64,000 nt of DNA from Christensenella minuta (GTDB lineage Bacteria > Bacillota > Clostridia > Christensenellales > Christensenellaceae). Of the stretch, positions 1 to 64,000 are shown piece by piece (positions within the stretch are counted from its first letter, which is position 1; every line of letters begins with the position of its first letter). The DNA is taken from NCBI RefSeq assembly GCF_003628755.1, contig NZ_CP029256.1:267585-331584 (forward strand), given 5' to 3'. Position numbers and translations under genes: made by a program. The notes beneath the pieces are model-generated. The model did no database searches. It was not told where the DNA came from and saw only the letters and a list, made by a program, of their open reading frames with translations.

Positions 1-233
1 CGGTAGAATCTGAGCAGGATGCCAAACAGAACGGACAGCCCGGCAATTGCGATCACGCACATCAGAACGCTGCTCGACAAAAAAATACTGCTCAGGATAA
101 AACAGGCATATGAAAAAGCGCTCAGCTTTGAAAGGCCGCGCCGCAGTAGCTCAATCAGCAGAAGCACGACGCCTGCAAAGAAAGCGACTGTGCCGATTGC
201 TTGATAATTCATCCATAACGTCATATCCATCAT
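1..233 (-). CDS. Partial membrane protein, N-terminus only
   Basis: Reading leftward from two adjacent ATG codons at 233 and 230, an open frame runs off the window edge. It encodes a strongly hydrophobic protein starting MMDMTLWMNYQAIG, with at least two membrane helices (around residues 12-25 and 42-70) separated by a basic loop (ELLRRGLSK). The weak AAGG before the start and a TGCTATAAT box just upstream favour this strand. A 61-codon frame on the opposite strand is its shadow. The family is not recognisable from the visible part. Confidence 0.6.
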   Translation of the reverse strand, partial: MMDMTLWMNYQAIGTVAFFAGVVLLLIELLRRGLSKLSAFSYACFILSSIFLSSSVLMCVIAIAGLSVLFGILLRFY

Positions 234-248
234 AAATACCTTGCACCC

Positions 249-277
249 ATTATAGCATGACCGTATGGTTCGATAAA
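249..277 (-). promoter_or_regulatory. Promoter of the partial membrane gene
   Basis: On the minus strand an extended -10 (TGCTATAAT, core 254-249) lies 17 bases after a weak -35 (TTTATC, 277-272). The expected transcript start leaves a leader of only about ten bases before the ATG at 233. Confidence 0.45.
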
Positions 278-337
278 GTATGGACATAAAAAATTTACGG
301 AAAATTTGTTAACAAAGTATGCTTAATATGTTACTAT

Positions 338-343
338 TATAAT
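338..343 (+). promoter_or_regulatory. -10 box for the cdaA operon
   Basis: A perfect TATAAT lies in an AT-rich stretch 42 bases before the first gene of the operon. No good -35 is visible at 16-18 bases, so the assignment rests mainly on the -10 and on position. Confidence 0.4.
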
Positions 344-384
344 AAACATGGGTATCTGAAAACAGACCGTAAAGGGCGGAAATA

Positions 385-594
385 ATGGATATTATCGATC
401 GGACGCTGGCCTTTGCCAAGCGCGAGGACAGGCCCGTGATCGTCGTTTATCAAGGTAAAAAAGGAATCAGCCAGCGGCGTGTCTATGTGCGCGGCATTGC
501 CGGGGATAAAATAACGGTGTATTGCACGCAGAAAAAAGCAATTCGTGTTTTCGACAGGGCGGGGGTATTGTCTGCGATGCTCGCGGATGAGTAA
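385..594 (+). CDS. Small conserved-looking hypothetical protein
   Basis: A 69-residue protein with no signal peptide or membrane segment. It alternates beta-type stretches (VIVVYQGKKGISQRRVYVRGI, then KITVYCTQKKAIRVF), which resembles a single small beta domain such as a WYL-like or PilZ-like fold, but I do not recognise a family. It begins at ATG 385 after GGGCGGAAATA and is first in a tight run of genes ending with cdaR. The position suggests a regulatory accessory to the phosphatase or c-di-AMP genes; this is inference. Confidence 0.55.
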   Translation: MDIIDRTLAFAKREDRPVIVVYQGKKGISQRRVYVRGIAGDKITVYCTQKKAIRVFDRAGVLSAMLADE

Positions 595-604
595 GGATTA
601 AACG

Positions 605-835
605 ATGAAGGTGAACAGTGAGGAGAAGAAACGCGGAGCGCTGAATGAACTGGATAAAAAAATGCGTGAGTTTGCAAGGGAGCGCGAAACGCTGAATCAA
701 ATGAGCTCCGAGAGGATCGCGCTTGGAAAGCCCCTGACGGACGTGGCGCTCCTGAAACAAAACAAGACCTGCGGGGAGATCGGCGCTTCGATTACCCGGC
801 TGCAGGAATTTCTGGATGAAATCGAAGGAGATTGA
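605..835 (+). CDS. Small charged coiled-coil hypothetical protein
   Basis: A 76-residue, highly charged, almost wholly helical protein (MKVNSEEKKRGALNELDKK...). It starts 10 bases after the previous stop and ends 3 bases before the phosphatase gene, so the genes are very likely co-transcribed and perhaps translationally coupled. Its size and helical character recall Spo0E-type small regulators, but the characteristic SQELD motif is not present, so I do not assign that family. Confidence 0.55.
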   Translation: MKVNSEEKKRGALNELDKKMREFARERETLNQMSSERIALGKPLTDVALLKQNKTCGEIGASITRLQEFLDEIEGD

Positions 836-838
836 TTT

Positions 839-1921
839 TTGAACCGTGTAACGTACAGCACAGAATATATAGCATCCATCATCAATGCGATGAGCGACAT
901 GGTTCGGGTCATTGGCAGGGACGGACGGGTCCTGATGACGAACAGCGCTTTTGATGAGCGTTTCGGATACGAGGAGGGAATGGAATGCTATACGCCGTTC
1001 CATCAGGAAACGAGGTGTGAGCGCTGCCTGTCGCACGAGGTAATGCTGTCGGGCGAGACGCAGCGCCTGACGCGCAAGCTTTCCGGACGTGTGTATTCGG
1101 TGACCGTATCTCCCCTGAAAGACGAAGGCGAAAAGACGATCGCCGCCGTTGAAGTTTTCCGCGACATTACCCTTGACTACAACATCAAGCAAAATCTGCT
1201 GATGCAGAATGCGAAAATGCAGAAAGACCTGCAGCTGGCGCGGAAACTGCAGGAAGCCCTGGTAAAGGGCGCGCTGCCCAAGGTTGGCGGCGATTACGAG
1301 CTTACGGCGGGCTTCTTCCCGTGCGAAGCGGTCGGCGGCGATATTTATGACTGTACGGTCTATGATGATAAACTCGTTATGTATGTGGCGGATGTTTCGG
1401 GGCACGGCGTGATGCCGGCGATGCTCGCTGTCTTTTTCTCGCGCGTAGTGCGCGCGGCCTGCCTGACGGGCAATTTTCTTCCCTCGGAAATACTCAGCTA
1501 TGCGGAAAAGGAATATCTCGACCTGAATCTTTCCGATTCGATCTATATTACGGCCTTTATTACGGTGATCGATTTGAAGACCAACCGCGCGGCTTATTCC
1601 AATGCGGGCTTTTCCGTAATGCCCGTGATTTATCACGAAGGCAATTTTGAAGAGCTGTATATGCCGTCCCATCCGCTCTGCGACTGGTTTGGCGAGGAGG
1701 AATTCCAGGACGGATTTTTTGAATTCAAAAAAGGCATGCGTATGCTGATCTATACGGACGGAGTGGATAATATTCACAGCGATCCCAAGGTTAAGGACAG
1801 ACTGTTCGAGCTGCTGGGGAAAAAAGAATTCAGCAGCCGCCAGTTTATCAGCGAAGTGCGGGAAGAACTGCACAGCAAGCCTGAGGACGACCTTACGATG
1901 CTTCTGTGCGTGAAACAATAG
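839..1921 (+). CDS. PAS-domain PP2C (SpoIIE/RsbU-type) phosphatase
   Basis: A 360-residue protein beginning at TTG 839. The N-terminal third (about 1-110) is a PAS sensor with a CERC cysteine pair (residues 59-62) that could bind metal, heme or a cluster, or act as a thiol switch. A short coiled coil (about 115-140) leads to a SpoIIE-type PP2C domain with the metal-binding signatures GGDIYD and DVSGHGV and a C-terminal DDLTML. Such enzymes dephosphorylate anti-sigma-factor antagonists in partner-switching systems. No antagonist or anti-sigma gene is visible nearby. It is followed 19 bases later by cdaA, linking it to c-di-AMP signalling by location only. Confidence 0.85.
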   Translation: MNRVTYSTEYIASIINAMSDMVRVIGRDGRVLMTNSAFDERFGYEEGMECYTPFHQETRCERCLSHEVMLSGETQRLTRKLSGRVYSVTVSPLKDEGEKTIAAVEVFRDITLDYNIKQNLLMQNAKMQKDLQLARKLQEALVKGALPKVGGDYELTAGFFPCEAVGGDIYDCTVYDDKLVMYVADVSGHGVMPAMLAVFFSRVVRAACLTGNFLPSEILSYAEKEYLDLNLSDSIYITAFITVIDLKTNRAAYSNAGFSVMPVIYHEGNFEELYMPSHPLCDWFGEEEFQDGFFEFKKGMRMLIYTDGVDNIHSDPKVKDRLFELLGKKEFSSRQFISEVREELHSKPEDDLTMLLCVKQ

Positions 1922-1940
1922 CAACTGGGAGAAAAATATT

Positions 1941-2798
1941 TTGACAGATTTTTGGGAGCCGCTCAAAAATAGCCTGATGGCGTTTAGCTGGATGGACGTA
2001 ATCGATATTCTTGTCGTTGCGCTGATTTTGTATTGGCTGATTAAGATACTGGCCAAAACACGGGCGATCCGCGTTTTGATCGGTCTTGGCGTGATCCTGA
2101 TCCTGGCGCGTATTTTTGTGGCGATGGGCTTGCAGACGGCAACGTGGCTGATGAATGCGGTGATTCCGGCCGGGGCGATCGTTATCGTTATCCTTTTCCA
2201 GCCGGAGATCCGCCGCGCGCTCGAGGCGCTCGGCCGCGGGAAAATATTCAGCTTTGCCACAAAATCACAGATTGAAGTGCAAAACGCAGAACACATCATA
2301 GAGGAAATCTCGCGCGCAGTGCTGAATATGTCCAAGCAGAAGGTGGGAGCGATCCTTGTTTTCGAGCGGAAGACAGGCCTGGCGGACGTGCTTGATTCGG
2401 GTACGATGCTGGATGCGGATATTTCAAGCGAACTGATTGAAAATATTTTCTATCCGAATACGCCGCTGCACGACGGCGCGATGATCCTGCGGGACGACCG
2501 TATTATTGCGGCCGGCTGCTTCCTGCCCCTTTCGGACAACAAGCAGGTAGCGCAGGAACTTGGCACGCGCCACCGGGCGTCGCTGGGGATTTCCGAGGTA
2601 TCGGACGCGTATATCGTCGTTGTTTCGGAGGAAAAAGGGATCATTTCCTTTGCCTATGACGGCGTTTTGAAGCGTTATATTGACGCCAAAGCTCTAAAAG
2701 AGATACTCGAAGAGCTGTATATGCCGCAGGCGGGAAACAAGGAGCAGGGTAAGCTTGCGACCTTTAAATTCAAGCGCAAGGTGGGTGATGACAAATGA
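1941..2798 (+). CDS. cdaA: Diadenylate cyclase CdaA
   Basis: Membrane-bound cyclase that condenses two ATP to c-di-AMP. The 285-residue protein has three N-terminal membrane helices (about 20-95) and then a DAC domain with both hallmark motifs, LHDGAMIL (DGA) and GTRHRASLG (RHR). The start is TTG 1941, preceded by GGGAGAAA. The stop overlaps the next gene by ATGA (2795-2798), so cdaA and its regulator are translationally coupled. Length and architecture match the family. glmM, which follows cdaA-cdaR in many Firmicutes, is not present here. Confidence 0.95.
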   Translation: MTDFWEPLKNSLMAFSWMDVIDILVVALILYWLIKILAKTRAIRVLIGLGVILILARIFVAMGLQTATWLMNAVIPAGAIVIVILFQPEIRRALEALGRGKIFSFATKSQIEVQNAEHIIEEISRAVLNMSKQKVGAILVFERKTGLADVLDSGTMLDADISSELIENIFYPNTPLHDGAMILRDDRIIAAGCFLPLSDNKQVAQELGTRHRASLGISEVSDAYIVVVSEEKGIISFAYDGVLKRYIDAKALKEILEELYMPQAGNKEQGKLATFKFKRKVGDDK

Positions 2799-4045
2799 GT
2801 AAAATCGTTGCGGTCATCAAGCGCCTTTTCGTACAGAACTGGAAGATGAAGCTGATTGCGCTGATCTTCGCCTTTATTCTGTGGAGCTTTGTGATTGCGG
2901 AAGATAATCCGTACAAGACAAAGACTTTCCGCGACTTTCCCGTTACCTATACTGCGGCGGATGAGCTGCGGCAGAAAGACCTTACGACGTCGGAGCCTCT
3001 GGCCCAGCTTTTAAGTTCGGTGACGGTAACGGCGCAGGCGCGGGCGGACGCCCTCCAGTATTTGAATGAAAATATGATCCAGGTCACGGTAGACTTGTCC
3101 TCCATTGACGGCATAGGGGAATATACCCTTCGCGTGGAGGGGAAATCTTCGCTCAATGATACGACGGTCAATGTGGAGCCGTCCACCGTTACGGTCAATG
3201 TGGAAGAGATCGTTCCACGGTCTGTTCCGGTCGATGTACAGCTTACGGGCGAACAGGAAGGATTTTATTACGGGGAACCGGTTCTTGAAGACGAGACCAT
3301 CGAGATTCGGGGGGCCCGTTCCAAGGTAGAAAGCGTTGCGAAAGCAATCTGCAAGATTGACGTCGGCGAAATGACAGGACCGACAACGGCAAGTTATACC
3401 GTAGAGTATGTGGACAGCAAAGGGGAAACGATTCCTGCCAACAACTTTACCGGGAGCAGTTCCGTGATTGTGGAGCTGCCGGTCTATCCGCAGAAAGAGG
3501 TGCCTATCGACCTTGAGGCAGTCAGGAGCACCACATCGGGACTGGCGGAAGGTTATGAGATCACAGGCGTTACCGTCGAACCACAAGCTGTTAATATTGC
3601 GGGCAAGCTTGAAGACATTGAATCGATCGGTACGGTTACGCTGGAACCGATTGTCCTTGACAACGCAATGGGTGATACCATTGTGGAAGCGAATGTTAGG
3701 CTGCCGGAGGGCGTGATTGCATCCGTGCCTTCCAAGGTGCAGGTCCAGCTTACGATCATGCAGCCGGAACTCAGCCAGACGTATTCGGCGATGCGGATTG
3801 CCGCACGGAATCTGGAAGACGACAATCTTGACGTCTCCATTACGCCCTCGGCCGTGGACGTAACGGTGTATGGCACGCAGGCGGCTCTCGGTGATTTTTC
3901 AGCATCCCTGCTGAAACCATTCGTTGATCTTACGGGGCTTGGAAAAGGGGTACACCAAAATGTACCGGTGAAATTTCAAAACGAGCCGGACCTTGGAGTG
4001 CGGCCCGTTTCCTCGAGCACGACGGTTACGGTAACGATCAGCTAA
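2795..4045 (+). CDS. cdaR: CdaA regulatory protein CdaR (YbbR)
   Basis: A 416-residue protein with one N-terminal membrane anchor (about 18-36, LIALIFAFILWSFVI) and an extracellular region made of about four YbbR repeats, each of roughly 80-90 residues rich in V/T beta strands (VDLSSIDGIGEYTLRV, VTVNVEEI and later copies). In other Firmicutes CdaR binds CdaA and adjusts its activity. Its start overlaps the cdaA stop, the typical arrangement. Confidence 0.92.
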   Translation: MSKIVAVIKRLFVQNWKMKLIALIFAFILWSFVIAEDNPYKTKTFRDFPVTYTAADELRQKDLTTSEPLAQLLSSVTVTAQARADALQYLNENMIQVTVDLSSIDGIGEYTLRVEGKSSLNDTTVNVEPSTVTVNVEEIVPRSVPVDVQLTGEQEGFYYGEPVLEDETIEIRGARSKVESVAKAICKIDVGEMTGPTTASYTVEYVDSKGETIPANNFTGSSSVIVELPVYPQKEVPIDLEAVRSTTSGLAEGYEITGVTVEPQAVNIAGKLEDIESIGTVTLEPIVLDNAMGDTIVEANVRLPEGVIASVPSKVQVQLTIMQPELSQTYSAMRIAARNLEDDNLDVSITPSAVDVTVYGTQAALGDFSASLLKPFVDLTGLGKGVHQNVPVKFQNEPDLGVRPVSSSTTVTVTIS

Positions 4046-4072
4046 AATCCAACTCAATTGAAAGCAGTTTAG

Positions 4073-4091
4073 GGGCACCGTTACGGTGCCC
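4073..4091 (+). terminator. Hairpin between cdaR and the ATPase gene
   Basis: An 8-bp perfect stem (GGGCACCG / CGGTGCCC) with a three-base loop, followed only by CTTGCC rather than a T-run. It may be a weak terminator or an mRNA-stabilising hairpin at the end of the c-di-AMP operon. Confidence 0.4.
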
Positions 4092-4112
4092 TTGCCATAC
4101 GGGAGGAAAACG

Positions 4113-4796
4113 ATGAAAAGATTTAATATATTTGCGGGAAATTACGGAAGCGGCAAGACGGAGATTTCGCTCAATACGGCGCTGGCGCTGGCGAAGGACC
4201 GGAAGACCACTTTGGTGGATATGGATGTTGTGAATCCGTATTTTCGGAGTGCGGAAAGCGAGAAGCTTCTCGCGGATCACGGCATACGCCTGATCGCGCC
4301 GCCGTATGCCAATACAAATGTGGATGTCCCGGTACTGTCCGCAGAGGTGATGGCCGCATTTGAGAGCGAAACGGCGGTGTTCGATGCGGGCGGCGACCCG
4401 GTAGGGGCGGCCGCGCTTGGCGGGCTTTTGGCAAAATTCAGCGTCCATAGGGACGAGACGATGCTGTATTATGTTGTCAATGCGCGCAGGCCGCTGCAGC
4501 AGACGGTCCCGGAGATTATCGAAATGATGGAGCAGATCAGCGGACGTATCCGCCTTCAGGTGGACGGACTTATCAACAACACTAACCTTGGCCGCGAGAC
4601 CACGGCGGCGGACCTTGCGCACGGGCAGCAAATCTGCGAAAAGGTGAGCCGAAAAACAGGAGTTCCGGTTTCTTACATTGCGGGCAAGCCGGAAATCCTT
4701 GCCGCATTCCGGCCGCAGGGTGGGGATATCCCGGAAATACCGCTTGCCATATACACTTTTCCAGACTGGCTTGTTGACGATATAGATGAAAAGTGA
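4113..4796 (+). CDS. P-loop ATPase, CooC/MinD-like
   Basis: A 227-residue protein starting at ATG 4113 after GGGAGG; an in-frame ATG at 4086 lacks a ribosome site. It has a Walker A at the extreme N-terminus (GNYGSGKTE), a DMDVVNPYFR switch region and FDAGGDPVGA resembling the Walker B of SIMIBI-class NTPases such as CooC and MinD. It lies 76 bases upstream of a ferredoxin-type oxidoreductase operon, so a role in loading metal or cofactor, or in regulating that enzyme, is plausible. This is inference; no partner-specific motif is visible. Confidence 0.65.
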   Translation: MKRFNIFAGNYGSGKTEISLNTALALAKDRKTTLVDMDVVNPYFRSAESEKLLADHGIRLIAPPYANTNVDVPVLSAEVMAAFESETAVFDAGGDPVGAAALGGLLAKFSVHRDETMLYYVVNARRPLQQTVPEIIEMMEQISGRIRLQVDGLINNTNLGRETTAADLAHGQQICEKVSRKTGVPVSYIAGKPEILAAFRPQGGDIPEIPLAIYTFPDWLVDDIDEK

Positions 4797-4872
4797 TATT
4801 CTAAATGGAAGCGTTTTTAAGCGTTTTTTTGCAACATAAACGAAAAAATTTACATAAAAAAGGTGAGAAACA

Positions 4873-5079
4873 ATGGCAAAATTAACAATTTATGAGGATA
4901 CGTGCAAGGGCTGCGGCCTGTGCATCGGTGCGTGCCCGAAGGAACTTTTGGCGATCGATAAATCGCACCTCAATGCGAAGGGATATCATCCGATCGGGAT
5001 CGAACATATGGAGGACTGTATCGGCTGTGCATCGTGCGCGCGTATGTGCCCGGATTGTGCGCTCGAAGTAGACAAATAA
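4873..5079 (+). CDS. korD: 2-oxoacid:ferredoxin oxidoreductase, delta (ferredoxin) subunit
   Basis: A 68-residue protein with two bacterial-ferredoxin motifs, CKGCGLCIGACP and CIGCASCARMCP, that ligate two [4Fe-4S] clusters. It is first in a delta-alpha-beta-gamma operon, the order seen in archaeal-type four-subunit 2-oxoacid oxidoreductases. It passes electrons from the thiamine centre to soluble ferredoxin. The symbol assumes a 2-oxoglutarate enzyme (Kor); a branched-chain (Vor) enzyme would look the same. Confidence 0.85.
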   Translation: MAKLTIYEDTCKGCGLCIGACPKELLAIDKSHLNAKGYHPIGIEHMEDCIGCASCARMCPDCALEVDK

Positions 5080-5114
5080 GAAATTATTTTATTTTTAGGA
5101 TAAGGTGAATTTAT

Positions 5115-6176
5115 ATGGCAAAGGTATTGATGAAAGGAAACGAGGCGATTGCGGAAGCTGCCATCAAAGCGGGCTGTACGCATTATTTCGGCTACCCGAT
5201 TACGCCTCAGAATCAGATTCCTGAGTATATGTCAAAGCGTATGCCTCAGGTGGGTGGAACGTTCATTCAGGCGGAAAGCGAAGTGTCGGCAATCAACATG
5301 GTATATGGGGCCGCGGGCGCAGGAGCACGGGCGATGACGTCGTCGTCTTCCCCGGGAATCAGCTTGAAGCAGGAGGGCATCAGCTATATTGCGTGCGCAC
5401 AGCTTCCCTGCGTGGTTGTGAACATGATTCGTTCCGGTCCCGGTCTTGGTGGGATTCTCCCTTCGCAGGGAGATTATTTCCAGGCGACAAAGGGCGGCGG
5501 CCACGGAGATTACCACATGGTGGTGCTCGCGCCGTCGGGCGTACAGGAAGCGGCCGATCTCGTAGCGGAGGCCTTTGATATCGCGGATGAGTACCGGATT
5601 CCGGTAATGATCCTCGGGGACGGCATGATCGGCCAGATGATGGAGCCGGTAGAGTTCAAAGAACATGAAGGACGCAAGCTGCCGGAAAAGACGTGGGCGG
5701 CCAACGGCTGGAAGGATAAATCGCGCCCGCGCAACATCGTCAATTCGCTTTATATCGAGGCGGAGTCGATGGAAGAGGTGAACCGCCAGCTGCAGGAAAA
5801 ATATGCCGAGATTACGCAAAACGAAACGCGCGTGCAGGAGATTATGACGGAAGATGCGGAATATATTATCGCGGCGTTCGGCACTACGGCGCGCATTGCG
5901 AAAAATGCGGCCTTAAAGGCCCGTGAAATGGGGATCAAGGTCGGCGTGATCCGGCCGGTCACTCTTTGGCCCTTCCCGGCGGAAGCGTTTGCGAAGGCCG
6001 CAGACCGCGTCAAGGGGATTCTGTGTGTCGAGATGAACACGGGGCAGATGATCGAAGACGTGAAGCTTGCGGTGAACGGAAAGGTTCCGGTGGAATTCTA
6101 TGGCACGACGGGCGGCTTTGTTCCGGCTCCGGGGGCTGTCGTGGACGCACTGAAAAAATTGAAGGAGGGCAAATAA
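5115..6176 (+). CDS. korA: 2-oxoacid:ferredoxin oxidoreductase, alpha subunit
   Basis: A 353-residue protein covering the pyrimidine-binding and transketolase C-terminal domains. It opens with the family pattern [26 protein letters not shown] (18-residue core beginning at Gly-9) and continues with [12 protein letters not shown]. It oxidatively decarboxylates a 2-oxoacid to the acyl-CoA with reduction of ferredoxin, together with the beta subunit. The ferredoxin subunit is 35 bases upstream and the beta subunit starts 1 base after the stop. If the substrate is 2-oxoglutarate, the product succinyl-CoA would feed the 4-hydroxybutyrate genes at 20-28 kb. Substrate cannot be decided from sequence. 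Confidence 0.85.
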
Positions 6177-6177
6177 T

Positions 6178-6915
6178 ATGGCCAAGGTGTTTGAAAAGAC
6201 GAAAATGCTGACAGACGTGCCCTTCCATTATTGTCCGGGATGTACGCACGGCATTATCCACCGGCTGGTTGCTGAGTGCATCGAGGAACTGGGAATGCAG
6301 GATAAAGCGGTGGGCGTTGCGCCGGTCGGCTGTGCGGTATTTGCGTATAATTATTTCAACTGCGATATGATGGAGGCTGCGCACGGACGTGCGCCGGCTG
6401 TAGCGACGGGCATCAAGCGGGCCTGTCCGGACGATCTCGTCTTTACCTATCAGGGAGACGGAGACCTTGCGTCAATCGGTACGGCAGAGATCGTGCATGC
6501 CGCCGCGCGCGGAGAAAAGATTACGACGATCTTTGTCAACAACGCGATCTACGGCATGACGGGCGGCCAGATGGCGCCTACGACCCTTGTCGGCCAGGTC
6601 ACGACGACTTCGCCTTACGGCAGGAATGCGGAAACGCAGGGAATGCCGGTAAAGATGGCGGAGATGCTGGCAACGCTCGACGGGGCGTATTACATCGAAC
6701 GGACTTCCGTACATAATGTGCCCAACATTGTAAAAACGAAAAAAGCGATCAAGAAAGCATTTCAATACCAGATGGAAGGGAAAGGCTTTTCCATTGTGGA
6801 AATTCTCTCCACCTGCCCGACAAACTGGGGGCTGAGTCCGGTGGAAGCGCTGAAATGGCTTAATGATAACATGATTCCGCAATATCCTCTGGGCGTAACA
6901 AAGGAGGGCAGATAA
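6178..6915 (+). CDS. korB: 2-oxoacid:ferredoxin oxidoreductase, beta subunit (TPP-binding)
   Basis: A 245-residue thiamine-diphosphate subunit. It has the N-terminal YCPGCTHG motif, then the TPP/Mg site [12 protein letters not shown] followed by [16 protein letters not shown], all standard for this family. It starts directly after the alpha subunit with the ribosome site GGAGGGC lying inside the alpha coding end, so translation is probably coupled. The protein is soluble and forms the catalytic core with the alpha subunit. Confidence 0.88.
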
Positions 6916-6917
6916 TC

Positions 6918-7454
6918 ATGACAGAACAGATTATTTTGGCAGGCTTCGGCGGACAAGGCGTATTGCTCGCCGGACAGATCATCGCATATGCGGGGATGAA
7001 CGAAGGCAAGAACGTATCGTGGCTTCCGTCCTACGGGCCGGAGATGCGCGGCGGTACGGCGAACTGTAATGTTGTGGTATCAGATGAAGAGGTTGGCTCG
7101 CCCGTTGTGGTCGAGGCGGATTGCCTGATCGTGATGAACAGGCCGTCGCTTGAGAAATATGAAAAGGACCTGAAACCGGGCGGTTTGCTTCTGCTGGATT
7201 CCGACCTGATTGAAATCGAGCCTACGCGTACCGATATCAAGGTAATCAAGGTTCCGGCTAACTCGCTTGCGGAGCAGGCGGGGAGCATCAAGGCGGCCAA
7301 TATGGTGATGCTGGGGGCGTATAACGAATGCGCTCATGTTGTGGAAAACAAGACCATCATCGAATGCCTTGAGAAGATTATGGGCAAAAAGAAAGCGCAT
7401 CTGATCCCGATGAATGAACAGGCGCTTGAACTTGGTGCGCAGGCCGCGCGCTGA
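6918..7454 (+). CDS. korC: 2-oxoacid:ferredoxin oxidoreductase, gamma subunit
   Basis: A 178-residue gamma subunit with the typical start GFGGQGVLLAGQII and the conserved PSYGPEMRGGTANC segment. It binds CoA-side elements of the complex. It begins 2 bases after the beta stop and ends the operon, followed by a strong terminator at 7469. Confidence 0.87.
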   Translation: MTEQIILAGFGGQGVLLAGQIIAYAGMNEGKNVSWLPSYGPEMRGGTANCNVVVSDEEVGSPVVVEADCLIVMNRPSLEKYEKDLKPGGLLLLDSDLIEIEPTRTDIKVIKVPANSLAEQAGSIKAANMVMLGAYNECAHVVENKTIIECLEKIMGKKKAHLIPMNEQALELGAQAAR

Positions 7455-7468
7455 AAAGGAACAAAACC

Positions 7469-7494
7469 AGAACCGCTTCGGCGGTTCTTTTTTT
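7469..7494 (+). terminator. Terminator of the korDABC operon
   Basis: An 8-bp stem AGAACCGC / GCGGTTCT with a TTCG tetraloop, followed by seven T. Confidence 0.93.
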
Positions 7495-7507
7495 GAATAA
7501 ATAAAAT

Positions 7508-7542
7508 AAAAAGGTCCGCATTCTGTAAATGCGGACCTTTTT
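7508..7542 (-). terminator. Terminator of the PBP gene, probably bidirectional
   Basis: A 15-bp perfect stem AAAAAGGTCCGCATT / AATGCGGACCTTTTT with a 5-base loop lies between the convergent kor operon and the PBP gene. The flanking A and T runs make it work in both directions. Confidence 0.9.
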
Positions 7543-7550
7543 GTGTGCAG

Positions 7551-10500
7551 TTATTCGCCTTCGGGCACGACCGTGGGCGAAGGTTCCACCGGGTCCGGAT
7601 CCGGGACTGCCGGGACAGAAGGCGTAGGCACCGCAGGAGCCGGTGATACGGTTGGAAGCAGAGCCTGATGGTCTATCGTGCAGTCCTGCGTCGGATCCTC
7701 TGCGATAGACCCGTCTTCATTGGTTGTTACAGAAATCCCGCCGCCGGAACGCCACCCATAGTAGGGAGAGCCTTCCGCAAAGGTACGGTAGCTGACTGTA
7801 TAATTATATGCCAATTCTTCCGGGCATTTGCCCTCGACAAAACGCATATGTGATTCGCCGCACATTTTGATCTCTTCACTCGTTGAATAACGGCATACAT
7901 CGCATTCCTGGTCAAGGAGCGGGCTGTCGGCCGGCATCAGGGCGGTGACGGGCTCACAAGCGCCGCTTGACGGCTTTTTATTGGAGTATTTGCACACTGT
8001 AGTGGAAATGAGGTTATAATCCGATGCGTCTCCCGGCATGATCGCCTGATCGCTCAAATTCTCATGTATCTGCTGCATATAGGCCTTCCACAAAGGCGCA
8101 CTTGTATGTACAGAAGATCCGCCCATACCTTTCAGGTTTTCGTCGTTCCCAATCCAAAGAGTAGAGGTATAATACGGCGTATAGCCTGCAAAATATACGC
8201 CCATATTATCCGCATTTGTTCCCGTCTTGCCTGCCGTGGTCATATTATCAAGGCGGGCTTCGTAGCCTGTACCGGATTTCACAGCTTCTTCAAGCGCCTC
8301 GGTCAGCATGTAGCAGGTAGACGGCTTAAACGCTTCGTGGATTTCGCGGTCGTTTTCCGTATCAATCACGACATTGCCGTTTGCATCGAGGACCTTGGTA
8401 AAAGAAACGGGCTGTTTATACTCGCCGCCGCGTGCAATAGTCGCGTATGCGCCCGCCATCTCGATAGGCGTGATGTTGGAGCCGCCCATCGCCAGGCCGG
8501 AGCCTGTAGCCGTCCCTTCGAGGCTGGCCTCGGACACACCTAGCTTATACAGGTACTCCACGGATGTTGGAACGGTAACATAATTCATGATTGTCTGCGC
8601 CGCAGCGATATTGAGCGAATGAACGATCGCATCCTCGATTGTAATAGGGCCTTCGGACAATTCGCCCTGCCATTTCGGATAGGTCGGCAGCCCATCGTCT
8701 CCCAGCCATCCGTTGATGTCCTGCTTGATGTAGGGCACATAAGAAGTGAGGCCATATCCAAGCTCGAATGCCGGGCCATATACGGCAATAGGCTTTGCGG
8801 ACGATCCCACCTGCTTATTCCCGTCATAGGCGCGGTTGAAGGTTTTCATTTTGTCTGGTGTCGTACGGGAACCGATGATCGCCTTCAGATTCCCGGTTGC
8901 GTTCTCCACCACAACAGCGGTAGCCTGCGGTTGGATTACTTCATAAGAGTTTCCGTCCGCATCGGTTTTGATAATAGGATCCATATTAGGATAATCGTCC
9001 CAATTTGCAAGTGTATCCTGAACCGTTTGCTGCATATCCGTATCGATCGTCGCGTAAATTTTATACCCGCCCGAACGCAGCGCTTTATCTACCCTCTGGC
9101 GGTTGGCCGTCGTATGCTCCAGCCCTTCCTTATCCATCATAAAGTTTTGGACGTCATAGATCATATATTCAATAAAATGGGGATAAGGATAGAGGGAATT
9201 GGCGGGGGACTCCTCAAGGATATTCATTTCCGCTTTCCACGTATCGAGGTAACCGTCCCTAAGGACCATGTCCGTATCTTCCTTCAGCTTCCACGTACCG
9301 TCTTCGTTCTGCTCGAGGCACGAAGGCGCAAGGTATTTCTCGGCGGGGGTCACGACATCTTCATATTGTTCTTTTGTCAGCTTTCCGTTCCAATACATCC
9401 GCTCGGCAATGATGTTCATACGGTTCACAAGTCCGGGCAGGTTTTCCGGCCTAGTATATGTCGCGCGCCGGGGACTGTACTTCGTGGGGTTCTGCGTAAT
9501 GGCGGCAATACAGATCATTTCGCGCAGATTAAGCTCGGAAAGTTCTTTGCCAAAATAATCTTTTGCGGCGGCCTTAACGCCGTATACCGTCCCGCCAAGG
9601 GGAATCGCGTTCAGGTACGCCTCAAGGATTTCGTCTTTGCTGTATGTTTTTTCAAGCTCCATCGCGAGATACGCCTCCTGGAGCTTGCGTTTATAGGAGC
9701 GCTCATTGGTCAGCAATTCGTTCTTGACCAGCTGCTGCGTGATCGTACTGCCGCCTTCCGTTTTACTGGAGGAAAGGTTCGAGACGAACGCGCCCAAAAG
9801 GCGGCGGAAATCGACGCCGTTATGGTCGTAGAAACGAATGTCCTCCACGGCGATCACCGCATTCTGCAGGTCTGACGGGATTTCTTCCAAATTAGCCCAT
9901 TCCCGGTTCTCAAGGCCGGTATAGGTTGCCAGTTCGACGCCCTCTGAATCGTATATTTTTGTGTTCTGACTCTGATTTTCTATTTTAGAAACGTCAAGCT
10001 CGGGCGTTGTCCCGAGATATGCGTTCGCGACGCCCATGACGGAACCCAGCACGATGGCGACGGCTATAATGATGGCGACAAAAGACATTTTGATCGTGGT
10101 AAGAATTACGCCCAAAGCAAAATTCGGCTTTTTCTCGCGCGGCTTGAAAATCGAACGCTTCCCCGTAACCGGGACCGGCTGGGTCAATTCCTTTTTAGGG
10201 ACCGTTTTTTTACCCTGCGGAGGCGAGGCCTTTTTTACCATGCCGGGAGAAAATTGCCGCGTCATATCATCCGTAAAAACGACGGTTTCCTCGGTGGGAG
10301 CTTCCGCCGGATTTTTAGCGGGCCGCGCCGGTTTTTTCATCTGCTGTTTTGGCGGCAGGGGTTTGCTCTTTTTAACCTTTTTACCGTCAGGAACGGAAAG
10401 AATATCAATCGACTGAGTTTTTTCCCTATCGGCGGATTGTTTTGTTTCCGATTTTGACGCGGCACGAACGGGCATGGTACGAGGAGCAGGCTTTTTCCGC

Positions 10501-10673
10501 GGCTCTTTTGGCGCTTCCGGCGCTTTAGCCTGGTCCTCCTCCTTGTCAAGCGCAAAGAAGCCCTTTACCTTCGAGCCAAGTTCACCGAACTTTTTTCCGA
10601 TGGATTTCATCGTGTCTTTGGCTTTGCCGCCCAATTTTTTTACTTTATCCTGAAACTCTTTTTTAGGAGCCAT
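7551..10673 (-). CDS. Class A penicillin-binding protein (PBP1A family)
   Basis: A 1040-residue bifunctional peptidoglycan synthase. The start is ATG 10673, 11 bases after GGAGG; a longer frame to 10709 lacks a site. An unusually long cytoplasmic tail (about 1-180) rich in Lys, Pro and Ala precedes one membrane helix (about 183-215). The GT51 glycosyltransferase domain follows (EDIRFYDHNGVDFRRL, EGGSTITQQLVKN). The transpeptidase domain has SSAK for SxxK, SLN for SxN and KTGT. The protein ends in a Pro/Val-rich tail of about 35 residues. It is monocistronic between two terminators. Confidence 0.95.
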   Translation of the reverse strand: MAPKKEFQDKVKKLGGKAKDTMKSIGKKFGELGSKVKGFFALDKEEDQAKAPEAPKEPRKKPAPRTMPVRAASKSETKQSADREKTQSIDILSVPDGKKVKKSKPLPPKQQMKKPARPAKNPAEAPTEETVVFTDDMTRQFSPGMVKKASPPQGKKTVPKKELTQPVPVTGKRSIFKPREKKPNFALGVILTTIKMSFVAIIIAVAIVLGSVMGVANAYLGTTPELDVSKIENQSQNTKIYDSEGVELATYTGLENREWANLEEIPSDLQNAVIAVEDIRFYDHNGVDFRRLLGAFVSNLSSSKTEGGSTITQQLVKNELLTNERSYKRKLQEAYLAMELEKTYSKDEILEAYLNAIPLGGTVYGVKAAAKDYFGKELSELNLREMICIAAITQNPTKYSPRRATYTRPENLPGLVNRMNIIAERMYWNGKLTKEQYEDVVTPAEKYLAPSCLEQNEDGTWKLKEDTDMVLRDGYLDTWKAEMNILEESPANSLYPYPHFIEYMIYDVQNFMMDKEGLEHTTANRQRVDKALRSGGYKIYATIDTDMQQTVQDTLANWDDYPNMDPIIKTDADGNSYEVIQPQATAVVVENATGNLKAIIGSRTTPDKMKTFNRAYDGNKQVGSSAKPIAVYGPAFELGYGLTSYVPYIKQDINGWLGDDGLPTYPKWQGELSEGPITIEDAIVHSLNIAAAQTIMNYVTVPTSVEYLYKLGVSEASLEGTATGSGLAMGGSNITPIEMAGAYATIARGGEYKQPVSFTKVLDANGNVVIDTENDREIHEAFKPSTCYMLTEALEEAVKSGTGYEARLDNMTTAGKTGTNADNMGVYFAGYTPYYTSTLWIGNDENLKGMGGSSVHTSAPLWKAYMQQIHENLSDQAIMPGDASDYNLISTTVCKYSNKKPSSGACEPVTALMPADSPLLDQECDVCRYSTSEEIKMCGESHMRFVEGKCPEELAYNYTVSYRTFAEGSPYYGWRSGGGISVTTNEDGSIAEDPTQDCTIDHQALLPTVSPAPAVPTPSVPAVPDPDPVEPSPTVVPEGE

Positions 10674-10732
10674 AAGATTTGTTACCTCCATAGCATGGGA
10701 AAAATGCAAAGGCCATGCCTATACATGGAAAC

Positions 10733-10738
10733 ATTTTA
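10733..10738 (-). promoter_or_regulatory. Extended -10 box for the PBP gene
   Basis: On the minus strand TGCTAAAAT gives an extended -10 about 60 bases before the ATG at 10673. The -35 region is weak. Confidence 0.4.
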
Positions 10739-10801
10739 GCATAAAACCGGGGTTAAATAAATGATTTTCATAAATTATTCATAGTTGGCCGTGGTGCGAC
10801 A

Positions 10802-10830
10802 TTTACAAGAAACTGAAGTTATGGTACTAT
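10802..10830 (+). promoter_or_regulatory. yebC promoter
   Basis: TTTACA (10802-10807) and TACTAT (10825-10830) are separated by 17 bases and lie about 55 bases before the yebC start. Confidence 0.6.
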
Positions 10831-10887
10831 CATTAGGGTATTAAAAAGGGAAATTTCCCCTATAAGATTATATTTGAGGTGAATTTT

Positions 10888-11619
10888 ATGTCCGGACATT
10901 CCAAATGGTCAACGATTAAAAACAAGAAAGGCAAGGCCGACGCCGCGCGCGGCAAGGTTTTTACGAAAATAGGAAGAGAGCTGGCGGTAGCGGTTAAGCT
11001 GGGCGGGCCGGATCCTGCGAGCAATTCGCGCCTGCGTGACGTTATCGCGAAGGCAAAGGCAAACAATATGCCGAACGACAATATTACACGGTCGATTAAA
11101 AAAGCGTCGGGAGAGCTCGGTAACATCAATTATGAAGAATTGACCTACGAAGGCTATGGCATTGGCGGGGCCGCGGTAATTGTTGAGACAATGACGGATA
11201 ATAAAAACAGGACGGTTGGCGAGGTGCGGCATGCATTCGATAAGTTCGGCGGCTCGCTTGGCACCAATGGAAGCGTATCTTTTATGTTTGATAAAAAGGG
11301 CGTGATCGTCATCGATACGGAAGCGGGCGATGAGGATACCGTGATGGAAGCGGCGCTCGAGGCGGGAGCGGAAGATTTTTCCGCTGAGGACGGCGCATAC
11401 GAAATCACAACGGCGCCTGAAGATTTCTCGGCGGTGCGTGAGGCGCTGGAAGGGCAGGGATACGAATTCCTGTCTGCGGAGATCGATATGGTTCCGCAGA
11501 CCATGACCTCTCTTTCGGAAGAGCAGCGAAAGCAATTTGAAAAGATGCTCGATATGCTCGAGGACAACGACGACGTGCAGAACGTTTACCATAATGCGGA
11601 CTTGCCGGACGAAGAGTAG
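10888..11619 (+). CDS. yebC: YebC/PmpR family protein
   Basis: A 243-residue cytosolic protein opening with the family signature [19 protein letters not shown] and containing [15 protein letters not shown]. The start is ATG 10888 after TGAGGTG; the frame opens nine bases earlier but that ATG has no site. Family members act as transcriptional regulators or, in recent work, help ribosomes through proline-rich stretches. The length matches the family, and it is a single-gene unit. Confidence 0.95.
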
Positions 11620-11625
11620 GGTGAA

Positions 11626-11658
11626 TGACGCTGGAAGCGTCAGCGAGGGCGGCGCCCT
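11626..11658 (+). repeat. Two adjacent hairpins after yebC
   Basis: TGACGCT-gga-AGCGTCA (11626-11642) and AGGGC-ggc-GCCCT (11646-11658) lie back to back with no T-run. They may protect the yebC transcript end or be a short dispersed repeat. Confidence 0.45.
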
Positions 11659-11700
11659 GGGGCAAGTGAACCGACGGCTATTTAAAAGGGGATTTAACGG

Positions 11701-11709
11701 TGCTATACT
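11701..11709 (+). promoter_or_regulatory. Extended -10 promoter for the prepilin gene
   Basis: TGCTATACT forms an extended -10 (core 11704-11709) upstream of the prepilin reading frame. The -35 is not clear. The predicted transcript starts near 11716. Confidence 0.45.
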
Positions 11710-11730
11710 GCTTTTAGGTTAAGAAATAAT

Positions 11731-11788
11731 TATGGCTTTGACGGGGATGGACTATGTGTGGGGGGCTCTGCTGTGCGCAGAAGCCATA
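11731..11788 (+). ncRNA. Candidate structured leader RNA of the prepilin gene
   Basis: A perfect 8-bp closing stem TATGGCTT (11731-11738) / AAGCCATA (11781-11788) encloses 42 bases rich in G. The element lies between the likely transcript start and the ATG at 11813. It does not match the conserved core of c-di-GMP-I or -II riboswitches as far as I can see. Identity unknown. Confidence 0.35.
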
Positions 11789-11812
11789 AAAGCTAAAAAG
11801 GAATAATACCTG

Positions 11813-12255
11813 ATGAGACAGACAAAGAAAAAGGGTTCACACTGATTGAATTGATTATTGTAATCGCAATTTTGGCAATTCTTGCGGCAATTTTGATTCC
11901 GAACATTGCCGGATATCTGAAGTCCGCCAGTACGGAAGTGGCGCACTCCGACCTGAAATTGATCGAAAGGACGTTCCAAAACGCGACGGCGCTTGCTGCG
12001 GCGAAAGAGTACGAACTGCAAGGGCAGATCATTATTCCAGCCAACGCGCAGCATTCAACAGCGGCTGAGCAATACCTTACCGGGAAAATGAATGAAACGC
12101 TAGGGGAAGAACTTGAATATTCTATTTTTTACGAGGCTTCAAATGATCCGCAGCATCCCGATGTTCCCCAGTATCTTATCATTAGTTACTGGCCCGACGG
12201 GCGGGACGGCGATGTTTACGTCCTCAATAACGGCACATTTGAGGATCCGCAGTAA
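11813..12255 (+). pseudogene. Type IV prepilin-like protein with an in-sequence frameshift
   Basis: The body of the gene encodes a class III signal followed by a membrane helix (GFTLIELIIVIAILAILAA), the hallmark of type IV pilins and pseudopilins, then about 110 residues ending in a stop at 12253. No start codon is available in that frame before a stop at 11794. The obvious start, ATG 11813 (MRQTKKKG), is in another frame and reaches TGA within 11 codons. One extra A in the A5 run at 11828-11832, or a -1 slip at AAAAAG, joins the two into MRQTKKKGFTLIEL. It may be a sequencing error, a phase-variable gene, a programmed frameshift or a true pseudogene. No other pilus gene is near. Confidence 0.7.
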
Positions 12256-12274
12256 AACGACCCTAAGAGAATAA

Positions 12275-12313
12275 GCTGTCTGCCTAAGGGGTAAAAGGCA
12301 GACGGCTTTTTTT
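12275..12313 (+). terminator. Terminator of the prepilin gene
   Basis: An 11-bp stem GCTGTCTGCCT / AGGCAGACGGC with G-T wobble and a 11-base loop is followed by seven T. Confidence 0.85.
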
Positions 12314-12368
12314 ATGGCCAATTTTTTTGTTCAGGCGGCATGGATGGTTTTACGTACGCAAAAGACAC

Positions 12369-12408
12369 ATTCACCGCATCCATGCAGCTGTTCACGGATG
12401 CGGTGAAT
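12369..12408 (-). terminator. 13-bp perfect inverted repeat, possible SDR terminator
   Basis: ATTCACCGCATCC (12369-12381) and its exact complement (12396-12408) flank a 14-base loop. On the minus strand the stem is followed by GTGTCTTTTGCG, a poor T-run, about 70 bases after the SDR stop. It could be a terminator for the minus-strand gene or a protein-binding palindrome. Confidence 0.45.
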
Positions 12409-12474
12409 ACGGAGCCTGAATATTTGCAATGTTACGCTTGCGTTCTCAGCAAATTTTTAAAAAGCGCTTATTTG

Positions 12475-13236
12475 CTATTTCATTGCCCCCCACAGCGTCA
12501 TCACCGAGCCTGCGGGGAGGATTTTGGCAAAAAACAAATGCAGTTTATTAAAAATTCCATATACGGAAAGATCCCGGCCCTTTTGTGCGTCCCTGATCGC
12601 GCGCGCGACGACATTTTTGGGAAGGGAAGGAAAGAAGAAGTTCCGTACCGCACCCGCGTCCGCATTTTTTCTGGCGACGTCGAAAAATTCCGTTTTGGTC
12701 CAGCCCGGGCATACTGCCGTCACAGTCACTCCCCGCTTTCCGAGCTCGCGGTTCAATGCGCGGGAATAGCTCAGTACGAATGCTTTTGTTGCGGCGTAAA
12801 TATTCATGTCCGGCAGGGGCTGGAACGCAGCTGTGGAGGCGATCTCAAGGATATGCCCGCCGGATTCCATATAAGGAATTGCAGCGAGGGTCATCTGTGT
12901 CAGGGCGCGCACGTTAAGATCGATCATTGAGAGGGAATCCGCTTCGCTCACCGCGTCGAAATCTCCGAATTTGGCAAAGCCGGAACAATTCGCGAGATAG
13001 CGGATGTTGGGGTTCTCCGCGGCAAGTGCGGCCTTGATTCCTTCTATGCCGGACGGCTGCGTCAGATCGCATGCAAAAATGCGCAGGGGGGTCGAAACTT
13101 CCCTGGCAAGCTCTTTCAAACGTTCTTCACGACGTGCGGCAACCCATATCTGGCCGAGCCCGCCAAGATCGGAAAGCTGTTTTACAAATTCTTTTCCCAT
13201 ACCGGAAGATGCGCCCGTTACGATTGCGATTTCCAA
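12475..13236 (-). CDS. Short-chain dehydrogenase/reductase
   Basis: A 253-residue classical SDR. It has the cofactor motif TGASSGMG near residues 7-14, with AARREER after the second strand suggesting NADP preference, the catalytic Ser in IASTAAF and the YAATK catalytic pair. The substrate is unknown. It lies 57 bases downstream of a second SDR on the same strand and the two are probably one operon. Their similar motifs (SARREERLLAL and AARREERLKEL) suggest an old duplication. Confidence 0.88.
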   Translation of the reverse strand: MEIAIVTGASSGMGKEFVKQLSDLGGLGQIWVAARREERLKELAREVSTPLRIFACDLTQPSGIEGIKAALAAENPNIRYLANCSGFAKFGDFDAVSEADSLSMIDLNVRALTQMTLAAIPYMESGGHILEIASTAAFQPLPDMNIYAATKAFVLSYSRALNRELGKRGVTVTAVCPGWTKTEFFDVARKNADAGAVRNFFFPSLPKNVVARAIRDAQKGRDLSVYGIFNKLHLFFAKILPAGSVMTLWGAMK

Positions 13237-13293
13237 TTTCCATTCCTCCTTCGCTTTATACTGTACAGATAAACAAAGGGAAAAAAGGAAAAC

Positions 13294-14049
13294 TTATTTT
13301 CCCTGCTTTCCTTTCTGGATACCATATGCCATCTTCGCGACAATGCTGTCCGGCAGCAGCTTTGAGAAAAAATGAGCGGCTTTCATGACTGCCCCGGGGA
13401 CGATCACCGTTTTTCCGCCGAACATCTTTCTGACGGCATATTTGGCGACATATTCGGAAGAAAGCCCGTTCATGCCGAACCGCACGCCTGCGGTAGCGTT
13501 GAACTCCGTGTCCACCGGGCCAGGGCACAGGGCGCCAATATACACGTTTCGGCCCGCTTTCCTAAGCTCCTCATGGATTCCCTGCGAGAGACGCAGAACG
13601 TACGCCTTGGAGGCGTAGTAGGATGCAAACAAAGGCCCGGGCATAAACCCGGCTGAAGAAGCGACATTCAGGATATATCCGCTGTCTTTTTGAATAAAAT
13701 CTTTTAGGAACAGCTTGGTGAGGATGTGCACGGAAAAGATGTTTACGTCGAGCATGCTGATCTCCTGCGAAAGAACCGTTTCATCGAACGCACCGAAGAC
13801 GCCGTAGCCTGCATTATTGATTAGGATATCGACATCCTCCCCGCGCGTCTCCTCATAAAGGCGCAGGCATTCTTCCTGTTTGGATAAATCTGCCGTAATG
13901 ACGCGGACATTCGCCGGGATTTTTTCTTTGAGTGCAAGGAGGCGTTCCTCGCGCCTCGCGCTGATAATCAGGTCGCAGCCCCGGCCCGCGAGCTCATATG
14001 CGATATCCCGGCCGATCCCCGAGCTTGCGCCCGTAATAAGTGCTTTCAT
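13294..14049 (-). CDS. Short-chain dehydrogenase/reductase (DltE/YqjQ-like)
   Basis: A 251-residue classical SDR beginning at ATG 14049, five bases after AGGAGG; a longer frame to 14139 has no site. It shows TGASSGIG, NNAGYG, VASSAGF and the catalytic YYASK. It is the first gene of the two-gene SDR unit. Substrate unknown. Confidence 0.88.
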   Translation of the reverse strand: MKALITGASSGIGRDIAYELAGRGCDLIISARREERLLALKEKIPANVRVITADLSKQEECLRLYEETRGEDVDILINNAGYGVFGAFDETVLSQEISMLDVNIFSVHILTKLFLKDFIQKDSGYILNVASSAGFMPGPLFASYYASKAYVLRLSQGIHEELRKAGRNVYIGALCPGPVDTEFNATAGVRFGMNGLSSEYVAKYAVRKMFGGKTVIVPGAVMKAAHFFSKLLPDSIVAKMAYGIQKGKQGK

Positions 14050-14171
14050 TGCTTCCTCCTGCTGAGTTTTTATTGCGGTTTTGCAAATGACCGCGGAAAA
14101 CCGTACGGTTTCCCGGGTGTTAGGCCTAGCTGCCTGCAAGACGCCAACTCGTCCCTTAATAGGTACATTTT

Positions 14172-14177
14172 ATTATA
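14172..14177 (-). promoter_or_regulatory. -10 box for the SDR pair
   Basis: On the minus strand TGCTATAAT gives an extended -10 about 120 bases before the SDR start. It overlaps the region of the divergent amidase promoter. The -35 is weak. Confidence 0.45.
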
Positions 14178-14193
14178 GCATGCCGGCGCAGCA

Positions 14194-14222
14194 TTGTGTA
14201 ATCGGGGAAGTATGGCTATAAT
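14194..14222 (+). promoter_or_regulatory. Promoter of the amidase lipoprotein gene
   Basis: TTGTGT (14194-14199), a 17-base spacer and TATAAT (14217-14222), with the start codon 28 bases further on. Confidence 0.7.
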
Positions 14223-14250
14223 AGCGGTATACGAAAGGAAGCGTAAAGCG

Positions 14251-15291
14251 ATGAGAAAAATCTGGACCGTATTGATTTGTATGATATTGTGCACGGGGAT
14301 CGCGGCATGCGCGGCCCGGCCGGAGGAGGCTACGGCCGGACGGTCGGAAGCTGCACGGGAGGCCCCCACGGCTTCTCCCACGGCAACTCCCGTTCCGGCC
14401 CAGCCCTCTGCGACCATGGCTGCGCCCACGCCCGACCCGACGCTTAAAAGCGGGATGGAAAGCGAGGAGGTTAGAGCGCTGCAGCAGCGCCTCGGCGAGC
14501 TCGGGTATCTGAACATCGATGAATATACGATAAAATTTGGCCCGGCAACCGAACGTGCCGTGCGTCTTTTCCAACGGCAGAACGGGCTTGCGGAGGACGG
14601 TATAGCGGGAATAGAAACGCTGGCGCGTATCTACGCGGAGGAAGCAAAGGAATGTACCCTGCCGCTCTCCGGAGTGAAAATAGGACTCGATCCGGGACAC
14701 CAAAGAAAAGGAAACCCGGAGCAGGAAGCTGCCGCTCCCGGTTCTCCGGTGACGAAAAATAAGGTGACCTCCGGTGCGGACGGCAAGAATACCGGCACTC
14801 CGGAATATCAGGTGAATCTTGATGTGGCATTGAAGCTGCGTGATTTGCTGGAGGAAAATGGTGCGGAAGTGGTGATGACCCATGAGACGGCGGATGTCGA
14901 CATCTCGAACCAGGAGCGCGCCAAAATGATGAACGGCGCAGGCGTAGACCTCGTACTCAGGCTCCATTGCGACGGTGTGGACGATTCGTCGGTGCGCGGC
15001 GCAATGATGCTTGTGCCTGCCGGTGAACACGCGGAAGGGTTTGAGCAGCAAAGCCGGGCGGCGGGCGAGGCGATTTTCGCGGCCTATCTTGCAGCCACGG
15101 GCGCGCGCGACCGCGGGATCATCGCGCGGGACGACCAGACGGGTTTTAACTGGAGCACCGTCCCGGTATGCAATATTGAAATGGGGTGCCTGTCAAACGG
15201 AGACGAGGAGGCCCTGCTTATTTCAAACGATTATCAGAACCAGTGCGCACAGGGGCTTTTGAACGGTATCGCCGATTATTTTGCGGGCTGA
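14251..15291 (+). CDS. Lipoprotein N-acetylmuramoyl-L-alanine amidase with peptidoglycan-binding domain
   Basis: A 346-residue exported enzyme. The start is ATG 14251 after GAAAGGAAG. A signal peptide ends in a lipobox (GIAAC, Cys at about residue 18). A Thr/Pro/Ala linker follows, then a PG_binding_1 repeat (about 65-125; LGYLNIDEYTIKFGPATERA) and an Amidase_3 catalytic domain with zinc-site motifs GLDPGHQ, HETAD and LRLHCDG, and the late EMGCLSN Glu. It cleaves the amide between MurNAc and the stem peptide. The same lipobox-linker-PGB plan recurs in the L,D-transpeptidase gene at 52.1 kb. LysR starts 5 bases after the stop. Confidence 0.9.
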   Translation: MRKIWTVLICMILCTGIAACAARPEEATAGRSEAAREAPTASPTATPVPAQPSATMAAPTPDPTLKSGMESEEVRALQQRLGELGYLNIDEYTIKFGPATERAVRLFQRQNGLAEDGIAGIETLARIYAEEAKECTLPLSGVKIGLDPGHQRKGNPEQEAAAPGSPVTKNKVTSGADGKNTGTPEYQVNLDVALKLRDLLEENGAEVVMTHETADVDISNQERAKMMNGAGVDLVLRLHCDGVDDSSVRGAMMLVPAGEHAEGFEQQSRAAGEAIFAAYLAATGARDRGIIARDDQTGFNWSTVPVCNIEMGCLSNGDEEALLISNDYQNQCAQGLLNGIADYFAG

Positions 15292-15296
15292 AAGCG

Positions 15297-16178
15297 ATGA
15301 ATATCAATCTGGATTATTATAAAACATTTTACTATGTGGCAAGACTCGGCAGTATTACGCTGGCGGCAGAGGCGCTCTGCGTTTCCCAGCCCGCTGTGAG
15401 CCAGTCGATCCGGCAGCTTGAAGAGGCGCTGGGGTGCAGCTTGTTTTTCCGCACGCGCAGCGGCGTGCAGATGACGCCGGAAGGCAAAGCGCTGTATTTC
15501 CATGTGGAAAAAGGATATGAGCAGATCCTGCTGGGGGAGAAAAGAGTGGAAGGCATGCTCGATTTTGAAGCGGGAGAGGTACGGATCGGGGCATCCGATA
15601 TGACGCTCCAGTTTTACCTGCTGCCGTTTCTTGAAGAATTCCACAAAAAGCATCCGAAAATCAAGATCAGCGTGACAAACTCTTCCACTCCGGTAACGGT
15701 CGCGGCGCTGCGTGAAGGGAAGATCGACCTTGGCGTGGTGGGATCGCCGGTGGAACACTATAAAGACCTTTCCGTGCGCGAAGCCGCTGAGATACGGGAT
15801 ATCTTCATTGCCGGAGACGAATTCGGCGCGCTGAGGGGAAAAACGCTGTCTCTGAAGGAGCTTGCGGACTATCCGATCGTATGCCTTGGGCGCGAGACAA
15901 GTACAAGGCGCTATCTCGACGAATTCTTTTATTCGCACGGCGCGGTGCTCGAACCCGATTTCGAGGTCGCGACCTCCGACCTTGTCGCACCTTTTGTAGA
16001 ACGCAATATGGGCATTGGGATCGTCGTCCGCTTTTTTGCGGAAGAAAGCATTCGTGCGGGACGGACCTTTGAGGTGCGGACGAAACATTCGATTCCTGCG
16101 CGCAGTATTTGCATCGTTTCGGGAAGCAGGGGACAAATATCGCGTGCGGCGCAGGAATTCCTGAATACATTAAAATAA
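15297..16178 (+). CDS. LysR-family transcriptional regulator
   Basis: A 293-residue LysR regulator with the N-terminal winged helix (ITLAAEALCVSQPAVSQSIRQ in the first 45 residues) and a periplasmic-binding-like effector domain from about residue 90. ATG 15297 lies 5 bases after the amidase stop, so the two genes may be co-transcribed. The EamA transporter 98 bases downstream on the same strand is a possible target. Effector unknown. Confidence 0.88.
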   Translation: MNINLDYYKTFYYVARLGSITLAAEALCVSQPAVSQSIRQLEEALGCSLFFRTRSGVQMTPEGKALYFHVEKGYEQILLGEKRVEGMLDFEAGEVRIGASDMTLQFYLLPFLEEFHKKHPKIKISVTNSSTPVTVAALREGKIDLGVVGSPVEHYKDLSVREAAEIRDIFIAGDEFGALRGKTLSLKELADYPIVCLGRETSTRRYLDEFFYSHGAVLEPDFEVATSDLVAPFVERNMGIGIVVRFFAEESIRAGRTFEVRTKHSIPARSICIVSGSRGQISRAAQEFLNTLK

Positions 16179-16276
16179 GTTTAGCTTATATATAATATAA
16201 ATATTATTGAGTTTACTTATGCACCCTTCCGGAGTATCATAAATCGTGGAGTTTGTGACGGAAGGAAGTTGTTTTT

Positions 16277-17248
16277 GTGAAAAAGGGCTGGATGTATATC
16301 GTTATTTCGACCATTCTCTTCAGCACGATGGAGATTGCCCTCAAAGAGATTGCAGGGGATTTCAATCCTATGCAGCTTACCATGACACGTTTTCTGGCGG
16401 GGGGGGTATTCCTCATTCCTTTTGCAGTCAATACGATGAAAAAAAGAGGCGTTCGCATAGAAGTAAAAGACCTCCGCTTTTTTGCACTGCTCGGATTTCT
16501 TGGCGTCGCGGTCAGTATGACGTTCTACCAGCTTGCCATCACAGATACCAATGCATCGGTAGTTGCGGTTCTCTTTTCCTGTAATCCAGCATTTGTCATG
16601 GTGTTTGCCGCTCTGCTCCTGCACGAAGCGGTTCGCCGCCGCAATGTGGCCGCGATTATCCTCGAGATCATAGGCATTATCGTCATTATCAATCCATTCC
16701 ATGTACAGATCGGCGTTTCGGGAATCGTATTTACTCTGCTGTCCGTCCTTACCTTTGCGCTTTACGGCGTACTTGGCAAACGGAAGTGCGCGAAATACGG
16801 CGGTGTTGCCGTCACCTGTATGAGCTTCCTGTTTGGCGCGTTTGAACTGCTGGCGTTTGCCGGCATAAGCCACATCCCGGCCTTTGCCGCCACTATGGCG
16901 GGAAACGGCCTTGGCGTATTCGCCGATATTCCTTTCTTCACGGGCTACAGCATGGAAAATATAGGCTTCGTACTGTATATTTTTATCGGCATCACGGGCG
17001 CGGGCTTTGCCTCCTATTTTACGGCGATGGAAAAAACCTCCGCGAACAGCACCTCGCTGATCTTCTTTTTCAAACCGGTGCTCGCTACGGTCCTTACGTT
17101 CTTTATCTTGCATGAGGTTATCCCCTGTAACATGGTGGCAGGCATCGTGCTGATCCTGGCTGGTTCTATGGCGAATATCCTGCCAGGGCTGATAGAAAGC
17201 CGCAAAGCCAAAAACAGAATCGGCGCTGGAGCGGGGGCGGAAACATAA
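16277..17248 (+). CDS. EamA/DMT-family transporter
   Basis: A 323-residue membrane protein with about ten hydrophobic helices arranged as two five-helix EamA repeats (NPMQLTMTRFLAGG in the first, ANSTSLIFFFKPV in the second). The GTG start at 16277 follows GGAAG. Members export amino acids or other small metabolites; substrate not predictable. The upstream gap holds TATAAT-like boxes in an AT-rich stretch (16182-16205). Confidence 0.82.
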   Translation: MKKGWMYIVISTILFSTMEIALKEIAGDFNPMQLTMTRFLAGGVFLIPFAVNTMKKRGVRIEVKDLRFFALLGFLGVAVSMTFYQLAITDTNASVVAVLFSCNPAFVMVFAALLLHEAVRRRNVAAIILEIIGIIVIINPFHVQIGVSGIVFTLLSVLTFALYGVLGKRKCAKYGGVAVTCMSFLFGAFELLAFAGISHIPAFAATMAGNGLGVFADIPFFTGYSMENIGFVLYIFIGITGAGFASYFTAMEKTSANSTSLIFFFKPVLATVLTFFILHEVIPCNMVAGIVLILAGSMANILPGLIESRKAKNRIGAGAGAET

Positions 17249-17326
17249 GCGGCCCTTCGCCGAAAATGCTTCGCCCATAACCCTCTTGGCCGCCGTTCCC
17301 CGCTGCAAAGGCTCCGTGAAGCCTGG

Positions 17327-17355
17327 TTGACACTGTTTGGGGAATCTCTTACAAT
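17327..17355 (+). promoter_or_regulatory. Near-consensus promoter of the response-regulator/EBP operon
   Basis: TTGACA (17327-17332), a 17-base spacer and TACAAT (17350-17355). The predicted transcript start falls at or next to the ATG at 17362. Confidence 0.85.
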
Positions 17356-17361
17356 TACAAT

Positions 17362-18027
17362 ATGGAAACAAAGCAATTCAGGGTCGTGATCGTAGACGAC
17401 GATCCGATGGTATCATATATCAGCCGGGAATATTTGGAACGCGACTGCCGCTTTGCTGTGGCGGGCGAATTTGCAGACGGGCGCGAAGCGCTTCACTTTC
17501 TCTGCGGGAATACGGTGGACCTTGTGCTCCTCGAGCTCCGTATGCCCGAATATTCCGGGGAAGAGCTGATGAAGGACCTGCTTAAAAACGACGTCCCGGC
17601 GGATGTAATTCCGGTGACGGCAGAACGGAGCGGGGAAAGCCTCGGGCATGCGCTCCGCCTCGGCGCGGCGGATTACCTGATCAAGCCCTTTACCTATGAA
17701 CGATTCCGCCAGTGCCTCGAGCGGTATGCGCAGCGCGCGCAGATCGCGGCGGGGCTTAAGGCCGCGGACCAGGAGGCGGTAGACCATTTGCTGCATATGC
17801 CGCAGGCCGCCGTGGATGCGGGCGGCGGACGGGAGCAGCATATTATGGGCTGCTTCCGGAATGCACCGGAACGCAGCTTCACCGTTAAGGAGGTCGCGCG
17901 GGAAGCCGGGCTTTCCGATGTTACTGTGCGGCGCTACCTCAAACGGCTCGCAGATGCCGGACGTATCATGAGCGGTATCGACTATAACACGGGAGGACAT
18001 CCCCGTATCCTCTATAAATTACCGTAA
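17362..18027 (+). CDS. Orphan CitB/DcuR-like response regulator with Glu in place of the phosphoacceptor Asp
   Basis: A 221-residue protein with an N-terminal receiver (1-120) and a C-terminal winged helix (about 165-221; DVTVRRYLKRLADAGRI). The acidic triad D12-D13-D14 and the Lys of LIKPF are intact. The phosphorylation site reads LLELRMP, so residue 58 is Glu rather than Asp. Glu can mimic phospho-Asp, so the protein may be permanently active. No histidine kinase is in the window. No ribosome site precedes the ATG and the promoter predicts a leaderless mRNA. The sigma-54 activator follows 25 bases later, and a related regulator sits at 24629. Confidence 0.85.
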   Translation: METKQFRVVIVDDDPMVSYISREYLERDCRFAVAGEFADGREALHFLCGNTVDLVLLELRMPEYSGEELMKDLLKNDVPADVIPVTAERSGESLGHALRLGAADYLIKPFTYERFRQCLERYAQRAQIAAGLKAADQEAVDHLLHMPQAAVDAGGGREQHIMGCFRNAPERSFTVKEVAREAGLSDVTVRRYLKRLADAGRIMSGIDYNTGGHPRILYKLP

Positions 18028-18052
18028 ACAGGTCCGGACAAAGGAGAAGCTT

Positions 18053-19495
18053 ATGAAAAAAAGGGTTCCCGCCTATTATGAAAAAGGCGGCGCAACGGAA
18101 ATACTATCGGATATTTCCCGGGCCAAAAGTATTCTTGACGTGGTGATCGGCGGCTCGTACGATGGAATCTATATTACGGACGGCAGCGCGAACACGATCA
18201 TGGTTAATGAATCCTACGAGATTATTTCCGGGCTGAAACGCGAGGATGTGCTGGGAAAAAATATGCGCGACCTCGTTAAAGACGATATTATCAATGTATC
18301 CGGCACCCTGATGGCGATCGAATCGCGCGAGCCCGTGACGCTGGAGCAGGAATTCCAGACGGGGAAACGTGCGGTCATCACCAGCACACCCACGCTCGAC
18401 GAATCGGGCGAGGTCGTATTGGTGATTACCAATGTGCGCGACGTAACGGAGCTCTATGAGCTGAAAGACCAGTTGCGGCAGAACGAAAAACTGTCGGCAA
18501 AGAACGTATCCGAGCTGGAGGCCATGAGGCGGCAGATCATCGGCGATGGGGAGCTGGTGGTCCACGACCCGGTGATGCTGTCGGTGATGCATATGATCGA
18601 CCGGGTGAGCAGACTTGATACGACGGTGCTCCTTACGGGGGAAACCGGAACGGGTAAAGACAGGATTGCTTCCTATATTTACCGGAACAGCAGCCGCAGC
18701 GAGGAACGGTTTATCAAAGTAAACTGCGGCGCGATTCCGGCGCCGCTGATCGAGAGCGAGTTGTTCGGCTATGAACGCGGCGCTTTTACGGGCGCGAACC
18801 GGGAAGGGAAAATGGGCCTCTTTGAAGTTGCGGACAAGGGCACGATTTTTCTCGACGAAGTGGGAGAACTTCCGCTCGATATGCAGGTCAAGCTTCTGCG
18901 CGTCCTGCAGGAACAGGAAATCGAGCGCATTGGGTCAAACAGGCCCGTTAAAGTGGATGTGCGTGTGATCGCTGCGACGAACCGGAACCTGCAGGATATG
19001 CTGCGGGAAAAAACCTTCCGTGCCGACCTTTATTACCGGCTCAACGTATTTCCTGTGACGATTCCTCCTTTGAGGGAGAGAAAGAAAGATATTATTCCAC
19101 TTGCCGAACGCTTCCTGGGCGAGCTGAACCGCAGATACAATATGAATAAATACCTGACTTCGTCCGGACGCGACGCGCTGCTTGAGTACCGCTGGCCGGG
19201 AAATGTGCGTGAACTGAAAAACGTGGTGGAACGGGCGATGGTCATGAGCAGTACGGAAGATATTTCCGCTGGGAACTTTTTCCTGCATACGCCGCCTGCG
19301 GCAGGCCTGCCGCAGGAATATGGAGAGGTGAACCTCAAAGCGGTGACCGAGCGGCTTGAACTTGATTATATTGAGCGCGCCTATGGGAAGACGGGCAATG
19401 TGCGCGACGCGGCAAAAAGCCTCGGCATGGATGCGGCGACCTTTGTGCGCAAGCGGAAAAAATACCGGGAAAAATACGGGATGTTGCACAAATGA
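18053..19495 (+). CDS. Sigma-54-dependent activator (PAS-AAA+-HTH)
   Basis: A 480-residue enhancer-binding protein. It has an N-terminal PAS sensor (about 30-140), a short coiled coil, and a sigma-54 AAA+ domain (about 165-400) with Walker A GETGTGKD, the sigma-54-contact loop GAFTGA, Walker B GTIFLDEVGE and the R-finger region. The C-terminal Fis-type HTH is at about 430-475 (NVRDAAKSLGMDAATFVRK). The gene end overlaps the first of three enhancer-like repeats, and a perfect -24/-12 promoter for abfD follows at 19778. It is therefore the probable activator of the 4-hydroxybutyrate operon, sensing a small ligand or redox state through PAS. Confidence 0.93.
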   Translation: MKKRVPAYYEKGGATEILSDISRAKSILDVVIGGSYDGIYITDGSANTIMVNESYEIISGLKREDVLGKNMRDLVKDDIINVSGTLMAIESREPVTLEQEFQTGKRAVITSTPTLDESGEVVLVITNVRDVTELYELKDQLRQNEKLSAKNVSELEAMRRQIIGDGELVVHDPVMLSVMHMIDRVSRLDTTVLLTGETGTGKDRIASYIYRNSSRSEERFIKVNCGAIPAPLIESELFGYERGAFTGANREGKMGLFEVADKGTIFLDEVGELPLDMQVKLLRVLQEQEIERIGSNRPVKVDVRVIAATNRNLQDMLREKTFRADLYYRLNVFPVTIPPLRERKKDIIPLAERFLGELNRRYNMNKYLTSSGRDALLEYRWPGNVRELKNVVERAMVMSSTEDISAGNFFLHTPPAAGLPQEYGEVNLKAVTERLELDYIERAYGKTGNVRDAAKSLGMDAATFVRKRKKYREKYGMLHK

Positions 19496-19517
19496 AACAT
19501 GTTGCACAAATGAAACA
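19482..19517 (+). promoter_or_regulatory. Tandem upstream activating sequences
   Basis: Two exact head-to-tail copies of TGTTGCACAAATGAAACA (19482-19499 and 19500-19517). Each is an imperfect dyad TGTTgCA-N4-TGaAACA typical of sigma-54 enhancers. The first copy lies across the last codons and stop of the activator gene. They sit about 260-300 bases upstream of the -24/-12 promoter. Confidence 0.85.
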
Positions 19518-19582
19518 AAAAGCGAAAAAGGGCACTGTAAAAGTATTTTTCCCCATATGCAATTTTAATGCCAAGCTGAAGC

Positions 19583-19600
19583 TGTTGCAGAAATGAAACA
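19583..19600 (+). promoter_or_regulatory. Third upstream activating sequence
   Basis: TGTTGCAGAAATGAAACA differs from the tandem pair at one base and lies 66 bases after the second copy. The following stretch to 19775 is AT-rich, suitable for bending or IHF/HU-like binding. Confidence 0.82.
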
Positions 19601-19777
19601 GAATACTCTTTCTGCCGGCGAAAGCGCGGCGGCATTAAATATTAGAATGGAAAATCAGGCCGGAATTCACAAATTTTTTGGATGAAATCCGGTTTTTTGG
19701 TTGGATTTTTGTGCAGGCGCCGGAAAAAATTAATTTTTTACAAAAAATTGATAAAAAAATCACATTTTCCTATCGCT

Positions 19778-19793
19778 TGGCACGATAATTGCA
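19778..19793 (+). promoter_or_regulatory. Sigma-54 (-24/-12) promoter of the abfD operon
   Basis: TGGCACGATAATTGCA matches the sigma-54 consensus TGGCACG-N4-TTGCA at every fixed base, with GG at 19779 and GC at 19791 (12-base spacing). The start codon of abfD is 73 bases downstream. Confidence 0.95.
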
Positions 19794-19865
19794 TGTATAA
19801 TAATAGAGGAATAAACCGGCGAAAAGCCGGGGGGAATATGAGAGAATGGAAAGGGAGATCAAATT

Positions 19866-21314
19866 ATGGCACTAATGACAGGCGAAGAATACATCGAAAG
19901 TATTCGCAAAATCAACATGGAAGTATATATGTTTGGCAAGAAGGTCGACAGCCCGGTGGACGATCCAATCCTCCGCCCGTCGCTCAACTCGGTCCGCATG
20001 ACGTATGATCTGGCCCAGATGCCGGAATATGAAGACCTGATGACGGTCACGCTCGAGGACGGAAGGAAGATCAACCGTTTCACGAACATCCACCGCAACA
20101 CGGACGACCTCATCAAGAAGGTGAAAATGCAAAGGCTGCTCGGACAGCAGACGGCTGCGTGCTTCCAGCGCTGCGTTGGTATGGACGCGTTCAATGCGAT
20201 CTACAGCACGACGTTTGAAACGGATAAAGCATGCGGCACGAACTATCACGAGAATTTTTTGAAGTTCATGCGTTATTGCCAGGACAACGACCTTACGGTG
20301 GACGGGGCAATGACCGACCCGAAAGGCGACCGTTCGCTGGCGCCGCATGCACAGCCCGATCCGGATATGTACCTGCGCGTGGTGGAACGCCGTCCGGACG
20401 GCATCGTTGTGCGCGGCGCAAAAGCGCACCAGACGGGCATGCTCAATTCCCACGAAGTGATCGTTATGCCTACGGTTTCCATGAGGCCGGAGGATAAAGA
20501 TTATGCCGTTTCATTTGCCGTACCGCTTGATGCTCCCGGCCTTTTTATGATTATTGGCCGCCAGTCCTGCGATACGCGTAAGCTGGAGGGCAGTGAGCTT
20601 GACGTAGGGAACTCCGAATTCGGCGGCGTAGAGGCCCTCACGATCTTCGATGACGTATTCGTTCCGAACGACCGAATCTTCCTCAATGGGGAAACGGAAT
20701 TCGCGGGCATGCTGGTTGAGCGTTTCGCGGGCTATCACCGCCAGAGCTACGGCGGCTGCAAGGTCGGCGTGGGCGACGTGCTGATCGGTGCGGCGGCGGT
20801 CGCTGCGGAATACAACGGCGCGGCAAAGGCTTCGCACATCAAGGACAAGCTGATCGAGATGACGCACCTCAACGAAACGCTGTATGCGTGCGGTATTGCG
20901 TGCTCGGCGGAAGGGCATCAGACGGAATCGGGCAACTATATCATTGACCTGCTGCTTGCCAATGTATGCAAACAGAACGTAACGCGCTTCCCATATGAGA
21001 TTGTCCGCCTTGCGGAGGATATTGCGGGCGGCATCATGGTTACGGCGCCATCAGAGAAGGATTTCCGCGATCCGAAGCTCGGTAAATACGTGGAGAAATA
21101 CCTGAAGGGAGTGGAAGGCGTTTCCACGGAAAACCGCCTGAGAATCCTGCGCCTGATCGAAAACCTAGCCCTCGGTACGGCGGCGGTCGGTTACCGTACG
21201 GAGTCCATGCACGGCGCGGGCAGTCCCCAGGCACAGCGGATCATGATCGCGCGCCAGGGCAACCTTGGCATGAAGAAAGAGCTGGCGAAAAAGATCGCCC
21301 ACATTAAGGAATAA
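19866..21314 (+). CDS. abfD: 4-hydroxybutyryl-CoA dehydratase / vinylacetyl-CoA isomerase
   Basis: A 482-residue flavin- and [4Fe-4S]-dependent radical dehydratase that turns 4-hydroxybutyryl-CoA into crotonyl-CoA. The cluster ligands known from the clostridial enzyme are all present: Cys99 and Cys103 (ACFQRC) and His291 with Cys298 (HRQSYGGC). The length and N-terminus (MTGEEYIESIRK) match the family. It is first in the operon after the sigma-54 promoter, 12 kb upstream of etfBA. Such enzymes are oxygen-sensitive, consistent with a strict anaerobe. Confidence 0.97.
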   Translation: MALMTGEEYIESIRKINMEVYMFGKKVDSPVDDPILRPSLNSVRMTYDLAQMPEYEDLMTVTLEDGRKINRFTNIHRNTDDLIKKVKMQRLLGQQTAACFQRCVGMDAFNAIYSTTFETDKACGTNYHENFLKFMRYCQDNDLTVDGAMTDPKGDRSLAPHAQPDPDMYLRVVERRPDGIVVRGAKAHQTGMLNSHEVIVMPTVSMRPEDKDYAVSFAVPLDAPGLFMIIGRQSCDTRKLEGSELDVGNSEFGGVEALTIFDDVFVPNDRIFLNGETEFAGMLVERFAGYHRQSYGGCKVGVGDVLIGAAAVAAEYNGAAKASHIKDKLIEMTHLNETLYACGIACSAEGHQTESGNYIIDLLLANVCKQNVTRFPYEIVRLAEDIAGGIMVTAPSEKDFRDPKLGKYVEKYLKGVEGVSTENRLRILRLIENLALGTAAVGYRTESMHGAGSPQAQRIMIARQGNLGMKKELAKKIAHIKE

Positions 21315-21335
21315 CGGCGCATATCCGAGGCGGAT

Positions 21336-21417
21336 GCAGGTTGGCCGTCCGGCAGGTGAGGCGCGGAGGTGCGTATCAACGTGCGCCGCGCAAGGCAGCC
21401 GCCGAGCGTCAACCTGC
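21336..21417 (+). other. GC-rich structured spacer between abfD and the NifU-like gene
   Basis: The 248-base gap holds a long-range inverted repeat GCAGGTTG (21336-21343) / CAACCTGC (21410-21417). Inside it is a GC-rich stem (GCGCGG and CCGCGC). No reading frame in it looks genuine. It may adjust the level of downstream genes or be a degenerate repeat. Confidence 0.4.
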
Positions 21418-21562
21418 GCCGTATTCGGGCGCGCTTTGGAAGGCGTGCCGGCGGCAGGAAGGATGGTCTTGCGGCCGCACGAGGTTCGGATGCCTGCATC
21501 TGAGGGCGAGGGGTCAAAGGACGTCATGCCTGTGGCCACGCGTCATAACGAAAGGAAAGCCC

Positions 21563-21874
21563 ATGTCACAGGAACTACTTAAAAAAATCGAACGGGTGCT
21601 GGAAGAAAAGGTGCGGCCGGAGCTCGGCGGGCACGAGGGTGATATTGAGATCGTTTCGTTTGAAGACGGCATTTTAAAAGTAAGGTTTTTAGGCAAATGC
21701 AGTAATTGTCCCTCCGCCTCCCTGACGCTTGAATCGGTCGTTGGGTCGGAAGTAAAACGGGGGGTGCCGGAGGTAAAAGAGGTCGTGCTCATAACAGGCG
21801 TAAGCGACGAAACGTGGAGCATGGCAAAGGAAATATTGAGACAGAGAAGAGAGCGGCGTGAGGATAGGGATTAA
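21563..21874 (+). CDS. NifU C-terminal-domain protein (Fe-S scaffold)
   Basis: A 103-residue protein starting at ATG 21563 after AAAGGAAAG. It consists of a single NifU-like domain with the CSNC cluster-binding pair (CxxC) followed by PSAS and a second conserved segment. Such domains carry and deliver [4Fe-4S] clusters. Its place between abfD and abfT suggests delivery to the AbfD cluster. It overlaps the next gene by 17 bases. Confidence 0.82.
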   Translation: MSQELLKKIERVLEEKVRPELGGHEGDIEIVSFEDGILKVRFLGKCSNCPSASLTLESVVGSEVKRGVPEVKEVVLITGVSDETWSMAKEILRQRRERREDRD

Positions 21875-22127
21875 ATACTGCGGGGGATGCAACCCGCGCT
21901 ATGACAGGACTAATATTGCGCAGCGGCTGCGGGAGGATCTGCCGGAGAGCGAGATCATGTCCGCGGCGCCCGGCCTCAATATGGATTACGTGGTCGTCGT
22001 ATGCGGATGCAAAAGCGCGTGCGCCCTTGTGGACGGGCTGGCAGGAAGATACGGCAGGACGATCCTCACGGAGCCGGACGCTTATGACGGGCTTCTGAAT
22101 ACATTGAAACAATTGCAAAGGAGATAG
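21858..22127 (+). CDS. Small cysteine-containing protein of unknown function
   Basis: An 89-residue protein from GTG 21858, overlapping the NifU-like gene. It begins MRIGIKYCGGCNPRYDR with a CxxC pair and contains a second pair, CGCKSAC, after a hydrophobic strand. The CxxC motifs could bind a metal or cluster. I do not recognise a named family. The overlap with a cluster carrier and the position next to AbfD suggest a maturation or protection role; this is inference. Confidence 0.75.
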   Translation: MRIGIKYCGGCNPRYDRTNIAQRLREDLPESEIMSAAPGLNMDYVVVVCGCKSACALVDGLAGRYGRTILTEPDAYDGLLNTLKQLQRR

Positions 22128-22134
22128 GCCAGAG

Positions 22135-23445
22135 ATGGGTTGGAAAGAGATTTTTGAGTCGAGACTTACGACCGCGGAAGAGGCGGTAAAGAAAATTAAG
22201 TCGGGAGACCGTGTGGTGATCGCTCATGCAACGGGCGAGCCGGTGCATGTGACGGACGCTATGGTGGCAAATGCGGAGGCATATGAAGATGTGGAGATCA
22301 TCCACATGGTGTCCATGGGCAAATCGGCTTACTGTGCGCCGGGCATGGAGAAGCATTTTCGCCATAATGCGTTTTTCCTCGGCGGGACGACGCGCGCGGC
22401 CTGCGCGGAAGGCCGCGCGGATATTACGCCGGTTTATTTTTCCAAAGAGCCGGAGCTTTTGCGTACGAACTGCAAACCGGATGTTGCGCTCGTGCAGGTG
22501 ACGCCCCCGGACGAGCACGGCTATGTGAGCCTCGGCATTTCGGTGGACTACACGATGGAAGCGGTAAAACAGGCGAAAACGGTGATCGCCCAAGTAAATA
22601 AATATATGCCGCGTATCCACGGCGATTCCTTTGTACATGTGAGCGAAATCAGCGATTTCGTGAAATTCGACGAACCGATTCTTGAACTGCCGAACCCGAA
22701 AATCACGGAAGTGGAGGAAGCGATCGGGCGCAACTGCGCCTCCCTCATCCACGACGGCGACTGCCTCCAGCTCGGAATCGGGGCCATCCCGGACGCGGTG
22801 CTGCTGTTTCTCAAGGATAAAAAGGACCTTGGTATCCACAGCGAAATGATTTCGGACGGCGTGGTGGAGCTCGTGGAAGCGGGTGTTATCACCAACAGGA
22901 AAAAGAACCTGCACCCCGGCAAAAGTATCCTGACGTTTGCTATGGGCACGCGCCGCCTGTACGATTATCTTGACGATAATCCGGCCGTGGGGATATACCC
23001 TGTGGATTATGTCAACGATCCGGTCGTCATCGCGCAGAACGACAATATGGTATCCATCAACTCCTGCGTACAGGTAGACCTGATGGGGCAGGTGGTTTCA
23101 ACTTCTGTCGGCCACAAGCAGATTTCGGGCGTAGGCGGACAGGTCGACTTTGTGCGCGGCGCGGCGATGAGCAGGGGCGGCAGAAGCATTATCGCGATGC
23201 CTTCCACGGCGGCGAAGGGTAAGGTCTCCAAAGTCGTCAGCATTATCGACGAGGGCGCGGCGGTCACGACGTCGCGGTATGACGTTCAGTATGTGGTGAC
23301 GGAGTACGGTATCGCGGACCTGCGGGGTATTACGCTGCGGGAACGCGCGGTGCGCCTTATACGGATCGCGCATCCGGATTTCCGTCCGCAGCTGATCGAA
23401 TTTTTCGAGAACAAGTTTAAATGCAAATACGAGGACCAGGACTAA
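22135..23445 (+). CDS. abfT: 4-hydroxybutyrate CoA-transferase
   Basis: A 436-residue family I CoA-transferase that moves CoA from acetyl-CoA or butyryl-CoA to 4-hydroxybutyrate. The catalytic Glu is in VVTEYGIADLRG near residue 390, and LGIGAIPDAVL forms the CoA-site glycine motif. It starts 7 bases after the previous gene with GGAGATAGG before it. Its context between abfD and 4-hydroxybutyrate dehydrogenase makes the substrate assignment strong. Confidence 0.93.
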   Translation: MGWKEIFESRLTTAEEAVKKIKSGDRVVIAHATGEPVHVTDAMVANAEAYEDVEIIHMVSMGKSAYCAPGMEKHFRHNAFFLGGTTRAACAEGRADITPVYFSKEPELLRTNCKPDVALVQVTPPDEHGYVSLGISVDYTMEAVKQAKTVIAQVNKYMPRIHGDSFVHVSEISDFVKFDEPILELPNPKITEVEEAIGRNCASLIHDGDCLQLGIGAIPDAVLLFLKDKKDLGIHSEMISDGVVELVEAGVITNRKKNLHPGKSILTFAMGTRRLYDYLDDNPAVGIYPVDYVNDPVVIAQNDNMVSINSCVQVDLMGQVVSTSVGHKQISGVGGQVDFVRGAAMSRGGRSIIAMPSTAAKGKVSKVVSIIDEGAAVTTSRYDVQYVVTEYGIADLRGITLRERAVRLIRIAHPDFRPQLIEFFENKFKCKYEDQD

Positions 23446-23459
23446 TAAGGAGAAAAGCT

Positions 23460-24572
23460 ATGAAAGAATTGTCGATCAAACCCGAAATATTCTCGTTCGA
23501 CACCTGCAAGGAGTTTTGCGCGGAATATAAGATTGGCGAGGGAGACCTCATCATCACCAACGAATATATCTTTAACCCGTATTTCACGGACCTTGATATC
23601 AAGGCGGATGTGCTGTATCAGGAAAAGTACGGCGCAGGAGAGCCTTCCGACGAAATGGCGGAAGCAATGTATGCCGACATGAAGGGCGACTATAAACGCA
23701 TCATTGCCATCGGCGGAGGTACGATTATCGATATTTCCAAAATCTTCGCACTCAAGAACGTAAGCCCCATCCTGGACCTTTACGACAGGAAGGCGGAGAT
23801 CGTTAAGGATAAGGAGCTGGTGCTTGTACCCACAACCTGCGGAACGGGCAGCGAAGTGACGAACATCGCGATCCTCGAATTAAAGAGCCGCCACACCAAG
23901 CTTGGTCTTGCGGTGGACGAGATGTATGCGGACAGTGCCGTACTGGTGCCCGAACTGCTCAAAGGGCTGCCTTTCAAATTCTTTGCGACAAGCTCTATCG
24001 ACGCGCTGATCCATGCGCTCGAGTCCAGCCTTTCGCCTAAGGCGACCTCGTATACGGAGATGTTCGGCTATCAGGCGATCGAAATGATTCTGAACGGATA
24101 CAAAGAAATCGCGGCGAACGGACAGGATGCGCGGATGCCGCTCCTGAAGGATTTCCTGCTCGCCAGCAACTATGCGGGGATCGCCTTTGGCAACGCGGGC
24201 TGCGCGGCGGTTCATGCCATGAGCTACCCCCTGGGCGGTACTTATCACGTACCGCACGGCGAGGCAAATTATTGCCTGCTGATTGGTGTCTTTAAGGCAT
24301 ATATGGAGATCGATCCGAGCGGGAAGATCAAAAAATTGAACAAGTTCATTGCGGACATTCTCGGATGTGGCGAAGACGTGGTCTATGACGAGCTTGAAAA
24401 GCTGCTGAATCAGATCATCCAGTGTAAGCCGCTGCATGAATATGGCGTCAAGGAAGAGGAGCTTGAAACGTTTACCGGTAACGTAATGGAAAAACAGGGA
24501 CGCCTTATGGCCAATAACTACGTGGAGCTCTCACGGGAAAAGGTCTACGACATTTATAAGAAATTGTATTGA
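23460..24572 (+). CDS. 4hbD: 4-hydroxybutyrate dehydrogenase (iron-type alcohol dehydrogenase)
   Basis: A 370-residue family III alcohol dehydrogenase that reduces succinate semialdehyde to 4-hydroxybutyrate with NAD(P)H. Start ATG 23460 follows AAGGAGAAAAGCT; a frame from 23421 overlaps abfT and lacks a site. It shows the nucleotide motif GGGTIIDISK, TCGTGSE, and the metal-ligand His residues in HAMSYPLGG and HVPHGEAN. The operon context fixes the substrate. Confidence 0.92.
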   Translation: MKELSIKPEIFSFDTCKEFCAEYKIGEGDLIITNEYIFNPYFTDLDIKADVLYQEKYGAGEPSDEMAEAMYADMKGDYKRIIAIGGGTIIDISKIFALKNVSPILDLYDRKAEIVKDKELVLVPTTCGTGSEVTNIAILELKSRHTKLGLAVDEMYADSAVLVPELLKGLPFKFFATSSIDALIHALESSLSPKATSYTEMFGYQAIEMILNGYKEIAANGQDARMPLLKDFLLASNYAGIAFGNAGCAAVHAMSYPLGGTYHVPHGEANYCLLIGVFKAYMEIDPSGKIKKLNKFIADILGCGEDVVYDELEKLLNQIIQCKPLHEYGVKEEELETFTGNVMEKQGRLMANNYVELSREKVYDIYKKLY

Positions 24573-24628
24573 TTGGGCTTAGCGCGCAGGAAAACGCGTA
24601 AGTGATCCGGCGCCGAGGAGAATGTAAT

Positions 24629-25306
24629 ATGTATCGTATGACGGTTTTAAAACAGGGTCTTGCAAGGCTGCACACGCCGATGACGGACACGATCAAGGGA
24701 TGCGGGTTCATAACGGATATGATACCGCTTGAAGAAGGGATTTCCGCGGAATATTTCGTATCTCATCCGGTGGACCTGCTTCTGATCGACCTGTGCAAAA
24801 ACCCGCGGCTCGGACTCTCCCTCCTGAAACAGCTGCGGATACTGGGCGCGAAAAGCGAGATAGTCGCTTATATTGCCGAGGGAGACTGCGACACGCTGAG
24901 GCGTGTGCTGCGTCTTGGCGTGGCGGACTGCCTTGTAGACCCGTTCGATACAAACCGTTTCGAGCAGGCAGTGGAACGGTTTTTGAGGCGCAAACGCCTG
25001 TTTGCCCAGAAAACCGTTACGCAGGAACAGGCGGACGGGCTCTATAGCGGGCTTGAGAAATTGCCGGAGCTTCCAAAGGGATTGCAGAAAAAGACCCTCA
25101 ATACAATCCGCGCGGTCCTCTCGAGCAGTCCGGATACCAGCTTCTCCTGTGAAGATATTGTGGGAACGGTCAATCTTTCGCGCATCACGGTACGGCGTTA
25201 CCTTTCCTATCTTCGGCAGGCAGGCGAGGTTACCGAGGCGGTGAATTACCGCACCGGGGGAAGGCCGTGTTCCCTGTACCGCTGCAATCCGGGCGTATTT
25301 GCGTAA
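24629..25306 (+). CDS. Degenerate-receiver transcriptional regulator
   Basis: A 225-residue protein starting at ATG 24629 after GAGGAG. It has a receiver-like fold (1-125) and a C-terminal winged helix (about 165-220; RITVRRYLSYLRQAGEV) closely resembling that of the regulator at 17362. The N-terminal acidic cluster is missing (MTVLKQG) and the conserved Lys is Asp (CLVDPF), although the Asp of LLIDL is kept. It is unlikely to be phosphorylated normally and may sense a ligand or act by dimerisation. It closes the abfD operon, before a terminator. Confidence 0.82.
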   Translation: MYRMTVLKQGLARLHTPMTDTIKGCGFITDMIPLEEGISAEYFVSHPVDLLLIDLCKNPRLGLSLLKQLRILGAKSEIVAYIAEGDCDTLRRVLRLGVADCLVDPFDTNRFEQAVERFLRRKRLFAQKTVTQEQADGLYSGLEKLPELPKGLQKKTLNTIRAVLSSSPDTSFSCEDIVGTVNLSRITVRRYLSYLRQAGEVTEAVNYRTGGRPCSLYRCNPGVFA

Positions 25307-25325
25307 AAAAGCCGACGGTACGGAT

Positions 25326-25362
25326 AAAAAAGGTATGGAGCCTTGGCCCCATACCTTTTTTT
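25326..25362 (+). terminator. Terminator between the abf operon and cat1, bidirectional
   Basis: GGTATGG (25332-25338) pairs with CCATACC (25349-25355), extended by the flanking A6 and T7 runs, so it can end transcription from both sides. Confidence 0.9.
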
Positions 25363-25375
25363 GGGTAAATGCAGT

Positions 25376-26842
25376 TTATTTTCCCTGGAACACTTCGCCA
25401 AGAAGCTGTGGCGTATGCTTGTGCGCGCACTGTGCGCACGCACGGTCGAGGTAATCGTGCAGCATAGGCCGGAAATCCGGATGCGCGCAGGTATCGATGA
25501 TCTTCCGCGCCCGTTCTTTCGGCGTGGTCGCCCGCAGGTCGGCGTAGCCGTATTCCGTTACGAGGAAATGGATGTCGTGCTCCGTATGGTCAACGTGGGT
25601 GATAAACGGAACGATACAGGAAAGCGTGCCGTTTTTCGCCGTGGAAGGAGTCATGAAAATGGAGAGGCCGGCATTCTGCGCGAAATCGCCGCTGCCGCCG
25701 ATGCCGTTCATGATGCGTGTGCCGTTGATATGGGAAGAATTGACATTCCCGTAAATATCGGTCTCAATCGCCGTGTTCATGGCAATAATTCCAAGTCGGC
25801 GGATGACTTCAGGATGATTGCTGATCTCCTGCGGACGCAGCATGATCTTATCCCGGTAGCTTTCAAAATTCGCTTTGTAGTGCTCTTCAAAATCAGGCGA
25901 AATGGTGAGCGACGTGCCCGAAGCAAAGGAAATTTTTCCAGCTTCGATCAGGTCGAACACTGCATCCTGAAGGACCTCGGAATAGACCTTGAGGTCCGTG
26001 AAATTCGATTTTTTCAGGCCTGCGAGCACCGCGTTGGCAACTCCGCCCACACCCGACTGGAGGGGAGGAAGCGGCACGGGAAGACGCCCGGCCTCGGTCT
26101 CTTTCGTAATCAGCTCGATAATGTTATCCGCAATTTTCTGGGAAATTTCATCCACAGGCTGTACGGAGCGGCCTTTGTCCGGAATATCCGAATAGACGAT
26201 CGCCGCGATCTTGTCGAAGTCGCACGGATAATAATCCGTTCCCACACGGTCGTCCGCATGGATAATCGGGATGGGCTTCGAGTTTGGCACGCGCTCGACC
26301 GTATAAACGTCATGGATGCCGCGCAGCGATTCGGGCTGCGTGGTGTTGACCTCCAGAATGACGTGTTTTGCGCACTCGATATAGGTGTTCGCCGCACCGA
26401 TAGAAGTGGAAGGGATCAGGTGTCCCTCCTCGTCAATGCCTATGATTTCAACGATCGCAAAGTCGATATCGCCGAAAAATCCGTTTTTTGCCCATACGGC
26501 TACTTGGCTCAGATGTACATCGAAATAATCGATCTCTCCCGCGTTGATGGCGTTGCGGACGGTGGAATTCGTCTGGTAGGGCGTACGGCGCTTCATTGCG
26601 CCGCTGCGCGTAAGGGCGCCGTCGATCTCGTCGCCCACCGAAGCGCCCGTCATCACCGTGAGGTTTAGCTTTTCACCCGTTGCTTCCGCACGCCTCGCAA
26701 TGGCAAGCGGCACGGCTTTGGCATGACCCGCCGGCGTAAACCCGCTCATACCGATGGTCGCGTTCGGATAAATGAGCTTTGCCGCCTCGTCGGCGCTCAT
26801 GACTTTACTAAGATATTTCTCGCACTTGATTCTATCGTTCAT
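25376..26842 (-). CDS. cat1: Succinyl-CoA:acyl CoA-transferase (acetyl-CoA hydrolase/transferase family)
   Basis: A 488-residue family I CoA-transferase preceded by GGAGGG. It has GMSGFTPAGHAKAVP near the N-terminus, the GVGGVANAVL CoA motif, and the catalytic Glu in LVTEYGYADLRA near residue 440. It activates succinate to succinyl-CoA using acetyl-CoA or another acyl-CoA. It is divergent from sucD, whose product uses the succinyl-CoA. The assignment as Cat1 rests on length, family and context; other acyl-CoA specificity is possible. Confidence 0.88.
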   Translation of the reverse strand: MNDRIKCEKYLSKVMSADEAAKLIYPNATIGMSGFTPAGHAKAVPLAIARRAEATGEKLNLTVMTGASVGDEIDGALTRSGAMKRRTPYQTNSTVRNAINAGEIDYFDVHLSQVAVWAKNGFFGDIDFAIVEIIGIDEEGHLIPSTSIGAANTYIECAKHVILEVNTTQPESLRGIHDVYTVERVPNSKPIPIIHADDRVGTDYYPCDFDKIAAIVYSDIPDKGRSVQPVDEISQKIADNIIELITKETEAGRLPVPLPPLQSGVGGVANAVLAGLKKSNFTDLKVYSEVLQDAVFDLIEAGKISFASGTSLTISPDFEEHYKANFESYRDKIMLRPQEISNHPEVIRRLGIIAMNTAIETDIYGNVNSSHINGTRIMNGIGGSGDFAQNAGLSIFMTPSTAKNGTLSCIVPFITHVDHTEHDIHFLVTEYGYADLRATTPKERARKIIDTCAHPDFRPMLHDYLDRACAQCAHKHTPQLLGEVFQGK

Positions 26843-26902
26843 ACCGTTCCCTCCATATAAGCCGCAGCCGTGCGGCGATTGTTCCTATTATCACAATTAT
26901 AT

Positions 26903-26908
26903 ATTATA
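26903..26908 (-). promoter_or_regulatory. -10 box for cat1
   Basis: On the minus strand GTGTATAAT lies about 60 bases before the cat1 ATG. The -35 is weak (ATGCAA at 17 bases). Confidence 0.45.
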
Positions 26909-26999
26909 CACTGAGGGGCGGAATTTTGCATCCTGAAAATCCTTTTCCAAACTTAAGAATCGAATGGCGGCAGCGAAAGCTTTTTTTAGTTACATAACT

Positions 27000-27027
27000 T
27001 TGAATTCCGGCAAAAAACCACTATAAT
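27000..27027 (+). promoter_or_regulatory. sucD promoter
   Basis: TTGAAT (27000-27005), a 16-base spacer and TATAAT (27022-27027), 60 bases before the ATG. No sigma-54 site with correct spacing is visible in this gap. Confidence 0.75.
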
Positions 27028-27086
27028 AATATAAGTAAAATTGTATATAAATTTAAATGGAATATTTTATTTAGGAGGATTTTGAA

Positions 27087-28445
27087 ATGGCAACAGTAGC
27101 AGAAATTTTCGAGCGTGCCCACAAGGCGCAGGCCGAGTACGAGAAGAATGCGAGCCAGGAACAGGTGGATGCGGCGGTAAAAGCAATCGGCAAAGTGGTT
27201 TACGACCGTGCCGAAGAGCTTGGGAAGCGCGCGGTGGAAGAGTCCGGCATGGGCGTGGTGGAAGACAAGATCGCCAAATGCCAGGGAAAATCCAAATGTA
27301 TCTGGAACAGCCTGAAGGGCAAAAAGTCCTATGGAATCATTGAGGAAAACAAGGAAACGGGCATCATCAAGGTCGCGAAGCCGAAGGGGGTTGTGGGCGC
27401 GGTAACGCCCGTCACCAACCCGGTGGTTACCCCGATGTGCAACGCGATGTTCGCGCTGAAGGGGAAAAACGCGATTGTGATCGCGCCGCATCCGCGTACG
27501 AGCGACCTCAACAAATATGTTGTGGACCTGTTCCGTGCCGAGCTTAAAAAGCTGGGCCTGCCGGAAGACCTGATCCAGACGATCGAGCATCCTTCGCTCG
27601 ATATGACGCAGGAAGTTATGAAAACGGCTGACGTCGTTGTGGCAACGGGCGGCGCAGGCATGGTAAAATCCGCGTATTCCAGCGGGAAACCGGCCCTTGG
27701 TGTCGGACCTGGCAACGTGCAGGTTATCATTGACCGCGGCGTTGACTATGACGCGGCGGCTTCCATGATTATTGCGGGGCGTAAATTCGATAACGGTATC
27801 ATCTGTTCGGGCGAACAGTGTGTAATGATCCCGTCGGACGAATATGATACGGTGATTAAAGCGTTTGAGAAGAACGGCGCTTACTATATTGATGATCCGG
27901 AGCAGGTTGAGAAATTTGCCGGGGCGATTTTCCCGGACGGCGTGATTAACAAGGACGTGGTTGGCCAGAGTGTGCAGAAGATTGCTTCCCTTGCGGGCGT
28001 TTCCGTACCGGAAGGCACAAAGGTCGTGCTCCTGAAAGCGCGCGGCCGCGGCAAGGCGGACCTGCTGTGCAAGGAGAAAATGTGTCCGTTCATGATCGCG
28101 ATCCCGTACGACACGTTCGACGACGCGATGAGCGCAGCCTATGAGAACCTTTGCTACGAGGGCAAGGGCCACACGTGCTCCATCCATTCAAACGATATGG
28201 AGCACGTACGCATGGTCGGCGAATATATGCCTGTGAGCCGTATTGTTGTCAACCAGCCTTCCTCCACGACGGCGGGCGGCGCGCTCACAAACGGATTCTC
28301 TCCTACCACGACGCTTGGCTGCGGTTCCTGGGGCAATAACAGCATTTCCGAAAATCTCAACTATACGCACCTGATTAACGTTTCGCAGATCGGCCTTTAC
28401 AATAAGGACAAGAAGATACCGACGGACGAAGAAATCTGGGCGTAA
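27087..28445 (+). CDS. sucD: CoA-acylating succinate-semialdehyde dehydrogenase
   Basis: A 452-residue aldehyde dehydrogenase of the CoA-dependent type that reduces succinyl-CoA to succinate semialdehyde. It has TPVTNPVVTPMCNAM, the nucleotide segment GPGNVQV and the active-site Cys in NGIICSGEQ. The start follows AGGAGGATTTTGAA. Location beside cat1 and the 4-hydroxybutyrate genes distinguishes it from acetaldehyde dehydrogenases of the same family. Confidence 0.93.
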   Translation: MATVAEIFERAHKAQAEYEKNASQEQVDAAVKAIGKVVYDRAEELGKRAVEESGMGVVEDKIAKCQGKSKCIWNSLKGKKSYGIIEENKETGIIKVAKPKGVVGAVTPVTNPVVTPMCNAMFALKGKNAIVIAPHPRTSDLNKYVVDLFRAELKKLGLPEDLIQTIEHPSLDMTQEVMKTADVVVATGGAGMVKSAYSSGKPALGVGPGNVQVIIDRGVDYDAAASMIIAGRKFDNGIICSGEQCVMIPSDEYDTVIKAFEKNGAYYIDDPEQVEKFAGAIFPDGVINKDVVGQSVQKIASLAGVSVPEGTKVVLLKARGRGKADLLCKEKMCPFMIAIPYDTFDDAMSAAYENLCYEGKGHTCSIHSNDMEHVRMVGEYMPVSRIVVNQPSSTTAGGALTNGFSPTTTLGCGSWGNNSISENLNYTHLINVSQIGLYNKDKKIPTDEEIWA

Positions 28446-28514
28446 GCAATGCGTTTCCAAATTGGGGGCCGCCGCCGGGATTGGGCGTGGCAGCCGGAGG
28501 GGGCGCTGTAAGGT

Positions 28515-29777
28515 ATGCGGCTTTCCGTTGAACAAAAGCAGGTACAGTCACAGGTTGCGTCCCAGCAGATGCAGCAGGCGCTGTTCCTGCTTTCCAAAAA
28601 CGCATGGGAGCTGAACGAATATGTGCGGGAACAGACGGTTGAAAATCCCGTGCTCGAGGCGCTTGAACCGCAATGGCAGGAGCGTGGCCTTGGTTTCGGG
28701 GCGGTTCGTTATTATGGGGAAAGCTTTGAAAAGGCTGCGCCGGAAACGCTGGCGGAGAGTCTTCGGAGCCAGCTTGACTTGAAAAAGCTTGACCAGGACG
28801 AACTCAGGGCAGCAAAGGAAATTATCGGCGCGCTTGATTCCCGGGGATATTTTACGGAGCCGCTCGCCGATATGGCGCGGCTGTGCAAGGTCAGTACGGC
28901 GCAGGCTGGGCGGGCGCTTGCAGCGGTGCAGTCCCTCGATCCTGCGGGAGTGGGGGCGCGCAGCCTTTCCGAATGCCTGTGCCTGCAGCTTCAACGCCGC
29001 GGGGAAACGGAGGAGGCGCCTTACCGGATTGCCCGGGATTACCTCGAAGAGCTTGCCCGGGGAGATTATGCGGGCATTGCGTCCGCGCTGGGGATATCAG
29101 CGGCCAAAAGCCGCGCCTGCTGCGAATTGCTGCGGTCGCTTAAACCGGGTGTTTCCAACACTGCGCCGGAGGATGCCGCGCAGTATGTTTTCCCCGAGAT
29201 TCTTGTAGAAAAGGATGGGGACAGGCTTCGCGTGATCCTCGACGAACGGAAGATTATCCGGCCGTTTGTAAACGACGCTTACGAGCCTGGCGGGCTTGAC
29301 GGCGAGGCAAAGGCATATTTGCGGGAGCGCCGGGCGCTTGCAAAACGGATCGTGCAGTCTGTGGACCTCTGGAAGACGATGCTGCGGCGCGTGGCGGAAA
29401 AAATTGTTTTGGCGCAGCAGGATTTTTTCCTTAGGGATGAAGCGCTGCAGCCCCTCAAAATGTCGGATATCGCGGAAGAGCTGGGTGTGCATCCCTCTAC
29501 GGTCAGCAGGGCCGTAGCGGGAAAATATCTGATGTCGGATGCGGGCATATTTGCCCTGAAGGGCTTCTTTTCGCGCAGTATTCCCGAGGGGGAGAAACGT
29601 GTGAGCGGGGATTATATCAGGAGGAGCATCCGGGAGATGCTTGCGCAGGACCCCACGCTCACGGACAGCGCGGTAACAGAGCGCCTTCACAGCCGGGGAG
29701 CAAAAATTGCCCGGCGGACGGTCGCAAAATACCGCAGGGAAATGGGGATCGTGTCCTCATACCGCAGGAACAAATAG
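28515..29777 (+). CDS. rpoN: RNA polymerase sigma-54 factor
   Basis: A 420-residue sigma factor. The N-terminal activator-interaction region is Gln-rich (QQMQQALFLLSKNAWELNEY), followed by the core-binding domain, an HTH (LGVHPSTVSRAVAGKYL) and the C-terminal RpoN box ARRTVAKYR that reads the -24 element. It lies inside the metabolic island, 70 bases after sucD, and supplies the factor needed at the 19778 promoter. The closest GGAGG lies about 14 bases before the ATG, so initiation may be weak or the start slightly different. Confidence 0.96.
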   Translation: MRLSVEQKQVQSQVASQQMQQALFLLSKNAWELNEYVREQTVENPVLEALEPQWQERGLGFGAVRYYGESFEKAAPETLAESLRSQLDLKKLDQDELRAAKEIIGALDSRGYFTEPLADMARLCKVSTAQAGRALAAVQSLDPAGVGARSLSECLCLQLQRRGETEEAPYRIARDYLEELARGDYAGIASALGISAAKSRACCELLRSLKPGVSNTAPEDAAQYVFPEILVEKDGDRLRVILDERKIIRPFVNDAYEPGGLDGEAKAYLRERRALAKRIVQSVDLWKTMLRRVAEKIVLAQQDFFLRDEALQPLKMSDIAEELGVHPSTVSRAVAGKYLMSDAGIFALKGFFSRSIPEGEKRVSGDYIRRSIREMLAQDPTLTDSAVTERLHSRGAKIARRTVAKYRREMGIVSSYRRNK

Positions 29778-29873
29778 GAAACGGAAACAATGAGCCGTGC
29801 CCTGTGCACGCGCCGTATACACTGCATCCGGGACTCAAAATGGGGTCCGGATCGAAACGATTAGGAGAACGAT

Positions 29874-31013
29874 ATGGATTTCACATTAAGCAAGGAACAT
29901 CAGATGCTCAGGACCCTGTTTCGGGACTTTGCTGAAAATGAAGTGAAGCCGCTCGCGGAGGAGCTGGACGAGGAAGAACGGTTCCCGGTCGAAACGGTGG
30001 AGAAAATGAGAAAATACGGCTTTTTGGGCATACCCTTCCCCAAGGAATACGGCGGGCAGGGCTGCGACACGCTTGCGTATATCATGTGCGTGGAAGAGCT
30101 TTCCCGTGTGTGCGGAACAACGGGCGTAATCGTGTCCGCGCATACGTCGCTCGGCTCAAACCCCATTAAGCAATTCGGCAACGAAGAACAGAAGCAGAAA
30201 TATCTCGTACCGCTCGCGAAGGGCGAAAAACTCGGCGCGTTCGGCCTTACCGAAGCCGGTGCGGGAACGGACGCTTCCGGACAGCAGACAAAGGCTGTAC
30301 TGGAAGGGGACCATTATGTTTTGAACGGCACGAAGATATTTATCACGAACGCTGGATATGCGGATACGTACGTAATCTTTGCCATGACGGATAAATCCAA
30401 GGGGAACCACGGCATTTCGGCATTTATCGTTGAAAAGGATTTCCCGGGCTTTTCGGTCGGCAAAAAAGAGCGTAAAATGGGGATACGCGGCAGCGCGACG
30501 GCGGAGCTCATCATGGAGAACTGCATCGTGCCCCGGGAAAACCTGCTGGGCAAGGAAGGCCAGGGATTCAAGATCGCGATGGCGACGCTCGACGGCGGCA
30601 GGATCGGTATCGCGGCGCAGGCGCTTGGCATTGCCGAGGGCGCGTTTCATGAAACGGTGGCCTATGTGAAGGAGCGCAAGCAGTTTGGCAAGCCGCTCTC
30701 CAAATTCCAAAATACGCAATTCGTGCTCGCGGACCTGAAGGCGCGCATCGATGCGGCACAGCTGCTCGTTTACCGTGCGGCGATTGCCAAGGATACGATG
30801 GACCGCTTCTCCGTCGAGTCGGCGACCGCAAAGCTCGTTGCGGCGGAAACGGCGATGGAAGTAACTACCAAATGCGTGCAGCTGATGGGCGGCTATGGAT
30901 ATACGCGGGAATATCCTGTGGAGCGCATGATGCGCGACGCAAAGATCACCGAAATTTACGAAGGCACCAGCGAGGTGCAGCGCATGGTCATCTCCGGCGC
31001 AGTTTTGAAGTAA
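29874..31013 (+). CDS. bcd: Butyryl-CoA (acyl-CoA) dehydrogenase
   Basis: A 379-residue flavoprotein of the acyl-CoA dehydrogenase fold. It has the family signatures [16 protein letters not shown] and [20 protein letters not shown], and the catalytic base Glu in [10 protein letters not shown]. In this operon it reduces crotonyl-CoA to butyryl-CoA. The etfB and etfA genes follow directly, as in clostridial Bcd-Etf complexes that couple the step to ferredoxin reduction. Confidence 0.94.
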
Positions 31014-31031
31014 AGCAGGAGGGATAACACA

Positions 31032-31814
31032 GTGAATATAGTTGTTTGCATCAAACAGGTACCGGATACGAATGAAGTGAAGCTCGATCCCAAGACGGGC
31101 ACGCTCATTCGCGAGGGCGTTCCCTCCATTATCAATCCGGACGACAAAGCGGGCCTTGAAGCGGCCCTGAGATTAAAAGATTCAATGGGCGCGAAAGTCA
31201 GCGTCATTTCCATGGGACCGCCGCAGGCGGACGTTGCGCTCAGGGAAGCGCTCGCAATGGGCGCGGACGAGGCGATCCTGATAACGGACAGGGCGTTCGG
31301 CGGTGCTGATACATGGGCGACTTCCTCCACTCTCGCTTCAGCGGTAAAGAAGCTGCCTTTCGATCTTATCATCACCGGACGGCAGGCCATCGACGGCGAT
31401 ACGGCGCAAGTCGGCCCGCAGATCGCGGAGCATCTTCATTTGCCCAACATCAGCTATGCGGAAGAGATCAAGGTCGAGGGAGACAGCATTGTCGTGAAGC
31501 GGCAGTACGAGGACCGGTACCATATCATCAAGGCGAAAATGCCGTGCCTTATTACGGCGCTTGCGGAGCTAAACGAGCCCCGCTATATGACGCCGATGGG
31601 TATCTGGGACGCCTACCACGAAAAGGAAGTTACCATCTGGACGCTCGAAGATCTCGATGTAGACCGGTCGAATATCGGCCTTAAAGGGTCTCCGACGCGG
31701 GTGTGGAAATCCTTTACCAAGCCCCTCAAGGCGGCGGGAACGGTCGTAAATACGGATGTTCAGGATTCGGTCCGGTTCCTGATGGACTCGCTCCGCAGTA
31801 AATTCGTACTGTGA
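31032..31814 (+). CDS. etfB: Electron-transfer flavoprotein, beta subunit
   Basis: A 260-residue EtfB starting at GTG 31032. It opens MNIVVCIKQVPDTNEVKLD and contains the flavin/nucleotide segment GRQAIDGDTAQVGPQ. Its length is that of EtfB paired with bifurcating Bcd. The stop is close to the EtfA start. Confidence 0.94.
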   Translation: MNIVVCIKQVPDTNEVKLDPKTGTLIREGVPSIINPDDKAGLEAALRLKDSMGAKVSVISMGPPQADVALREALAMGADEAILITDRAFGGADTWATSSTLASAVKKLPFDLIITGRQAIDGDTAQVGPQIAEHLHLPNISYAEEIKVEGDSIVVKRQYEDRYHIIKAKMPCLITALAELNEPRYMTPMGIWDAYHEKEVTIWTLEDLDVDRSNIGLKGSPTRVWKSFTKPLKAAGTVVNTDVQDSVRFLMDSLRSKFVL

Positions 31815-31831
31815 CGGAAAGTGGTGATACA

Positions 31832-32857
31832 ATGAATATACAGGATTATAAAGGCGTATTCGTATTCGCACAGCAGGAAGACGGTAAACTCGCGGGCGTG
31901 TCGCTCGAGTTGGTCGGCAAGGCAAAAGAGCTCGCGAAGGACCTTGGAACAGAAGTAACGGCGGTCGTCCTCGGATCGGAGATCCGCGATATGGCGAAAA
32001 AGCTTGGACGCTACGGTGCGGACAATGTGGTCCTCGCGGACGATCCGGGCCTTAAGGTTTATATGACGGAGCCTTATGCGCATGTATTGACGCAGATCAT
32101 TCAGGAAAAAAAGCCGGAAATCGTGCTCTACGGCGCGACGGCCATCGGCCGCGACCTAGCGCCGCGCGTATCGGCGCGTGTGCATACCGGCCTTACGGCG
32201 GACTGCACGGGGCTTGAGGTCGATCCGGAAACCAAAAACCTGCGCATGACGCGGCCCGCATTCGGCGGCAATATTATGGCGACGATCATCTGTCCGGAGT
32301 TCCGGCCGCAGATGGCGACGGTCCGCCCGGGCGTGATGCAGCGCATCCATCCGGCGGCGGAATCTTCTGCGAAGGTCGAAAATTACAAGGTGGAACTTCC
32401 ACGGGAAAGCTTCAATGTGGAAATTCTCGACATTGTGAAAAAGGTCAGCGACAAGATGGATATTCAGGATGCGAAAATACTCGTATCCGGCGGACGCGGG
32501 ATGGGCTGCCCGGAAAATTTCCAGTTGCTTGAAGACCTCGCGGCGGCGTTTGGAGGCGGTGCGACGGTAAGCTCTTCCCGCGCGTGCGTGGACGCGGGGT
32601 GGGTAGAGAAGGACAGGCAGGTCGGCCAGACGGGCAAGACGGTCCGTCCGGATCTTTACATTGCATGCGGTATATCAGGAGCCATCCAGCATCTTGCGGG
32701 CATGGAGGATTCGGACCTTATCATTGCCATTAATAAGGATGAATACGCGCCTATTTTTGAGGCGGCGGATTATGGCGTCGTGGGCGATGTGACAAAGATA
32801 CTGCCTGCGTTCACTGAGCAAGTGAAGCGTGCCATCGCGGAGAAAAACGAATCCTGA
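31832..32857 (+). CDS. etfA: Electron-transfer flavoprotein, alpha subunit
   Basis: A 341-residue EtfA. ATG 31832 has AAGTGGTGAT before it; a GTG at 31811 overlapping the etfB stop is a less likely start. The C-terminal FAD-binding half shows [25 protein letters not shown] and AINKD motifs. Together with EtfB it accepts NADH electrons and delivers them to Bcd and, by inference, ferredoxin. Confidence 0.94.
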
Positions 32858-32868
32858 CGAAGCATGGC

Positions 32869-32904
32869 GGGGCTGTCTCATATCAGATGAAACAGCCCCG
32901 TTTT
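32869..32904 (+). terminator. Terminator of the bcd-etfBA unit
   Basis: An 8-bp stem GGGGCTGT / ACAGCCCC with a 15-base loop, followed by GTTTT. Confidence 0.7.
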
Positions 32905-33362
32905 GCATTTTAGGAAAAGAATGGGAACAACGTGTTACAAGATGCGGCTCAGTTACGTATAAAATGTTAAGTTGTGAAAAAAAAGACAATAGCGCGTTAA
33001 AAAATCATGAACTTTACGCCTTTTGAGGCGCGGAAGTATTTACAAAAACGCTATAATTTGTTAAAATATACACAAACTTTGTTTTTGGTGCATGATACGC
33101 ATGGGGAGCGTGCCATAGGATGACTGCAGAGAGGCAAAAAGAATGGCTTGAAGGTGGCCTGGAGCGTGAAGGGAAAGGACGCTTTAGGCTTTGTGCAGTC
33201 CCGGAATATCCGGCATGCAAAAAAGTATCACAGTCAAAAAGAGAGGGCGTACGCACCGCGGATCATAAGCGGCGTGGAATGCCTGCTTTTTTTGAAAAGA
33301 GAAGTTAGAAAAGGCGTAAGCCTGTATGTTTGCAGATGCGACAAATTTAGGAGGATGCAGTA
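32905..33362. other. 458-base gene-free region before mdh
   Basis: AT-rich in its first half. It contains a TATAAT at 33052-33057 without a clear -35, and a weak -24/-12-like site at 33086-33101. Two short overlapping frames (33120-33308 and 33148-33363) lack convincing starts and composition. The last bases hold the AGGAGG site for mdh at 33351. Confidence 0.5.
33086..33101 (+). promoter_or_regulatory. Possible sigma-54 promoter of the mdh-frd operon
   Basis: TGGTGCATGATACGCA keeps GG at -24 and GC at -12 with exact 12-base spacing, but differs from consensus at several other positions. No copy of the TGTTGCA-N4-TGAAACA repeat is clear upstream. Weak evidence. Confidence 0.3.
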
Positions 33363-34310
33363 ATGAGCAGGAAAGTAACGATCATTGGCGCTGGAAGCGT
33401 CGGTTCCACGATCACGTATACGATGGCGGTTAACGGACTCGCTTCCGAGATCGTAATGATCGACGTCAATACCGAGAGGGCGCTCGGCGAGGCGATGGAT
33501 ATTCGCCAGGGTACGCCGTTTTGTTCCCCGATCCAGATTTATGCGGGGACTTATGAAGATGCGAAGGATTCCGATGTAGTGGTCATCACATCTGGCATGC
33601 CCCGTAAGGCCGGCCAGTCCCGGATCGACCTCGCGCAGACTAATGTGGACGTGATCCGCGAAATTGCGCCGGAGATCGTAAAGCATGCGCCGGACGCGAT
33701 CTATATTCTTGTCAGCAACCCGGTGGACGTACTTACCTACACCTTTTGCAAGGTGTCCGGCCTGCCGGAAAACAGGATCATCGGCTCGGGCACAATCCTC
33801 GATACCGCGCGCCTGCGTTCGCGCCTTGCGGAATACCTCAGCATCAGCCAGAAGAGCATCCATGCCTATGTAATGGGAGAGCACGGCGACAGTTCTTTTG
33901 TCCCGTGGTCTACTGCGCGTGTGGGCAGCGTCGAAATACTTGACGACAAGGGCGGCTTCAACTTTACCGGCCGCATCAAGGCAAAGCTCAATCCGGAAGA
34001 GATCGAGCAGTATATCCGCACGTCGGGCGGCAAGATCATTGAGCGCAAGGGCGCGACCTTCTATGCGATCGCCATTTCGGTGTGCCATATCGTGGACTGT
34101 CTGTTCGGCAGCTCGAACCGCGTTATGACGGTTTCCTCCATGCTGCACGGCGAATACGGCATCGACGACGTGTGCCTCTCGATCCCGTTCATTTTTGGGC
34201 CGCAGGGTATCTGCGGAAACGTGCTTCCCGCAATGACGGAGCAGGAGCTTGAAAAACTCCAGCATAGTGCGGACGTCCTCAAAGGAGTCATCAAACAGGT
34301 TAATATCTGA
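33363..34310 (+). CDS. mdh: Malate dehydrogenase of lactate-dehydrogenase-like type
   Basis: A 315-residue NAD-dependent 2-hydroxyacid dehydrogenase with the N-terminal GAGSVGST motif and an LDH-like GEHGDSSF active site. The specificity loop reads [11 protein letters not shown]: Arg81 sits where lactate dehydrogenases carry Gln and malate dehydrogenases carry Arg, and Arg87 is the substrate-binding Arg. This predicts malate/oxaloacetate as substrates. Fumarase follows 14 bases later. The start follows AGGAGGATGCAGTA. Confidence 0.85.
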
Positions 34311-34324
34311 TTGGAGGGAACTAT

Positions 34325-35689
34325 ATGGAATACCGTATCGAACGGGACTCGATGGGAGAAATGAAAGTCCCGGCAGATAAATACTGGGCGGCGCAAACGC
34401 AGCGCAGCCTGCAGAATTTTGAGATCGGCGGGGAAGTAATGCCGCGTGAGATCACGCATGCGTTCGGAATTTTGAAGAAAGCGGCGGCGATCGCGAATTT
34501 CAACCTTGGCAAGATTAGCGAGGAAAAGAAAAATGCGATCGCGGCGGCGTGTGATGAAGTGGCCGCGGGCAAGCTCAATGACCATTTTCCGCTTGTGGTA
34601 TGGCAGACGGGCAGCGGCACGCAGTCTAATATGAACGCGAATGAAGTAATCGCTAACCGCGGAAACGAGATCGCGGGAGAAAAGCTGCTGCATCCGAACG
34701 ACGATGTGAATAAATCGCAAAGCTCAAACGATACGTTCCCGACGGCGATGCACATTGCCGCGGTGCTTGGGATCGAAGATAAACTGATGCCGCAGATGGA
34801 CGCGCTCATCGAAACGATGAAGAGGCTCGAGCGGGAAAACGAAGGCATTGTGAAGAGCGGCCGCACCCACTTGCAGGATGCGACGCCGATCGCATTTTCC
34901 CAGGAGATCAGCGGATGGCGCAACATGCTGGAAAAAACGAGGAAAATGCTGGAGGCGGCGCTTCCGGGTCTGAAAGAGCTTGCGCTCGGCGGCACGGCGG
35001 TGGGCACCGGCCTCAACGCGCCCGAGGGCTTTGCGGAAGAAATTGCAAAGCAGATAGGGCTTCTTACGGGGAAGGATTTCGTGACGGCGGAAAACAAATT
35101 TCATGCCTTAACGTCCAAGGATGATCTGGTATTCGCCCACGGTGCGCTCAAGGCGCTTGCCGCGAATATGATGAAGATTGCCAATGACGTACGGTGGCTG
35201 GCAAGCGGCCCGCGCTGTGGACTTGGAGAGATTTTTATTCCGGAGAACGAGCCGGGAAGCTCCATCATGCCGGGCAAGGTGAATCCCACCCAGTGTGAAG
35301 CGATGACGATGATTGCCGTGCAGGTGATGGCCAACGATGTGGCCGTCGGGATGGCGGCATCGCAGGGTAACTTTGAACTGAATGTATTTATGCCGGTGTG
35401 CATCTATAATTTCCTGCAATCCGTGCGGCTTCTCGCGGACGGTATCGCGTCCTTTAACAAAAACTGCGCGGCAGGCATCAAAGCCAACAGGGAAAAGATG
35501 GCGCACAACCTGCACAATTCATTGATGCTGGTAACGGCGCTCAACCCGTATATCGGCTACGATAATGCGGCCAAGACGGCCAAAAAGGCCTATAGGGAGA
35601 ATATCTCGCTGAAGGAGGCGTGCGTGGAACTCGGGTTCCTGACGCCCGAAAAGTTTGACGAGGTGTTCCATCCGGAAGAAATGGTGTGA
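34325..35689 (+). CDS. fumC: Class II fumarase
   Basis: A 454-residue iron-independent fumarate hydratase interconverting malate and fumarate. It has the superfamily signature [11 protein letters not shown], the [12 protein letters not shown] and [11 protein letters not shown] segments and [11 protein letters not shown]. It sits between malate dehydrogenase and the fumarate reductase complex genes, so it probably runs from malate to fumarate. Confidence 0.96.
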
Positions 35690-35810
35690 CCGGCCGAAGC
35701 GCCGTGCTACGGCATCGGCGGTGTCTTTATCCGCTATGGCTGCAACAGGTCTGTATGAATCAGGGGAAAGCCGCTTAAAAAGCGGCGTGAATTTGGAGGC
35801 AACTGGTAAC

Positions 35811-36611
35811 ATGAGATTTAGTTATTATCCGGGATGTACTTTGAAGACAAAGGCAAAAGACCTGGATCAATATGCGCGCGCATCTGCGGAGGCGCTCGGC
35901 GTGGAGCTCTGTGAACTGCCAGAGTGGCAGTGCTGCGGCGCGGTTTATCCGATGGCGGCTGACGAGGTTGCGACCAAGCTTTCGGCGGTGCGCGCACTCG
36001 CGGATGCCCGGGCGTCGTCGGGCGAGCTTATTACGCTCTGTTCGGCGTGTCATCATGTATTAAAGCGGGTCAACGGCGATATGAAGTCGAATGAGGATAT
36101 ACGCGGGAAGGTAAACCGCTATTTAAATCTTGATGAAGATTATGCGGGCGAAACAACTGTGCTGCATTACCTTGAAATGCTGCGTGACCGCGTGGGATTT
36201 GGCGAACTGGAGAAGAAAGTGGTAAACCCGCTCAAAGGCAGGAAAATCGGGGCCTATTACGGCTGCCTGCTGCTGCGTCCCGCCAAGGAGATGAAGTTTG
36301 ATAACCCGGAAAATCCGTCGATCATCGAAGACTTTATTGCGGCGCTCGGCGCCGTGCCGGTGAAATATCCGTACCGTAACGAATGCTGCGGCGGATATGT
36401 GGTGGTGGAGGATAAGCAGGCACCGAAGAAAATGAGCGGAAAGGTTCTGAGTTCGGCGGCCAAACATGGGGCGGAAGCCGTTGTGACGGCGTGTCCCCTG
36501 TGCAAATATAATTTGGAAGAAAACAGCGGGGAAACGGGCGTTTCGGTCTATTATTTCACAGAACTGCTCGCGGAGGCGCTGGGGCTTAAGGAAAGGGGCG
36601 AGGCACAGTGA
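35811..36611 (+). CDS. hdrB: Heterodisulfide reductase subunit B-like
   Basis: A 266-residue protein with two complete CCG domains, the ligand set for two non-cubane [4Fe-4S] clusters. The cysteines are at 9, 41, 42, 77, 80 and at 152, 192, 193, 228, 231, nearly the same numbering as the methanogen enzyme. The start is ATG 35811 after TTGGAGGC; the longer frame from 35655 overlaps fumC. It is the electron-delivering catalytic subunit of Hdr complexes, normally reducing a disulfide. No heterodisulfide substrate is expected in a Clostridium-like cell, so the acceptor here is open. Confidence 0.92.
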   Translation: MRFSYYPGCTLKTKAKDLDQYARASAEALGVELCELPEWQCCGAVYPMAADEVATKLSAVRALADARASSGELITLCSACHHVLKRVNGDMKSNEDIRGKVNRYLNLDEDYAGETTVLHYLEMLRDRVGFGELEKKVVNPLKGRKIGAYYGCLLLRPAKEMKFDNPENPSIIEDFIAALGAVPVKYPYRNECCGGYVVVEDKQAPKKMSGKVLSSAAKHGAEAVVTACPLCKYNLEENSGETGVSVYYFTELLAEALGLKERGEAQ

Positions 36612-37000
36612 CGGACGCACAAAAGGAACGCAAGGAGCTGGTGCTGCGGATGAGCGGCGTCGATCCCGGGAAGTGTATGACGTGCGGGAAATGCTCGGGA
36701 ACATGCCCGGCCTACGATGAGATGGAATATCATCCGCACCAGTTTGTTTCGATGGTCAAAAAGGGCAACATCGAACCGCTGATGAAATCGGAGTCCCTGT
36801 GGCAATGCCTTTCCTGTTTCGCGTGTATGGAACGCTGCCCGCGCGGCGTAGAGCCGGCAAAACTGATTGAAGCGGTGCGCCTGCTCGTGATTCGCGAGAA
36901 GGGCGGCAATCACTTAAGCTCGCAGGAAATTCCGGGAAAGCTGGATGAAAATATGCCGCAGCAGGCAATTACCAGCGCTTTCAGGAAGTACGGGAAGTAA
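36608..37000 (+). CDS. hdrC: Heterodisulfide reductase subunit C-like
   Basis: A 130-residue ferredoxin-like protein with two [4Fe-4S] motifs, CMTCGKCSGTCP and CLSCFACMERCP. It starts at GTG 36608, overlapping the hdrB stop (GTGA). It relays electrons between HdrA and HdrB. Confidence 0.92.
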   Translation: MTDAQKERKELVLRMSGVDPGKCMTCGKCSGTCPAYDEMEYHPHQFVSMVKKGNIEPLMKSESLWQCLSCFACMERCPRGVEPAKLIEAVRLLVIREKGGNHLSSQEIPGKLDENMPQQAITSAFRKYGK

Positions 37001-37022
37001 TAAACAGCGCAGAGAATGGGGT

Positions 37023-37111
37023 CCCCGCGCAATCTCGAATGAGCGAAGCGAATGAGTTTTGCGGGGCAGAGGAGCAGCAGCCCCAGGGAGGTTCGCGCAA
37101 AAGGGCGAACC
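37023..37111 (+). repeat. Hairpin-rich insert between hdrC and hdrA
   Basis: The 149-base gap, large for this tight operon, contains CCCCGC (37023-37028) / GCGGGG (37061-37066) and GGTTCGC (37090-37096) / GCGAACC (37105-37111), plus related phrases GAGCGAAGCGAATGAG and CGAGAGGAGTGAG. It looks like a short dispersed intergenic repeat that has entered the operon. Confidence 0.5.
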
Positions 37112-37149
37112 GGGTAAAAGGGCGCTGCGACGAGAGGAGTGAGTTTTTC

Positions 37150-39135
37150 TTGCAGAGGATAGGAGTTTTCGTCTGTTGGTGCGGAAGCAACATTGCGGCA
37201 ACCGTGGACGTCTCGGCGGTCGCCGCGGCGGTCAAAAACGAGCCGGGGGTTGTTCTCGCCACAGATTACCAGTATATGTGTTCCGAGGTCGGGCAGGCCA
37301 AGATCAAGGACGCGGTCAAAGAGCACGGGCTTACGGGGGTCGTGGTCTGTTCGTGTTCGCCGAGGATGCATGAAGCGACCTTCCGCAAAACGGCGGCGGC
37401 CGCGGGGCTTAATCCGTATATGGTCGAAATTGCAAATATCCGCGAGCAGTGCTCGTGGATTCATAAGGATAAAGAAGAGGGAACGGAAAAGGCGATCATC
37501 CTGGCGAAAGCGGCGATTGCCAAGCTGAACCTCAACGCTCCGCTGACTGCCGGAGAGAGTCCGGTCACAAAGCGCGCGCTTGTCATTGGCGGCGGTATCG
37601 CAGGGATCCAGACGGCGCTCGACATCGCGGACGCGGGCTATGAAGTAGATATCGTTGAAAAGTCGCCGACCATCGGCGGAAAGATGGCGCAGCTTGATAA
37701 GACGTTTCCTACGCTCGACTGCGCAGCATGTATCCTGACGCCTAAAATGGTGGACGCGGCACAGCACGAGAAGATTCACCTGTATACGTACAGCGAGGTA
37801 GAGAAGGTTTCCGGCTTTGTCGGCAACTTTACGGTGGATATCCGCAAAAAAGCGCGGAACGTAAAGGAAGACCTGTGCACGGGCTGCGGTGTGTGTATGG
37901 AGAAATGTCCTTCCAAAAAGGCGAAAAGCGAATTCAATATGGGGCTTAATACCCGCAGCGCTATTTATGTGCCGTTTGCACAGGCCGTGCCCAACGTACC
38001 GGTCATCGATCACAGTGCGTGCATTCACTATAAGACGGGAAAATGCGGCTTGTGTGAAAAGAGCTGTCCGTCAAACGCGATTGATTTTGAACAGCAGGAC
38101 GAGATTATCACACGGGAATACGGCGCGATCATCGCAGCGACGGGCTTTAATCCGATTCCCATGGATGATTTTGACGAATATGGGTATTCCCAAAGCCCGG
38201 ATGTGGTAACGAGCCTTGAGTTCGAGCGCTTAATGAACGCGGCAGGGCCCACAAAGGGCGTGCTGCTTCGCCCGTCGGACGGGAGGCATCCGAAAACGCT
38301 GGTGTTTGTGCAATGCGTAGGCTCGCGCGATACCACGGAGTGCGGAAAGCCGTATTGCTCCAAAATATGCTGCATGTATACCGCGAAGCACGCGATGCTT
38401 GTGCGGGAGAAATATCCGGACACGGAGGTTTATGTATTTTACATCGACGTGCGGACGCCGGGGAAAAACTTCGATGAGTTCCAGCGCCGCGCGGTAGAGC
38501 AGTATGGCGTGAATTACGTCAAAGGCATGGTCGGCAAGGTCGCGGAGGAAAACGGCGTGCTTAAGGTACAGGCGTCCGACCTCATCGGCGGCACGCAGAT
38601 GCATATCGATGCGGATATGGTGATCCTCGCGGCAGCGATCGAGCCGGATAAGAGCGCCCGTCCGCTGGCGACGATGCTGACGGCGAGCATGGATACGAAT
38701 GACTTTTTCACGGAAGCGCATCCCAAGCTGCGTCCGGTGGAAAGCCCGACGGCGGGCGTATTCCTCTCGGGCATATGCCAGGGGCCGAAGGATATCCCCG
38801 AAACGGTCGCACAGGCAGGGGCCGCCGCCTCTAAGGTCATTGGGCTGCTGGCAAAAGATAAATTGACGTGTAATCCGTGCGTAGCGGGTGCGAACGAGCT
38901 TTTGTGCAATGGGTGTTCGGCCTGCCAGAATGTGTGTCCGTACGGCGCGATCGAATATGTGGAAAAAGAGATCAACGACCACGGCGTGCGCGAAACGCGC
39001 AGAGTGGCGCAGGTCAACGAGGCCGTATGCCAGGGCTGCGGCGCGTGCACGGTTACGTGCCCGTCCGGAGCGATGGACCTCAAGGGCTTTACCAATAAAC
39101 AAATCATGGCGGAGGTGGACGCAATATGCAGGTAG
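37150..39135 (+). CDS. hdrA: Heterodisulfide reductase subunit A-like (FAD, Fe-S)
   Basis: A 661-residue flavoprotein and the likely bifurcation site. TTG 37150 lies 10 bases after GAGGAG; upstream residues in the same frame come from the repeat-like insert and are not family-like. Order of elements: N-terminal CWCG and CSCSPRMHE Fe-S region, FAD motif VIGGGIAGIQ (about residue 145), LDCAACILTP, ferredoxin motifs CTGCGVCMEKCP and CGLCEKSCP, an oxidoreductase body, then CNGCSACQNVCP and CQGCGACTVTCP. The stop overlaps flxD by 10 bases. Confidence 0.93.
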   Translation: MQRIGVFVCWCGSNIAATVDVSAVAAAVKNEPGVVLATDYQYMCSEVGQAKIKDAVKEHGLTGVVVCSCSPRMHEATFRKTAAAAGLNPYMVEIANIREQCSWIHKDKEEGTEKAIILAKAAIAKLNLNAPLTAGESPVTKRALVIGGGIAGIQTALDIADAGYEVDIVEKSPTIGGKMAQLDKTFPTLDCAACILTPKMVDAAQHEKIHLYTYSEVEKVSGFVGNFTVDIRKKARNVKEDLCTGCGVCMEKCPSKKAKSEFNMGLNTRSAIYVPFAQAVPNVPVIDHSACIHYKTGKCGLCEKSCPSNAIDFEQQDEIITREYGAIIAATGFNPIPMDDFDEYGYSQSPDVVTSLEFERLMNAAGPTKGVLLRPSDGRHPKTLVFVQCVGSRDTTECGKPYCSKICCMYTAKHAMLVREKYPDTEVYVFYIDVRTPGKNFDEFQRRAVEQYGVNYVKGMVGKVAEENGVLKVQASDLIGGTQMHIDADMVILAAAIEPDKSARPLATMLTASMDTNDFFTEAHPKLRPVESPTAGVFLSGICQGPKDIPETVAQAGAAASKVIGLLAKDKLTCNPCVAGANELLCNGCSACQNVCPYGAIEYVEKEINDHGVRETRRVAQVNEAVCQGCGACTVTCPSGAMDLKGFTNKQIMAEVDAICR

Positions 39136-39575
39136 AAAAGCAAAAAGCGGGCGAATTTAAGCCTTTGATCGTCGCGTTTTGCTGCAACTGGTGCAGTTAT
39201 GCCGGTGCAGACCTCGCGGGAACGAGCCGCCTCAACTATCCGGCCAACGTAAAAATTATCCGCGTACCCTGCTCATGCAGGGTAAATCCGCTGTTTATCC
39301 TGCGGGCGTTCCAGCGCGGTGCGGACGGCGTGATTATCAACGGGTGCCACCCGGGAGACTGCCACTATTCGACGGGGAACTATTATGCGCGCCGCCGTAT
39401 GGCGCTTTTGTTCAGTATGCTTGAATACCTCGGCATTGAAAAAGGACGCACGCGTGTGGAATGGGTGTCGGCGGCTGAAGGCCAGCGCTTTGCGCAGGTG
39501 ATGAATGAATTTGTAGAGACCATCCATGGTTTGGGTGAGAATAAGAGACTGGAGGATCTGAGATGCAAGCGGTAG
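39126..39575 (+). CDS. flxD: MvhD/FlxD-like iron-sulfur subunit
   Basis: A 149-residue protein with the family motifs FCCNWCSYAGAD, VPCSCRV and NGCHPGDCHY, cysteines that bind a [2Fe-2S] cluster. It links HdrA to the NADH-oxidising (Flx) or hydrogenase (Mvh) arm. No hydrogenase gene is near, so the Flx reading is preferred. Overlaps both neighbours. Confidence 0.92.
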   Translation: MQVEKQKAGEFKPLIVAFCCNWCSYAGADLAGTSRLNYPANVKIIRVPCSCRVNPLFILRAFQRGADGVIINGCHPGDCHYSTGNYYARRRMALLFSMLEYLGIEKGRTRVEWVSAAEGQRFAQVMNEFVETIHGLGENKRLEDLRCKR

Positions 39576-40540
39576 AGAAAGCAATCAGGGAAAAAGCGCG
39601 CGCGCTGCTTGCGGACGGCACGGTGGACCGGGTGCTCGGCTGGGAAAAGGGCGACTATTGCTACGACAATACGCCTGCTGTTTTCACGGCGGAAAATTTG
39701 GACCGTCTCGTATACAACAGTTTCTGCGGCGCGAATTTGAGCAAATATCTCATTGCGGAGAGTAAAAAAGAGGGCAGGGTGCTTGCGCTTTTAAAGCCCT
39801 GCGATACCTATAGCTTCAACCAGCTTATAAAGGAACACCGGATCGACCGGGAAAAGGTCTATGTGCTGGGTATCCCCTGCCACGGCATCGCGGATGTGGA
39901 AAAGCTGAATGTGAGAGGCATCAAGGGCATCGAAAGCATCTCGGAGGACGGCGGAAAGCTCATAGTGCAGACGATGTATGGCGAAAAAGAGTGCGAATTA
40001 AACGACGTTCTGCTCGAACGCTGTTTAGCCTGCAAGGGACCGGAATATATGGCGGCGGACGATACGGTCGAAGACCCGGCGCCGGTGGAGCTTCGCACAC
40101 ACGGTCGGTTCGGTATGGTCGAAAAGCTCATGCAGATGACGCCGGACGACCGGTTCGGGTTTTGGCGCAGCGAGCTTTCAAAGTGCATCCGCTGCAATGC
40201 GTGCAGGAATGTGTGTCCTGCATGCTCATGCCTGAAGTGCGTGTTTGACAACGACGCATCGGGCGTCGGCAGCAAGGCGAATGTGGATACGTTTGAAGAA
40301 AACATGTTCCATATCATTCGCGCGTTTCACGTCGCGGGCCGGTGTACGGACTGCGGGGAATGCAGCCGCGTGTGCCCGCAGGGGATTCCGCTGCATCTTT
40401 TGAACCGCAAGTTCATTCGTGATATCAACGAAAATTACGGCGAATATCAGGCCGGTGCGGACGACAACTCGCCATGGCCGCTGGTGGACTACACGCAGGA
40501 CGATGTGGAGCCAGGCGCCATCAAAGGAGGGAAGAACTGA
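39563..40540 (+). CDS. flxC: FlxC-like iron-sulfur protein with FrhB-like N-terminus
   Basis: A 325-residue protein. The first half (about 1-160) resembles the F420-hydrogenase beta-subunit fold (LKPCDTYSFNQLIKE, PCHGIADVEKL). The second half has two [4Fe-4S] motifs, CIRCNACRNVCP followed by CSCLKC, and CTDCGECSRVCP. It is much larger than a simple ferredoxin. It overlaps flxD by 13 bases and flxB by one base. Probable electron relay between FlxAB and HdrA; the exact subunit correspondence is inferred. Confidence 0.78.
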   Translation: MQAVEKAIREKARALLADGTVDRVLGWEKGDYCYDNTPAVFTAENLDRLVYNSFCGANLSKYLIAESKKEGRVLALLKPCDTYSFNQLIKEHRIDREKVYVLGIPCHGIADVEKLNVRGIKGIESISEDGGKLIVQTMYGEKECELNDVLLERCLACKGPEYMAADDTVEDPAPVELRTHGRFGMVEKLMQMTPDDRFGFWRSELSKCIRCNACRNVCPACSCLKCVFDNDASGVGSKANVDTFEENMFHIIRAFHVAGRCTDCGECSRVCPQGIPLHLLNRKFIRDINENYGEYQAGADDNSPWPLVDYTQDDVEPGAIKGGKN

Positions 40541-41571
40541 TGCAGAAAATAGCGATAGACCGCATTCCGGAGCTTTTTTCCGCGATTGCCGCAGAGCGGG
40601 CATTATATCTTCCCCTGAAGAAAAAAGGCGCGGTCAATTTTGGGAAGTGGGAGAAAGGCGCAGAGGTAGACCTCAGTGCGCTCCATACAGTGAAATCCCC
40701 GAAGGATCTGTTTTTCCCGCAGAGTGAGGACCTGGTTTCCTTCAAGATGCAGGGAAAAGAAATTTCTGTCGACGCCCCGGATGCCCCGGATGAGAAATTC
40801 GTCATTTTCGGAGTGCGCGCATGCGACGCAAAGGGGATGGAAGTTCTCGACAGGGTATTTCTCTCCGACCCGGTGGATACCTACTACCAGGCACGGCGGA
40901 AAAACGGCGTCGTTGTAACGCTTTCGTGCTCCGCGCCGGAAGAAACGTGTTTTTGTTCGGTGTTTGGGATCGATCCGGCACGGCCGGGCGGGGATGTTTC
41001 CGCATGGATCGCGGACGGCGGGCTCTATGTAAAGGCCTTGACGGAAAAGGGAGAAGCGTTCCTTTCCGGGCTTTCGCTGCTTGAGGCGGCGGATGAAGCG
41101 GAGATCGAACCGGCCGTAAAAGCTCTTGGGGAGATCATGGAAAAGCTTCCCTTGAAGGACCTCGACCTTAATGGAATCGACGGAAATGCGACTGAAAAGC
41201 TGTTCGGTTCCGAACAATGGACGGAGCTTTCCCGGGCGTGCCTTGGCTGCGGAACGTGCACTTATGTATGCCCGACCTGCCAGTGCTACGACATCCGCGA
41301 TTTTGATACGGGAAGGGAAATCCGGCGTTACCGCTGCTGGGATTCGTGTATGTATTCCGATTTTACGCGCATGGCGCACGGGAATCCGCGCAAAAGCCAG
41401 GTGGAGCGTTTCCGCCAGCGGTTCATGCACAAGCTTGTATACTTCCCCGCCAACAACGACGGGATGTATTCATGCGTAGGCTGCGGACGCTGCGTTGCAA
41501 AGTGCCCGATCTCCATGAATATTGTAAAGGTCGTAAAAGCGTTGGGACCGGAGGCGAGGAATAAGGTATGA
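40540..41571 (+). CDS. flxB: FlxB-like iron-sulfur subunit (sulfite reductase A-like)
   Basis: A 343-residue protein similar in plan to anaerobic sulfite reductase subunit A: an alpha/beta region with GVRACDAKGMEVLDRVF, then two [4Fe-4S] motifs CLGCGTCTYVCP and CVGCGRCVAKCP near 235 and 320. The ATG at 40540 overlaps the flxC stop. It transfers electrons between FlxA flavin and the rest of the complex. Confidence 0.85.
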   Translation: MQKIAIDRIPELFSAIAAERALYLPLKKKGAVNFGKWEKGAEVDLSALHTVKSPKDLFFPQSEDLVSFKMQGKEISVDAPDAPDEKFVIFGVRACDAKGMEVLDRVFLSDPVDTYYQARRKNGVVVTLSCSAPEETCFCSVFGIDPARPGGDVSAWIADGGLYVKALTEKGEAFLSGLSLLEAADEAEIEPAVKALGEIMEKLPLKDLDLNGIDGNATEKLFGSEQWTELSRACLGCGTCTYVCPTCQCYDIRDFDTGREIRRYRCWDSCMYSDFTRMAHGNPRKSQVERFRQRFMHKLVYFPANNDGMYSCVGCGRCVAKCPISMNIVKVVKALGPEARNKV

Positions 41572-42401
41572 ATATGAGACACGATACGCTGATCCCGCAA
41601 ATCGGGGTCATTACGGATATCAGGAAGGACACGCCGGACGTAAAAACATTCCGTGCGGTGTCACCCGGGGGGGGCGTGGTTTTCAAGCATATGCCCGGCC
41701 AGTGCGCCATGCTTTCCATCCCGGGGGTAGGAGAAGCGATGTTTTCCATCACTTCGTCGCCGACGAATACGGAATTTATGGAATTCAGCATTAAAAAGTG
41801 CGGCTGCCTTACGGACTGGCTGCACCAGATGGATGTTGGGCAGCAGATTACGATTCGCGGACCGTACGGCAATGCGTTCCCGGTGGAAACGGAGCTTCGC
41901 GGCAAGGACCTGCTGTTTATTGCCGGCGGCATCGGCCTCGCGCCGCTGCGCTCGGTAATCAACTATGTGCTGCATTACCGTGAAAATTATGGGAAGGTCG
42001 ATATCGTCTATGGTTCGCGCTCCAAGGAAGATCTTGTGGATTTCGATGAAATCAAAAACGAATGGTCGAATGCGGAAAATGTGAACGTATATCTTACGAT
42101 TGACCGCGAACAGGAAGGCTGGGACGGTCATGTGGGCTTTGTGCCTACTTATGTGAAAGAACTCGGCTTTTCTACGGATAAAACGGCGCTCGTATGCGGA
42201 CCGCCGATCATGATAAAATTCGTTCTGGGCGCGCTTTCTGAGCTCGGTTTCGATAAGACGCAGGTTTATACGACAATGGAGCTGCGGATGAAATGCGGAG
42301 TCGGCAAGTGCGGACGCTGCAACATCGGTTCCAAATACGTGTGCAAGGACGGACCGGTTTTTCGCTGCGACGAGCTTGAAGAACTGCCGGACGAGTACTG
42401 A
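41568..42401 (+). CDS. flxA: FlxA-like FAD/NAD(P)H-binding subunit
   Basis: A 277-residue ferredoxin-reductase-fold protein. The FAD motif reads FSITSSP, the NAD(P) motif GGIGLAPLRS, and VCGPPIM ends the nucleotide domain. A C-terminal four-cysteine region (CGVGKCGRC, then VCKDGPVF) holds a [2Fe-2S] cluster as in PyrK. It is the entry point for NADH. It overlaps flxB by ATGA. Confidence 0.9.
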   Translation: MNMRHDTLIPQIGVITDIRKDTPDVKTFRAVSPGGGVVFKHMPGQCAMLSIPGVGEAMFSITSSPTNTEFMEFSIKKCGCLTDWLHQMDVGQQITIRGPYGNAFPVETELRGKDLLFIAGGIGLAPLRSVINYVLHYRENYGKVDIVYGSRSKEDLVDFDEIKNEWSNAENVNVYLTIDREQEGWDGHVGFVPTYVKELGFSTDKTALVCGPPIMIKFVLGALSELGFDKTQVYTTMELRMKCGVGKCGRCNIGSKYVCKDGPVFRCDELEELPDEY

Positions 42402-42425
42402 TTGAGAGGAGAGACACAGAAGGTT

Positions 42426-43127
42426 ATGGAGAAAATGGTAAATGTCTTCCTGTTTGGAAAAAAATATAGTGTCCCAGCGGGCCTTACCATCATGGGGGCG
42501 ATGGAATACGCGGGATATAAGCTTGTGCGCGGATGCGGATGCCGCAACGGTTTCTGCGGAGCGTGCACGACGATCTACCGCGTCAAAGGTGACAACACGC
42601 TGAAATTCTGCCTTGCGTGTCAGACAACGGTGGAGGACAATATGTATGTTGCGACCCTGCCGTATTTCCCGATTGTGAAGCCGCTTTACGATATCGGGGA
42701 GGTGCGCCCGGACGAGCAGGTCATGATGCAGCTTTATCCGGAAATCTACAAGTGCATCGGCTGTAACGCATGTACCAAGGCATGTACGCAGGATTTGAAG
42801 GTCATGCAGTATATCGCGCACGCCCAGCGCGGCGAATACGGCAAATGCGCAGAGCTTTCGTTTGACTGTGTGATGTGCGGAGCATGCTCCGCGCGCTGCC
42901 CTGCCGAGATATCGCATCCGCAGGTGGCGGTCCTTGCGCGCAGGCTTACCGGAAAATATATCGCGCCCGAAGCGAAACACCTTACACAGCGCGTGAAGGA
43001 CATTGAGCACGGCGACTTCACCCAGCTGCTCGAGGATGTGGCGGCAAAGCCCATTGAGGAACTGAAAGAGCTTTACAACCACAGGGAAATCGAAAGCGAC
43101 CAGACGGCACCGACAGACGAGGATTAA
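42426..43127 (+). CDS. frdB: Fumarate reductase iron-sulfur subunit (thiol:fumarate-reductase-B-like, short form)
   Basis: A 233-residue iron-sulfur protein. The N-terminal half has a [2Fe-2S] motif (CRNGFCGAC and a later Cys pair), followed by CIGCNACTKAC and CVMCGACSARCP for two further clusters. Unlike methanogen TfrB it lacks a C-terminal CCG (HdrB-like) half. ATG 42426 is chosen, with GAGGAG 13 bases upstream; ATG 42435 is also possible. No membrane-anchor gene follows. Confidence 0.85.
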   Translation: MEKMVNVFLFGKKYSVPAGLTIMGAMEYAGYKLVRGCGCRNGFCGACTTIYRVKGDNTLKFCLACQTTVEDNMYVATLPYFPIVKPLYDIGEVRPDEQVMMQLYPEIYKCIGCNACTKACTQDLKVMQYIAHAQRGEYGKCAELSFDCVMCGACSARCPAEISHPQVAVLARRLTGKYIAPEAKHLTQRVKDIEHGDFTQLLEDVAAKPIEELKELYNHREIESDQTAPTDED

Positions 43128-43140
43128 GGAGGCGGGAAAT

Positions 43141-44757
43141 ATGTTTACACCGGAAATGCTTGCTTCGGCGAAGAAAGTCGAGGCGACAAGGGCACAGAGG
43201 ATCGGCATGGAGCCGAAAAGGATGACCGCCGAAGAAAAGCACAATCTGCTGCGGGAATTTCATCCGGATTATAAGACGGATGGCTTTGAAAATTTGAAAA
43301 TAGGTCCCAATAAAGGGGAAAAAGTCCCGAAGGAGCTGGCGGCGCTTTTGCAGGCAAACAGCCGCGTCAAAGGGCTGGACCTTGATCTTGGCCGTATTGC
43401 CTATGATGTGGACGTGCTCATCATAGGCGGCGGCGGCGCGGGCGCGTCTGCGGCTATCGAGGCCGCGGGCGGCGGCGCGAACGTGATGGTTGTGACTAAG
43501 CTGCGGATGGGCGATGCGAACACCATGATGGCGGAGGGCGGCATCCAGGCTGCCGACAAGGCGAACGATTCCCCGGCAATCCATTACCTTGATGCGCTCG
43601 GCGGGGGACATTATGCAAACAAGCCGGACCTGCTGAAAAAACTTGTGACAGAAGGGCCGGGGGCCGTCAAATGGCTCAACGATCTCGGCGTGATGTTTGA
43701 TAAAGCGCCGGACGGCACGATGATTACCACGCACGGCGGCGGTACGTCCCGCAAGCGTATGCACGCGGCGCGCGATTATTCGGGCGCAGAGATCATGCGC
43801 GTGCTGCGCGACGAGGTTTGGAACAGAGGAATCCCGGTTGTGGATTTCACAGCGGCAGTGGAATTGATTCTCGATGAAAACGGCCGTGCGGCAGGCGCTG
43901 TGCTGCAAAATATGGAAACGGGCGAATACCTGGTGGCGCGCGCGAAGACGGTGATTCTTGCGACTGGCGGCGCGGGCAGGCTGCACTACCAGGGTTTTCC
44001 GACTTCGAACCACTATGGTGCGACGGCGGACGGCCTCATTCTTGCCTACCGCGCGGGAGCGAAGCTGCTTTATCAGGATACGCTGCAGTACCATCCGACG
44101 GGCGCGGCCTTCCCGGAACAGATATTCGGTGCTCTTGTAACGGAAAAGGTGCGTTCGCTCGGGGCGATGCTCATCAACTCAGAGGGCGAGGCATTTATGC
44201 ATCCGTTGGAAACGCGCGACGTCGCGGCAGCTTCCATCATCCGCGAATGCAAGGCGCGCAAGAAGGGAATCCCGACCCCGGAAGGCTGCGGCGTATGGCT
44301 TGATACGCCGATGATCGATATGATTCACGGCGAAGGAACGCTTGAAAAACGAATCCCGGCAATGCTGCGGATGTATATGAAATATGACATCGATATGCGC
44401 GAGGTGCCGATTCTTGTCTACCCGACGCTGCACTATCAGAACGGCGGCGTCGATATTTCGGTTGACGGCCAGAGCGGCGTGGAAAACCTATTTATCGCCG
44501 GTGAAGCGGTAGGAGGCATCCACGGCAGGAACCGCCTGATGGGCAATTCGCTTCTCGATATCATCGTATTCGGGCGCAACGCGGGCAAGAACGCGGCGGC
44601 AAAGGCGAAGAATGTAAAGGGCGGAAAGCTGACCCTTAGGCATGTGGAAGCCTATGCGCAGGAAATGGCGGATGCCGGCATCGTGAGCGATAAGGTGTCT
44701 CCGCTGTTGCTTCCGACCTATACGCATGGCCGCGAAAAATGGCAGGCGGAAAAATAA
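43141..44757 (+). CDS. frdA: Fumarate reductase flavoprotein subunit (soluble, Tfr-like)
   Basis: A 538-residue FAD enzyme reducing fumarate to succinate. The dinucleotide motif LIIGGGGAGASAA begins near residue 93, so there is an N-terminal extension of about 90 residues (with KIGPNKGEKVPKELA). The motif that carries covalent FAD in SdhA/FrdA (HTxxAEGG) reads NTMMAEGG: Asn127 replaces His, so FAD should be non-covalent. Catalytic-site segments QYHPTGA, TRDVAAA, LHYQNGG and GRNRLMGNS are present. No cytochrome b or anchor subunit follows. Confidence 0.9.
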   Translation: MFTPEMLASAKKVEATRAQRIGMEPKRMTAEEKHNLLREFHPDYKTDGFENLKIGPNKGEKVPKELAALLQANSRVKGLDLDLGRIAYDVDVLIIGGGGAGASAAIEAAGGGANVMVVTKLRMGDANTMMAEGGIQAADKANDSPAIHYLDALGGGHYANKPDLLKKLVTEGPGAVKWLNDLGVMFDKAPDGTMITTHGGGTSRKRMHAARDYSGAEIMRVLRDEVWNRGIPVVDFTAAVELILDENGRAAGAVLQNMETGEYLVARAKTVILATGGAGRLHYQGFPTSNHYGATADGLILAYRAGAKLLYQDTLQYHPTGAAFPEQIFGALVTEKVRSLGAMLINSEGEAFMHPLETRDVAAASIIRECKARKKGIPTPEGCGVWLDTPMIDMIHGEGTLEKRIPAMLRMYMKYDIDMREVPILVYPTLHYQNGGVDISVDGQSGVENLFIAGEAVGGIHGRNRLMGNSLLDIIVFGRNAGKNAAAKAKNVKGGKLTLRHVEAYAQEMADAGIVSDKVSPLLLPTYTHGREKWQAEK

Positions 44758-44765
44758 AAAATCAG

Positions 44766-44793
44766 AAAAACCGTCCGGCAGGGGCGGTTTTTT
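44766..44793 (+). terminator. Terminator of the mdh-frd operon
   Basis: AAAACCGTCC pairs with GGGGCGGTTTT (one wobble) around a GGCA loop, followed by six T. Confidence 0.88.
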
Positions 44794-44796
44794 GGT

Positions 44797-44802
44797 TATA
44801 AT
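44797..44802 (+). promoter_or_regulatory. -10 box of the metallo-hydrolase gene
   Basis: TATAAT directly after the preceding terminator and 35 bases before the start codon; the T-rich terminator arm takes the -35 place. Confidence 0.5.
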
Positions 44803-44836
44803 AATAGATAGAGAGAAAACCAATGGAGAGTGGGCT

Positions 44837-45565
44837 ATGCAAACGCAGATCACGTATCTTGACAACAGCGGCTTTGCAGTAAAAACGAAGCGGCATTTTT
44901 TGATTTTTGACTGCTGGGCTAAGCATCCGGCCAATGGAAAGCAGGGCCTTGCAGGCGGCATAATCGTCCCGGAAGAGCTTGCGGGAAAGTATGTTACCGT
45001 CTTTGTTTCCCATGCCCATGGCGATCATTTTAATCCCATGATTTTTAGATGGGCGGATAAAATCCAGGATATTCGTTACGTACTTTCTGACGACATCCCT
45101 TCGCGTGCGGGCGCGCTGATGGCTGCGCCGCACCGTAGCTATGACCTTGGAGATATGACGGTAGAGACTTTCCGTTCCACAGACGAGGGCGTGGCGTTTC
45201 TCACAAGAGTGGACGGGCTTTCCATCTATCACGCGGGAGACCTCAACTGGTGGCACTGGAAAGGGGAAGACCCGTGGTGGAATGAGGATATGGCCCGCGA
45301 TTACAAAAAAGAAATCGGCCTGCTGGCGGACAAACAAATCGATATTGCGTTTATCCCGGTCGATCCCCGGCTGGGAGACAGCATGCTGCTTGGGATCGAG
45401 TATTTTATGGAACATGTTGGCGCGAAGATGGTGGTTCCCATGCACTATGGAAGTGCGGGCGCAGAGGCGGCGCATGCGCTGCGCGCATCAAGGGTGCTGG
45501 CACCCTTTCGCGGACGCATCGTGATGCCGCTTACACGCGGGCAAAGCATTGTTTTTGAAAAGTAA
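44837..45565 (+). CDS. Metallo-beta-lactamase-fold hydrolase
   Basis: A 242-residue protein from ATG 44837, after GGAGAGTGGGCT. It carries HAHGDH for the dinuclear metal site, YHAGDLNWWHW (Asp ligand) and VPMHYG (last His), as in UlaG-like hydrolases. It also has a short acidic and Trp-rich insertion (DLNWWHWKGEDPWWNED). Substrate unknown. Confidence 0.82.
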   Translation: MQTQITYLDNSGFAVKTKRHFLIFDCWAKHPANGKQGLAGGIIVPEELAGKYVTVFVSHAHGDHFNPMIFRWADKIQDIRYVLSDDIPSRAGALMAAPHRSYDLGDMTVETFRSTDEGVAFLTRVDGLSIYHAGDLNWWHWKGEDPWWNEDMARDYKKEIGLLADKQIDIAFIPVDPRLGDSMLLGIEYFMEHVGAKMVVPMHYGSAGAEAAHALRASRVLAPFRGRIVMPLTRGQSIVFEK

Positions 45566-45600
45566 GCGCATGGATTGTACGAAAACGGGCAAAAGGCGTG

Positions 45601-45629
45601 TTGTACTTCATGAAAGGGAATGTTATACT
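45601..45629 (+). promoter_or_regulatory. proA promoter
   Basis: TTGTAC (45601-45606), a 17-base spacer and TATACT (45624-45629), 27 bases before the proA ATG. Confidence 0.8.
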
Positions 45630-45655
45630 GAAAAAAACGGAAAAGGAGTGTTCCC

Positions 45656-46894
45656 ATGGGTAAGGTAATACAGGTGGCAGAAGCGGCGAAAGCGGCAAAA
45701 TCTGCAATGAACCGCCTGAATACAATTGAGAAAAACAGAATCCTTGAGGCGATGGCGGCGGGCCTTCTGTCCCACACCGAAGAGATTATGAAGCAAAATG
45801 CGCTTGATGTGGACGCGGCGCGTGAGAAAGGGCGTACGCCCGCACTGATCGACCGTTTGGCGCTCGATAAAAAACGGATACAGGCAATGGCGCAGGGCCT
45901 GCGTGACGTAGCGGAGTTGCCCGATCCGATCGGCGAAATTATCCATGCGACCAAGCGCCCGAACGGTCTTCTGATTGCGAAACAGCGTGTGCCTATGGGA
46001 GTGATCGGCATCATTTATGAGGCGCGCCCGAATGTGACGGCGGATGCGGTCGGCCTGTGCCTCAAGACTTCAAATGCGGTTGTTTTGAAGGGCGGCAGCG
46101 AAGCGATCCATTCCAATAAGGCGATCGCGGACGTACTGATCCGCGCAGGAGAAGCGGCAGGTATGCCAAAGGGAGCGGTGGGCCTTATCACGGATACCTC
46201 GCGGGAAGCTGTTGCCGGAATGATGAAGCTGAACGATTTGATAGACGTGCTCATTCCGCGGGGCGGCGGCGGGCTGATTCAGTCCGTTGTACAAAACGCG
46301 ACCATCCCGGTCATCCAGACGGGGGTAGGTAATTGCCATATTTATGTCGACCAGACCGCAGATTTTGAAATGGCGACAGCGATTACGGTCAACGCGAAAA
46401 CCTCGCGGCCGGCAGTGTGCAACGCGGCGGAGAGCCTGCTTGTGCACCGCGGTATCGCGGCGGAATTCCTGCCGAAGGTATTCCGGGCGCTGAAAGAAAA
46501 AGAAGTGGAGATCCGCGGAGACGCGTTCTGTCAGAAATACGGCGCGGTCCCCGCGACGGAGGAAGACTACGACACGGAATTCCTCGATTATATTATTTCC
46601 GTGAAGGTAGTCGACGATGTGGATGCCGCCATCGACCATATCAATATGCACGGAACGGGCCATTCCGACGCCATTATTACGAATGATTACCGCAACGCGG
46701 AGCGTTTCAAGGCGGATGTGGATTCGGCGGCGGTGTACGTCAACGCCTCCACACGCTTTACGGATGGTTTTGAGTTCGGTTATGGCGCGGAGATCGGTAT
46801 CTCCACACAAAAGCTCCATGCGCGCGGGCCGATGGGCCTTGCGGAGCTCACTACCGCCAAATTTGTGATCGATGGAGACGGACAGATACGTTAG
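45656..46894 (+). CDS. proA: Gamma-glutamyl phosphate reductase
   Basis: A 412-residue aldehyde-dehydrogenase-fold enzyme of proline synthesis, reducing gamma-glutamyl phosphate to the semialdehyde with NADPH. It has RVPMGVIGIIYEARPNVTAD, NAVVLKGGSEA, and the active-site Cys in RPAVCNAAE. Unusually its partner proB is not adjacent. RBS AAAAGGAG. Confidence 0.96.
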   Translation: MGKVIQVAEAAKAAKSAMNRLNTIEKNRILEAMAAGLLSHTEEIMKQNALDVDAAREKGRTPALIDRLALDKKRIQAMAQGLRDVAELPDPIGEIIHATKRPNGLLIAKQRVPMGVIGIIYEARPNVTADAVGLCLKTSNAVVLKGGSEAIHSNKAIADVLIRAGEAAGMPKGAVGLITDTSREAVAGMMKLNDLIDVLIPRGGGGLIQSVVQNATIPVIQTGVGNCHIYVDQTADFEMATAITVNAKTSRPAVCNAAESLLVHRGIAAEFLPKVFRALKEKEVEIRGDAFCQKYGAVPATEEDYDTEFLDYIISVKVVDDVDAAIDHINMHGTGHSDAIITNDYRNAERFKADVDSAAVYVNASTRFTDGFEFGYGAEIGISTQKLHARGPMGLAELTTAKFVIDGDGQIR

Positions 46895-46906
46895 GAGGAA
46901 TGACAT

Positions 46907-47518
46907 ATGGATAATGAAAACCTGATACCGGATCTGGAACCGGAAGCGGAAGAGCTTCTGGTGAAACGGGTAAAACAGCATAAGGTCATGGGATGTATCA
47001 TTGCGGTCTGTATGATCGTGCTTGGCATACTGCTGCTGGTGATGCCGGAAGGCGTCGGTTTTGCGGTCAATTATACGGTTGCGGCCGGGATTCTTTTAAT
47101 GGGAATATACGAGCTGGTGGCTTTTTTCCGGACGTCGCCGCCCTTTCGTAATGAAGGCTCACTTGCCAGCGGCGTGATTCTTGCGCTTATGGGCATCGTG
47201 ATTATTGTCCTTTCGGTCGGAGATCCTGAAAACCAGATCGCCATGATGGGGATATTTACGACGGTGCTCGGCTTTTTCGCGTTATACCGCGGGATCCTGG
47301 AATTCTTTTCCTACAGCCAGTTCAGACAGCTGGACGCCAAGGATACCGGCTGGCTGATGATGAGCGGGGTGCTGAACCTCATCATCGGCGTGCTGATGGT
47401 GATTCTGCCTTTTACCGGCCTTATTTCGGTCGCGCTCGTTCTCGGTATTTACCTGATTGTCGCGGGCGCCGCGCTTTTTGCCGAAGCGATATCGGGTAAA
47501 GTAGCAAGAAAACACTGA
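46907..47518 (+). CDS. DUF308 (HdeD-family) membrane protein
   Basis: A 203-residue protein with a charged N-terminus and six membrane helices in three pairs. It matches the DUF308/HdeD pattern, whose cellular role is unclear outside enterobacterial acid resistance. It follows proA by 12 bases with its own TAGGAGG. A paralogue of similar size lies at 60520. Confidence 0.8.
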   Translation: MDNENLIPDLEPEAEELLVKRVKQHKVMGCIIAVCMIVLGILLLVMPEGVGFAVNYTVAAGILLMGIYELVAFFRTSPPFRNEGSLASGVILALMGIVIIVLSVGDPENQIAMMGIFTTVLGFFALYRGILEFFSYSQFRQLDAKDTGWLMMSGVLNLIIGVLMVILPFTGLISVALVLGIYLIVAGAALFAEAISGKVARKH

Positions 47519-47657
47519 AACTTATCAGTCATTATTTTACGGGCCTTTGCCGCACGCGGCAAAGGCTTGGTTGTATCTCCGGGGATACAGAAGCAAAAGC
47601 CGGGAACAGGCGCGGCCCTGCGGTCCGGGCATAAAAGTCAGAAAGGAGCAATCATAT

Positions 47658-48677
47658 ATGAAAGCGGCCTATCTAAAAGCGCCTTATCAGTTTGAAATAA
47701 GGGATGTAGAGTTGCGGGATTTGAAGCCGGAAGAAGTGCTGATCCGCGTAAAAGCGTGCGGATACTGCGGACACGACAATATCCTTGCCAAATATGCCGC
47801 GGAGGACTGGCAGCCGTTCGGACATGAGCTTGCGGGAATCGTCGAGCGGACAGGGGAAACAGTTACCCGGCTTGCCGCGGGGGATCATGTGGCTGTCGAA
47901 ACGTCTATCTTTGATCCGGGAGCGGACGTCAGCCTCAACGGACGCGTAGACCTCGATATGAACGGTCCTAATTTCATGTCAATGGGTGATAACAGCATGG
48001 GTTTTTCGGAATATGTGGTTGCGCCGGAGCTTCTGTGTGTGAAGTTCAGCGGCCTTTCCTTTGAGGAAGGCGCATTCTTGGAGCCGCTCGGCGTGGCGAT
48101 CGACCTGATCAAAACAGCGGATATTAAACTGAATGACGATGTGCTTGTAATGGGTCTCGGGCCAATCGGCCTTATGGCGCTGCAGATGGCGAAAAAGAGC
48201 GGAGCGCGCAGGGTATATGCCGCCCAGCGTTCAGGAGCGGACGCGCGAATTGGTCTGGCGAAACAGTTCGGAGCGGACGGTGTTATTTTTACGGACAAGG
48301 TGAACCTTGCGGAATTCGCGTTTGAGCGCGGGGGCGTGAACCACGTGCTCGTTACCTCGCCGCCGGATACCATCGATGTGGCAACCAGGATATGCGCGGT
48401 GGGAGGGATCGTTTCCTTCCTGGGGATCGGCTATGGGGAAAAGGAAACGTTTTCCCTGAACTCCAACGTTATTCATGGGAAAAAATTGCAGATCAGAGCG
48501 TCGAACGCGATCCCGGCGCTGTATTTCCCGGAGGGGATCGGCCTCCTGAAAGCGGGAATCGTCGACGTAAAACCGCTGATTTCGCACCGCTTTGCACTGG
48601 AAGACGCCCCGGAGGCGCTGAAAAGCTTTATCGCGGACCGAAACCACGGCGTTAAGGCGATGATGGTAAGTGAATAA
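47658..48677 (+). CDS. Zinc-type medium-chain dehydrogenase
   Basis: A 339-residue MDR alcohol/polyol dehydrogenase starting at ATG 47658 after AAAGGAG. The catalytic zinc ligands are visible (Cys in CGYCGHD, His in GHELAG, and Glu in FLEPLGVA), and the Rossmann motif is GLGPIGLMA. The four-Cys structural zinc lobe is absent: between residues 85 and 120 there is no Cys. The substrate is unknown, perhaps a polyol or sugar acid. Confidence 0.85.
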   Translation: MKAAYLKAPYQFEIRDVELRDLKPEEVLIRVKACGYCGHDNILAKYAAEDWQPFGHELAGIVERTGETVTRLAAGDHVAVETSIFDPGADVSLNGRVDLDMNGPNFMSMGDNSMGFSEYVVAPELLCVKFSGLSFEEGAFLEPLGVAIDLIKTADIKLNDDVLVMGLGPIGLMALQMAKKSGARRVYAAQRSGADARIGLAKQFGADGVIFTDKVNLAEFAFERGGVNHVLVTSPPDTIDVATRICAVGGIVSFLGIGYGEKETFSLNSNVIHGKKLQIRASNAIPALYFPEGIGLLKAGIVDVKPLISHRFALEDAPEALKSFIADRNHGVKAMMVSE

Positions 48678-48683
48678 GACACG

Positions 48684-48715
48684 AAAAGAAGCCGCACGCA
48701 GGCGGCTTCTTTTTT
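48684..48715 (+). terminator. Terminator of the medium-chain dehydrogenase gene
   Basis: A 12-bp stem AAAAGAAGCCGC / GCGGCTTCTTTT with a 6-base loop, continuing into T. Confidence 0.92.
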
Positions 48716-48940
48716 AAAACAGTGTTCTAAAGCATACATTTTGCAGAGCATCCTGCGCGCCGGCGTTTATCAATACGGTAATCGTATGGCGACCCGGTGC
48801 ATATGGGAGATAGAAAAGAGGCGAGAGGGAAATTCCAGTATGGGTATTAATTAAACTTTCAAAATACTACGACGTATCAGTTGATTGATTATGTTCCCTG
48901 CCCCACGGACATCAAAGCTCCCTGCCGCAAGCCCAGGGAA

Positions 48941-49852
48941 TCAAAACCATTTGTGCTTTTTGAAATAAACAATTCCCACCACCGCAACGAGGATGCAAAT
49001 CACGATCACGATCGGGTAAGCGGCCGCAACACCGTATTCCGGCATGCGCAGGTTCATCCCATACCAGCCCACAATCAGCGTCAGAGGCATAAAAATGATC
49101 GTCACAATGGTCAGGACCTTCATAATATTATTGGTGCGGATATCGACCTCCGCCTGATAGGCCTCGCGGATTTCCGATACGTATTCGCGTAAATTTTTTG
49201 CCTTGTCGTATAGCCGCTGTGTTTTGCCATGAATGATATTCAAAAAGCGAACGGAGCGGCTGCTGAAAACATGCTTTTCATTCATGGCTATGTATTCCAG
49301 AATACTCAGAAGGCCTTCATAATAGCGCATGATCGCCATCAGGCGTTTACGTTCCCGGATGATTTCCTCGGTAAAATTTTCCTGGCGGTCCGTCAGTACG
49401 CGGCCCTCGAGATCCGCAATTTGTTTTTCGATGTTATCTAGCTCAGTGAGGTCGTCGTCCAGCTGATATTCAAAAAACGCGCATAGCAGCCTGCCCAGCC
49501 CGGCAGTCCCGGCATTGTTTTTGGCAAATTGTTCGAGCAGGGAAACAAGATTTTTACATTCGTCGCATACAAAGTACACAATGTTCTTTTGAATAAACAG
49601 ATAGACAGAAGGGCTGTGTTTAAGATCGCGGAAGGAACGAAACAAAGGCAGGCACAGCAAGTCGAACTGCTCATGATTCTCAAACCGCATGGAAGGATTC
49701 TCAAAAATCCGTACCGCCAGCGTTCTGGGGATTATTTCCGGAAAATATTGGAGCGCCTCGGAGACCGTGACGGCGGAAACATAGGAATAGCCGTCCGTTT
49801 GGACGATTTTATCTACAGAAGACATATTTCCTTCATAAATCTGGTACAGCAT
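48941..49852 (-). CDS. corA: CorA-like divalent cation transporter
   Basis: A 303-residue protein with a long cytoplasmic region containing a coiled coil (about 130-230), then two C-terminal membrane helices. The first is followed by the selectivity motif YGMN and the MPEYG loop. It forms a pentameric Mg2+ (or Co2+/Ni2+) channel. Single gene with its own promoter. The 225 bases downstream (48716-48940) show nothing recognisable. Confidence 0.92.
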   Translation of the reverse strand: MLYQIYEGNMSSVDKIVQTDGYSYVSAVTVSEALQYFPEIIPRTLAVRIFENPSMRFENHEQFDLLCLPLFRSFRDLKHSPSVYLFIQKNIVYFVCDECKNLVSLLEQFAKNNAGTAGLGRLLCAFFEYQLDDDLTELDNIEKQIADLEGRVLTDRQENFTEEIIRERKRLMAIMRYYEGLLSILEYIAMNEKHVFSSRSVRFLNIIHGKTQRLYDKAKNLREYVSEIREAYQAEVDIRTNNIMKVLTIVTIIFMPLTLIVGWYGMNLRMPEYGVAAAYPIVIVICILVAVVGIVYFKKHKWF

Positions 49853-49876
49853 ATTCCATCCCTCTTTTCGTGCACC

Positions 49877-49905
49877 ATTGTAGCACCAAATTACACCGAA
49901 TGCAA
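49877..49905 (-). promoter_or_regulatory. corA promoter
   Basis: On the minus strand TTGCAT (49905-49900), a 17-base spacer and TACAAT (49882-49877). Confidence 0.78.
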
Positions 49906-49922
49906 AAAAGCTTTTTTCATGA

Positions 49923-49928
49923 TATAAT
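49923..49928 (+). promoter_or_regulatory. -10 box of the lipoprotein gene
   Basis: TATAAT, with the hexamer at 49900-49905 (ATGCAA) 17 bases upstream. That hexamer is also the -35 of corA on the other strand, so the promoters are back to back. Confidence 0.55.
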
Positions 49929-49972
49929 ATGCTTAACCAGCTGAGCGGGGAAACAAACCGGGAGGAAAAAAC

Positions 49973-50533
49973 ATGGGAAAGAGAAAGACCGTCTTAATAA
50001 TTGCAGCAGTGCTGATTGTCGTGGTATTTACGAGCGGATGCATGGGCAATACGAATGCGGCGTTTATGAGCCGCTTAAATAGCCTTGAAGACCAGATTGA
50101 CAGTCTGTGGCAGGAGATATATGATCTGCAAGACGAAGTGTACTACGGGCAATGGGAAGATTCGGAAGCTTCGGCAGAGCCGCCCCTTGATCCGTTGCCG
50201 GCGCCATCGGCGGAGCTTCCCGCCGGGGAAGACTATGCGAGCGCTGTCGCGGCGCTTGGAACAGAGGTCCAGACGCTGGCAGACAAAGCCGCGAAGGTTA
50301 CCGTGCCGGCGACCTATGAGGAGAGCCTGAATCTCTATTTTGAGATGAAGTCGGAATTCAAGATGCTCGAATATGAAATCGACGCGCTCGACAGCCAGCT
50401 CGAGATGGAATACTGGTCGGGAACGCTTACCCAGGAGGATTACCGCAGCTACGAGCACCAGCTCGGCCAGCTGGACGATCAGCTCGGCGCAGCCAAAGAC
50501 CAGCTCGAACACAGGCTTGGCATCGACGATTAG
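49973..50533 (+). CDS. Coiled-coil lipoprotein of unknown function
   Basis: A 186-residue exported protein. A signal peptide ends in lipobox TSGC (Cys at about 23). A helical segment follows (NSLEDQIDSLWQEIYDLQDE), then a Pro/Glu-rich linker (EPPLDPLPAPSAELP) and two more helices rich in Gln/Leu. It has no recognisable catalytic motif. It may be a surface spacer or part of an envelope complex. Confidence 0.72.
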   Translation: MGKRKTVLIIAAVLIVVVFTSGCMGNTNAAFMSRLNSLEDQIDSLWQEIYDLQDEVYYGQWEDSEASAEPPLDPLPAPSAELPAGEDYASAVAALGTEVQTLADKAAKVTVPATYEESLNLYFEMKSEFKMLEYEIDALDSQLEMEYWSGTLTQEDYRSYEHQLGQLDDQLGAAKDQLEHRLGIDD

Positions 50534-50542
50534 GGGTACACG

Positions 50543-50569
50543 AAAAGACAGCATTACGCTGTCTTTTTT
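50543..50569 (+). terminator. Terminator of the lipoprotein gene
   Basis: A 10-bp stem AAAAGACAGC / GCTGTCTTTT with a 5-base loop, followed by T. Confidence 0.92.
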
Positions 50570-50584
50570 TGCGCCGTTTTGTGT

Positions 50585-50590
50585 TATAAT
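50585..50590 (+). promoter_or_regulatory. -10 box of argH
   Basis: TATAAT 36 bases before the argH start codon, just past the preceding terminator. The -35 is not clear. Confidence 0.5.
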
Positions 50591-50626
50591 AAACCATACA
50601 AAGAAAAACGGTAGGAGTAATGATTT

Positions 50627-52006
50627 ATGTCGAAATTATGGGGCGGAAGATTCGAAGGGAATACAGATGAATTTGCGGAGGGGTTCCAGTCCTCCATCGG
50701 CTTTGACAGCCGCATGTACCGAGAAGATATCATGGGAAGCATCGCGCATGCGCATATGCTCGGTGCACAGGGAATCATCCCGCAGGAAGACGCGGACAAA
50801 ATTGCGGAGGGCCTGAGATCGATCCTCGGCGATATCGATGCGGGCAAGGTGGAGTTCTCTGTGCACGACGAGGACATCCATATGAACATCGAACGGCTGC
50901 TCACGGAGCGGATCGGAGACACGGGTAAAAAGCTGCATACGGGCCGCAGCCGCAACGACCAGGTGGCGACGGATTTTCGGCTTTACATGAAACGCATGGT
51001 GGACGAAACCACGGAGCGCCTGACTGTGTTGTGCGGTACGCTTGTCGATATCGCCGAGGAAAACACCGGTACCATTATGACGGCGTATACCCACCTGCAG
51101 AAGGCGCAGCCAACGACGCTCGGGCATTATATGATGGCCTATTTTGAAATGTTTTACCGCGACATCCAGCGTTTTCTCGATTGCAGAAAGCGGACGGATG
51201 TGTTGCCCCTCGGGGCGGGGGCGCTGTGCGCGACGACCTATCCGATCGACCGGGAGATGGTGGCCGGGGAGCTTCATATGTCCGGCATTACGCGCAACAG
51301 CCTCGATTCGGTTTCCGACCGTGATTTTGCCCTTGAATACCTTGCGGCGGCCTCAATCTGCATGATGCACCTCTCGCGGCTGTGCGAGGAGATCATTCTA
51401 TTTTCCACCAACGAATATGGAACGCTCCGGCTTTCGGATGCTTATTCTACGGGGTCAAGCATCATGCCGCAAAAGAAAAATCCGGATATGGCGGAGCTGA
51501 TCCGCGGCAAAACGGGAAGGGTGTATGGCGACCTTACGGCGCTTTTGACGGTAATGAAGGGTTTGCCCCTTGCCTACAACAAAGATATGCAGGAAGACAA
51601 GGAGAGCGCCTTTGACGCGGCCGATACGCTGAAGGCATGCCTGAGGGTGATGGACGGCATGCTGAAAACGGCGGAATGGAAAAAAGATAAGTTGCGCGCA
51701 GGGGCGGGACTTGGCTTTACGAACGCGACGGACGCGGCGGATTATTTTGTGAAGAACGGAATGGCGTTCCGAGACGCGCACGCGGTGGTGGGCCGCCTGG
51801 TGCTGTATTGCGAGCAGCAGGGGAAGGCGCTCGACGAACTGACGCTGGAGGAGGTGCGGCAGTTTGCGCCGGAAGCGGAGAAAGATATTTTTGACGCGAT
51901 CAGCCTTGAAACTTGTGTACATACACGGAACGTGCCCGGCGGCCCGGCGCCCGAAATGGTGCGGGAGCATATCCGGCAGGCCAAAAGGCTGCTTGGCGAA
52001 CTCTAA
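50627..52006 (+). CDS. argH: Argininosuccinate lyase
   Basis: A 459-residue enzyme of the fumarase/aspartase superfamily that splits argininosuccinate into arginine and fumarate. It opens KLWGGRFEGNTDE and has TGRSRNDQV and the signature GSSIMPQKKNPD. No argG or other arg gene is adjacent. Its fumarate could enter the reductase pathway. Confidence 0.96.
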   Translation: MSKLWGGRFEGNTDEFAEGFQSSIGFDSRMYREDIMGSIAHAHMLGAQGIIPQEDADKIAEGLRSILGDIDAGKVEFSVHDEDIHMNIERLLTERIGDTGKKLHTGRSRNDQVATDFRLYMKRMVDETTERLTVLCGTLVDIAEENTGTIMTAYTHLQKAQPTTLGHYMMAYFEMFYRDIQRFLDCRKRTDVLPLGAGALCATTYPIDREMVAGELHMSGITRNSLDSVSDRDFALEYLAAASICMMHLSRLCEEIILFSTNEYGTLRLSDAYSTGSSIMPQKKNPDMAELIRGKTGRVYGDLTALLTVMKGLPLAYNKDMQEDKESAFDAADTLKACLRVMDGMLKTAEWKKDKLRAGAGLGFTNATDAADYFVKNGMAFRDAHAVVGRLVLYCEQQGKALDELTLEEVRQFAPEAEKDIFDAISLETCVHTRNVPGGPAPEMVREHIRQAKRLLGEL

Positions 52007-52090
52007 GCGCTGGACCGGGTGGAGTGAGCTTTAAGCACCGGGCCGGGAGAGTGGCTTTCAACCATCGAACAGGGCGGGGAAGGAGAAGAA

Positions 52091-53152
52091 ATGAATCTTA
52101 GAAAAGCGGGCTGTTTTATCGTTATACTTATGCTTTGCGTGGGAGCTGTATTCGGCTGCGCAAAGGAAGATGAGCCGGCGCCGGACGGACCGCCGCCGCA
52201 AACGGCTACGGCAGAACCGACACCCACGCCCTCTCCGTCTCCTTCCCCTTCGCCCACGCCTTATACAGAGCTTTCCGAGGGTGCGCAGGGGCCGGAGGTT
52301 CAGGCGCTGCAGGAGGCGCTTATGGAGCTTGGATACCTTGTGCAGGACAAAGCAACGGATTATTACGGATCGAGGACGAGATCGGCGGTCGCAGCGTTCC
52401 AGAAGCAAAACGGTTTGCAGGCGGACGGGATCGCGGGGGAGGAGACCCAGAAACTCCTTTATTCCGGCGATGCCAAAGAATGCGACCCGTTCTCAAAATT
52501 TGCACCTACCGTCAATATGACGTTTGAAGAATTGGTAATGAGCGATGACGGAACGCGCGACCAATATCCGGAAGGGTTCCCGGCAGCGGACACCTACAAG
52601 ATTATTGTGGATATCGAGCACCAGGTGACGATGGTGTATTCGCAGGATGAGAACGGCGGTTACACGGTCCCCGTGCGTTATATGCTATGTTCGACCGGAA
52701 AGGACGACTGTACGCCCAAGGGAACGTTCAAAATGGATAAGTACCACGTGCGGTTCAGCCAGTTTGTGCGTGATAAGACCTACGGACAGTATTGGACGCA
52801 GATACGCGGGGCGATCTATTTCCATACGATCCTGTATGAAGAATTCGATACGTCGACGTATATCGAAGAGGTATGGGAAAAGCTGGGAACCGCCGATTCG
52901 CACGGGTGCATCCGCCTTACCGTGCCGGACGCGAAATGGATGTGGTTTCACATCGCGCCGGGGACCGTATGCGTGATCCGCGACGGCGACCCGGACGACG
53001 AGGAAACGGCAGCCATCCGTAAACAGCTCGTGCTTGCGGATATGCCGGAGGAGCGCCCGGTCATCGATCCGCAGGATATTCCCAGCACGGACAACTGGAG
53101 CCCGGGCGACGTGGCGCACGACGTGCCTTTTGTACAGGGATCGCAGGATTAG
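52091..53152 (+). CDS. Lipoprotein L,D-transpeptidase with peptidoglycan-binding domain
   Basis: A 353-residue exported enzyme preceded by GGGGAAGGAGAAG. A signal peptide ends in lipobox VFGC (Cys about 22). A Thr/Pro/Ser linker with repeated PSPSP follows, then PG_binding_1 (about 62-120; LGYLVQDKATDYYGSRTRSA) and a YkuD catalytic domain with SHGCIRL, the Cys nucleophile. It cross-links peptidoglycan stems or attaches proteins. It shares its N-terminal plan with the amidase at 14251. Confidence 0.9.
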   Translation: MNLRKAGCFIVILMLCVGAVFGCAKEDEPAPDGPPPQTATAEPTPTPSPSPSPSPTPYTELSEGAQGPEVQALQEALMELGYLVQDKATDYYGSRTRSAVAAFQKQNGLQADGIAGEETQKLLYSGDAKECDPFSKFAPTVNMTFEELVMSDDGTRDQYPEGFPAADTYKIIVDIEHQVTMVYSQDENGGYTVPVRYMLCSTGKDDCTPKGTFKMDKYHVRFSQFVRDKTYGQYWTQIRGAIYFHTILYEEFDTSTYIEEVWEKLGTADSHGCIRLTVPDAKWMWFHIAPGTVCVIRDGDPDDEETAAIRKQLVLADMPEERPVIDPQDIPSTDNWSPGDVAHDVPFVQGSQD

Positions 53153-53451
53153 GCATGCTGCAGCAATATAGGAATTCCTGCTGAAAAGTGTGGAAAAATC
53201 CAGCCTGGCCCAAGAAAACGGGTTCTGTGAAAAAAGCTGCCTGTATATTAAAAACCGGAACGACGCAGCATAGAGCCGAATAAAGAGGAAAACGCCAAAC
53301 AGGAGCCGCAGGCCGCAGAAAATCCAAAAATCCGACCGGAAGCGGACCGGCTGACATGGCCGGAAAAACGGCTATAGCCAAAAGCAACGCTATTTTCAAA
53401 TAAGGATGGGAATTGTTGCCGCGTTATATCTTTCGCACCTGTGCGCTGGAT
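53153..53451. other. Gene-free stretch after the L,D-transpeptidase
   Basis: About 300 bases with no convincing gene. A 112-codon minus-strand frame (53061-53399) overlaps the L,D-transpeptidase end and lacks a ribosome site. A terminator follows at 53452. Confidence 0.5.
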
Positions 53452-53492
53452 AAAAAAGCGCCGGACCGCTTCTATGCGTCCAGCGCTTTTTT
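53452..53492 (+). terminator. Bidirectional terminator
   Basis: AAAAAAGCGC (from 53452) pairs with GCGCTTTTTT (to 53492); the inner arms GGAC and GTCC add further pairs around a short loop. It separates the convergent L,D-transpeptidase and methyltransferase genes. Confidence 0.8.
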
Positions 53493-53599
53493 CTTTTTAT
53501 GAGTCCATTCCCTGCTTTGACCGGAATATCAACCACCCGACGAGCAGCGCACAAAAATCCAGCCGGATATTGGCGTTCCGTCCATTTGCGGGGAGGGGC

Positions 53600-54370
53600 T
53601 TATTTCACGGCGGTAAAGAAAAAGCGCGGGAAACGGAAAATGATCCTGCCGTTTTCCTGCATAGGGTATTTTTGCCGGAGGAGGGTACGGATATCTTTTT
53701 CAAATTCCTCCTTTTTTTCGGCGGGAAGCTGTTCCAGATAAGGACGCAGACCCGTTCCGCGGTACCAGTCCAGGATATCCTCCACGGAATCCATACTGTG
53801 GTAATAGATGGTCTGCCAAATAGAAAAGCTTGGAGAGATACCGGATAGGAGGGCGTAATATTCCTCGGGCGGCAGCGTATGGAAAATACGCTTCGACGGA
53901 AGAAGGCCGCTCCATTTTGCGGAATGGACGACTGTGCCGATTATCTGATGGACCGGCTCATGGAAGTTCATGGGAACCTGTACGGCCAGCGTGCCGCCCG
54001 GCTTCAAAAGCTCCATCATGGCGGGGACCAGCGTGGTATGCCGGGGGATCCATTGGATACAGGCGTTTGAAAACACCAGATCGAAATCACGGGGCAAGCG
54101 GCGGAAACCACCGGGTGCGCTCAGCACCTGCCAGCTTTCCTGCGGATAGGACTGGCGCGCGCGGGAGATCATGTTTTCGGAGCTGTCTGTTCCCAGAATG
54201 TATGCGCCGGGATAACGGCGCCGCAATACATGCGTGCTGTTTCCCGGACCACAGCCGATGTCGAGGACGCGCGCAACTCCTTTCTGGGGAAGGCGCGCGG
54301 CGAGGTCGCGGGAGGGCTGCGTACGTTCCTGCTCATATTTTAGGTAGAGTACCGAATCCCATTGCGTCAT
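53600..54370 (-). CDS. tam: Trans-aconitate 2-methyltransferase-like enzyme
   Basis: A 256-residue class I SAM methyltransferase. ATG 54370 follows GAGG by 8 bases. It shows the SAM motif LDIGCGPGNS, then GTDSSENMI, the NACIQWIPRH segment and LKPGGTLAVQVPMN, the pattern of the Tam family. In other bacteria Tam methylates trans-aconitate, a by-product of aconitate. The specific substrate here is inferred from resemblance. Confidence 0.8.
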   Translation of the reverse strand: MTQWDSVLYLKYEQERTQPSRDLAARLPQKGVARVLDIGCGPGNSTHVLRRRYPGAYILGTDSSENMISRARQSYPQESWQVLSAPGGFRRLPRDFDLVFSNACIQWIPRHTTLVPAMMELLKPGGTLAVQVPMNFHEPVHQIIGTVVHSAKWSGLLPSKRIFHTLPPEEYYALLSGISPSFSIWQTIYYHSMDSVEDILDWYRGTGLRPYLEQLPAEKKEEFEKDIRTLLRQKYPMQENGRIIFRFPRFFFTAVK

Positions 54371-54500
54371 AAAATCCACCTCGTTTGATAACGGATTATT
54401 TTACGGAAATTCCCCTGCGGGGAAGGCCTGCCGCTGCCCGGAAGGATCCCGGAGGCATGCAAATATCCTATAAAAATCGTATCAAACCACGGATACAAAG

Positions 54501-55862
54501 TCAATTGGCTTCCAGCGGTTTTGGCACACGTACGCGGTGTTTTTTGAAAAATGAAAGCATAAACGCCACGCAGCATATAAAGGTCAGCAGCTCTGCGGCC
54601 GGCCCCGTCATCCACACGCCGCTCAGACCAAACGCGCGCGGCAGCAGGAGAAGGCAGGGAACAATCAGCCCAAAGCCGCGCAGGGCGGAAATCAGGAACG
54701 AGGGCTTTGGACGCGCGATGGAAGCGAAAAAAGAGGTCGTCACCACGTTCACGCCCGCAAACAGGAAGCCGAAGAAATAAATAGAAAGCCCATCCCGCGT
54801 GAGCGCCTGCAGCTGCCCGTTTCCTTCGCTGTTGAAAACGGAGGCGATCTGGTCTGGAAAGAACAGGGCGGCGAGGTAAAATAATCCGCCGAGGACGAAA
54901 GCAAGCGCCGCGCCGAGGAGATAGGTGCGCAGTACGTTCCCCATGCGTCCCGCGCCGTAATTCACACTGACGACGGGCTGTATTCCCTGGCCGACGCCCG
55001 TGAAGATAGCGATACATACCAGCGCAAGGTTGGCGACGATGCCGTATGCCGCCACGCCGATATCCCCGGCGATGCCCATAATTACCATGTTGAACAGGAA
55101 AATGATTATGCCGGAAGAAAATTCCGTAATAAAAGAGGGAATGCCTGTGAGAACGGAGCTTATAAGCTCTTTTGCATTCAGGCGGGTCTTTTTCAGACGG
55201 AAATGATTCTTTTTGCGGAAGAAATGCGAGGACAGGATTACCATGCTGAGGATGGGAGAGACCCCGGTCGCGAGGGCCGCGCCGAAAATGCCGAGCTGCA
55301 TGGGGAAGACAAAAATATAGTCGAACACAATATTAAAGAGGCAGCTGCCAAGCATGCCGAACATCGCGAGGCGGGGATTGCCGTCGTTACGCACAAACGC
55401 GACGAGCAGGTTGTTGAGGATAAACGCACAGGAAAATACCATCAGCAGCTTGAGGTAGGTTGACGTCATGGAGATGATATGATCCCCGTTGGCGCCGAGC
55501 ATCATTGCAATCGGCTGGTTCAGGAAAATACCGCACAGTGTAAGGATTACGCCAAGGACCGCGCCAAGCAGGAAAGACTGTGTGAAAATGCGGCTGCCCG
55601 CGCCACGCTCTCCTTTTCCGGTGGCGATGGAAAAGAGAGTTGCCGAGCCAATGCCGATGAGAAGACCCGTGCCGTTGATAAGGCTGAACACGGGCAGCGC
55701 GAGATTGAGGGCTACCAGCCCGTCCGCGCCGACGCCGTTTGCGACAAAGAAGGTATCCGCGAGGACATACAGGGAAACCCCGAGCATGCTCAGCACATTC
55801 AGGGAGACGTATTTGAAAAACGTCTTGTAGATGCCTTGGTTCAGGATGTTCGTTTGTTCCAT
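54501..55862 (-). CDS. MATE-family multidrug/metabolite exporter
   Basis: A 453-residue protein with twelve predicted membrane helices in two halves. MATE landmarks include VNYGAGRMGNV near residue 310 and VADTFFVANGVG in the first helix pair (LADTFFVANGVGADG). It exports cationic or other compounds with Na+ or H+. Its upstream leader contains a strong promoter and an intrinsic terminator, so expression may be controlled by attenuation. Confidence 0.9.
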   Translation of the reverse strand: MEQTNILNQGIYKTFFKYVSLNVLSMLGVSLYVLADTFFVANGVGADGLVALNLALPVFSLINGTGLLIGIGSATLFSIATGKGERGAGSRIFTQSFLLGAVLGVILTLCGIFLNQPIAMMLGANGDHIISMTSTYLKLLMVFSCAFILNNLLVAFVRNDGNPRLAMFGMLGSCLFNIVFDYIFVFPMQLGIFGAALATGVSPILSMVILSSHFFRKKNHFRLKKTRLNAKELISSVLTGIPSFITEFSSGIIIFLFNMVIMGIAGDIGVAAYGIVANLALVCIAIFTGVGQGIQPVVSVNYGAGRMGNVLRTYLLGAALAFVLGGLFYLAALFFPDQIASVFNSEGNGQLQALTRDGLSIYFFGFLFAGVNVVTTSFFASIARPKPSFLISALRGFGLIVPCLLLLPRAFGLSGVWMTGPAAELLTFICCVAFMLSFFKKHRVRVPKPLEAN

Positions 55863-56092
55863 TTCTTCCTCCCGGCCGGGCGCATGAGGGATGCTTCCCG
55901 GCGTGATTTTAGCGTTTTACCCGGATCCGCACGCCGTGAAGGGGTCCGGATGCCAAAAAATAATAGGCCTTCGCGTATCCGAAGGCCTAACAATACGAAA
56001 AAATTTGTGCATTTTATGTGACGCGCACCCGGCGGTGCAGCGGCACGGCACGATCTAATTTCCGGTACCAACAAAAAGCGGCGGTATCAGTC
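55863..56092 (-). ncRNA. Long leader of the MATE gene with internal terminator
   Basis: From the predicted start near 56092 to the ATG the leader is about 230 bases. It has several hairpins: GCGG/CCGC at the 5' end, GCACC-gcc-GGTGC, and then the terminator at 55955-55989. Such a layout is typical of riboswitches or attenuators, but I do not recognise a known class. Confidence 0.5.
55955..55989 (-). terminator. Intrinsic terminator inside the MATE leader
   Basis: On the minus strand a 10-bp perfect stem TAGGCCTTCG / CGAAGGCCTA with a 6-base loop is followed by TTATTTTTT. It sits between the promoter and the gene. Confidence 0.8.
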
Positions 56093-56098
56093 CGCTAA

Positions 56099-56127
56099 AT
56101 TATAGCAAAGGAAAAATTTTATGTCAA
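56099..56127 (-). promoter_or_regulatory. Consensus promoter of the MATE leader
   Basis: On the minus strand TTGACA (56127-56122), a 17-base spacer and TATAAT (56104-56099), a perfect match to the vegetative consensus. Confidence 0.92.
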
Positions 56128-56171
56128 GCAGCGGAAAGGACTTTTTCATCCTTACGGTTTTGGGGAAAATG

Positions 56172-56200
56172 AAAAAACGGCCATGGCATAGGCCGTCTTT
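56172..56200 (-). terminator. Terminator after the Cys-rich Feo gene
   Basis: On the minus strand ACGGCC / GGCCGT with an 8-base loop, followed by a T6 run, 33 bases after the stop of the small gene. Confidence 0.82.
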
Positions 56201-56228
56201 CCGGAGGTCTGTATTTAAGAATGGGGGG

Positions 56229-56390
56229 TCAAACTTTATGGGTGGAACCTGTGTGGCAGGAGGATGAGTGCGAACAACCCTTGCACGATCCGCAGCATCC
56301 TCCTTTTTTCTGCTGCCGAATCAGTCCCCAGATCGAAAGCCCAAAGCAAGCGGCAACGATTACAACTACGAGAATGGTTCCGGGATTCAC
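56229..56390 (-). CDS. FeoB-associated Cys-rich membrane protein
   Basis: A 53-residue protein from GTG 56390, seven bases after AGGAGG. It starts MNPGTILVVVIVAACFG with a single membrane helix (about 5-24), then a basic QQKKGG turn and a cluster of cysteines in GGCCGSCKGCSHSSSC. This is the pattern of small Cys-rich proteins found with FeoB. The cysteines probably handle ferrous iron at the membrane. It is divergent from the repressor gene and under two operator boxes. Confidence 0.85.
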   Translation of the reverse strand: MNPGTILVVVIVAACFGLSIWGLIRQQKKGGCCGSCKGCSHSSSCHTGSTHKV

Positions 56391-56585
56391 TTTAACGCCT
56401 CCTTTGTTTCCCCCGTACCGGCCTTCCTGGTTTTCGCCGGGCCCTGAGATCGGAGGTCATCGACCTTGAAACCCGGCGCAAAACATATCAGGAGTATGTA
56501 CGTATGGGGAACGTATCTTTTCGTGCAGTACGCAGGAGAGTCGGCCTCCGTACTGTTTCCGCCTCGGGCGGATGGTTTACCGGAA

Positions 56586-56599
56586 TTAGCATATGCTAA
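56586..56599. promoter_or_regulatory. Iron-regulator operator, copy 1
   Basis: TTAGCATATGCTAA, a perfect 14-base palindrome of the TTAG-N6-CTAA type repeated across the feo locus. Confidence 0.8.
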
Positions 56600-56619
56600 C
56601 TCGCTTGGTAAAATTTTAG

Positions 56620-56633
56620 TTAGTCTTCGCTAA
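56620..56633. promoter_or_regulatory. Iron-regulator operator, copy 2
   Basis: TTAGTCTTCGCTAA lies just downstream of the predicted transcript start of the Cys-rich gene, where binding would block transcription. Confidence 0.8.
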
Positions 56634-56643
56634 CCATGATTAA

Positions 56644-56672
56644 AGTTTACCACTCCGGCCCGAGTTTGTCAA
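56644..56672 (-). promoter_or_regulatory. Promoter of the Cys-rich Feo gene
   Basis: On the minus strand TTGACA (56672-56667), a 17-base spacer and TAAACT (56649-56644). The same -10 sequence TAAACT occurs at the feoA promoter. Confidence 0.78.
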
Positions 56673-56693
56673 CCCCATATTGCAAAAATTTAT

Positions 56694-56722
56694 TTGAGAA
56701 CCCCAAAGGCGTATGTTACAAT
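56694..56722 (+). promoter_or_regulatory. Promoter of the DtxR/MntR-type regulator
   Basis: TTGAGA (56694-56699), a 17-base spacer and TACAAT (56717-56722), 45 bases before the start codon. Confidence 0.75.
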
Positions 56723-56766
56723 AGATACAATAACTTCGGGGACGAAGAAACAGAGGGGGAAACGGA

Positions 56767-57135
56767 ATGCGTGAATCTGGGGAAAACTATCTGGAGACGA
56801 TCCTGCTCCTGCAAAAAAAACTCGGCTGCGTCCGTTCGATTGACATTGCAAACAAGCTGGATTACTCTAAGCCAAGCGTCAGCAGGGCAATGGGTATCCT
56901 GAAGAAGCAGGACTATATTACGATGGATAAGAGCGGTTTCATCGAGCTGACAGATAAAGGACTGCAGAAGGCCAGAGAGATCTACGAGCGGCATACGCTA
57001 ATCCAGGAGTTCCTGATCGAAACGCTGGGAGTGGAGCCGGACATCGCGGAGCAGGACGCCTGCCGGATCGAGCACATTATCAGCGTCCGCACCTTTGACC
57101 GCATCAGGGAATATGTGGAAGAGCATCATAAATAG
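56767..57135 (+). CDS. DtxR/MntR-family metal-dependent repressor
   Basis: A 122-residue regulator. The N-terminal winged helix is clear (IANKLDYSKPSVSRAMGILKKQDYI). The dimerisation domain carries metal-ligand candidates Glu6, Glu10, His75 and the EHIIS segment around 105. It lacks the C-terminal SH3-like domain of DtxR, as in MntR. The flanking Fe(II) transport genes and the shared TTAG-N6-CTAA sites suggest it senses Fe(II), though Mn(II) is possible. Its own promoter does not overlap a box, so autoregulation is unclear. Confidence 0.88.
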   Translation: MRESGENYLETILLLQKKLGCVRSIDIANKLDYSKPSVSRAMGILKKQDYITMDKSGFIELTDKGLQKAREIYERHTLIQEFLIETLGVEPDIAEQDACRIEHIISVRTFDRIREYVEEHHK

Positions 57136-57270
57136 CGGGGCGCGGGCAAGGGAAAGACGGCGCTTTGAGCTGCGGCGGGAGAGGACGAATTCCCTGATTT
57201 TGAAAGCAGAGCGGCGCAGCGGCGTTTTGGGACCGCCGCCGGACGTGCGGAAAATAGAAAAAAAGGCAAG

Positions 57271-57300
57271 AAAAAATCCGGCAGGCCTGCCGGATTTTTT
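57271..57300. terminator. Bidirectional terminator between repressor and feoB
   Basis: A 30-base perfect palindrome, AAAAAATCCGGCAGG followed by its complement, ends transcription from both the repressor and feoB. Confidence 0.93.
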
Positions 57301-57372
57301 ACCCTTTTGGGCGGGCCGGGAAGGTTCCGGCCCAAGGGGGGTTAGAGAATCTGTTAAAATCAATCGGTTTTG

Positions 57373-59517
57373 TTATGAATTTGCTTCCACAGCGGAAAGC
57401 GTTTCCTTCTTCTTCGACGGGTCGTAGCCTTTGCGTGCCATCAGCCATACAATAAGGGCGATCAGTGCTACGGCAATCACTGCGCCGACACCGAAGGGCT
57501 GCCCGAGAACGAATACGCTGCCGAGCTGGAAGATGATGAACGCGACCACATACGCGAGAAGCGTCTGGTAGCCAATCGCCGCCCATGTCCATTTCGCATT
57601 GCCCATTTCGCGCTTGATCGCACCGATCGCTGCGAAGCAGGGAGCGCACAGAAGGTTGAATGCCATGAAGGAGAAGGCGCTGACCACGGTGAACGTACCG
57701 GCCACGCTGGCGAGCAGAGCCACGCTTTCTTCGGTCGCGTCGGCGATACCGTGCAGGACGCCCATCGTTGCCACGACGTTTTCCTTGGCCACAAGGCCGG
57801 TGATCGTCGCGACGGAGGACTGCCAGTCGCCAAATCCAAGCGGTGCAAAGACTGGGGCGATGGCATTGCCGATTCCCGCCAGCATACTTTCGCCCGTATC
57901 CACCATTTCAAACGAAGTGTTAAAGTTGCTCAGCAGCCAGATAACGACTGTCGAGGCGAAGATGATGGTACCGGCTTTGATGATGAACGATTTACCGCGT
58001 TCCCACATGTGGATCAATACGCCTTTGGCGCCCGGTACACGATACTGGGGAAGCTCCATCACGAAGGGAGCCGGTTCGCCCGCGAACGGTTTGGTTTTTT
58101 TCAGGATGATACCGGAGACGATGACCATGCCGATTCCGAGGAAGTACGCACACGGCGCCAGCCACCAGGAATTTTCCGGGAACATCGCGCCCGCGATGAG
58201 GGCAATGATCGGAAGCTTGGCTCCGCAGGGGACGAACGTCGTCGTCATGATCGTCATGCGCCGGTCAGATTCGTTTTCAATCGTACGGCTTGCCATGATT
58301 CCGGGAACGCCGCAGCCGGAAGCAACCAGCATCGGAATGAAGGATTTACCGGACAGCCCGAATTTGCGGAAGATACGGTCCATGATGAAAGCGACACGCG
58401 CCATATAGCCGCAGTCTTCCAACAGCGCGAGCAGTACGAAGAGGATAAGCATCTGGGGTACGAAGCCGATAATTGCGCCCACACCGCCGATGATGCCGTC
58501 CACGACAAGGCTTTGCGCCCAATCGGCCGCGCCGATTGCCGCAAGGCCGCCCTCTGCCCAGCCGGAAATCCATTCGCCAAAGAGGACGTCGTTCGCCCAG
58601 TCGGTAACGATAGTCCCGAGCCAGCTGACCGAAATGAAGTAGACAAGGAACATCACGCCGATAAAGATCGGGATCGCAGCGGCACGGTTGGTGACTACGC
58701 GGTCGATCTTATCGGAGATCGTCATTTGCTCTTCGCGCTTCTTTACGCATTCGCGCATCAGGCTGTGGATGAAGAGATAGCGTTCGTTGGTGATGATGCT
58801 TTCGCTGTCGTCGTCATACTGGTTTTCACACAATTTGACAATCTCGTTGATTTTGTTTTTGGTATCCGCCTTGAACTTGAAATGCGCCTCCGCTTTTTCG
58901 TCCCGCTCGAACAGCTTGACCGCGTACCAGCGGAGGTTTTTTTGGTCAACAACGCCGGAAAGGACCCCCTCGATGTCCGTAAGGGAAGCCTCCACATCCG
59001 CCGCAAATTTGTGAACGATGGGCTGCACCGCCACCGTCTTCGCTACGCCGAGCGCCGTCTCGATCAGCTTCGTGAGGCCGGTGCCTTTCAGCGCCGAAGT
59101 CTCAACGATCGGGCAGCCGAGTTTTTCGCTCAGCTTCCTGATATCTATCTTATCGCCGCGCTTTTTAACTACGTCCATCATATTGAGCGCGATGACGACG
59201 GGCACACCCGTTTCCAGAAGCTGGGTCGTGAGGTACAGGTTGCGTTCGATGTTTGTTGCGTCTACGATGTCGATAATAACGTCGGGATGTTCTTCTAATA
59301 AATAATTCCGTGCAACAACCTCTTCCAGCGTGTAAGGGGACAGGGAATAGATACCCGGTAAGTCCGTCACAATGATATCTTTATGCTCTTTTAATTTGCC
59401 TTCTTTTTTTTCAACCGTTACGCCCGGCCAGTTGCCGACGTACTGCGATGCACCCGTAAGGTTATTGAACATGGTGGTTTTACCGCAGTTTGGGTTGCCT
59501 GCCAGTGCAAGTTTCAT
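57373..59517 (-). CDS. feoB: Ferrous iron transporter FeoB
   Basis: A 714-residue Fe(II) permease. The N-terminal G domain has GNPNCGKTTMFN (G1), the GVTVEKKEG switch (G2), DLPGIYSL (G3) and NMMD (G4). A helical regulatory domain follows (about 160-270), then the membrane core with gate motifs and GCGVPGIMASR. Length fits the family. The preceding feoA genes run in the same direction, but a terminator-like hairpin and an operator box lie between, so feoB may also have its own promoter. Confidence 0.96.
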   Translation of the reverse strand: MKLALAGNPNCGKTTMFNNLTGASQYVGNWPGVTVEKKEGKLKEHKDIIVTDLPGIYSLSPYTLEEVVARNYLLEEHPDVIIDIVDATNIERNLYLTTQLLETGVPVVIALNMMDVVKKRGDKIDIRKLSEKLGCPIVETSALKGTGLTKLIETALGVAKTVAVQPIVHKFAADVEASLTDIEGVLSGVVDQKNLRWYAVKLFERDEKAEAHFKFKADTKNKINEIVKLCENQYDDDSESIITNERYLFIHSLMRECVKKREEQMTISDKIDRVVTNRAAAIPIFIGVMFLVYFISVSWLGTIVTDWANDVLFGEWISGWAEGGLAAIGAADWAQSLVVDGIIGGVGAIIGFVPQMLILFVLLALLEDCGYMARVAFIMDRIFRKFGLSGKSFIPMLVASGCGVPGIMASRTIENESDRRMTIMTTTFVPCGAKLPIIALIAGAMFPENSWWLAPCAYFLGIGMVIVSGIILKKTKPFAGEPAPFVMELPQYRVPGAKGVLIHMWERGKSFIIKAGTIIFASTVVIWLLSNFNTSFEMVDTGESMLAGIGNAIAPVFAPLGFGDWQSSVATITGLVAKENVVATMGVLHGIADATEESVALLASVAGTFTVVSAFSFMAFNLLCAPCFAAIGAIKREMGNAKWTWAAIGYQTLLAYVVAFIIFQLGSVFVLGQPFGVGAVIAVALIALIVWLMARKGYDPSKKKETLSAVEANS

Positions 59518-59537
59518 TTGCTTCCTCCTCTCAAAAG

Positions 59538-59551
59538 TTAGTCTAAGCTAA
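59538..59551. promoter_or_regulatory. Iron-regulator operator before feoB
   Basis: TTAGTCTAAGCTAA, 21 bases upstream of the feoB start on the minus strand. Confidence 0.8.
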
Positions 59552-59561
59552 CAATCGCTTC

Positions 59562-59585
59562 AAAAAAATGCAGGGAAATCCCCGC
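59562..59585 (-). terminator. Terminator-like hairpin between feoA and feoB
   Basis: On the minus strand GCGGGG / CCCTGC (one wobble) with an ATTT loop is followed by ATTTTTTT, 18 bases after the feoA stop. Confidence 0.65.
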
Positions 59586-59602
59586 GATACGCCCACAAAA
59601 TA

Positions 59603-59845
59603 TCAGCTGACTTCGATCATGTCGGCGTCCGCCTTGCGGATCGAAAGTTCATAGCCGCGCACAGTGACCTCGACCGGGTCGCCGAGCGGCGCAACCTTGC
59701 GCACATAGACCTGGGTTCCCTTTGTGAGGCCCATGTCCATGATCCTGCGCTTTACGGCTCCCGAGCCAGTCAGTTTAACTACCGTTACCGTCTCGCCGCA
59801 CTGAGCAGTGCGCAGGGTTTTCGCTTCGGATGTTTCATGCTTCAT
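59603..59845 (-). CDS. feoA: FeoA-domain protein (proximal to feoB)
   Basis: An 80-residue SH3-like FeoA protein. ATG 59845 follows GGAGGAACGGT; the longer frame to 59935 overlaps the next gene region. It has the family pattern RRIMDMGLTKGTQVYVRKVAPLGDPVEV. FeoA interacts with FeoB to support Fe(II) uptake. Confidence 0.92.
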   Translation of the reverse strand: MKHETSEAKTLRTAQCGETVTVVKLTGSGAVKRRIMDMGLTKGTQVYVRKVAPLGDPVEVTVRGYELSIRKADADMIEVS

Positions 59846-59931
59846 ACCGTTCCTCCTTTCCGGCATGCGCCAAAGGGCGCAAAAAAATACAATACTTCCA
59901 AACGCAAAGGCGTTTTTTGGTCTAAAAGGGA

Positions 59932-60150
59932 TCACGCATCCGCAATCATGATACGGCCGGCCATCGCTTTGCTGATCGCGATGCGTGTATCTTTCACGTT
60001 TACGATCATGTTTCCGCCCATCTCGGACACAACGGTCACATGTTCGCCCTCCACAAAACCAAGGCTTCCGAGAAAATGGCGCACATCATCTTTTCCCTTG
60101 ATCTTGCAGATAAAAGCTTTTTTCCCCGCAGGGGCAAATGTAAGCGGCAT
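59932..60150 (-). CDS. feoA: FeoA-domain protein (second copy)
   Basis: A 72-residue FeoA-type protein. ATG 60150 follows AAAGGAG; a GTG at 60162 has no spacing for the site. It shows HFLGSLGFVEGEHVTVVSEMGGNMIV, shorter and divergent from the first copy. It is first in the feo operon, directly behind the operator-bearing promoter. Two FeoA proteins ahead of FeoB is common in Clostridia. Confidence 0.9.
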   Translation of the reverse strand: MPLTFAPAGKKAFICKIKGKDDVRHFLGSLGFVEGEHVTVVSEMGGNMIVNVKDTRIAISKAMAGRIMIADA

Positions 60151-60171
60151 GATGATAAACACTCCTTTCGA

Positions 60172-60185
60172 TTAGCATACGCTAA
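60172..60185. promoter_or_regulatory. Iron-regulator operator, feoA copy 1
   Basis: TTAGCATACGCTAA, close upstream of the feoA ribosome site. Confidence 0.8.
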
Positions 60186-60206
60186 TATCTTGGCGAAATA
60201 CAAGGG

Positions 60207-60220
60207 TTAGCAATTACTAA
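60207..60220. promoter_or_regulatory. Iron-regulator operator, feoA copy 2
   Basis: TTAGCAATTACTAA, extended by GGG/CCC to a 20-base dyad, just downstream of the -10. A weaker third site, TTTACCATTGCTAA (60239-60252), overlaps the -10. Confidence 0.8.
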
Positions 60221-60236
60221 CCCTTTTCCACCTGAA

Positions 60237-60265
60237 AGTTTACCATTGCTAACCAGAGAAGTCAA
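60237..60265 (-). promoter_or_regulatory. feoA promoter
   Basis: On the minus strand TTGACT (60265-60260), a 17-base spacer and TAAACT (60242-60237). Operator sites overlap and follow it. Confidence 0.8.
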
Positions 60266-60423
60266 TATGTAAACCGCAAAAAAGCAAAAAATAATCCCAA
60301 GGGGAGGAGCAACGGCAGGGCATGCTTTTTTCGCTGCTTGGGATGGAGCGCCGATCGAAAGGATTCCATTCTATAATAATCAGGGCAAATCCCGTATTTT
60401 GTTTGGGGAATCTTCGCAGAGGG

Positions 60424-60453
60424 TTGCCACAGCGCGAAAAAAAAGAGTATACT
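60424..60453 (+). promoter_or_regulatory. Promoter of the second DUF308 gene
   Basis: TTGCCA (60424-60429), an 18-base spacer and TATACT (60448-60453). The 158 bases between it and the feo promoter show no feature. Confidence 0.65.
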
Positions 60454-60519
60454 ATTCATGAAACCTATTATGGCCGCGCAAGGCGGGCATGATGGAATAA
60501 ACAGGAGGAATCATAAATT

Positions 60520-61143
60520 ATGGGTAACGAAAGCAGTCAGAACGAACAAAGGACCACGCGGCGTGCGGGCATGAACGATGTGGCCCGCAAAATGACGGGC
60601 GGCAACAAAACGGCAGGGATCGTTATTGCCATCTGCATGGTGGTGCTCGGCATCCTGATTTTTGCCGCTCCGCTCATCATGGGGCTGGGGATCGCCTACC
60701 TGGTGACGATCGGCTTCATCGCCTACGGAATTTTTGAAATCGTCGCCTATGTCCGCACCCCCGCGGATTACCGCAACGGGTGGACGATTGCCAACGGAAT
60801 CATCTTTACGCTCCTCGGCATCATGATTTTAGCAGAAGCGCTGGGCGGACAGTATGGGAAGATCAATATGATCTCCACGTTCTCATTCATCATCGGCTTC
60901 TTCGCCCTGTTCGGCGGTATCACGCAAATTTCGTCGTACGGCGCGTTCAAAAAAGCGGGCGAGCCGGGAGCGGGATGGATCCTCGCGAGCGGCATCATCA
61001 ATCTGGTGCTTGGCATCCTGATTATCTGCGCGCCGATCGCGGGTTGGTTTACTATGGAATGGATTTTCGCGATTTACCTGATCGTGGGCGGCGTAGCACT
61101 GTTTGCGGAGGCCTGCTCGGGAAAGCTTGCTTATAAAAAATAA
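60520..61143 (+). CDS. DUF308 (HdeD-family) membrane protein
   Basis: A 207-residue protein with a basic N-terminus (about 1-35) and six membrane helices. It is clearly related to the protein at 46907: both have a VxVLGIL first helix and end with AEA(I/C)SGK. Start after CAGGAGG. Function unknown. The 295 bases after it (61144-61438) contain no convincing gene. Confidence 0.8.
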   Translation: MGNESSQNEQRTTRRAGMNDVARKMTGGNKTAGIVIAICMVVLGILIFAAPLIMGLGIAYLVTIGFIAYGIFEIVAYVRTPADYRNGWTIANGIIFTLLGIMILAEALGGQYGKINMISTFSFIIGFFALFGGITQISSYGAFKKAGEPGAGWILASGIINLVLGILIICAPIAGWFTMEWIFAIYLIVGGVALFAEACSGKLAYKK

Positions 61144-61438
61144 CGCCGATCCATTGCAATGACAGAATCGAACAAAGTATTTGGCGGGAAATTCCGCGAC
61201 AGAACGGCGATGTGCGGGGAAAAAGGCATATCGCCGTTTGCCGCCCGGAAATTATTTTGCCGCGCGGCCTGAATTCGGGCTGATAATTCGATATGACCGC
61301 ATCGCAACGCTTTCCTGCCGTGCCCGCTGCAGGCGGGAAGCCGCCGCTGGGCGATCTGGCCGGCCAAAATAAATGCGGGACGCTGAAACAGACCGTCGCG
61401 CCCCGTTTTTTCGTAAGACAATAAAAAAGGATATGACG

Positions 61439-61705
61439 ATGCAGACAAGAGGGATGAAAATCTGGTCCGGCCTGAATGTTGCGCTCGGCGCGCTCGCATA
61501 CGCCGTGCTTTTGGACGGGATGTGGTTCTGGATAGGCTTTGCCTGCGCGGCAGCCGCGCTTATCCTTGGGAGCAAGGGGCGCAAAAGTCCATATAAAAGC
61601 AAACAAATCTGCTCGGTGGTCAGTATTGCGCTGGCTGTCGGGGCGGCTGTTTGCTATCTTATTCTTATGCTCTCGCTTGGATATTCCATGCCGGATATAT
61701 TATGA
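61439..61705 (+). CDS. Small membrane protein
   Basis: An 88-residue protein with three hydrophobic segments (GLNVALGALAYAVLL, WIGFACAAAALILG and VVSIALAVGAAVCYLILM). ATG 61439 is eight bases after AAAGG; ATG 61433 is too close to it. It lies 22 bases before the ABC transporter gene and may be co-transcribed. Family not recognised. Confidence 0.6.
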   Translation: MQTRGMKIWSGLNVALGALAYAVLLDGMWFWIGFACAAAALILGSKGRKSPYKSKQICSVVSIALAVGAAVCYLILMLSLGYSMPDIL

Positions 61706-61727
61706 CAGATAAATTGGGGGGGACGGT

Positions 61728-63458
61728 ATGCTAAAGCTTTACAAAGGATTGAAATCATATGTAAAGCAGCTGATTCTCATGGTTTTATTGCTTTTCGTAC
61801 AGGCATTTTCCATGCTGATGCTGCCATCTATGATGTCGCTTATCATCGACCGGGGGGTCGTTCAGGGCGATATGAACTATATCGTTACGGCCGGGATCAT
61901 TATGATTTGTATCACGCTTGCCGGATCGGTATCCGCCATCGGCGTGGGATATTTTGCTTCCAAAGTGGCGGTAGGCTTTTGCACGGATACGCGCAAAAAG
62001 CTGTTCCGCCATATTGACCGCTTTACCATGGAGGAATTTGACAAGGTGGGGACATCGTCCCTGACGACGCGTTCTACGAACGATATCCTGCAGGTACAGA
62101 ATTTTACCATTATGCTGTTCCGGGTAATCATACTGGCGCCGATCATGTGCATTGGCGGCATTACGCTCGCCTTCCAGAAGAACGCGACGCTTGCGATGGT
62201 GCTGGTCGTCTGTATGCCGGTTATCGTGGTATTCCTCGTGCTTGTGCTGCGCAGCGCGTTTCCGGTTTTCCGTTCGATGCAGGCGAAGCTCGACAAGGTG
62301 AACCTGATTATACGCGAAAACATTACCGGGGTGCGCGTCGTGCGCGCGTTCACAGCTGAACAGCGGGAAGAGAAACGCTTTGAAGAGGCCAACGAGGATA
62401 TGACGCGGACATCGACCAAATCGCAGGTGAAGGTGTCCACGCTGATGCCCCTTTTGATGCTGATTATCAATCTTGGTACGGTGGCGGTCGTTTGGTTCGG
62501 CGGACAGCAGATTTCCCAGGGCGTGATCCAGGTGGGCGATATGATGGCGCTGATCCAGTATTTGATGCTGATTATGTATGCGCTGGTGATGATGTCGCTG
62601 ATCTTTGCCCTGATGCCCCGCGCCAGCGTATGCGCGGAGCGCATTATGGAGGTGCTGGAAATTAAGCCTGCCATCAAGGATGCGGTGAATCCAAAAATCC
62701 CGGAGAAAAAGACCGGAATTGTGGAATTCCGCGACGTGACGCTTGCCTATGGAAATTCGGATACGCCGGCGGTCTCAGGCATCAGCTTTACCGCGATGCC
62801 CGGCCAGACCACCGCCATCATCGGGGCGACGGGCAGCGGGAAGTCGTCTGTGATCTGCATGATCCCGCGGCTGCGCGACCCTGTGCAAGGTACAGTTTTG
62901 GTGGACGGCGTAGACGTGCGGGAATACGACCTTGACGCGCTGCGCAAGCGAATCGGTTATGTGCCGCAAAAGTCGAACCTGTTTGCGGGGACGATCCGCT
63001 CTAATATCGCTTTTTCCAACGAGGATATGAGCGACGGGCAGGTGGAGCGCGCCGCGCGGATCGCCCAGGCGGACGACTTTATTTCCAAAAAGGAACTGGG
63101 GTATGACGATCCCGTCGCAGAAGGGGGAACCAACGTATCCGGCGGCCAGCGCCAGCGCCTTGCAATCGCGCGCGCCATGGCGACGAACGCGAATATCTTC
63201 GTGTTTGACGACAGCTTTTCGGCGCTGGATTTCAAAACCGACGCAGCCGTACGGCGGGCGATCCGGGAAAGTACGCAGGATGCGACCGTCATTATCGTGG
63301 CCCAGCGGGTGGGTACGATCATGAATGCGGACAAAATACTGGTAATGGACCAGGGAAAAATAATCGGGGAAGGAACGCACGAAGAGCTGCTCCGAACTTG
63401 CGGCATCTATGAGCAGATCGCCAAAACACAGCTGGCTGGGGGAGGTGAGGAGGAATGA
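61728..63458 (+). CDS. ABC exporter half-transporter (permease-ATPase)
   Basis: A 576-residue type IV exporter half. A six-helix membrane domain (about 15-300) precedes the nucleotide-binding domain with Walker A GATGSGKSS, Q-loop, signature VSGGQRQRL, Walker B NIFVFDDSFS and H-loop. The Asp after Walker B (DDSFSALD) replaces the usual catalytic Glu, so this half probably has a degenerate ATP site, as in heterodimeric exporters. Its partner overlaps the stop. Confidence 0.92.
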   Translation: MLKLYKGLKSYVKQLILMVLLLFVQAFSMLMLPSMMSLIIDRGVVQGDMNYIVTAGIIMICITLAGSVSAIGVGYFASKVAVGFCTDTRKKLFRHIDRFTMEEFDKVGTSSLTTRSTNDILQVQNFTIMLFRVIILAPIMCIGGITLAFQKNATLAMVLVVCMPVIVVFLVLVLRSAFPVFRSMQAKLDKVNLIIRENITGVRVVRAFTAEQREEKRFEEANEDMTRTSTKSQVKVSTLMPLLMLIINLGTVAVVWFGGQQISQGVIQVGDMMALIQYLMLIMYALVMMSLIFALMPRASVCAERIMEVLEIKPAIKDAVNPKIPEKKTGIVEFRDVTLAYGNSDTPAVSGISFTAMPGQTTAIIGATGSGKSSVICMIPRLRDPVQGTVLVDGVDVREYDLDALRKRIGYVPQKSNLFAGTIRSNIAFSNEDMSDGQVERAARIAQADDFISKKELGYDDPVAEGGTNVSGGQRQRLAIARAMATNANIFVFDDSFSALDFKTDAAVRRAIRESTQDATVIIVAQRVGTIMNADKILVMDQGKIIGEGTHEELLRTCGIYEQIAKTQLAGGGEEE

Positions 63459-64000
63459 GCAAGCAATCGCCGAAAAAGAATTCAACCGCAAAACGGCTGA
63501 TCGGCTATTTTAAGCCGTACAGGAAAAAAGTGGTCTTCCTTTTGATCTGCGCGATCGTGGGCGTTGTATTCCTGATCACCGGTCCGCGCGTCCTCGGGAC
63601 GGCAACGAACGTGATTACCATGCGCGCGCAGTATAACCAAACGGGCGTATTGAACCTCGACGTCAATAACCCCGAGCTGGCGGGTATCGGGGAAATCCGC
63701 GAGAATGTCGATGCGGAGGGAAACTACGCCGGACCTCCTCTTAAAGAGGGGGAGATGCCGGTGCTGAAGATGGTGCTGATGATCCTCGTCGCCATTTACG
63801 GGCTTTCCGCATTCTTTACATACCTGCAGCAGAAAACCACGGCGCAGGTCGCACAGCGGGCGATGTTTGACCTGCGGGAAAATGTGGACAAGAAGATACA
63901 AAAGCTTCCGCTGAATTATTACGATACGCACACGCACGGGGATGTGCTATCCCGCACGACGACGGATATCGAAACGATATCGACTTCGCTCCAGCAGATC
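63455..64000 (+). CDS. ABC exporter, second half-transporter (partial)
   Basis: Starts at ATG 63455, overlapping the previous stop by ATGA, after GGAGGTGAGGAGGA. The visible 182 residues hold a basic N-terminus, helix 1 (VVFLLICAIVGVVFLI), an unusually long extracytoplasmic loop (about 65-105) before helix 2, and YYDTHTHGDVLSRTTTD, typical of the exporter coupling region. The ATPase domain lies beyond the window end. Confidence 0.88.
   Translation, partial: MSKQSPKKNSTAKRLIGYFKPYRKKVVFLLICAIVGVVFLITGPRVLGTATNVITMRAQYNQTGVLNLDVNNPELAGIGEIRENVDAEGNYAGPPLKEGEMPVLKMVLMILVAIYGLSAFFTYLQQKTTAQVAQRAMFDLRENVDKKIQKLPLNYYDTHTHGDVLSRTTTDIETISTSLQQI

Follow-up and report, generated by a model that had tools for sequence, protein, structure and literature searches.

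The nine-gene locus

The window, meaning the whole stretch of DNA analysed here, comprises 64,000 nt of Christensenella minuta (GCF_003628755.1, NZ_CP029256.1 positions 267,585-331,584, forward strand). Within it we confirm a real and complete nine-gene set in the order HdrBCA-FlxDCBA-FrdBA. All nine open reading frames are found on one strand and the gaps between successive neighbours are -4, 38, -10, -13, -4, -4, 0 and 13 bases, in keeping with the original prediction of contiguous, mostly overlapping genes. The unit is larger than that prediction stated, since mdh (33363) and fumC (34325), encoded on the same strand, immediately precede the nine genes.

33363..34310, + strand: mdh, NAD-dependent LDH/MDH family; L-LDH models over cut-off, Arg in substrate loop
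34325..35689, + strand: fumC, class II fumarase (malate to fumarate); Lyase_1 E 3.7e-112 and FumaraseC_C
35811..36611, + strand: hdrB, fumarate-reductase clade, proposed adapter to FrdBA; two CCG domains (noncubane cluster motifs)
36608..37000, + strand: hdrC, short (130 aa) two-[4Fe-4S] protein; 4Fe-4S dicluster domain
37039..39135, + strand: hdrA, FAD protein with four ferredoxin motifs and other Fe-S ligands, proposed bifurcating site; FAD fold and ferredoxin domains
39126..39575, + strand: flxD, MvhD/FlpD-type electron input subunit; FlpD domain E 8.5e-57
39563..40540, + strand: flxC, 4Fe-4S dicluster subunit; domain match
40540..41571, + strand: flxB, sulfhydrogenase-beta/AsrA-like Fe-S subunit; Fer4_22 E 1e-30
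41568..42401, + strand: flxA, FAD/NAD-binding subunit, proposed NADH entry; NAD_binding_1 E 8.6e-18, DHODB Fe-S and FAD_binding_6
42426..43127, + strand: frdB, [2Fe-2S] and two four-Cys [4Fe-4S] motifs; 2Fe-2S and dicluster domains, ORF may start at 42402
43141..44757, + strand: frdA, soluble TfrA-like fumarate reductase flavoprotein; FAD_binding_2 E 7.2e-69
44760..44797, + strand: hairpin and T run, likely transcript end; -19.1 kcal/mol, z -5.28

The hairpin 3' of frdA is strong by its folding z score and is absent from the pattern-scan list. The promoter scan returned 11 sites, compared with a mean of 8.0 after shuffling, and was therefore given no weight. Outside the window, what looked like an extremely long ORF in this genome turned out to be a run of N and was discounted. 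Translation probably starts at ATG 40540 for FlxB and at ATG 42426, behind AGGAGA, for FrdB. The start of HdrA is unsure because most relatives lack the first ~38 residues of its ORF, with a gap at position 30 in 47/54. The 33363 gene probably encodes malate dehydrogenase: despite the L-LDH scores, lactate dehydrogenase was set aside because of the substrate-loop Arg, which we take to select malate rather than lactate and which is kept in 42/42 aligned neighbours (at least 50% identity).

Relatives were compared at a coverage of at least 85% per protein, and the 80 loci provided 80 sequences of FrdA, 75 of FrdB, 70 of FlxA, 55 each of HdrB and HdrC and 54 of HdrA. HdrB retains both CCG ligand sets in 55/55 aligned relatives, HdrA retains all four ferredoxin motifs in 54/54, and FlxA matches FAD, NAD and DHODB-type Fe-S domains, so that the ligand and cofactor motifs claimed for these three subunits hold. 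HdrB is the sole CCG-domain protein found in its own genome, and its best NCBIfam model is SdhE, at 151 bits against a cut-off of 500. The eight cysteines of HdrC are retained in 55/55 relatives. HdrA aligns over residues 40-696 with the Methanothermococcus-type HdrA 5odc_A (E 3e-207) and scores 797 bits with the HdrA2 model, under its cut-off of 1100. The second of its ferredoxin motifs has an odd first spacing, C-x7-C-x2-C-x3-C; the other Fe-S ligands and the CCMYTAK residues are kept in 54/54 relatives. FlxB reaches 191 bits with the ShyB model, below cut-off.

FrdB keeps 12 ligand cysteines in 75/75 relatives. Its four-Cys motifs, C118/121/124/128 and C156/159/162/166, are likewise found in all 75, and the [3Fe-4S] pattern of quinol:fumarate reductase and complex II, of which we take a three-Cys rule to be the mark, is absent from these sequences. 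Matches of FrdB to solved structures are weak, the best having E 1.3e-5 (CODH/ACS alpha, RnfC) and SdhB E 3e-5, and its AlphaFold2 model (pLDDT 52.1) is too weak to use. FrdA is the sole full-length FAD_binding_2 protein found in its own genome. When aligned to E. coli FrdA, its fumarate-site residues H318, R338, H431 and R465 are kept in 80/80 relatives. Asn127, also present in 80/80, is aligned opposite a His of E. coli FrdA that is presumably the covalent-FAD histidine; with this histidine of complex II replaced in all 80 sequences, the FAD of FrdA is predicted to be non-covalent. L-aspartate oxidase was set aside as an identity for FrdA, given NadB models of at most 261 bits, below cut-off, and the fumarase and mdh neighbours. 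The reductase had been predicted to lack a membrane anchor, and indeed the operon contains no anchor gene. Among anchor families, Sdh_cyt (PF01127) was looked for and not found in the readable genome, in a search that detected its control in 7/14 cases.

Conservation of the unit and a dedicated HdrB clade

A genome search for the nine-gene order had been proposed as a check, and its outcome is clear: these nine genes are present, their order and strand unchanged, in 55/55 relative loci whose DNA extends 8.2 kb or more upstream of FrdA, so the arrangement is not due to chance. Among the 25 loci with shorter upstream DNA, 24 have the matching cut-off gene set in order; the exception (L139) starts inside FlxB and has an out-of-order FlxC match. 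fumC precedes the nine genes in 34 of the 55 relatives that have ~2.5 kb of upstream DNA. Two species available as cultured strains, Blautia glucerasea (L109) and Clostridium asparagiforme (L092), carry the same nine genes. Across 38 loci sampled from the phylum the layout varies: 5 have a complete but permuted set and 5 have HdrCB-FrdBA without HdrA; in 9, and in 2 more that are cut, HdrCBA and FrdBA are accompanied by a different flavoprotein module; and 17 have no HdrB near FrdBA.

For the HdrB tree, 70 loci were supplied (38 from the phylum, 12 of the 80 relatives and 20 around HdrA), giving 50 HdrB rows from 49 loci, the rows being our own choice; one row (L153) was omitted from one comparison on account of in-frame stops. 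The tree has two clades, split at 100/100. All 39 rows of one clade come from FrdBA genomes, 32 of them adjacent to FrdBA and 7 with FrdBA elsewhere. The other clade has 12 rows, comprising 6 from FrdBA-negative genomes, 5 second copies and 1 extra copy in L041. Beside FrdB, five genomes whose Hdr-Flx cluster is of the ordinary kind have a second HdrCB pair, which belongs to the FrdBA-linked clade. Five HdrB positions, mostly near the cluster ligands, separate the clades. The FrdBA-linked clade offers a way of recognising Frd-coupled Hdr complexes from sequence, and may indicate how one bifurcating core serves different acceptors.

FrdB is found at E < 1e-60 in 39 of 398 genomes. The 28 genomes with top-scoring HdrB (at least 206.6 bits; next genome 195.6), from 11 families, all have FrdBA, a line at 206 bits that was set post hoc, after the data had been seen, and for genomes that are not independent. 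HdrA at E 1e-80 or better is found in 35/39 FrdBA genomes and in 107/359 others. The FrdBA-linked HdrB clade is lacking from 11/39 FrdBA genomes, one of them (G254) on a cut contig, and an HdrA match from 4/39 (G067, G071, G296 and G380), which indicates that FrdBA can use other donors. Gene order and the HdrB clade together support a link between Hdr and Frd.

Proposed electron flow and its alternatives

In our reading, which we hold to be rather likely, the unit is a soluble enzyme that reduces fumarate with NADH and couples this to the reduction of ferredoxin. A hydride would pass from NADH to FlxA, and FlxBCD would relay electrons to the FAD of HdrA. There, each pair would be split: one electron would run downhill via HdrC, HdrB and FrdB to the FAD of FrdA, where fumarate is reduced to succinate, and the other uphill to ferredoxin by way of HdrA's ferredoxin domains. 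HdrBC of the FrdBA-dedicated clade would be the adapter between a shared HdrA-Flx core and the reductase. The net reaction would be 2 NADH + fumarate + 2 Fd(ox) -> 2 NAD+ + succinate + 2 Fd(red), for which literature potentials give -18 to -49 kJ/mol, and reduced ferredoxin could drive the Rnf complex, which is complete in the genome (six subunits over cut-off). During the conversion of fumarate to succinate the nine genes would probably save energy in the cell fluid and not at the membrane. Complex formation, electron path, bifurcation and direction are what we infer from the sequence, and the originally predicted split of NADH electrons between ferredoxin and fumarate stays the best explanation, its Hdr-Frd link now backed by comparison.

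The same gene linkage would fit a simpler enzyme in which Flx-Hdr wires NADH electrons to FrdBA and the ferredoxin branch of HdrA is unused or an input. A 2026 paper on Blautia luti takes the fumarate reductase to be NADH-dependent when drawing up its ATP balance and, in its main text as far as available, names no Hdr or Flx (PMC12773636). We consider this unlikely, as HdrABC would be superfluous for a simple NADH enzyme, as the HdrA ferredoxin-domain ligands, other Fe-S ligands and CCMYTAK residues conserved in 54/54 align to a bifurcating HdrA (5odc_A), and as succinate production by P. thermosuccinogenes is described as stopping under H2, which fits ferredoxin coupling (PMC7282089). Coupling might instead be indirect, with HdrB reducing a disulfide by bifurcation and the thiol then serving FrdBA as in thiol:fumarate reductase. 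The two CCG motifs of HdrB would provide the noncubane clusters expected of a disulfide enzyme, and the TfrB model matches; yet the HdrB clade goes together with FrdBA rather than with a thiol gene, and HdrCB adjoins FrdB even where HdrA is elsewhere, which points to protein contact and makes a thiol intermediate a rather poor bet.

That two separate enzymes merely share an operon, Flx-Hdr reducing another disulfide and FrdBA having its own donor, is improbable. FrdBA does occur without HdrA in the four genomes above, and beside pyruvate carboxylase in two loci read (L064, L067), but the linkage is kept in five layouts, an HdrB clade is dedicated to it and no other CCG protein was found in the genome. 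Reverse operation, with reduced ferredoxin driving succinate oxidation (confurcation), seems very improbable, even though in other genomes related FrdBA is found alongside genes for malic enzyme, fumarase or 2-oxoacid:ferredoxin oxidoreductase. Non-covalent FAD, predicted for FrdA, favours reduction over succinate oxidation in other enzymes, and succinate here would feed a reductive route to butyrate in a genome where methylmalonyl-CoA mutase was not found. Propionate was set aside as an end product on the latter ground.

In the genus Christensenella the operon adjoins genes for the conversion of succinate to butyryl-CoA:

19866..21314, + strand: abfD-like, 4-hydroxybutyryl-CoA dehydratase/vinylacetyl-CoA isomerase; 790 bits to 1u8v, HpaB_N/HpaB
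22135..23445, + strand: 4-hydroxybutyrate CoA-transferase-like; 517-549 bits to 3gk7, 3eh7
23460..24572, + strand: Fe-type alcohol dehydrogenase (Pfam), candidate 4-hydroxybutyrate dehydrogenase; 4HB dehydrogenase model 105 bits, below cut-off
25376..26842, - strand: succinyl-CoA:acetate CoA-transferase; 694.7 bits, cut-off 500
27087..28445, + strand: CoA-acylating succinate-semialdehyde dehydrogenase-like; 620 bits to 8cei
29874..32857, + strand: acyl-CoA dehydrogenase, etfB and etfA, candidates for crotonyl-CoA to butyryl-CoA; best models acryloyl-CoA reductase subunits, below cut-offs

No such genes were seen beside FrdBA in 118 loci of other genera (80 + 38; E 1e-40). Building on the bifurcating reading, we tentatively propose, at somewhat less than even chance, that HdrA-Flx forms an exchangeable core for bifurcation to which different high-potential arms can be fitted, one HdrBC clade being an arm built for fumarate reductase. 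In this genus that arm would be joined to a complete succinate-to-butyrate route, taking C4-dicarboxylates to butyrate with two soluble ferredoxin-reducing steps (Hdr-Flx-Frd on fumarate and acyl-CoA dehydrogenase/EtfAB on crotonyl-CoA), both feeding Rnf. If bifurcation is true, many anaerobic Firmicutes would save energy in succinate formation without membrane or quinone, and ATP balances with a plain NADH-dependent fumarate reductase would be too low, for example the 3.05 to 3.15 ATP per glucose given for Blautia luti in the accessible part of PMC12773636.

Comparison with known systems

FrdA resembles TfrA of the methanogen thiol:fumarate reductase TfrAB. The model of TfrB, the known fused subunit, matches FrdB (19-94), HdrC (135-220) and HdrB (263-487) in order; in comparison with TfrAB the present subunits are split and an HdrA-Flx module is added. 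The Tfr scores are far below curated cut-offs (TfrA 328 of 718 bits; TfrB parts 27-39 of 385 bits). FlxABCD-HdrABC of Desulfovibrio vulgaris, reportedly described by Ramos in 2015, has the same seven subunits as the present operon but no fumarate reductase, and its HdrB is expected to be of the ordinary type. The 8-methylmenaquinol:fumarate reductase SdhABE, as far as its description was available (PMC2680327), shares with the present operon a CCG subunit beside fumarate reductase; SdhABE is membrane and quinol linked, whereas no menaquinone genes were found in the present genome.

The original prediction presented the locus as an undescribed system, and this part of it fails. From what was accessible of a 2019 paper, a Flx-Hdr-Kor-Tfr complex had been suggested for rTCA bacteria, with Flx-Hdr genes interspersed with korABCD and tfrAB (PMC6315080). 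Those clusters likewise bring together Flx-Hdr genes and a soluble fumarate reductase, but are tied to 2-oxoglutarate:ferredoxin oxidoreductase in autotrophs, whereas the present setting is fermentative. In open PMC literature we found neither the phrase "bifurcating fumarate reductase" nor biochemical proof that such an enzyme exists. The proposal of a ferredoxin-coupled fumarate reductase operon is nonetheless already in print, unproven. According to the available text of a 2020 paper (PMC7282089), which cites a 2019 preprint by Koendjbiharie and van Kranenburg, the "succinate operon" of Pseudoclostridium thermosuccinogenes consists of fumarate hydratase, seven Hdr/Flx genes and two fumarate reductase genes, is up ~4-fold under CO2 limitation and was proposed to be ferredoxin coupled. 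Compared by printed description, the fumarase, the seven Hdr/Flx and the two Frd genes agree with the present operon; there a possible transporter follows, and here mdh and the butyrate genes adjoin. The dedicated HdrB adapter seen here makes this printed idea easier to test.

The nine-gene unit and its relatives

The original prediction of nine genes in the order HdrB-HdrC-HdrA-FlxD-FlxC-FlxB-FlxA-FrdB-FrdA on a single strand is borne out by the ORFs and their expected domains, and nearly all neighbouring ORFs of the set abut or overlap. The HdrA aligns over its full length to a solved bifurcating HdrA (5odc_A, E 3e-207). The transcription unit is probably larger, starting at mdh and fumC and ending at a hairpin 3' of FrdA:

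mdh, start 33363: probable 5' beginning of the unit
fumC, start 34325: upstream of the nine genes, part of the probable larger unit
35811-44757, single strand: the nine genes, HdrB to FrdA

The named genomes were scanned with an FrdA alignment and the best 80 of at least 587 relatives were kept. The same nine-gene order, sought in these genomes, was matched in order and strand at all 55 loci with enough upstream DNA, and 24 of the 25 shorter loci are consistent with it. In the ~2.5 kb covered upstream of the nine genes, 34 of the 55 loci have FumC and 44 have an Mdh-like gene. By their titles, most of these best 80 of at least 587 come from gut Clostridia; besides Blautia glucerasea and Clostridium asparagiforme, the set includes a Treponema, a Synergistaceae and a Bacteroidaceae MAG. 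A strong FrdA match is present in 5/5 same-genus, 5/12 same-family and 2/13 same-order genomes.

FrdB at E 6e-70 or better occurs in 39 of 398 genomes of the phylum, C. minuta itself among them, and the next match is at 1e-10. The 38 other loci comprise five with the nine genes complete in a changed order, five with HdrC-HdrB-FrdB-FrdA without HdrA (in L038 FrdA lies past the contig end), nine, plus two cut, with HdrC-HdrB-HdrA, a second HdrA-like flavoprotein, FlxD/FlxC-like proteins and FrdBA, and 17 without HdrB near FrdBA. These layouts indicate that the Hdr-FrdBA linkage persists through much rearrangement, though FrdBA is sometimes unlinked. In loci L042, L043, L045, L047-L050 and L054 the second flavoprotein replaces FlxAB. 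The L042 variant shares its locus with genes for malic enzyme, a succinyl-CoA ligase subunit and 2-oxoacid:ferredoxin oxidoreductase, an arrangement like that of published rTCA clusters. L044 may be a membrane-linked variant: the Fe-S proteins beside its FrdBA have HdrC-like parts and parts that appear to span the membrane, and the HdrB of the FrdBA clade in this genome lies elsewhere (L186). The same FrdBA family adjoins malic enzyme and two-part fumarase genes at L034, L037 and L046, and pyruvate carboxylase at L064 and L067, with no Hdr genes nearby in either case.

An HdrB clade tied to FrdBA

HdrA surroundings were taken from 12 genomes with and 8 without FrdBA. In a tree of 51 HdrB proteins, a 100/100 branch separates 39 from 12. 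Of the 39, 32 adjoin FrdBA and the other seven belong to genomes whose FrdBA is elsewhere. The 12 comprise six from FrdBA-negative genomes, five second copies and one of the two copies at L041, a locus where HdrB of both clades stand side by side with FrdBA. The five second-copy genomes carry an HdrCB pair of the FrdBA clade beside FrdB and a separate ordinary HdrCBA-Flx cluster. Monophyly of the 11 ordinary HdrB rows without the L041 copy is not rejected (p 0.138). Five alignment positions (48, 73, 78, 83 and 155), mostly adjoining cluster ligands, distinguish the clades.

When the window HdrB was compared with the 398 genomes, the 28 best (11 family codes; at least 206.6 bits, a line chosen after the data were seen) were all among the 39 with FrdBA, and the next best, at 195.6 bits, was without it. 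The 28 are C. minuta, 5, 5 and 10 genomes from the three layouts in which Hdr genes and FrdBA are linked, and 7 of the 17 in which no HdrB lies near FrdBA; the other 11 FrdBA genomes, one of them (G254) on a cut contig, are without an FrdBA-clade HdrB. HdrA is present in 35 of the 39 FrdBA genomes (absent from G067, G071, G296 and G380) versus 107 of the 359 others. Because the genomes are related, the Fisher values computed for this survey overstate significance. In many other genomes the HdrA gene has one in-frame TGA, as in selenocysteine-containing HdrA, splitting it into frames of ~200 and ~460 aa at L181, L182 and L190; the window HdrA has none.

Proposed electron transfer to fumarate

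FrdA Asn127 aligns with the covalent-FAD His of E. coli FrdA and is Asn in all of the best 80 of at least 587 relatives; H318, E335, R338, H431 and R465 are also kept in 80/80. In 75/75 relatives FrdB retains the Cys set for [2Fe-2S] and a pair of four-Cys motifs. A [3Fe-4S] pattern goes with a neighbouring quinone site; with four Cys in both of these motifs, FrdB has no such pattern. Within FrdB (42402-43127), the C-terminal dicluster part is closer in sequence to RnfC and CODH/ACS alpha than to SdhB. Among curated models HdrB scores best with SdhE of methylmenaquinol:fumarate reductase (151 bits, below its cut-off of 500), ahead of methanogen HdrB (138 bits), and the TfrB model covers FrdB, HdrC and HdrB in succession; these matches point to HdrBC as putative partners of FrdB.

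Within the readable part of the C. minuta genome, a single contig, CCG domains occur only in the window HdrB and full-length FAD_binding_2 only in FrdA (234.6 bits versus 33.6 for the next). Searches of the same part found no second FrdA at protein level, Sdh_cyt, MqnA-type menaquinone genes or methylmalonyl-CoA mutase, and MenD-like matches reached 75.7 bits, below the cut-off of 244.2. Rnf is complete, with six subunits above cut-off.

The best explanation, which we consider probable, is that NADH electrons would be split between ferredoxin and fumarate, with HdrBC as the adapter leading to FrdBA. With E0' values of +33 mV for fumarate and -320 mV for NAD, as given in PMC5861303, the coupled reaction was computed at -18 to -49 kJ/mol, by the NAD potential used, for ferredoxin at -420 to -500 mV. 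Plain wiring of NADH to FrdBA without bifurcation would draw on the same genes, among them the HdrA aligned to a bifurcating structure, and we regard it as unlikely; a thiol relay between HdrB and FrdBA, to which the TfrB matches are relevant, is rather less likely again. That two unrelated enzymes share an operon is highly improbable beside the persisting Hdr-FrdBA linkage, and reverse operation of the unit seems the most remote of these. No HdrA match was obtained in three genomes of the pyruvate-carboxylase type, all of one family; FrdBA must therefore have another donor there. Bifurcation to ferredoxin and fumarate remains our preferred reading for the nine genes.

Butyrate genes and known systems

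Directly upstream of mdh-fumC-hdr-flx-frd, 19866-32857 holds genes leading from succinate through 4-hydroxybutyrate and crotonyl-CoA to butyryl-CoA:

succinyl-CoA:acetate CoA-transferase (694.7 bits, cut-off 500)
succinate-semialdehyde dehydrogenase-like SucD (620 bits to 8cei)
Fe-alcohol dehydrogenase
4-hydroxybutyrate CoA-transferase-like protein
AbfD-like dehydratase (790 bits to 1u8v)
acyl-CoA dehydrogenase (Acd) and EtfBA

With these genes adjoining, succinate probably serves as an intermediate on the way to butyrate in this genus. The CoA-transferase, SucD, Acd-EtfBA, Mdh, FumC and the nine genes lie together in one stretch in 5/5 same-genus genomes; the stretches fetched include the alcohol dehydrogenase and second CoA-transferase in 3/5 and AbfD in 1/5. 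Five genomes of other genera in the family have a strong FrdA match; in the DNA covered for four of these, and for 118 other loci, these butyrate genes were not seen.

In the open-access PMC literature we found no prior description of an FrdBA-dedicated HdrB clade or of a link between Hdr-Flx-Frd genes and a butyrate route. A 2014 Desulfovibrio alaskensis paper ties fumarate reduction to Hdr-Flox in its title, as cited in the reference list of PMC5861303. Blautia glucerasea carries the nine genes; in a 2026 Blautia luti paper (PMC12773636) fumarate reductase was measured with methyl viologen and an NADH-dependent enzyme assumed, its main text mentioning neither Hdr nor Flx. The proposal that the system is undescribed does not hold: the "succinate operon" of P. 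thermosuccinogenes, with fumarase, seven Flx-Hdr and two fumarate reductase genes (PMC7282089), for which coupling to ferredoxin was proposed, is by description a gene set like the one here, and Flx-Hdr has been suggested to form a complex with Kor and Tfr (PMC6315080). The system is thus a further case of a proposed, unproven kind.
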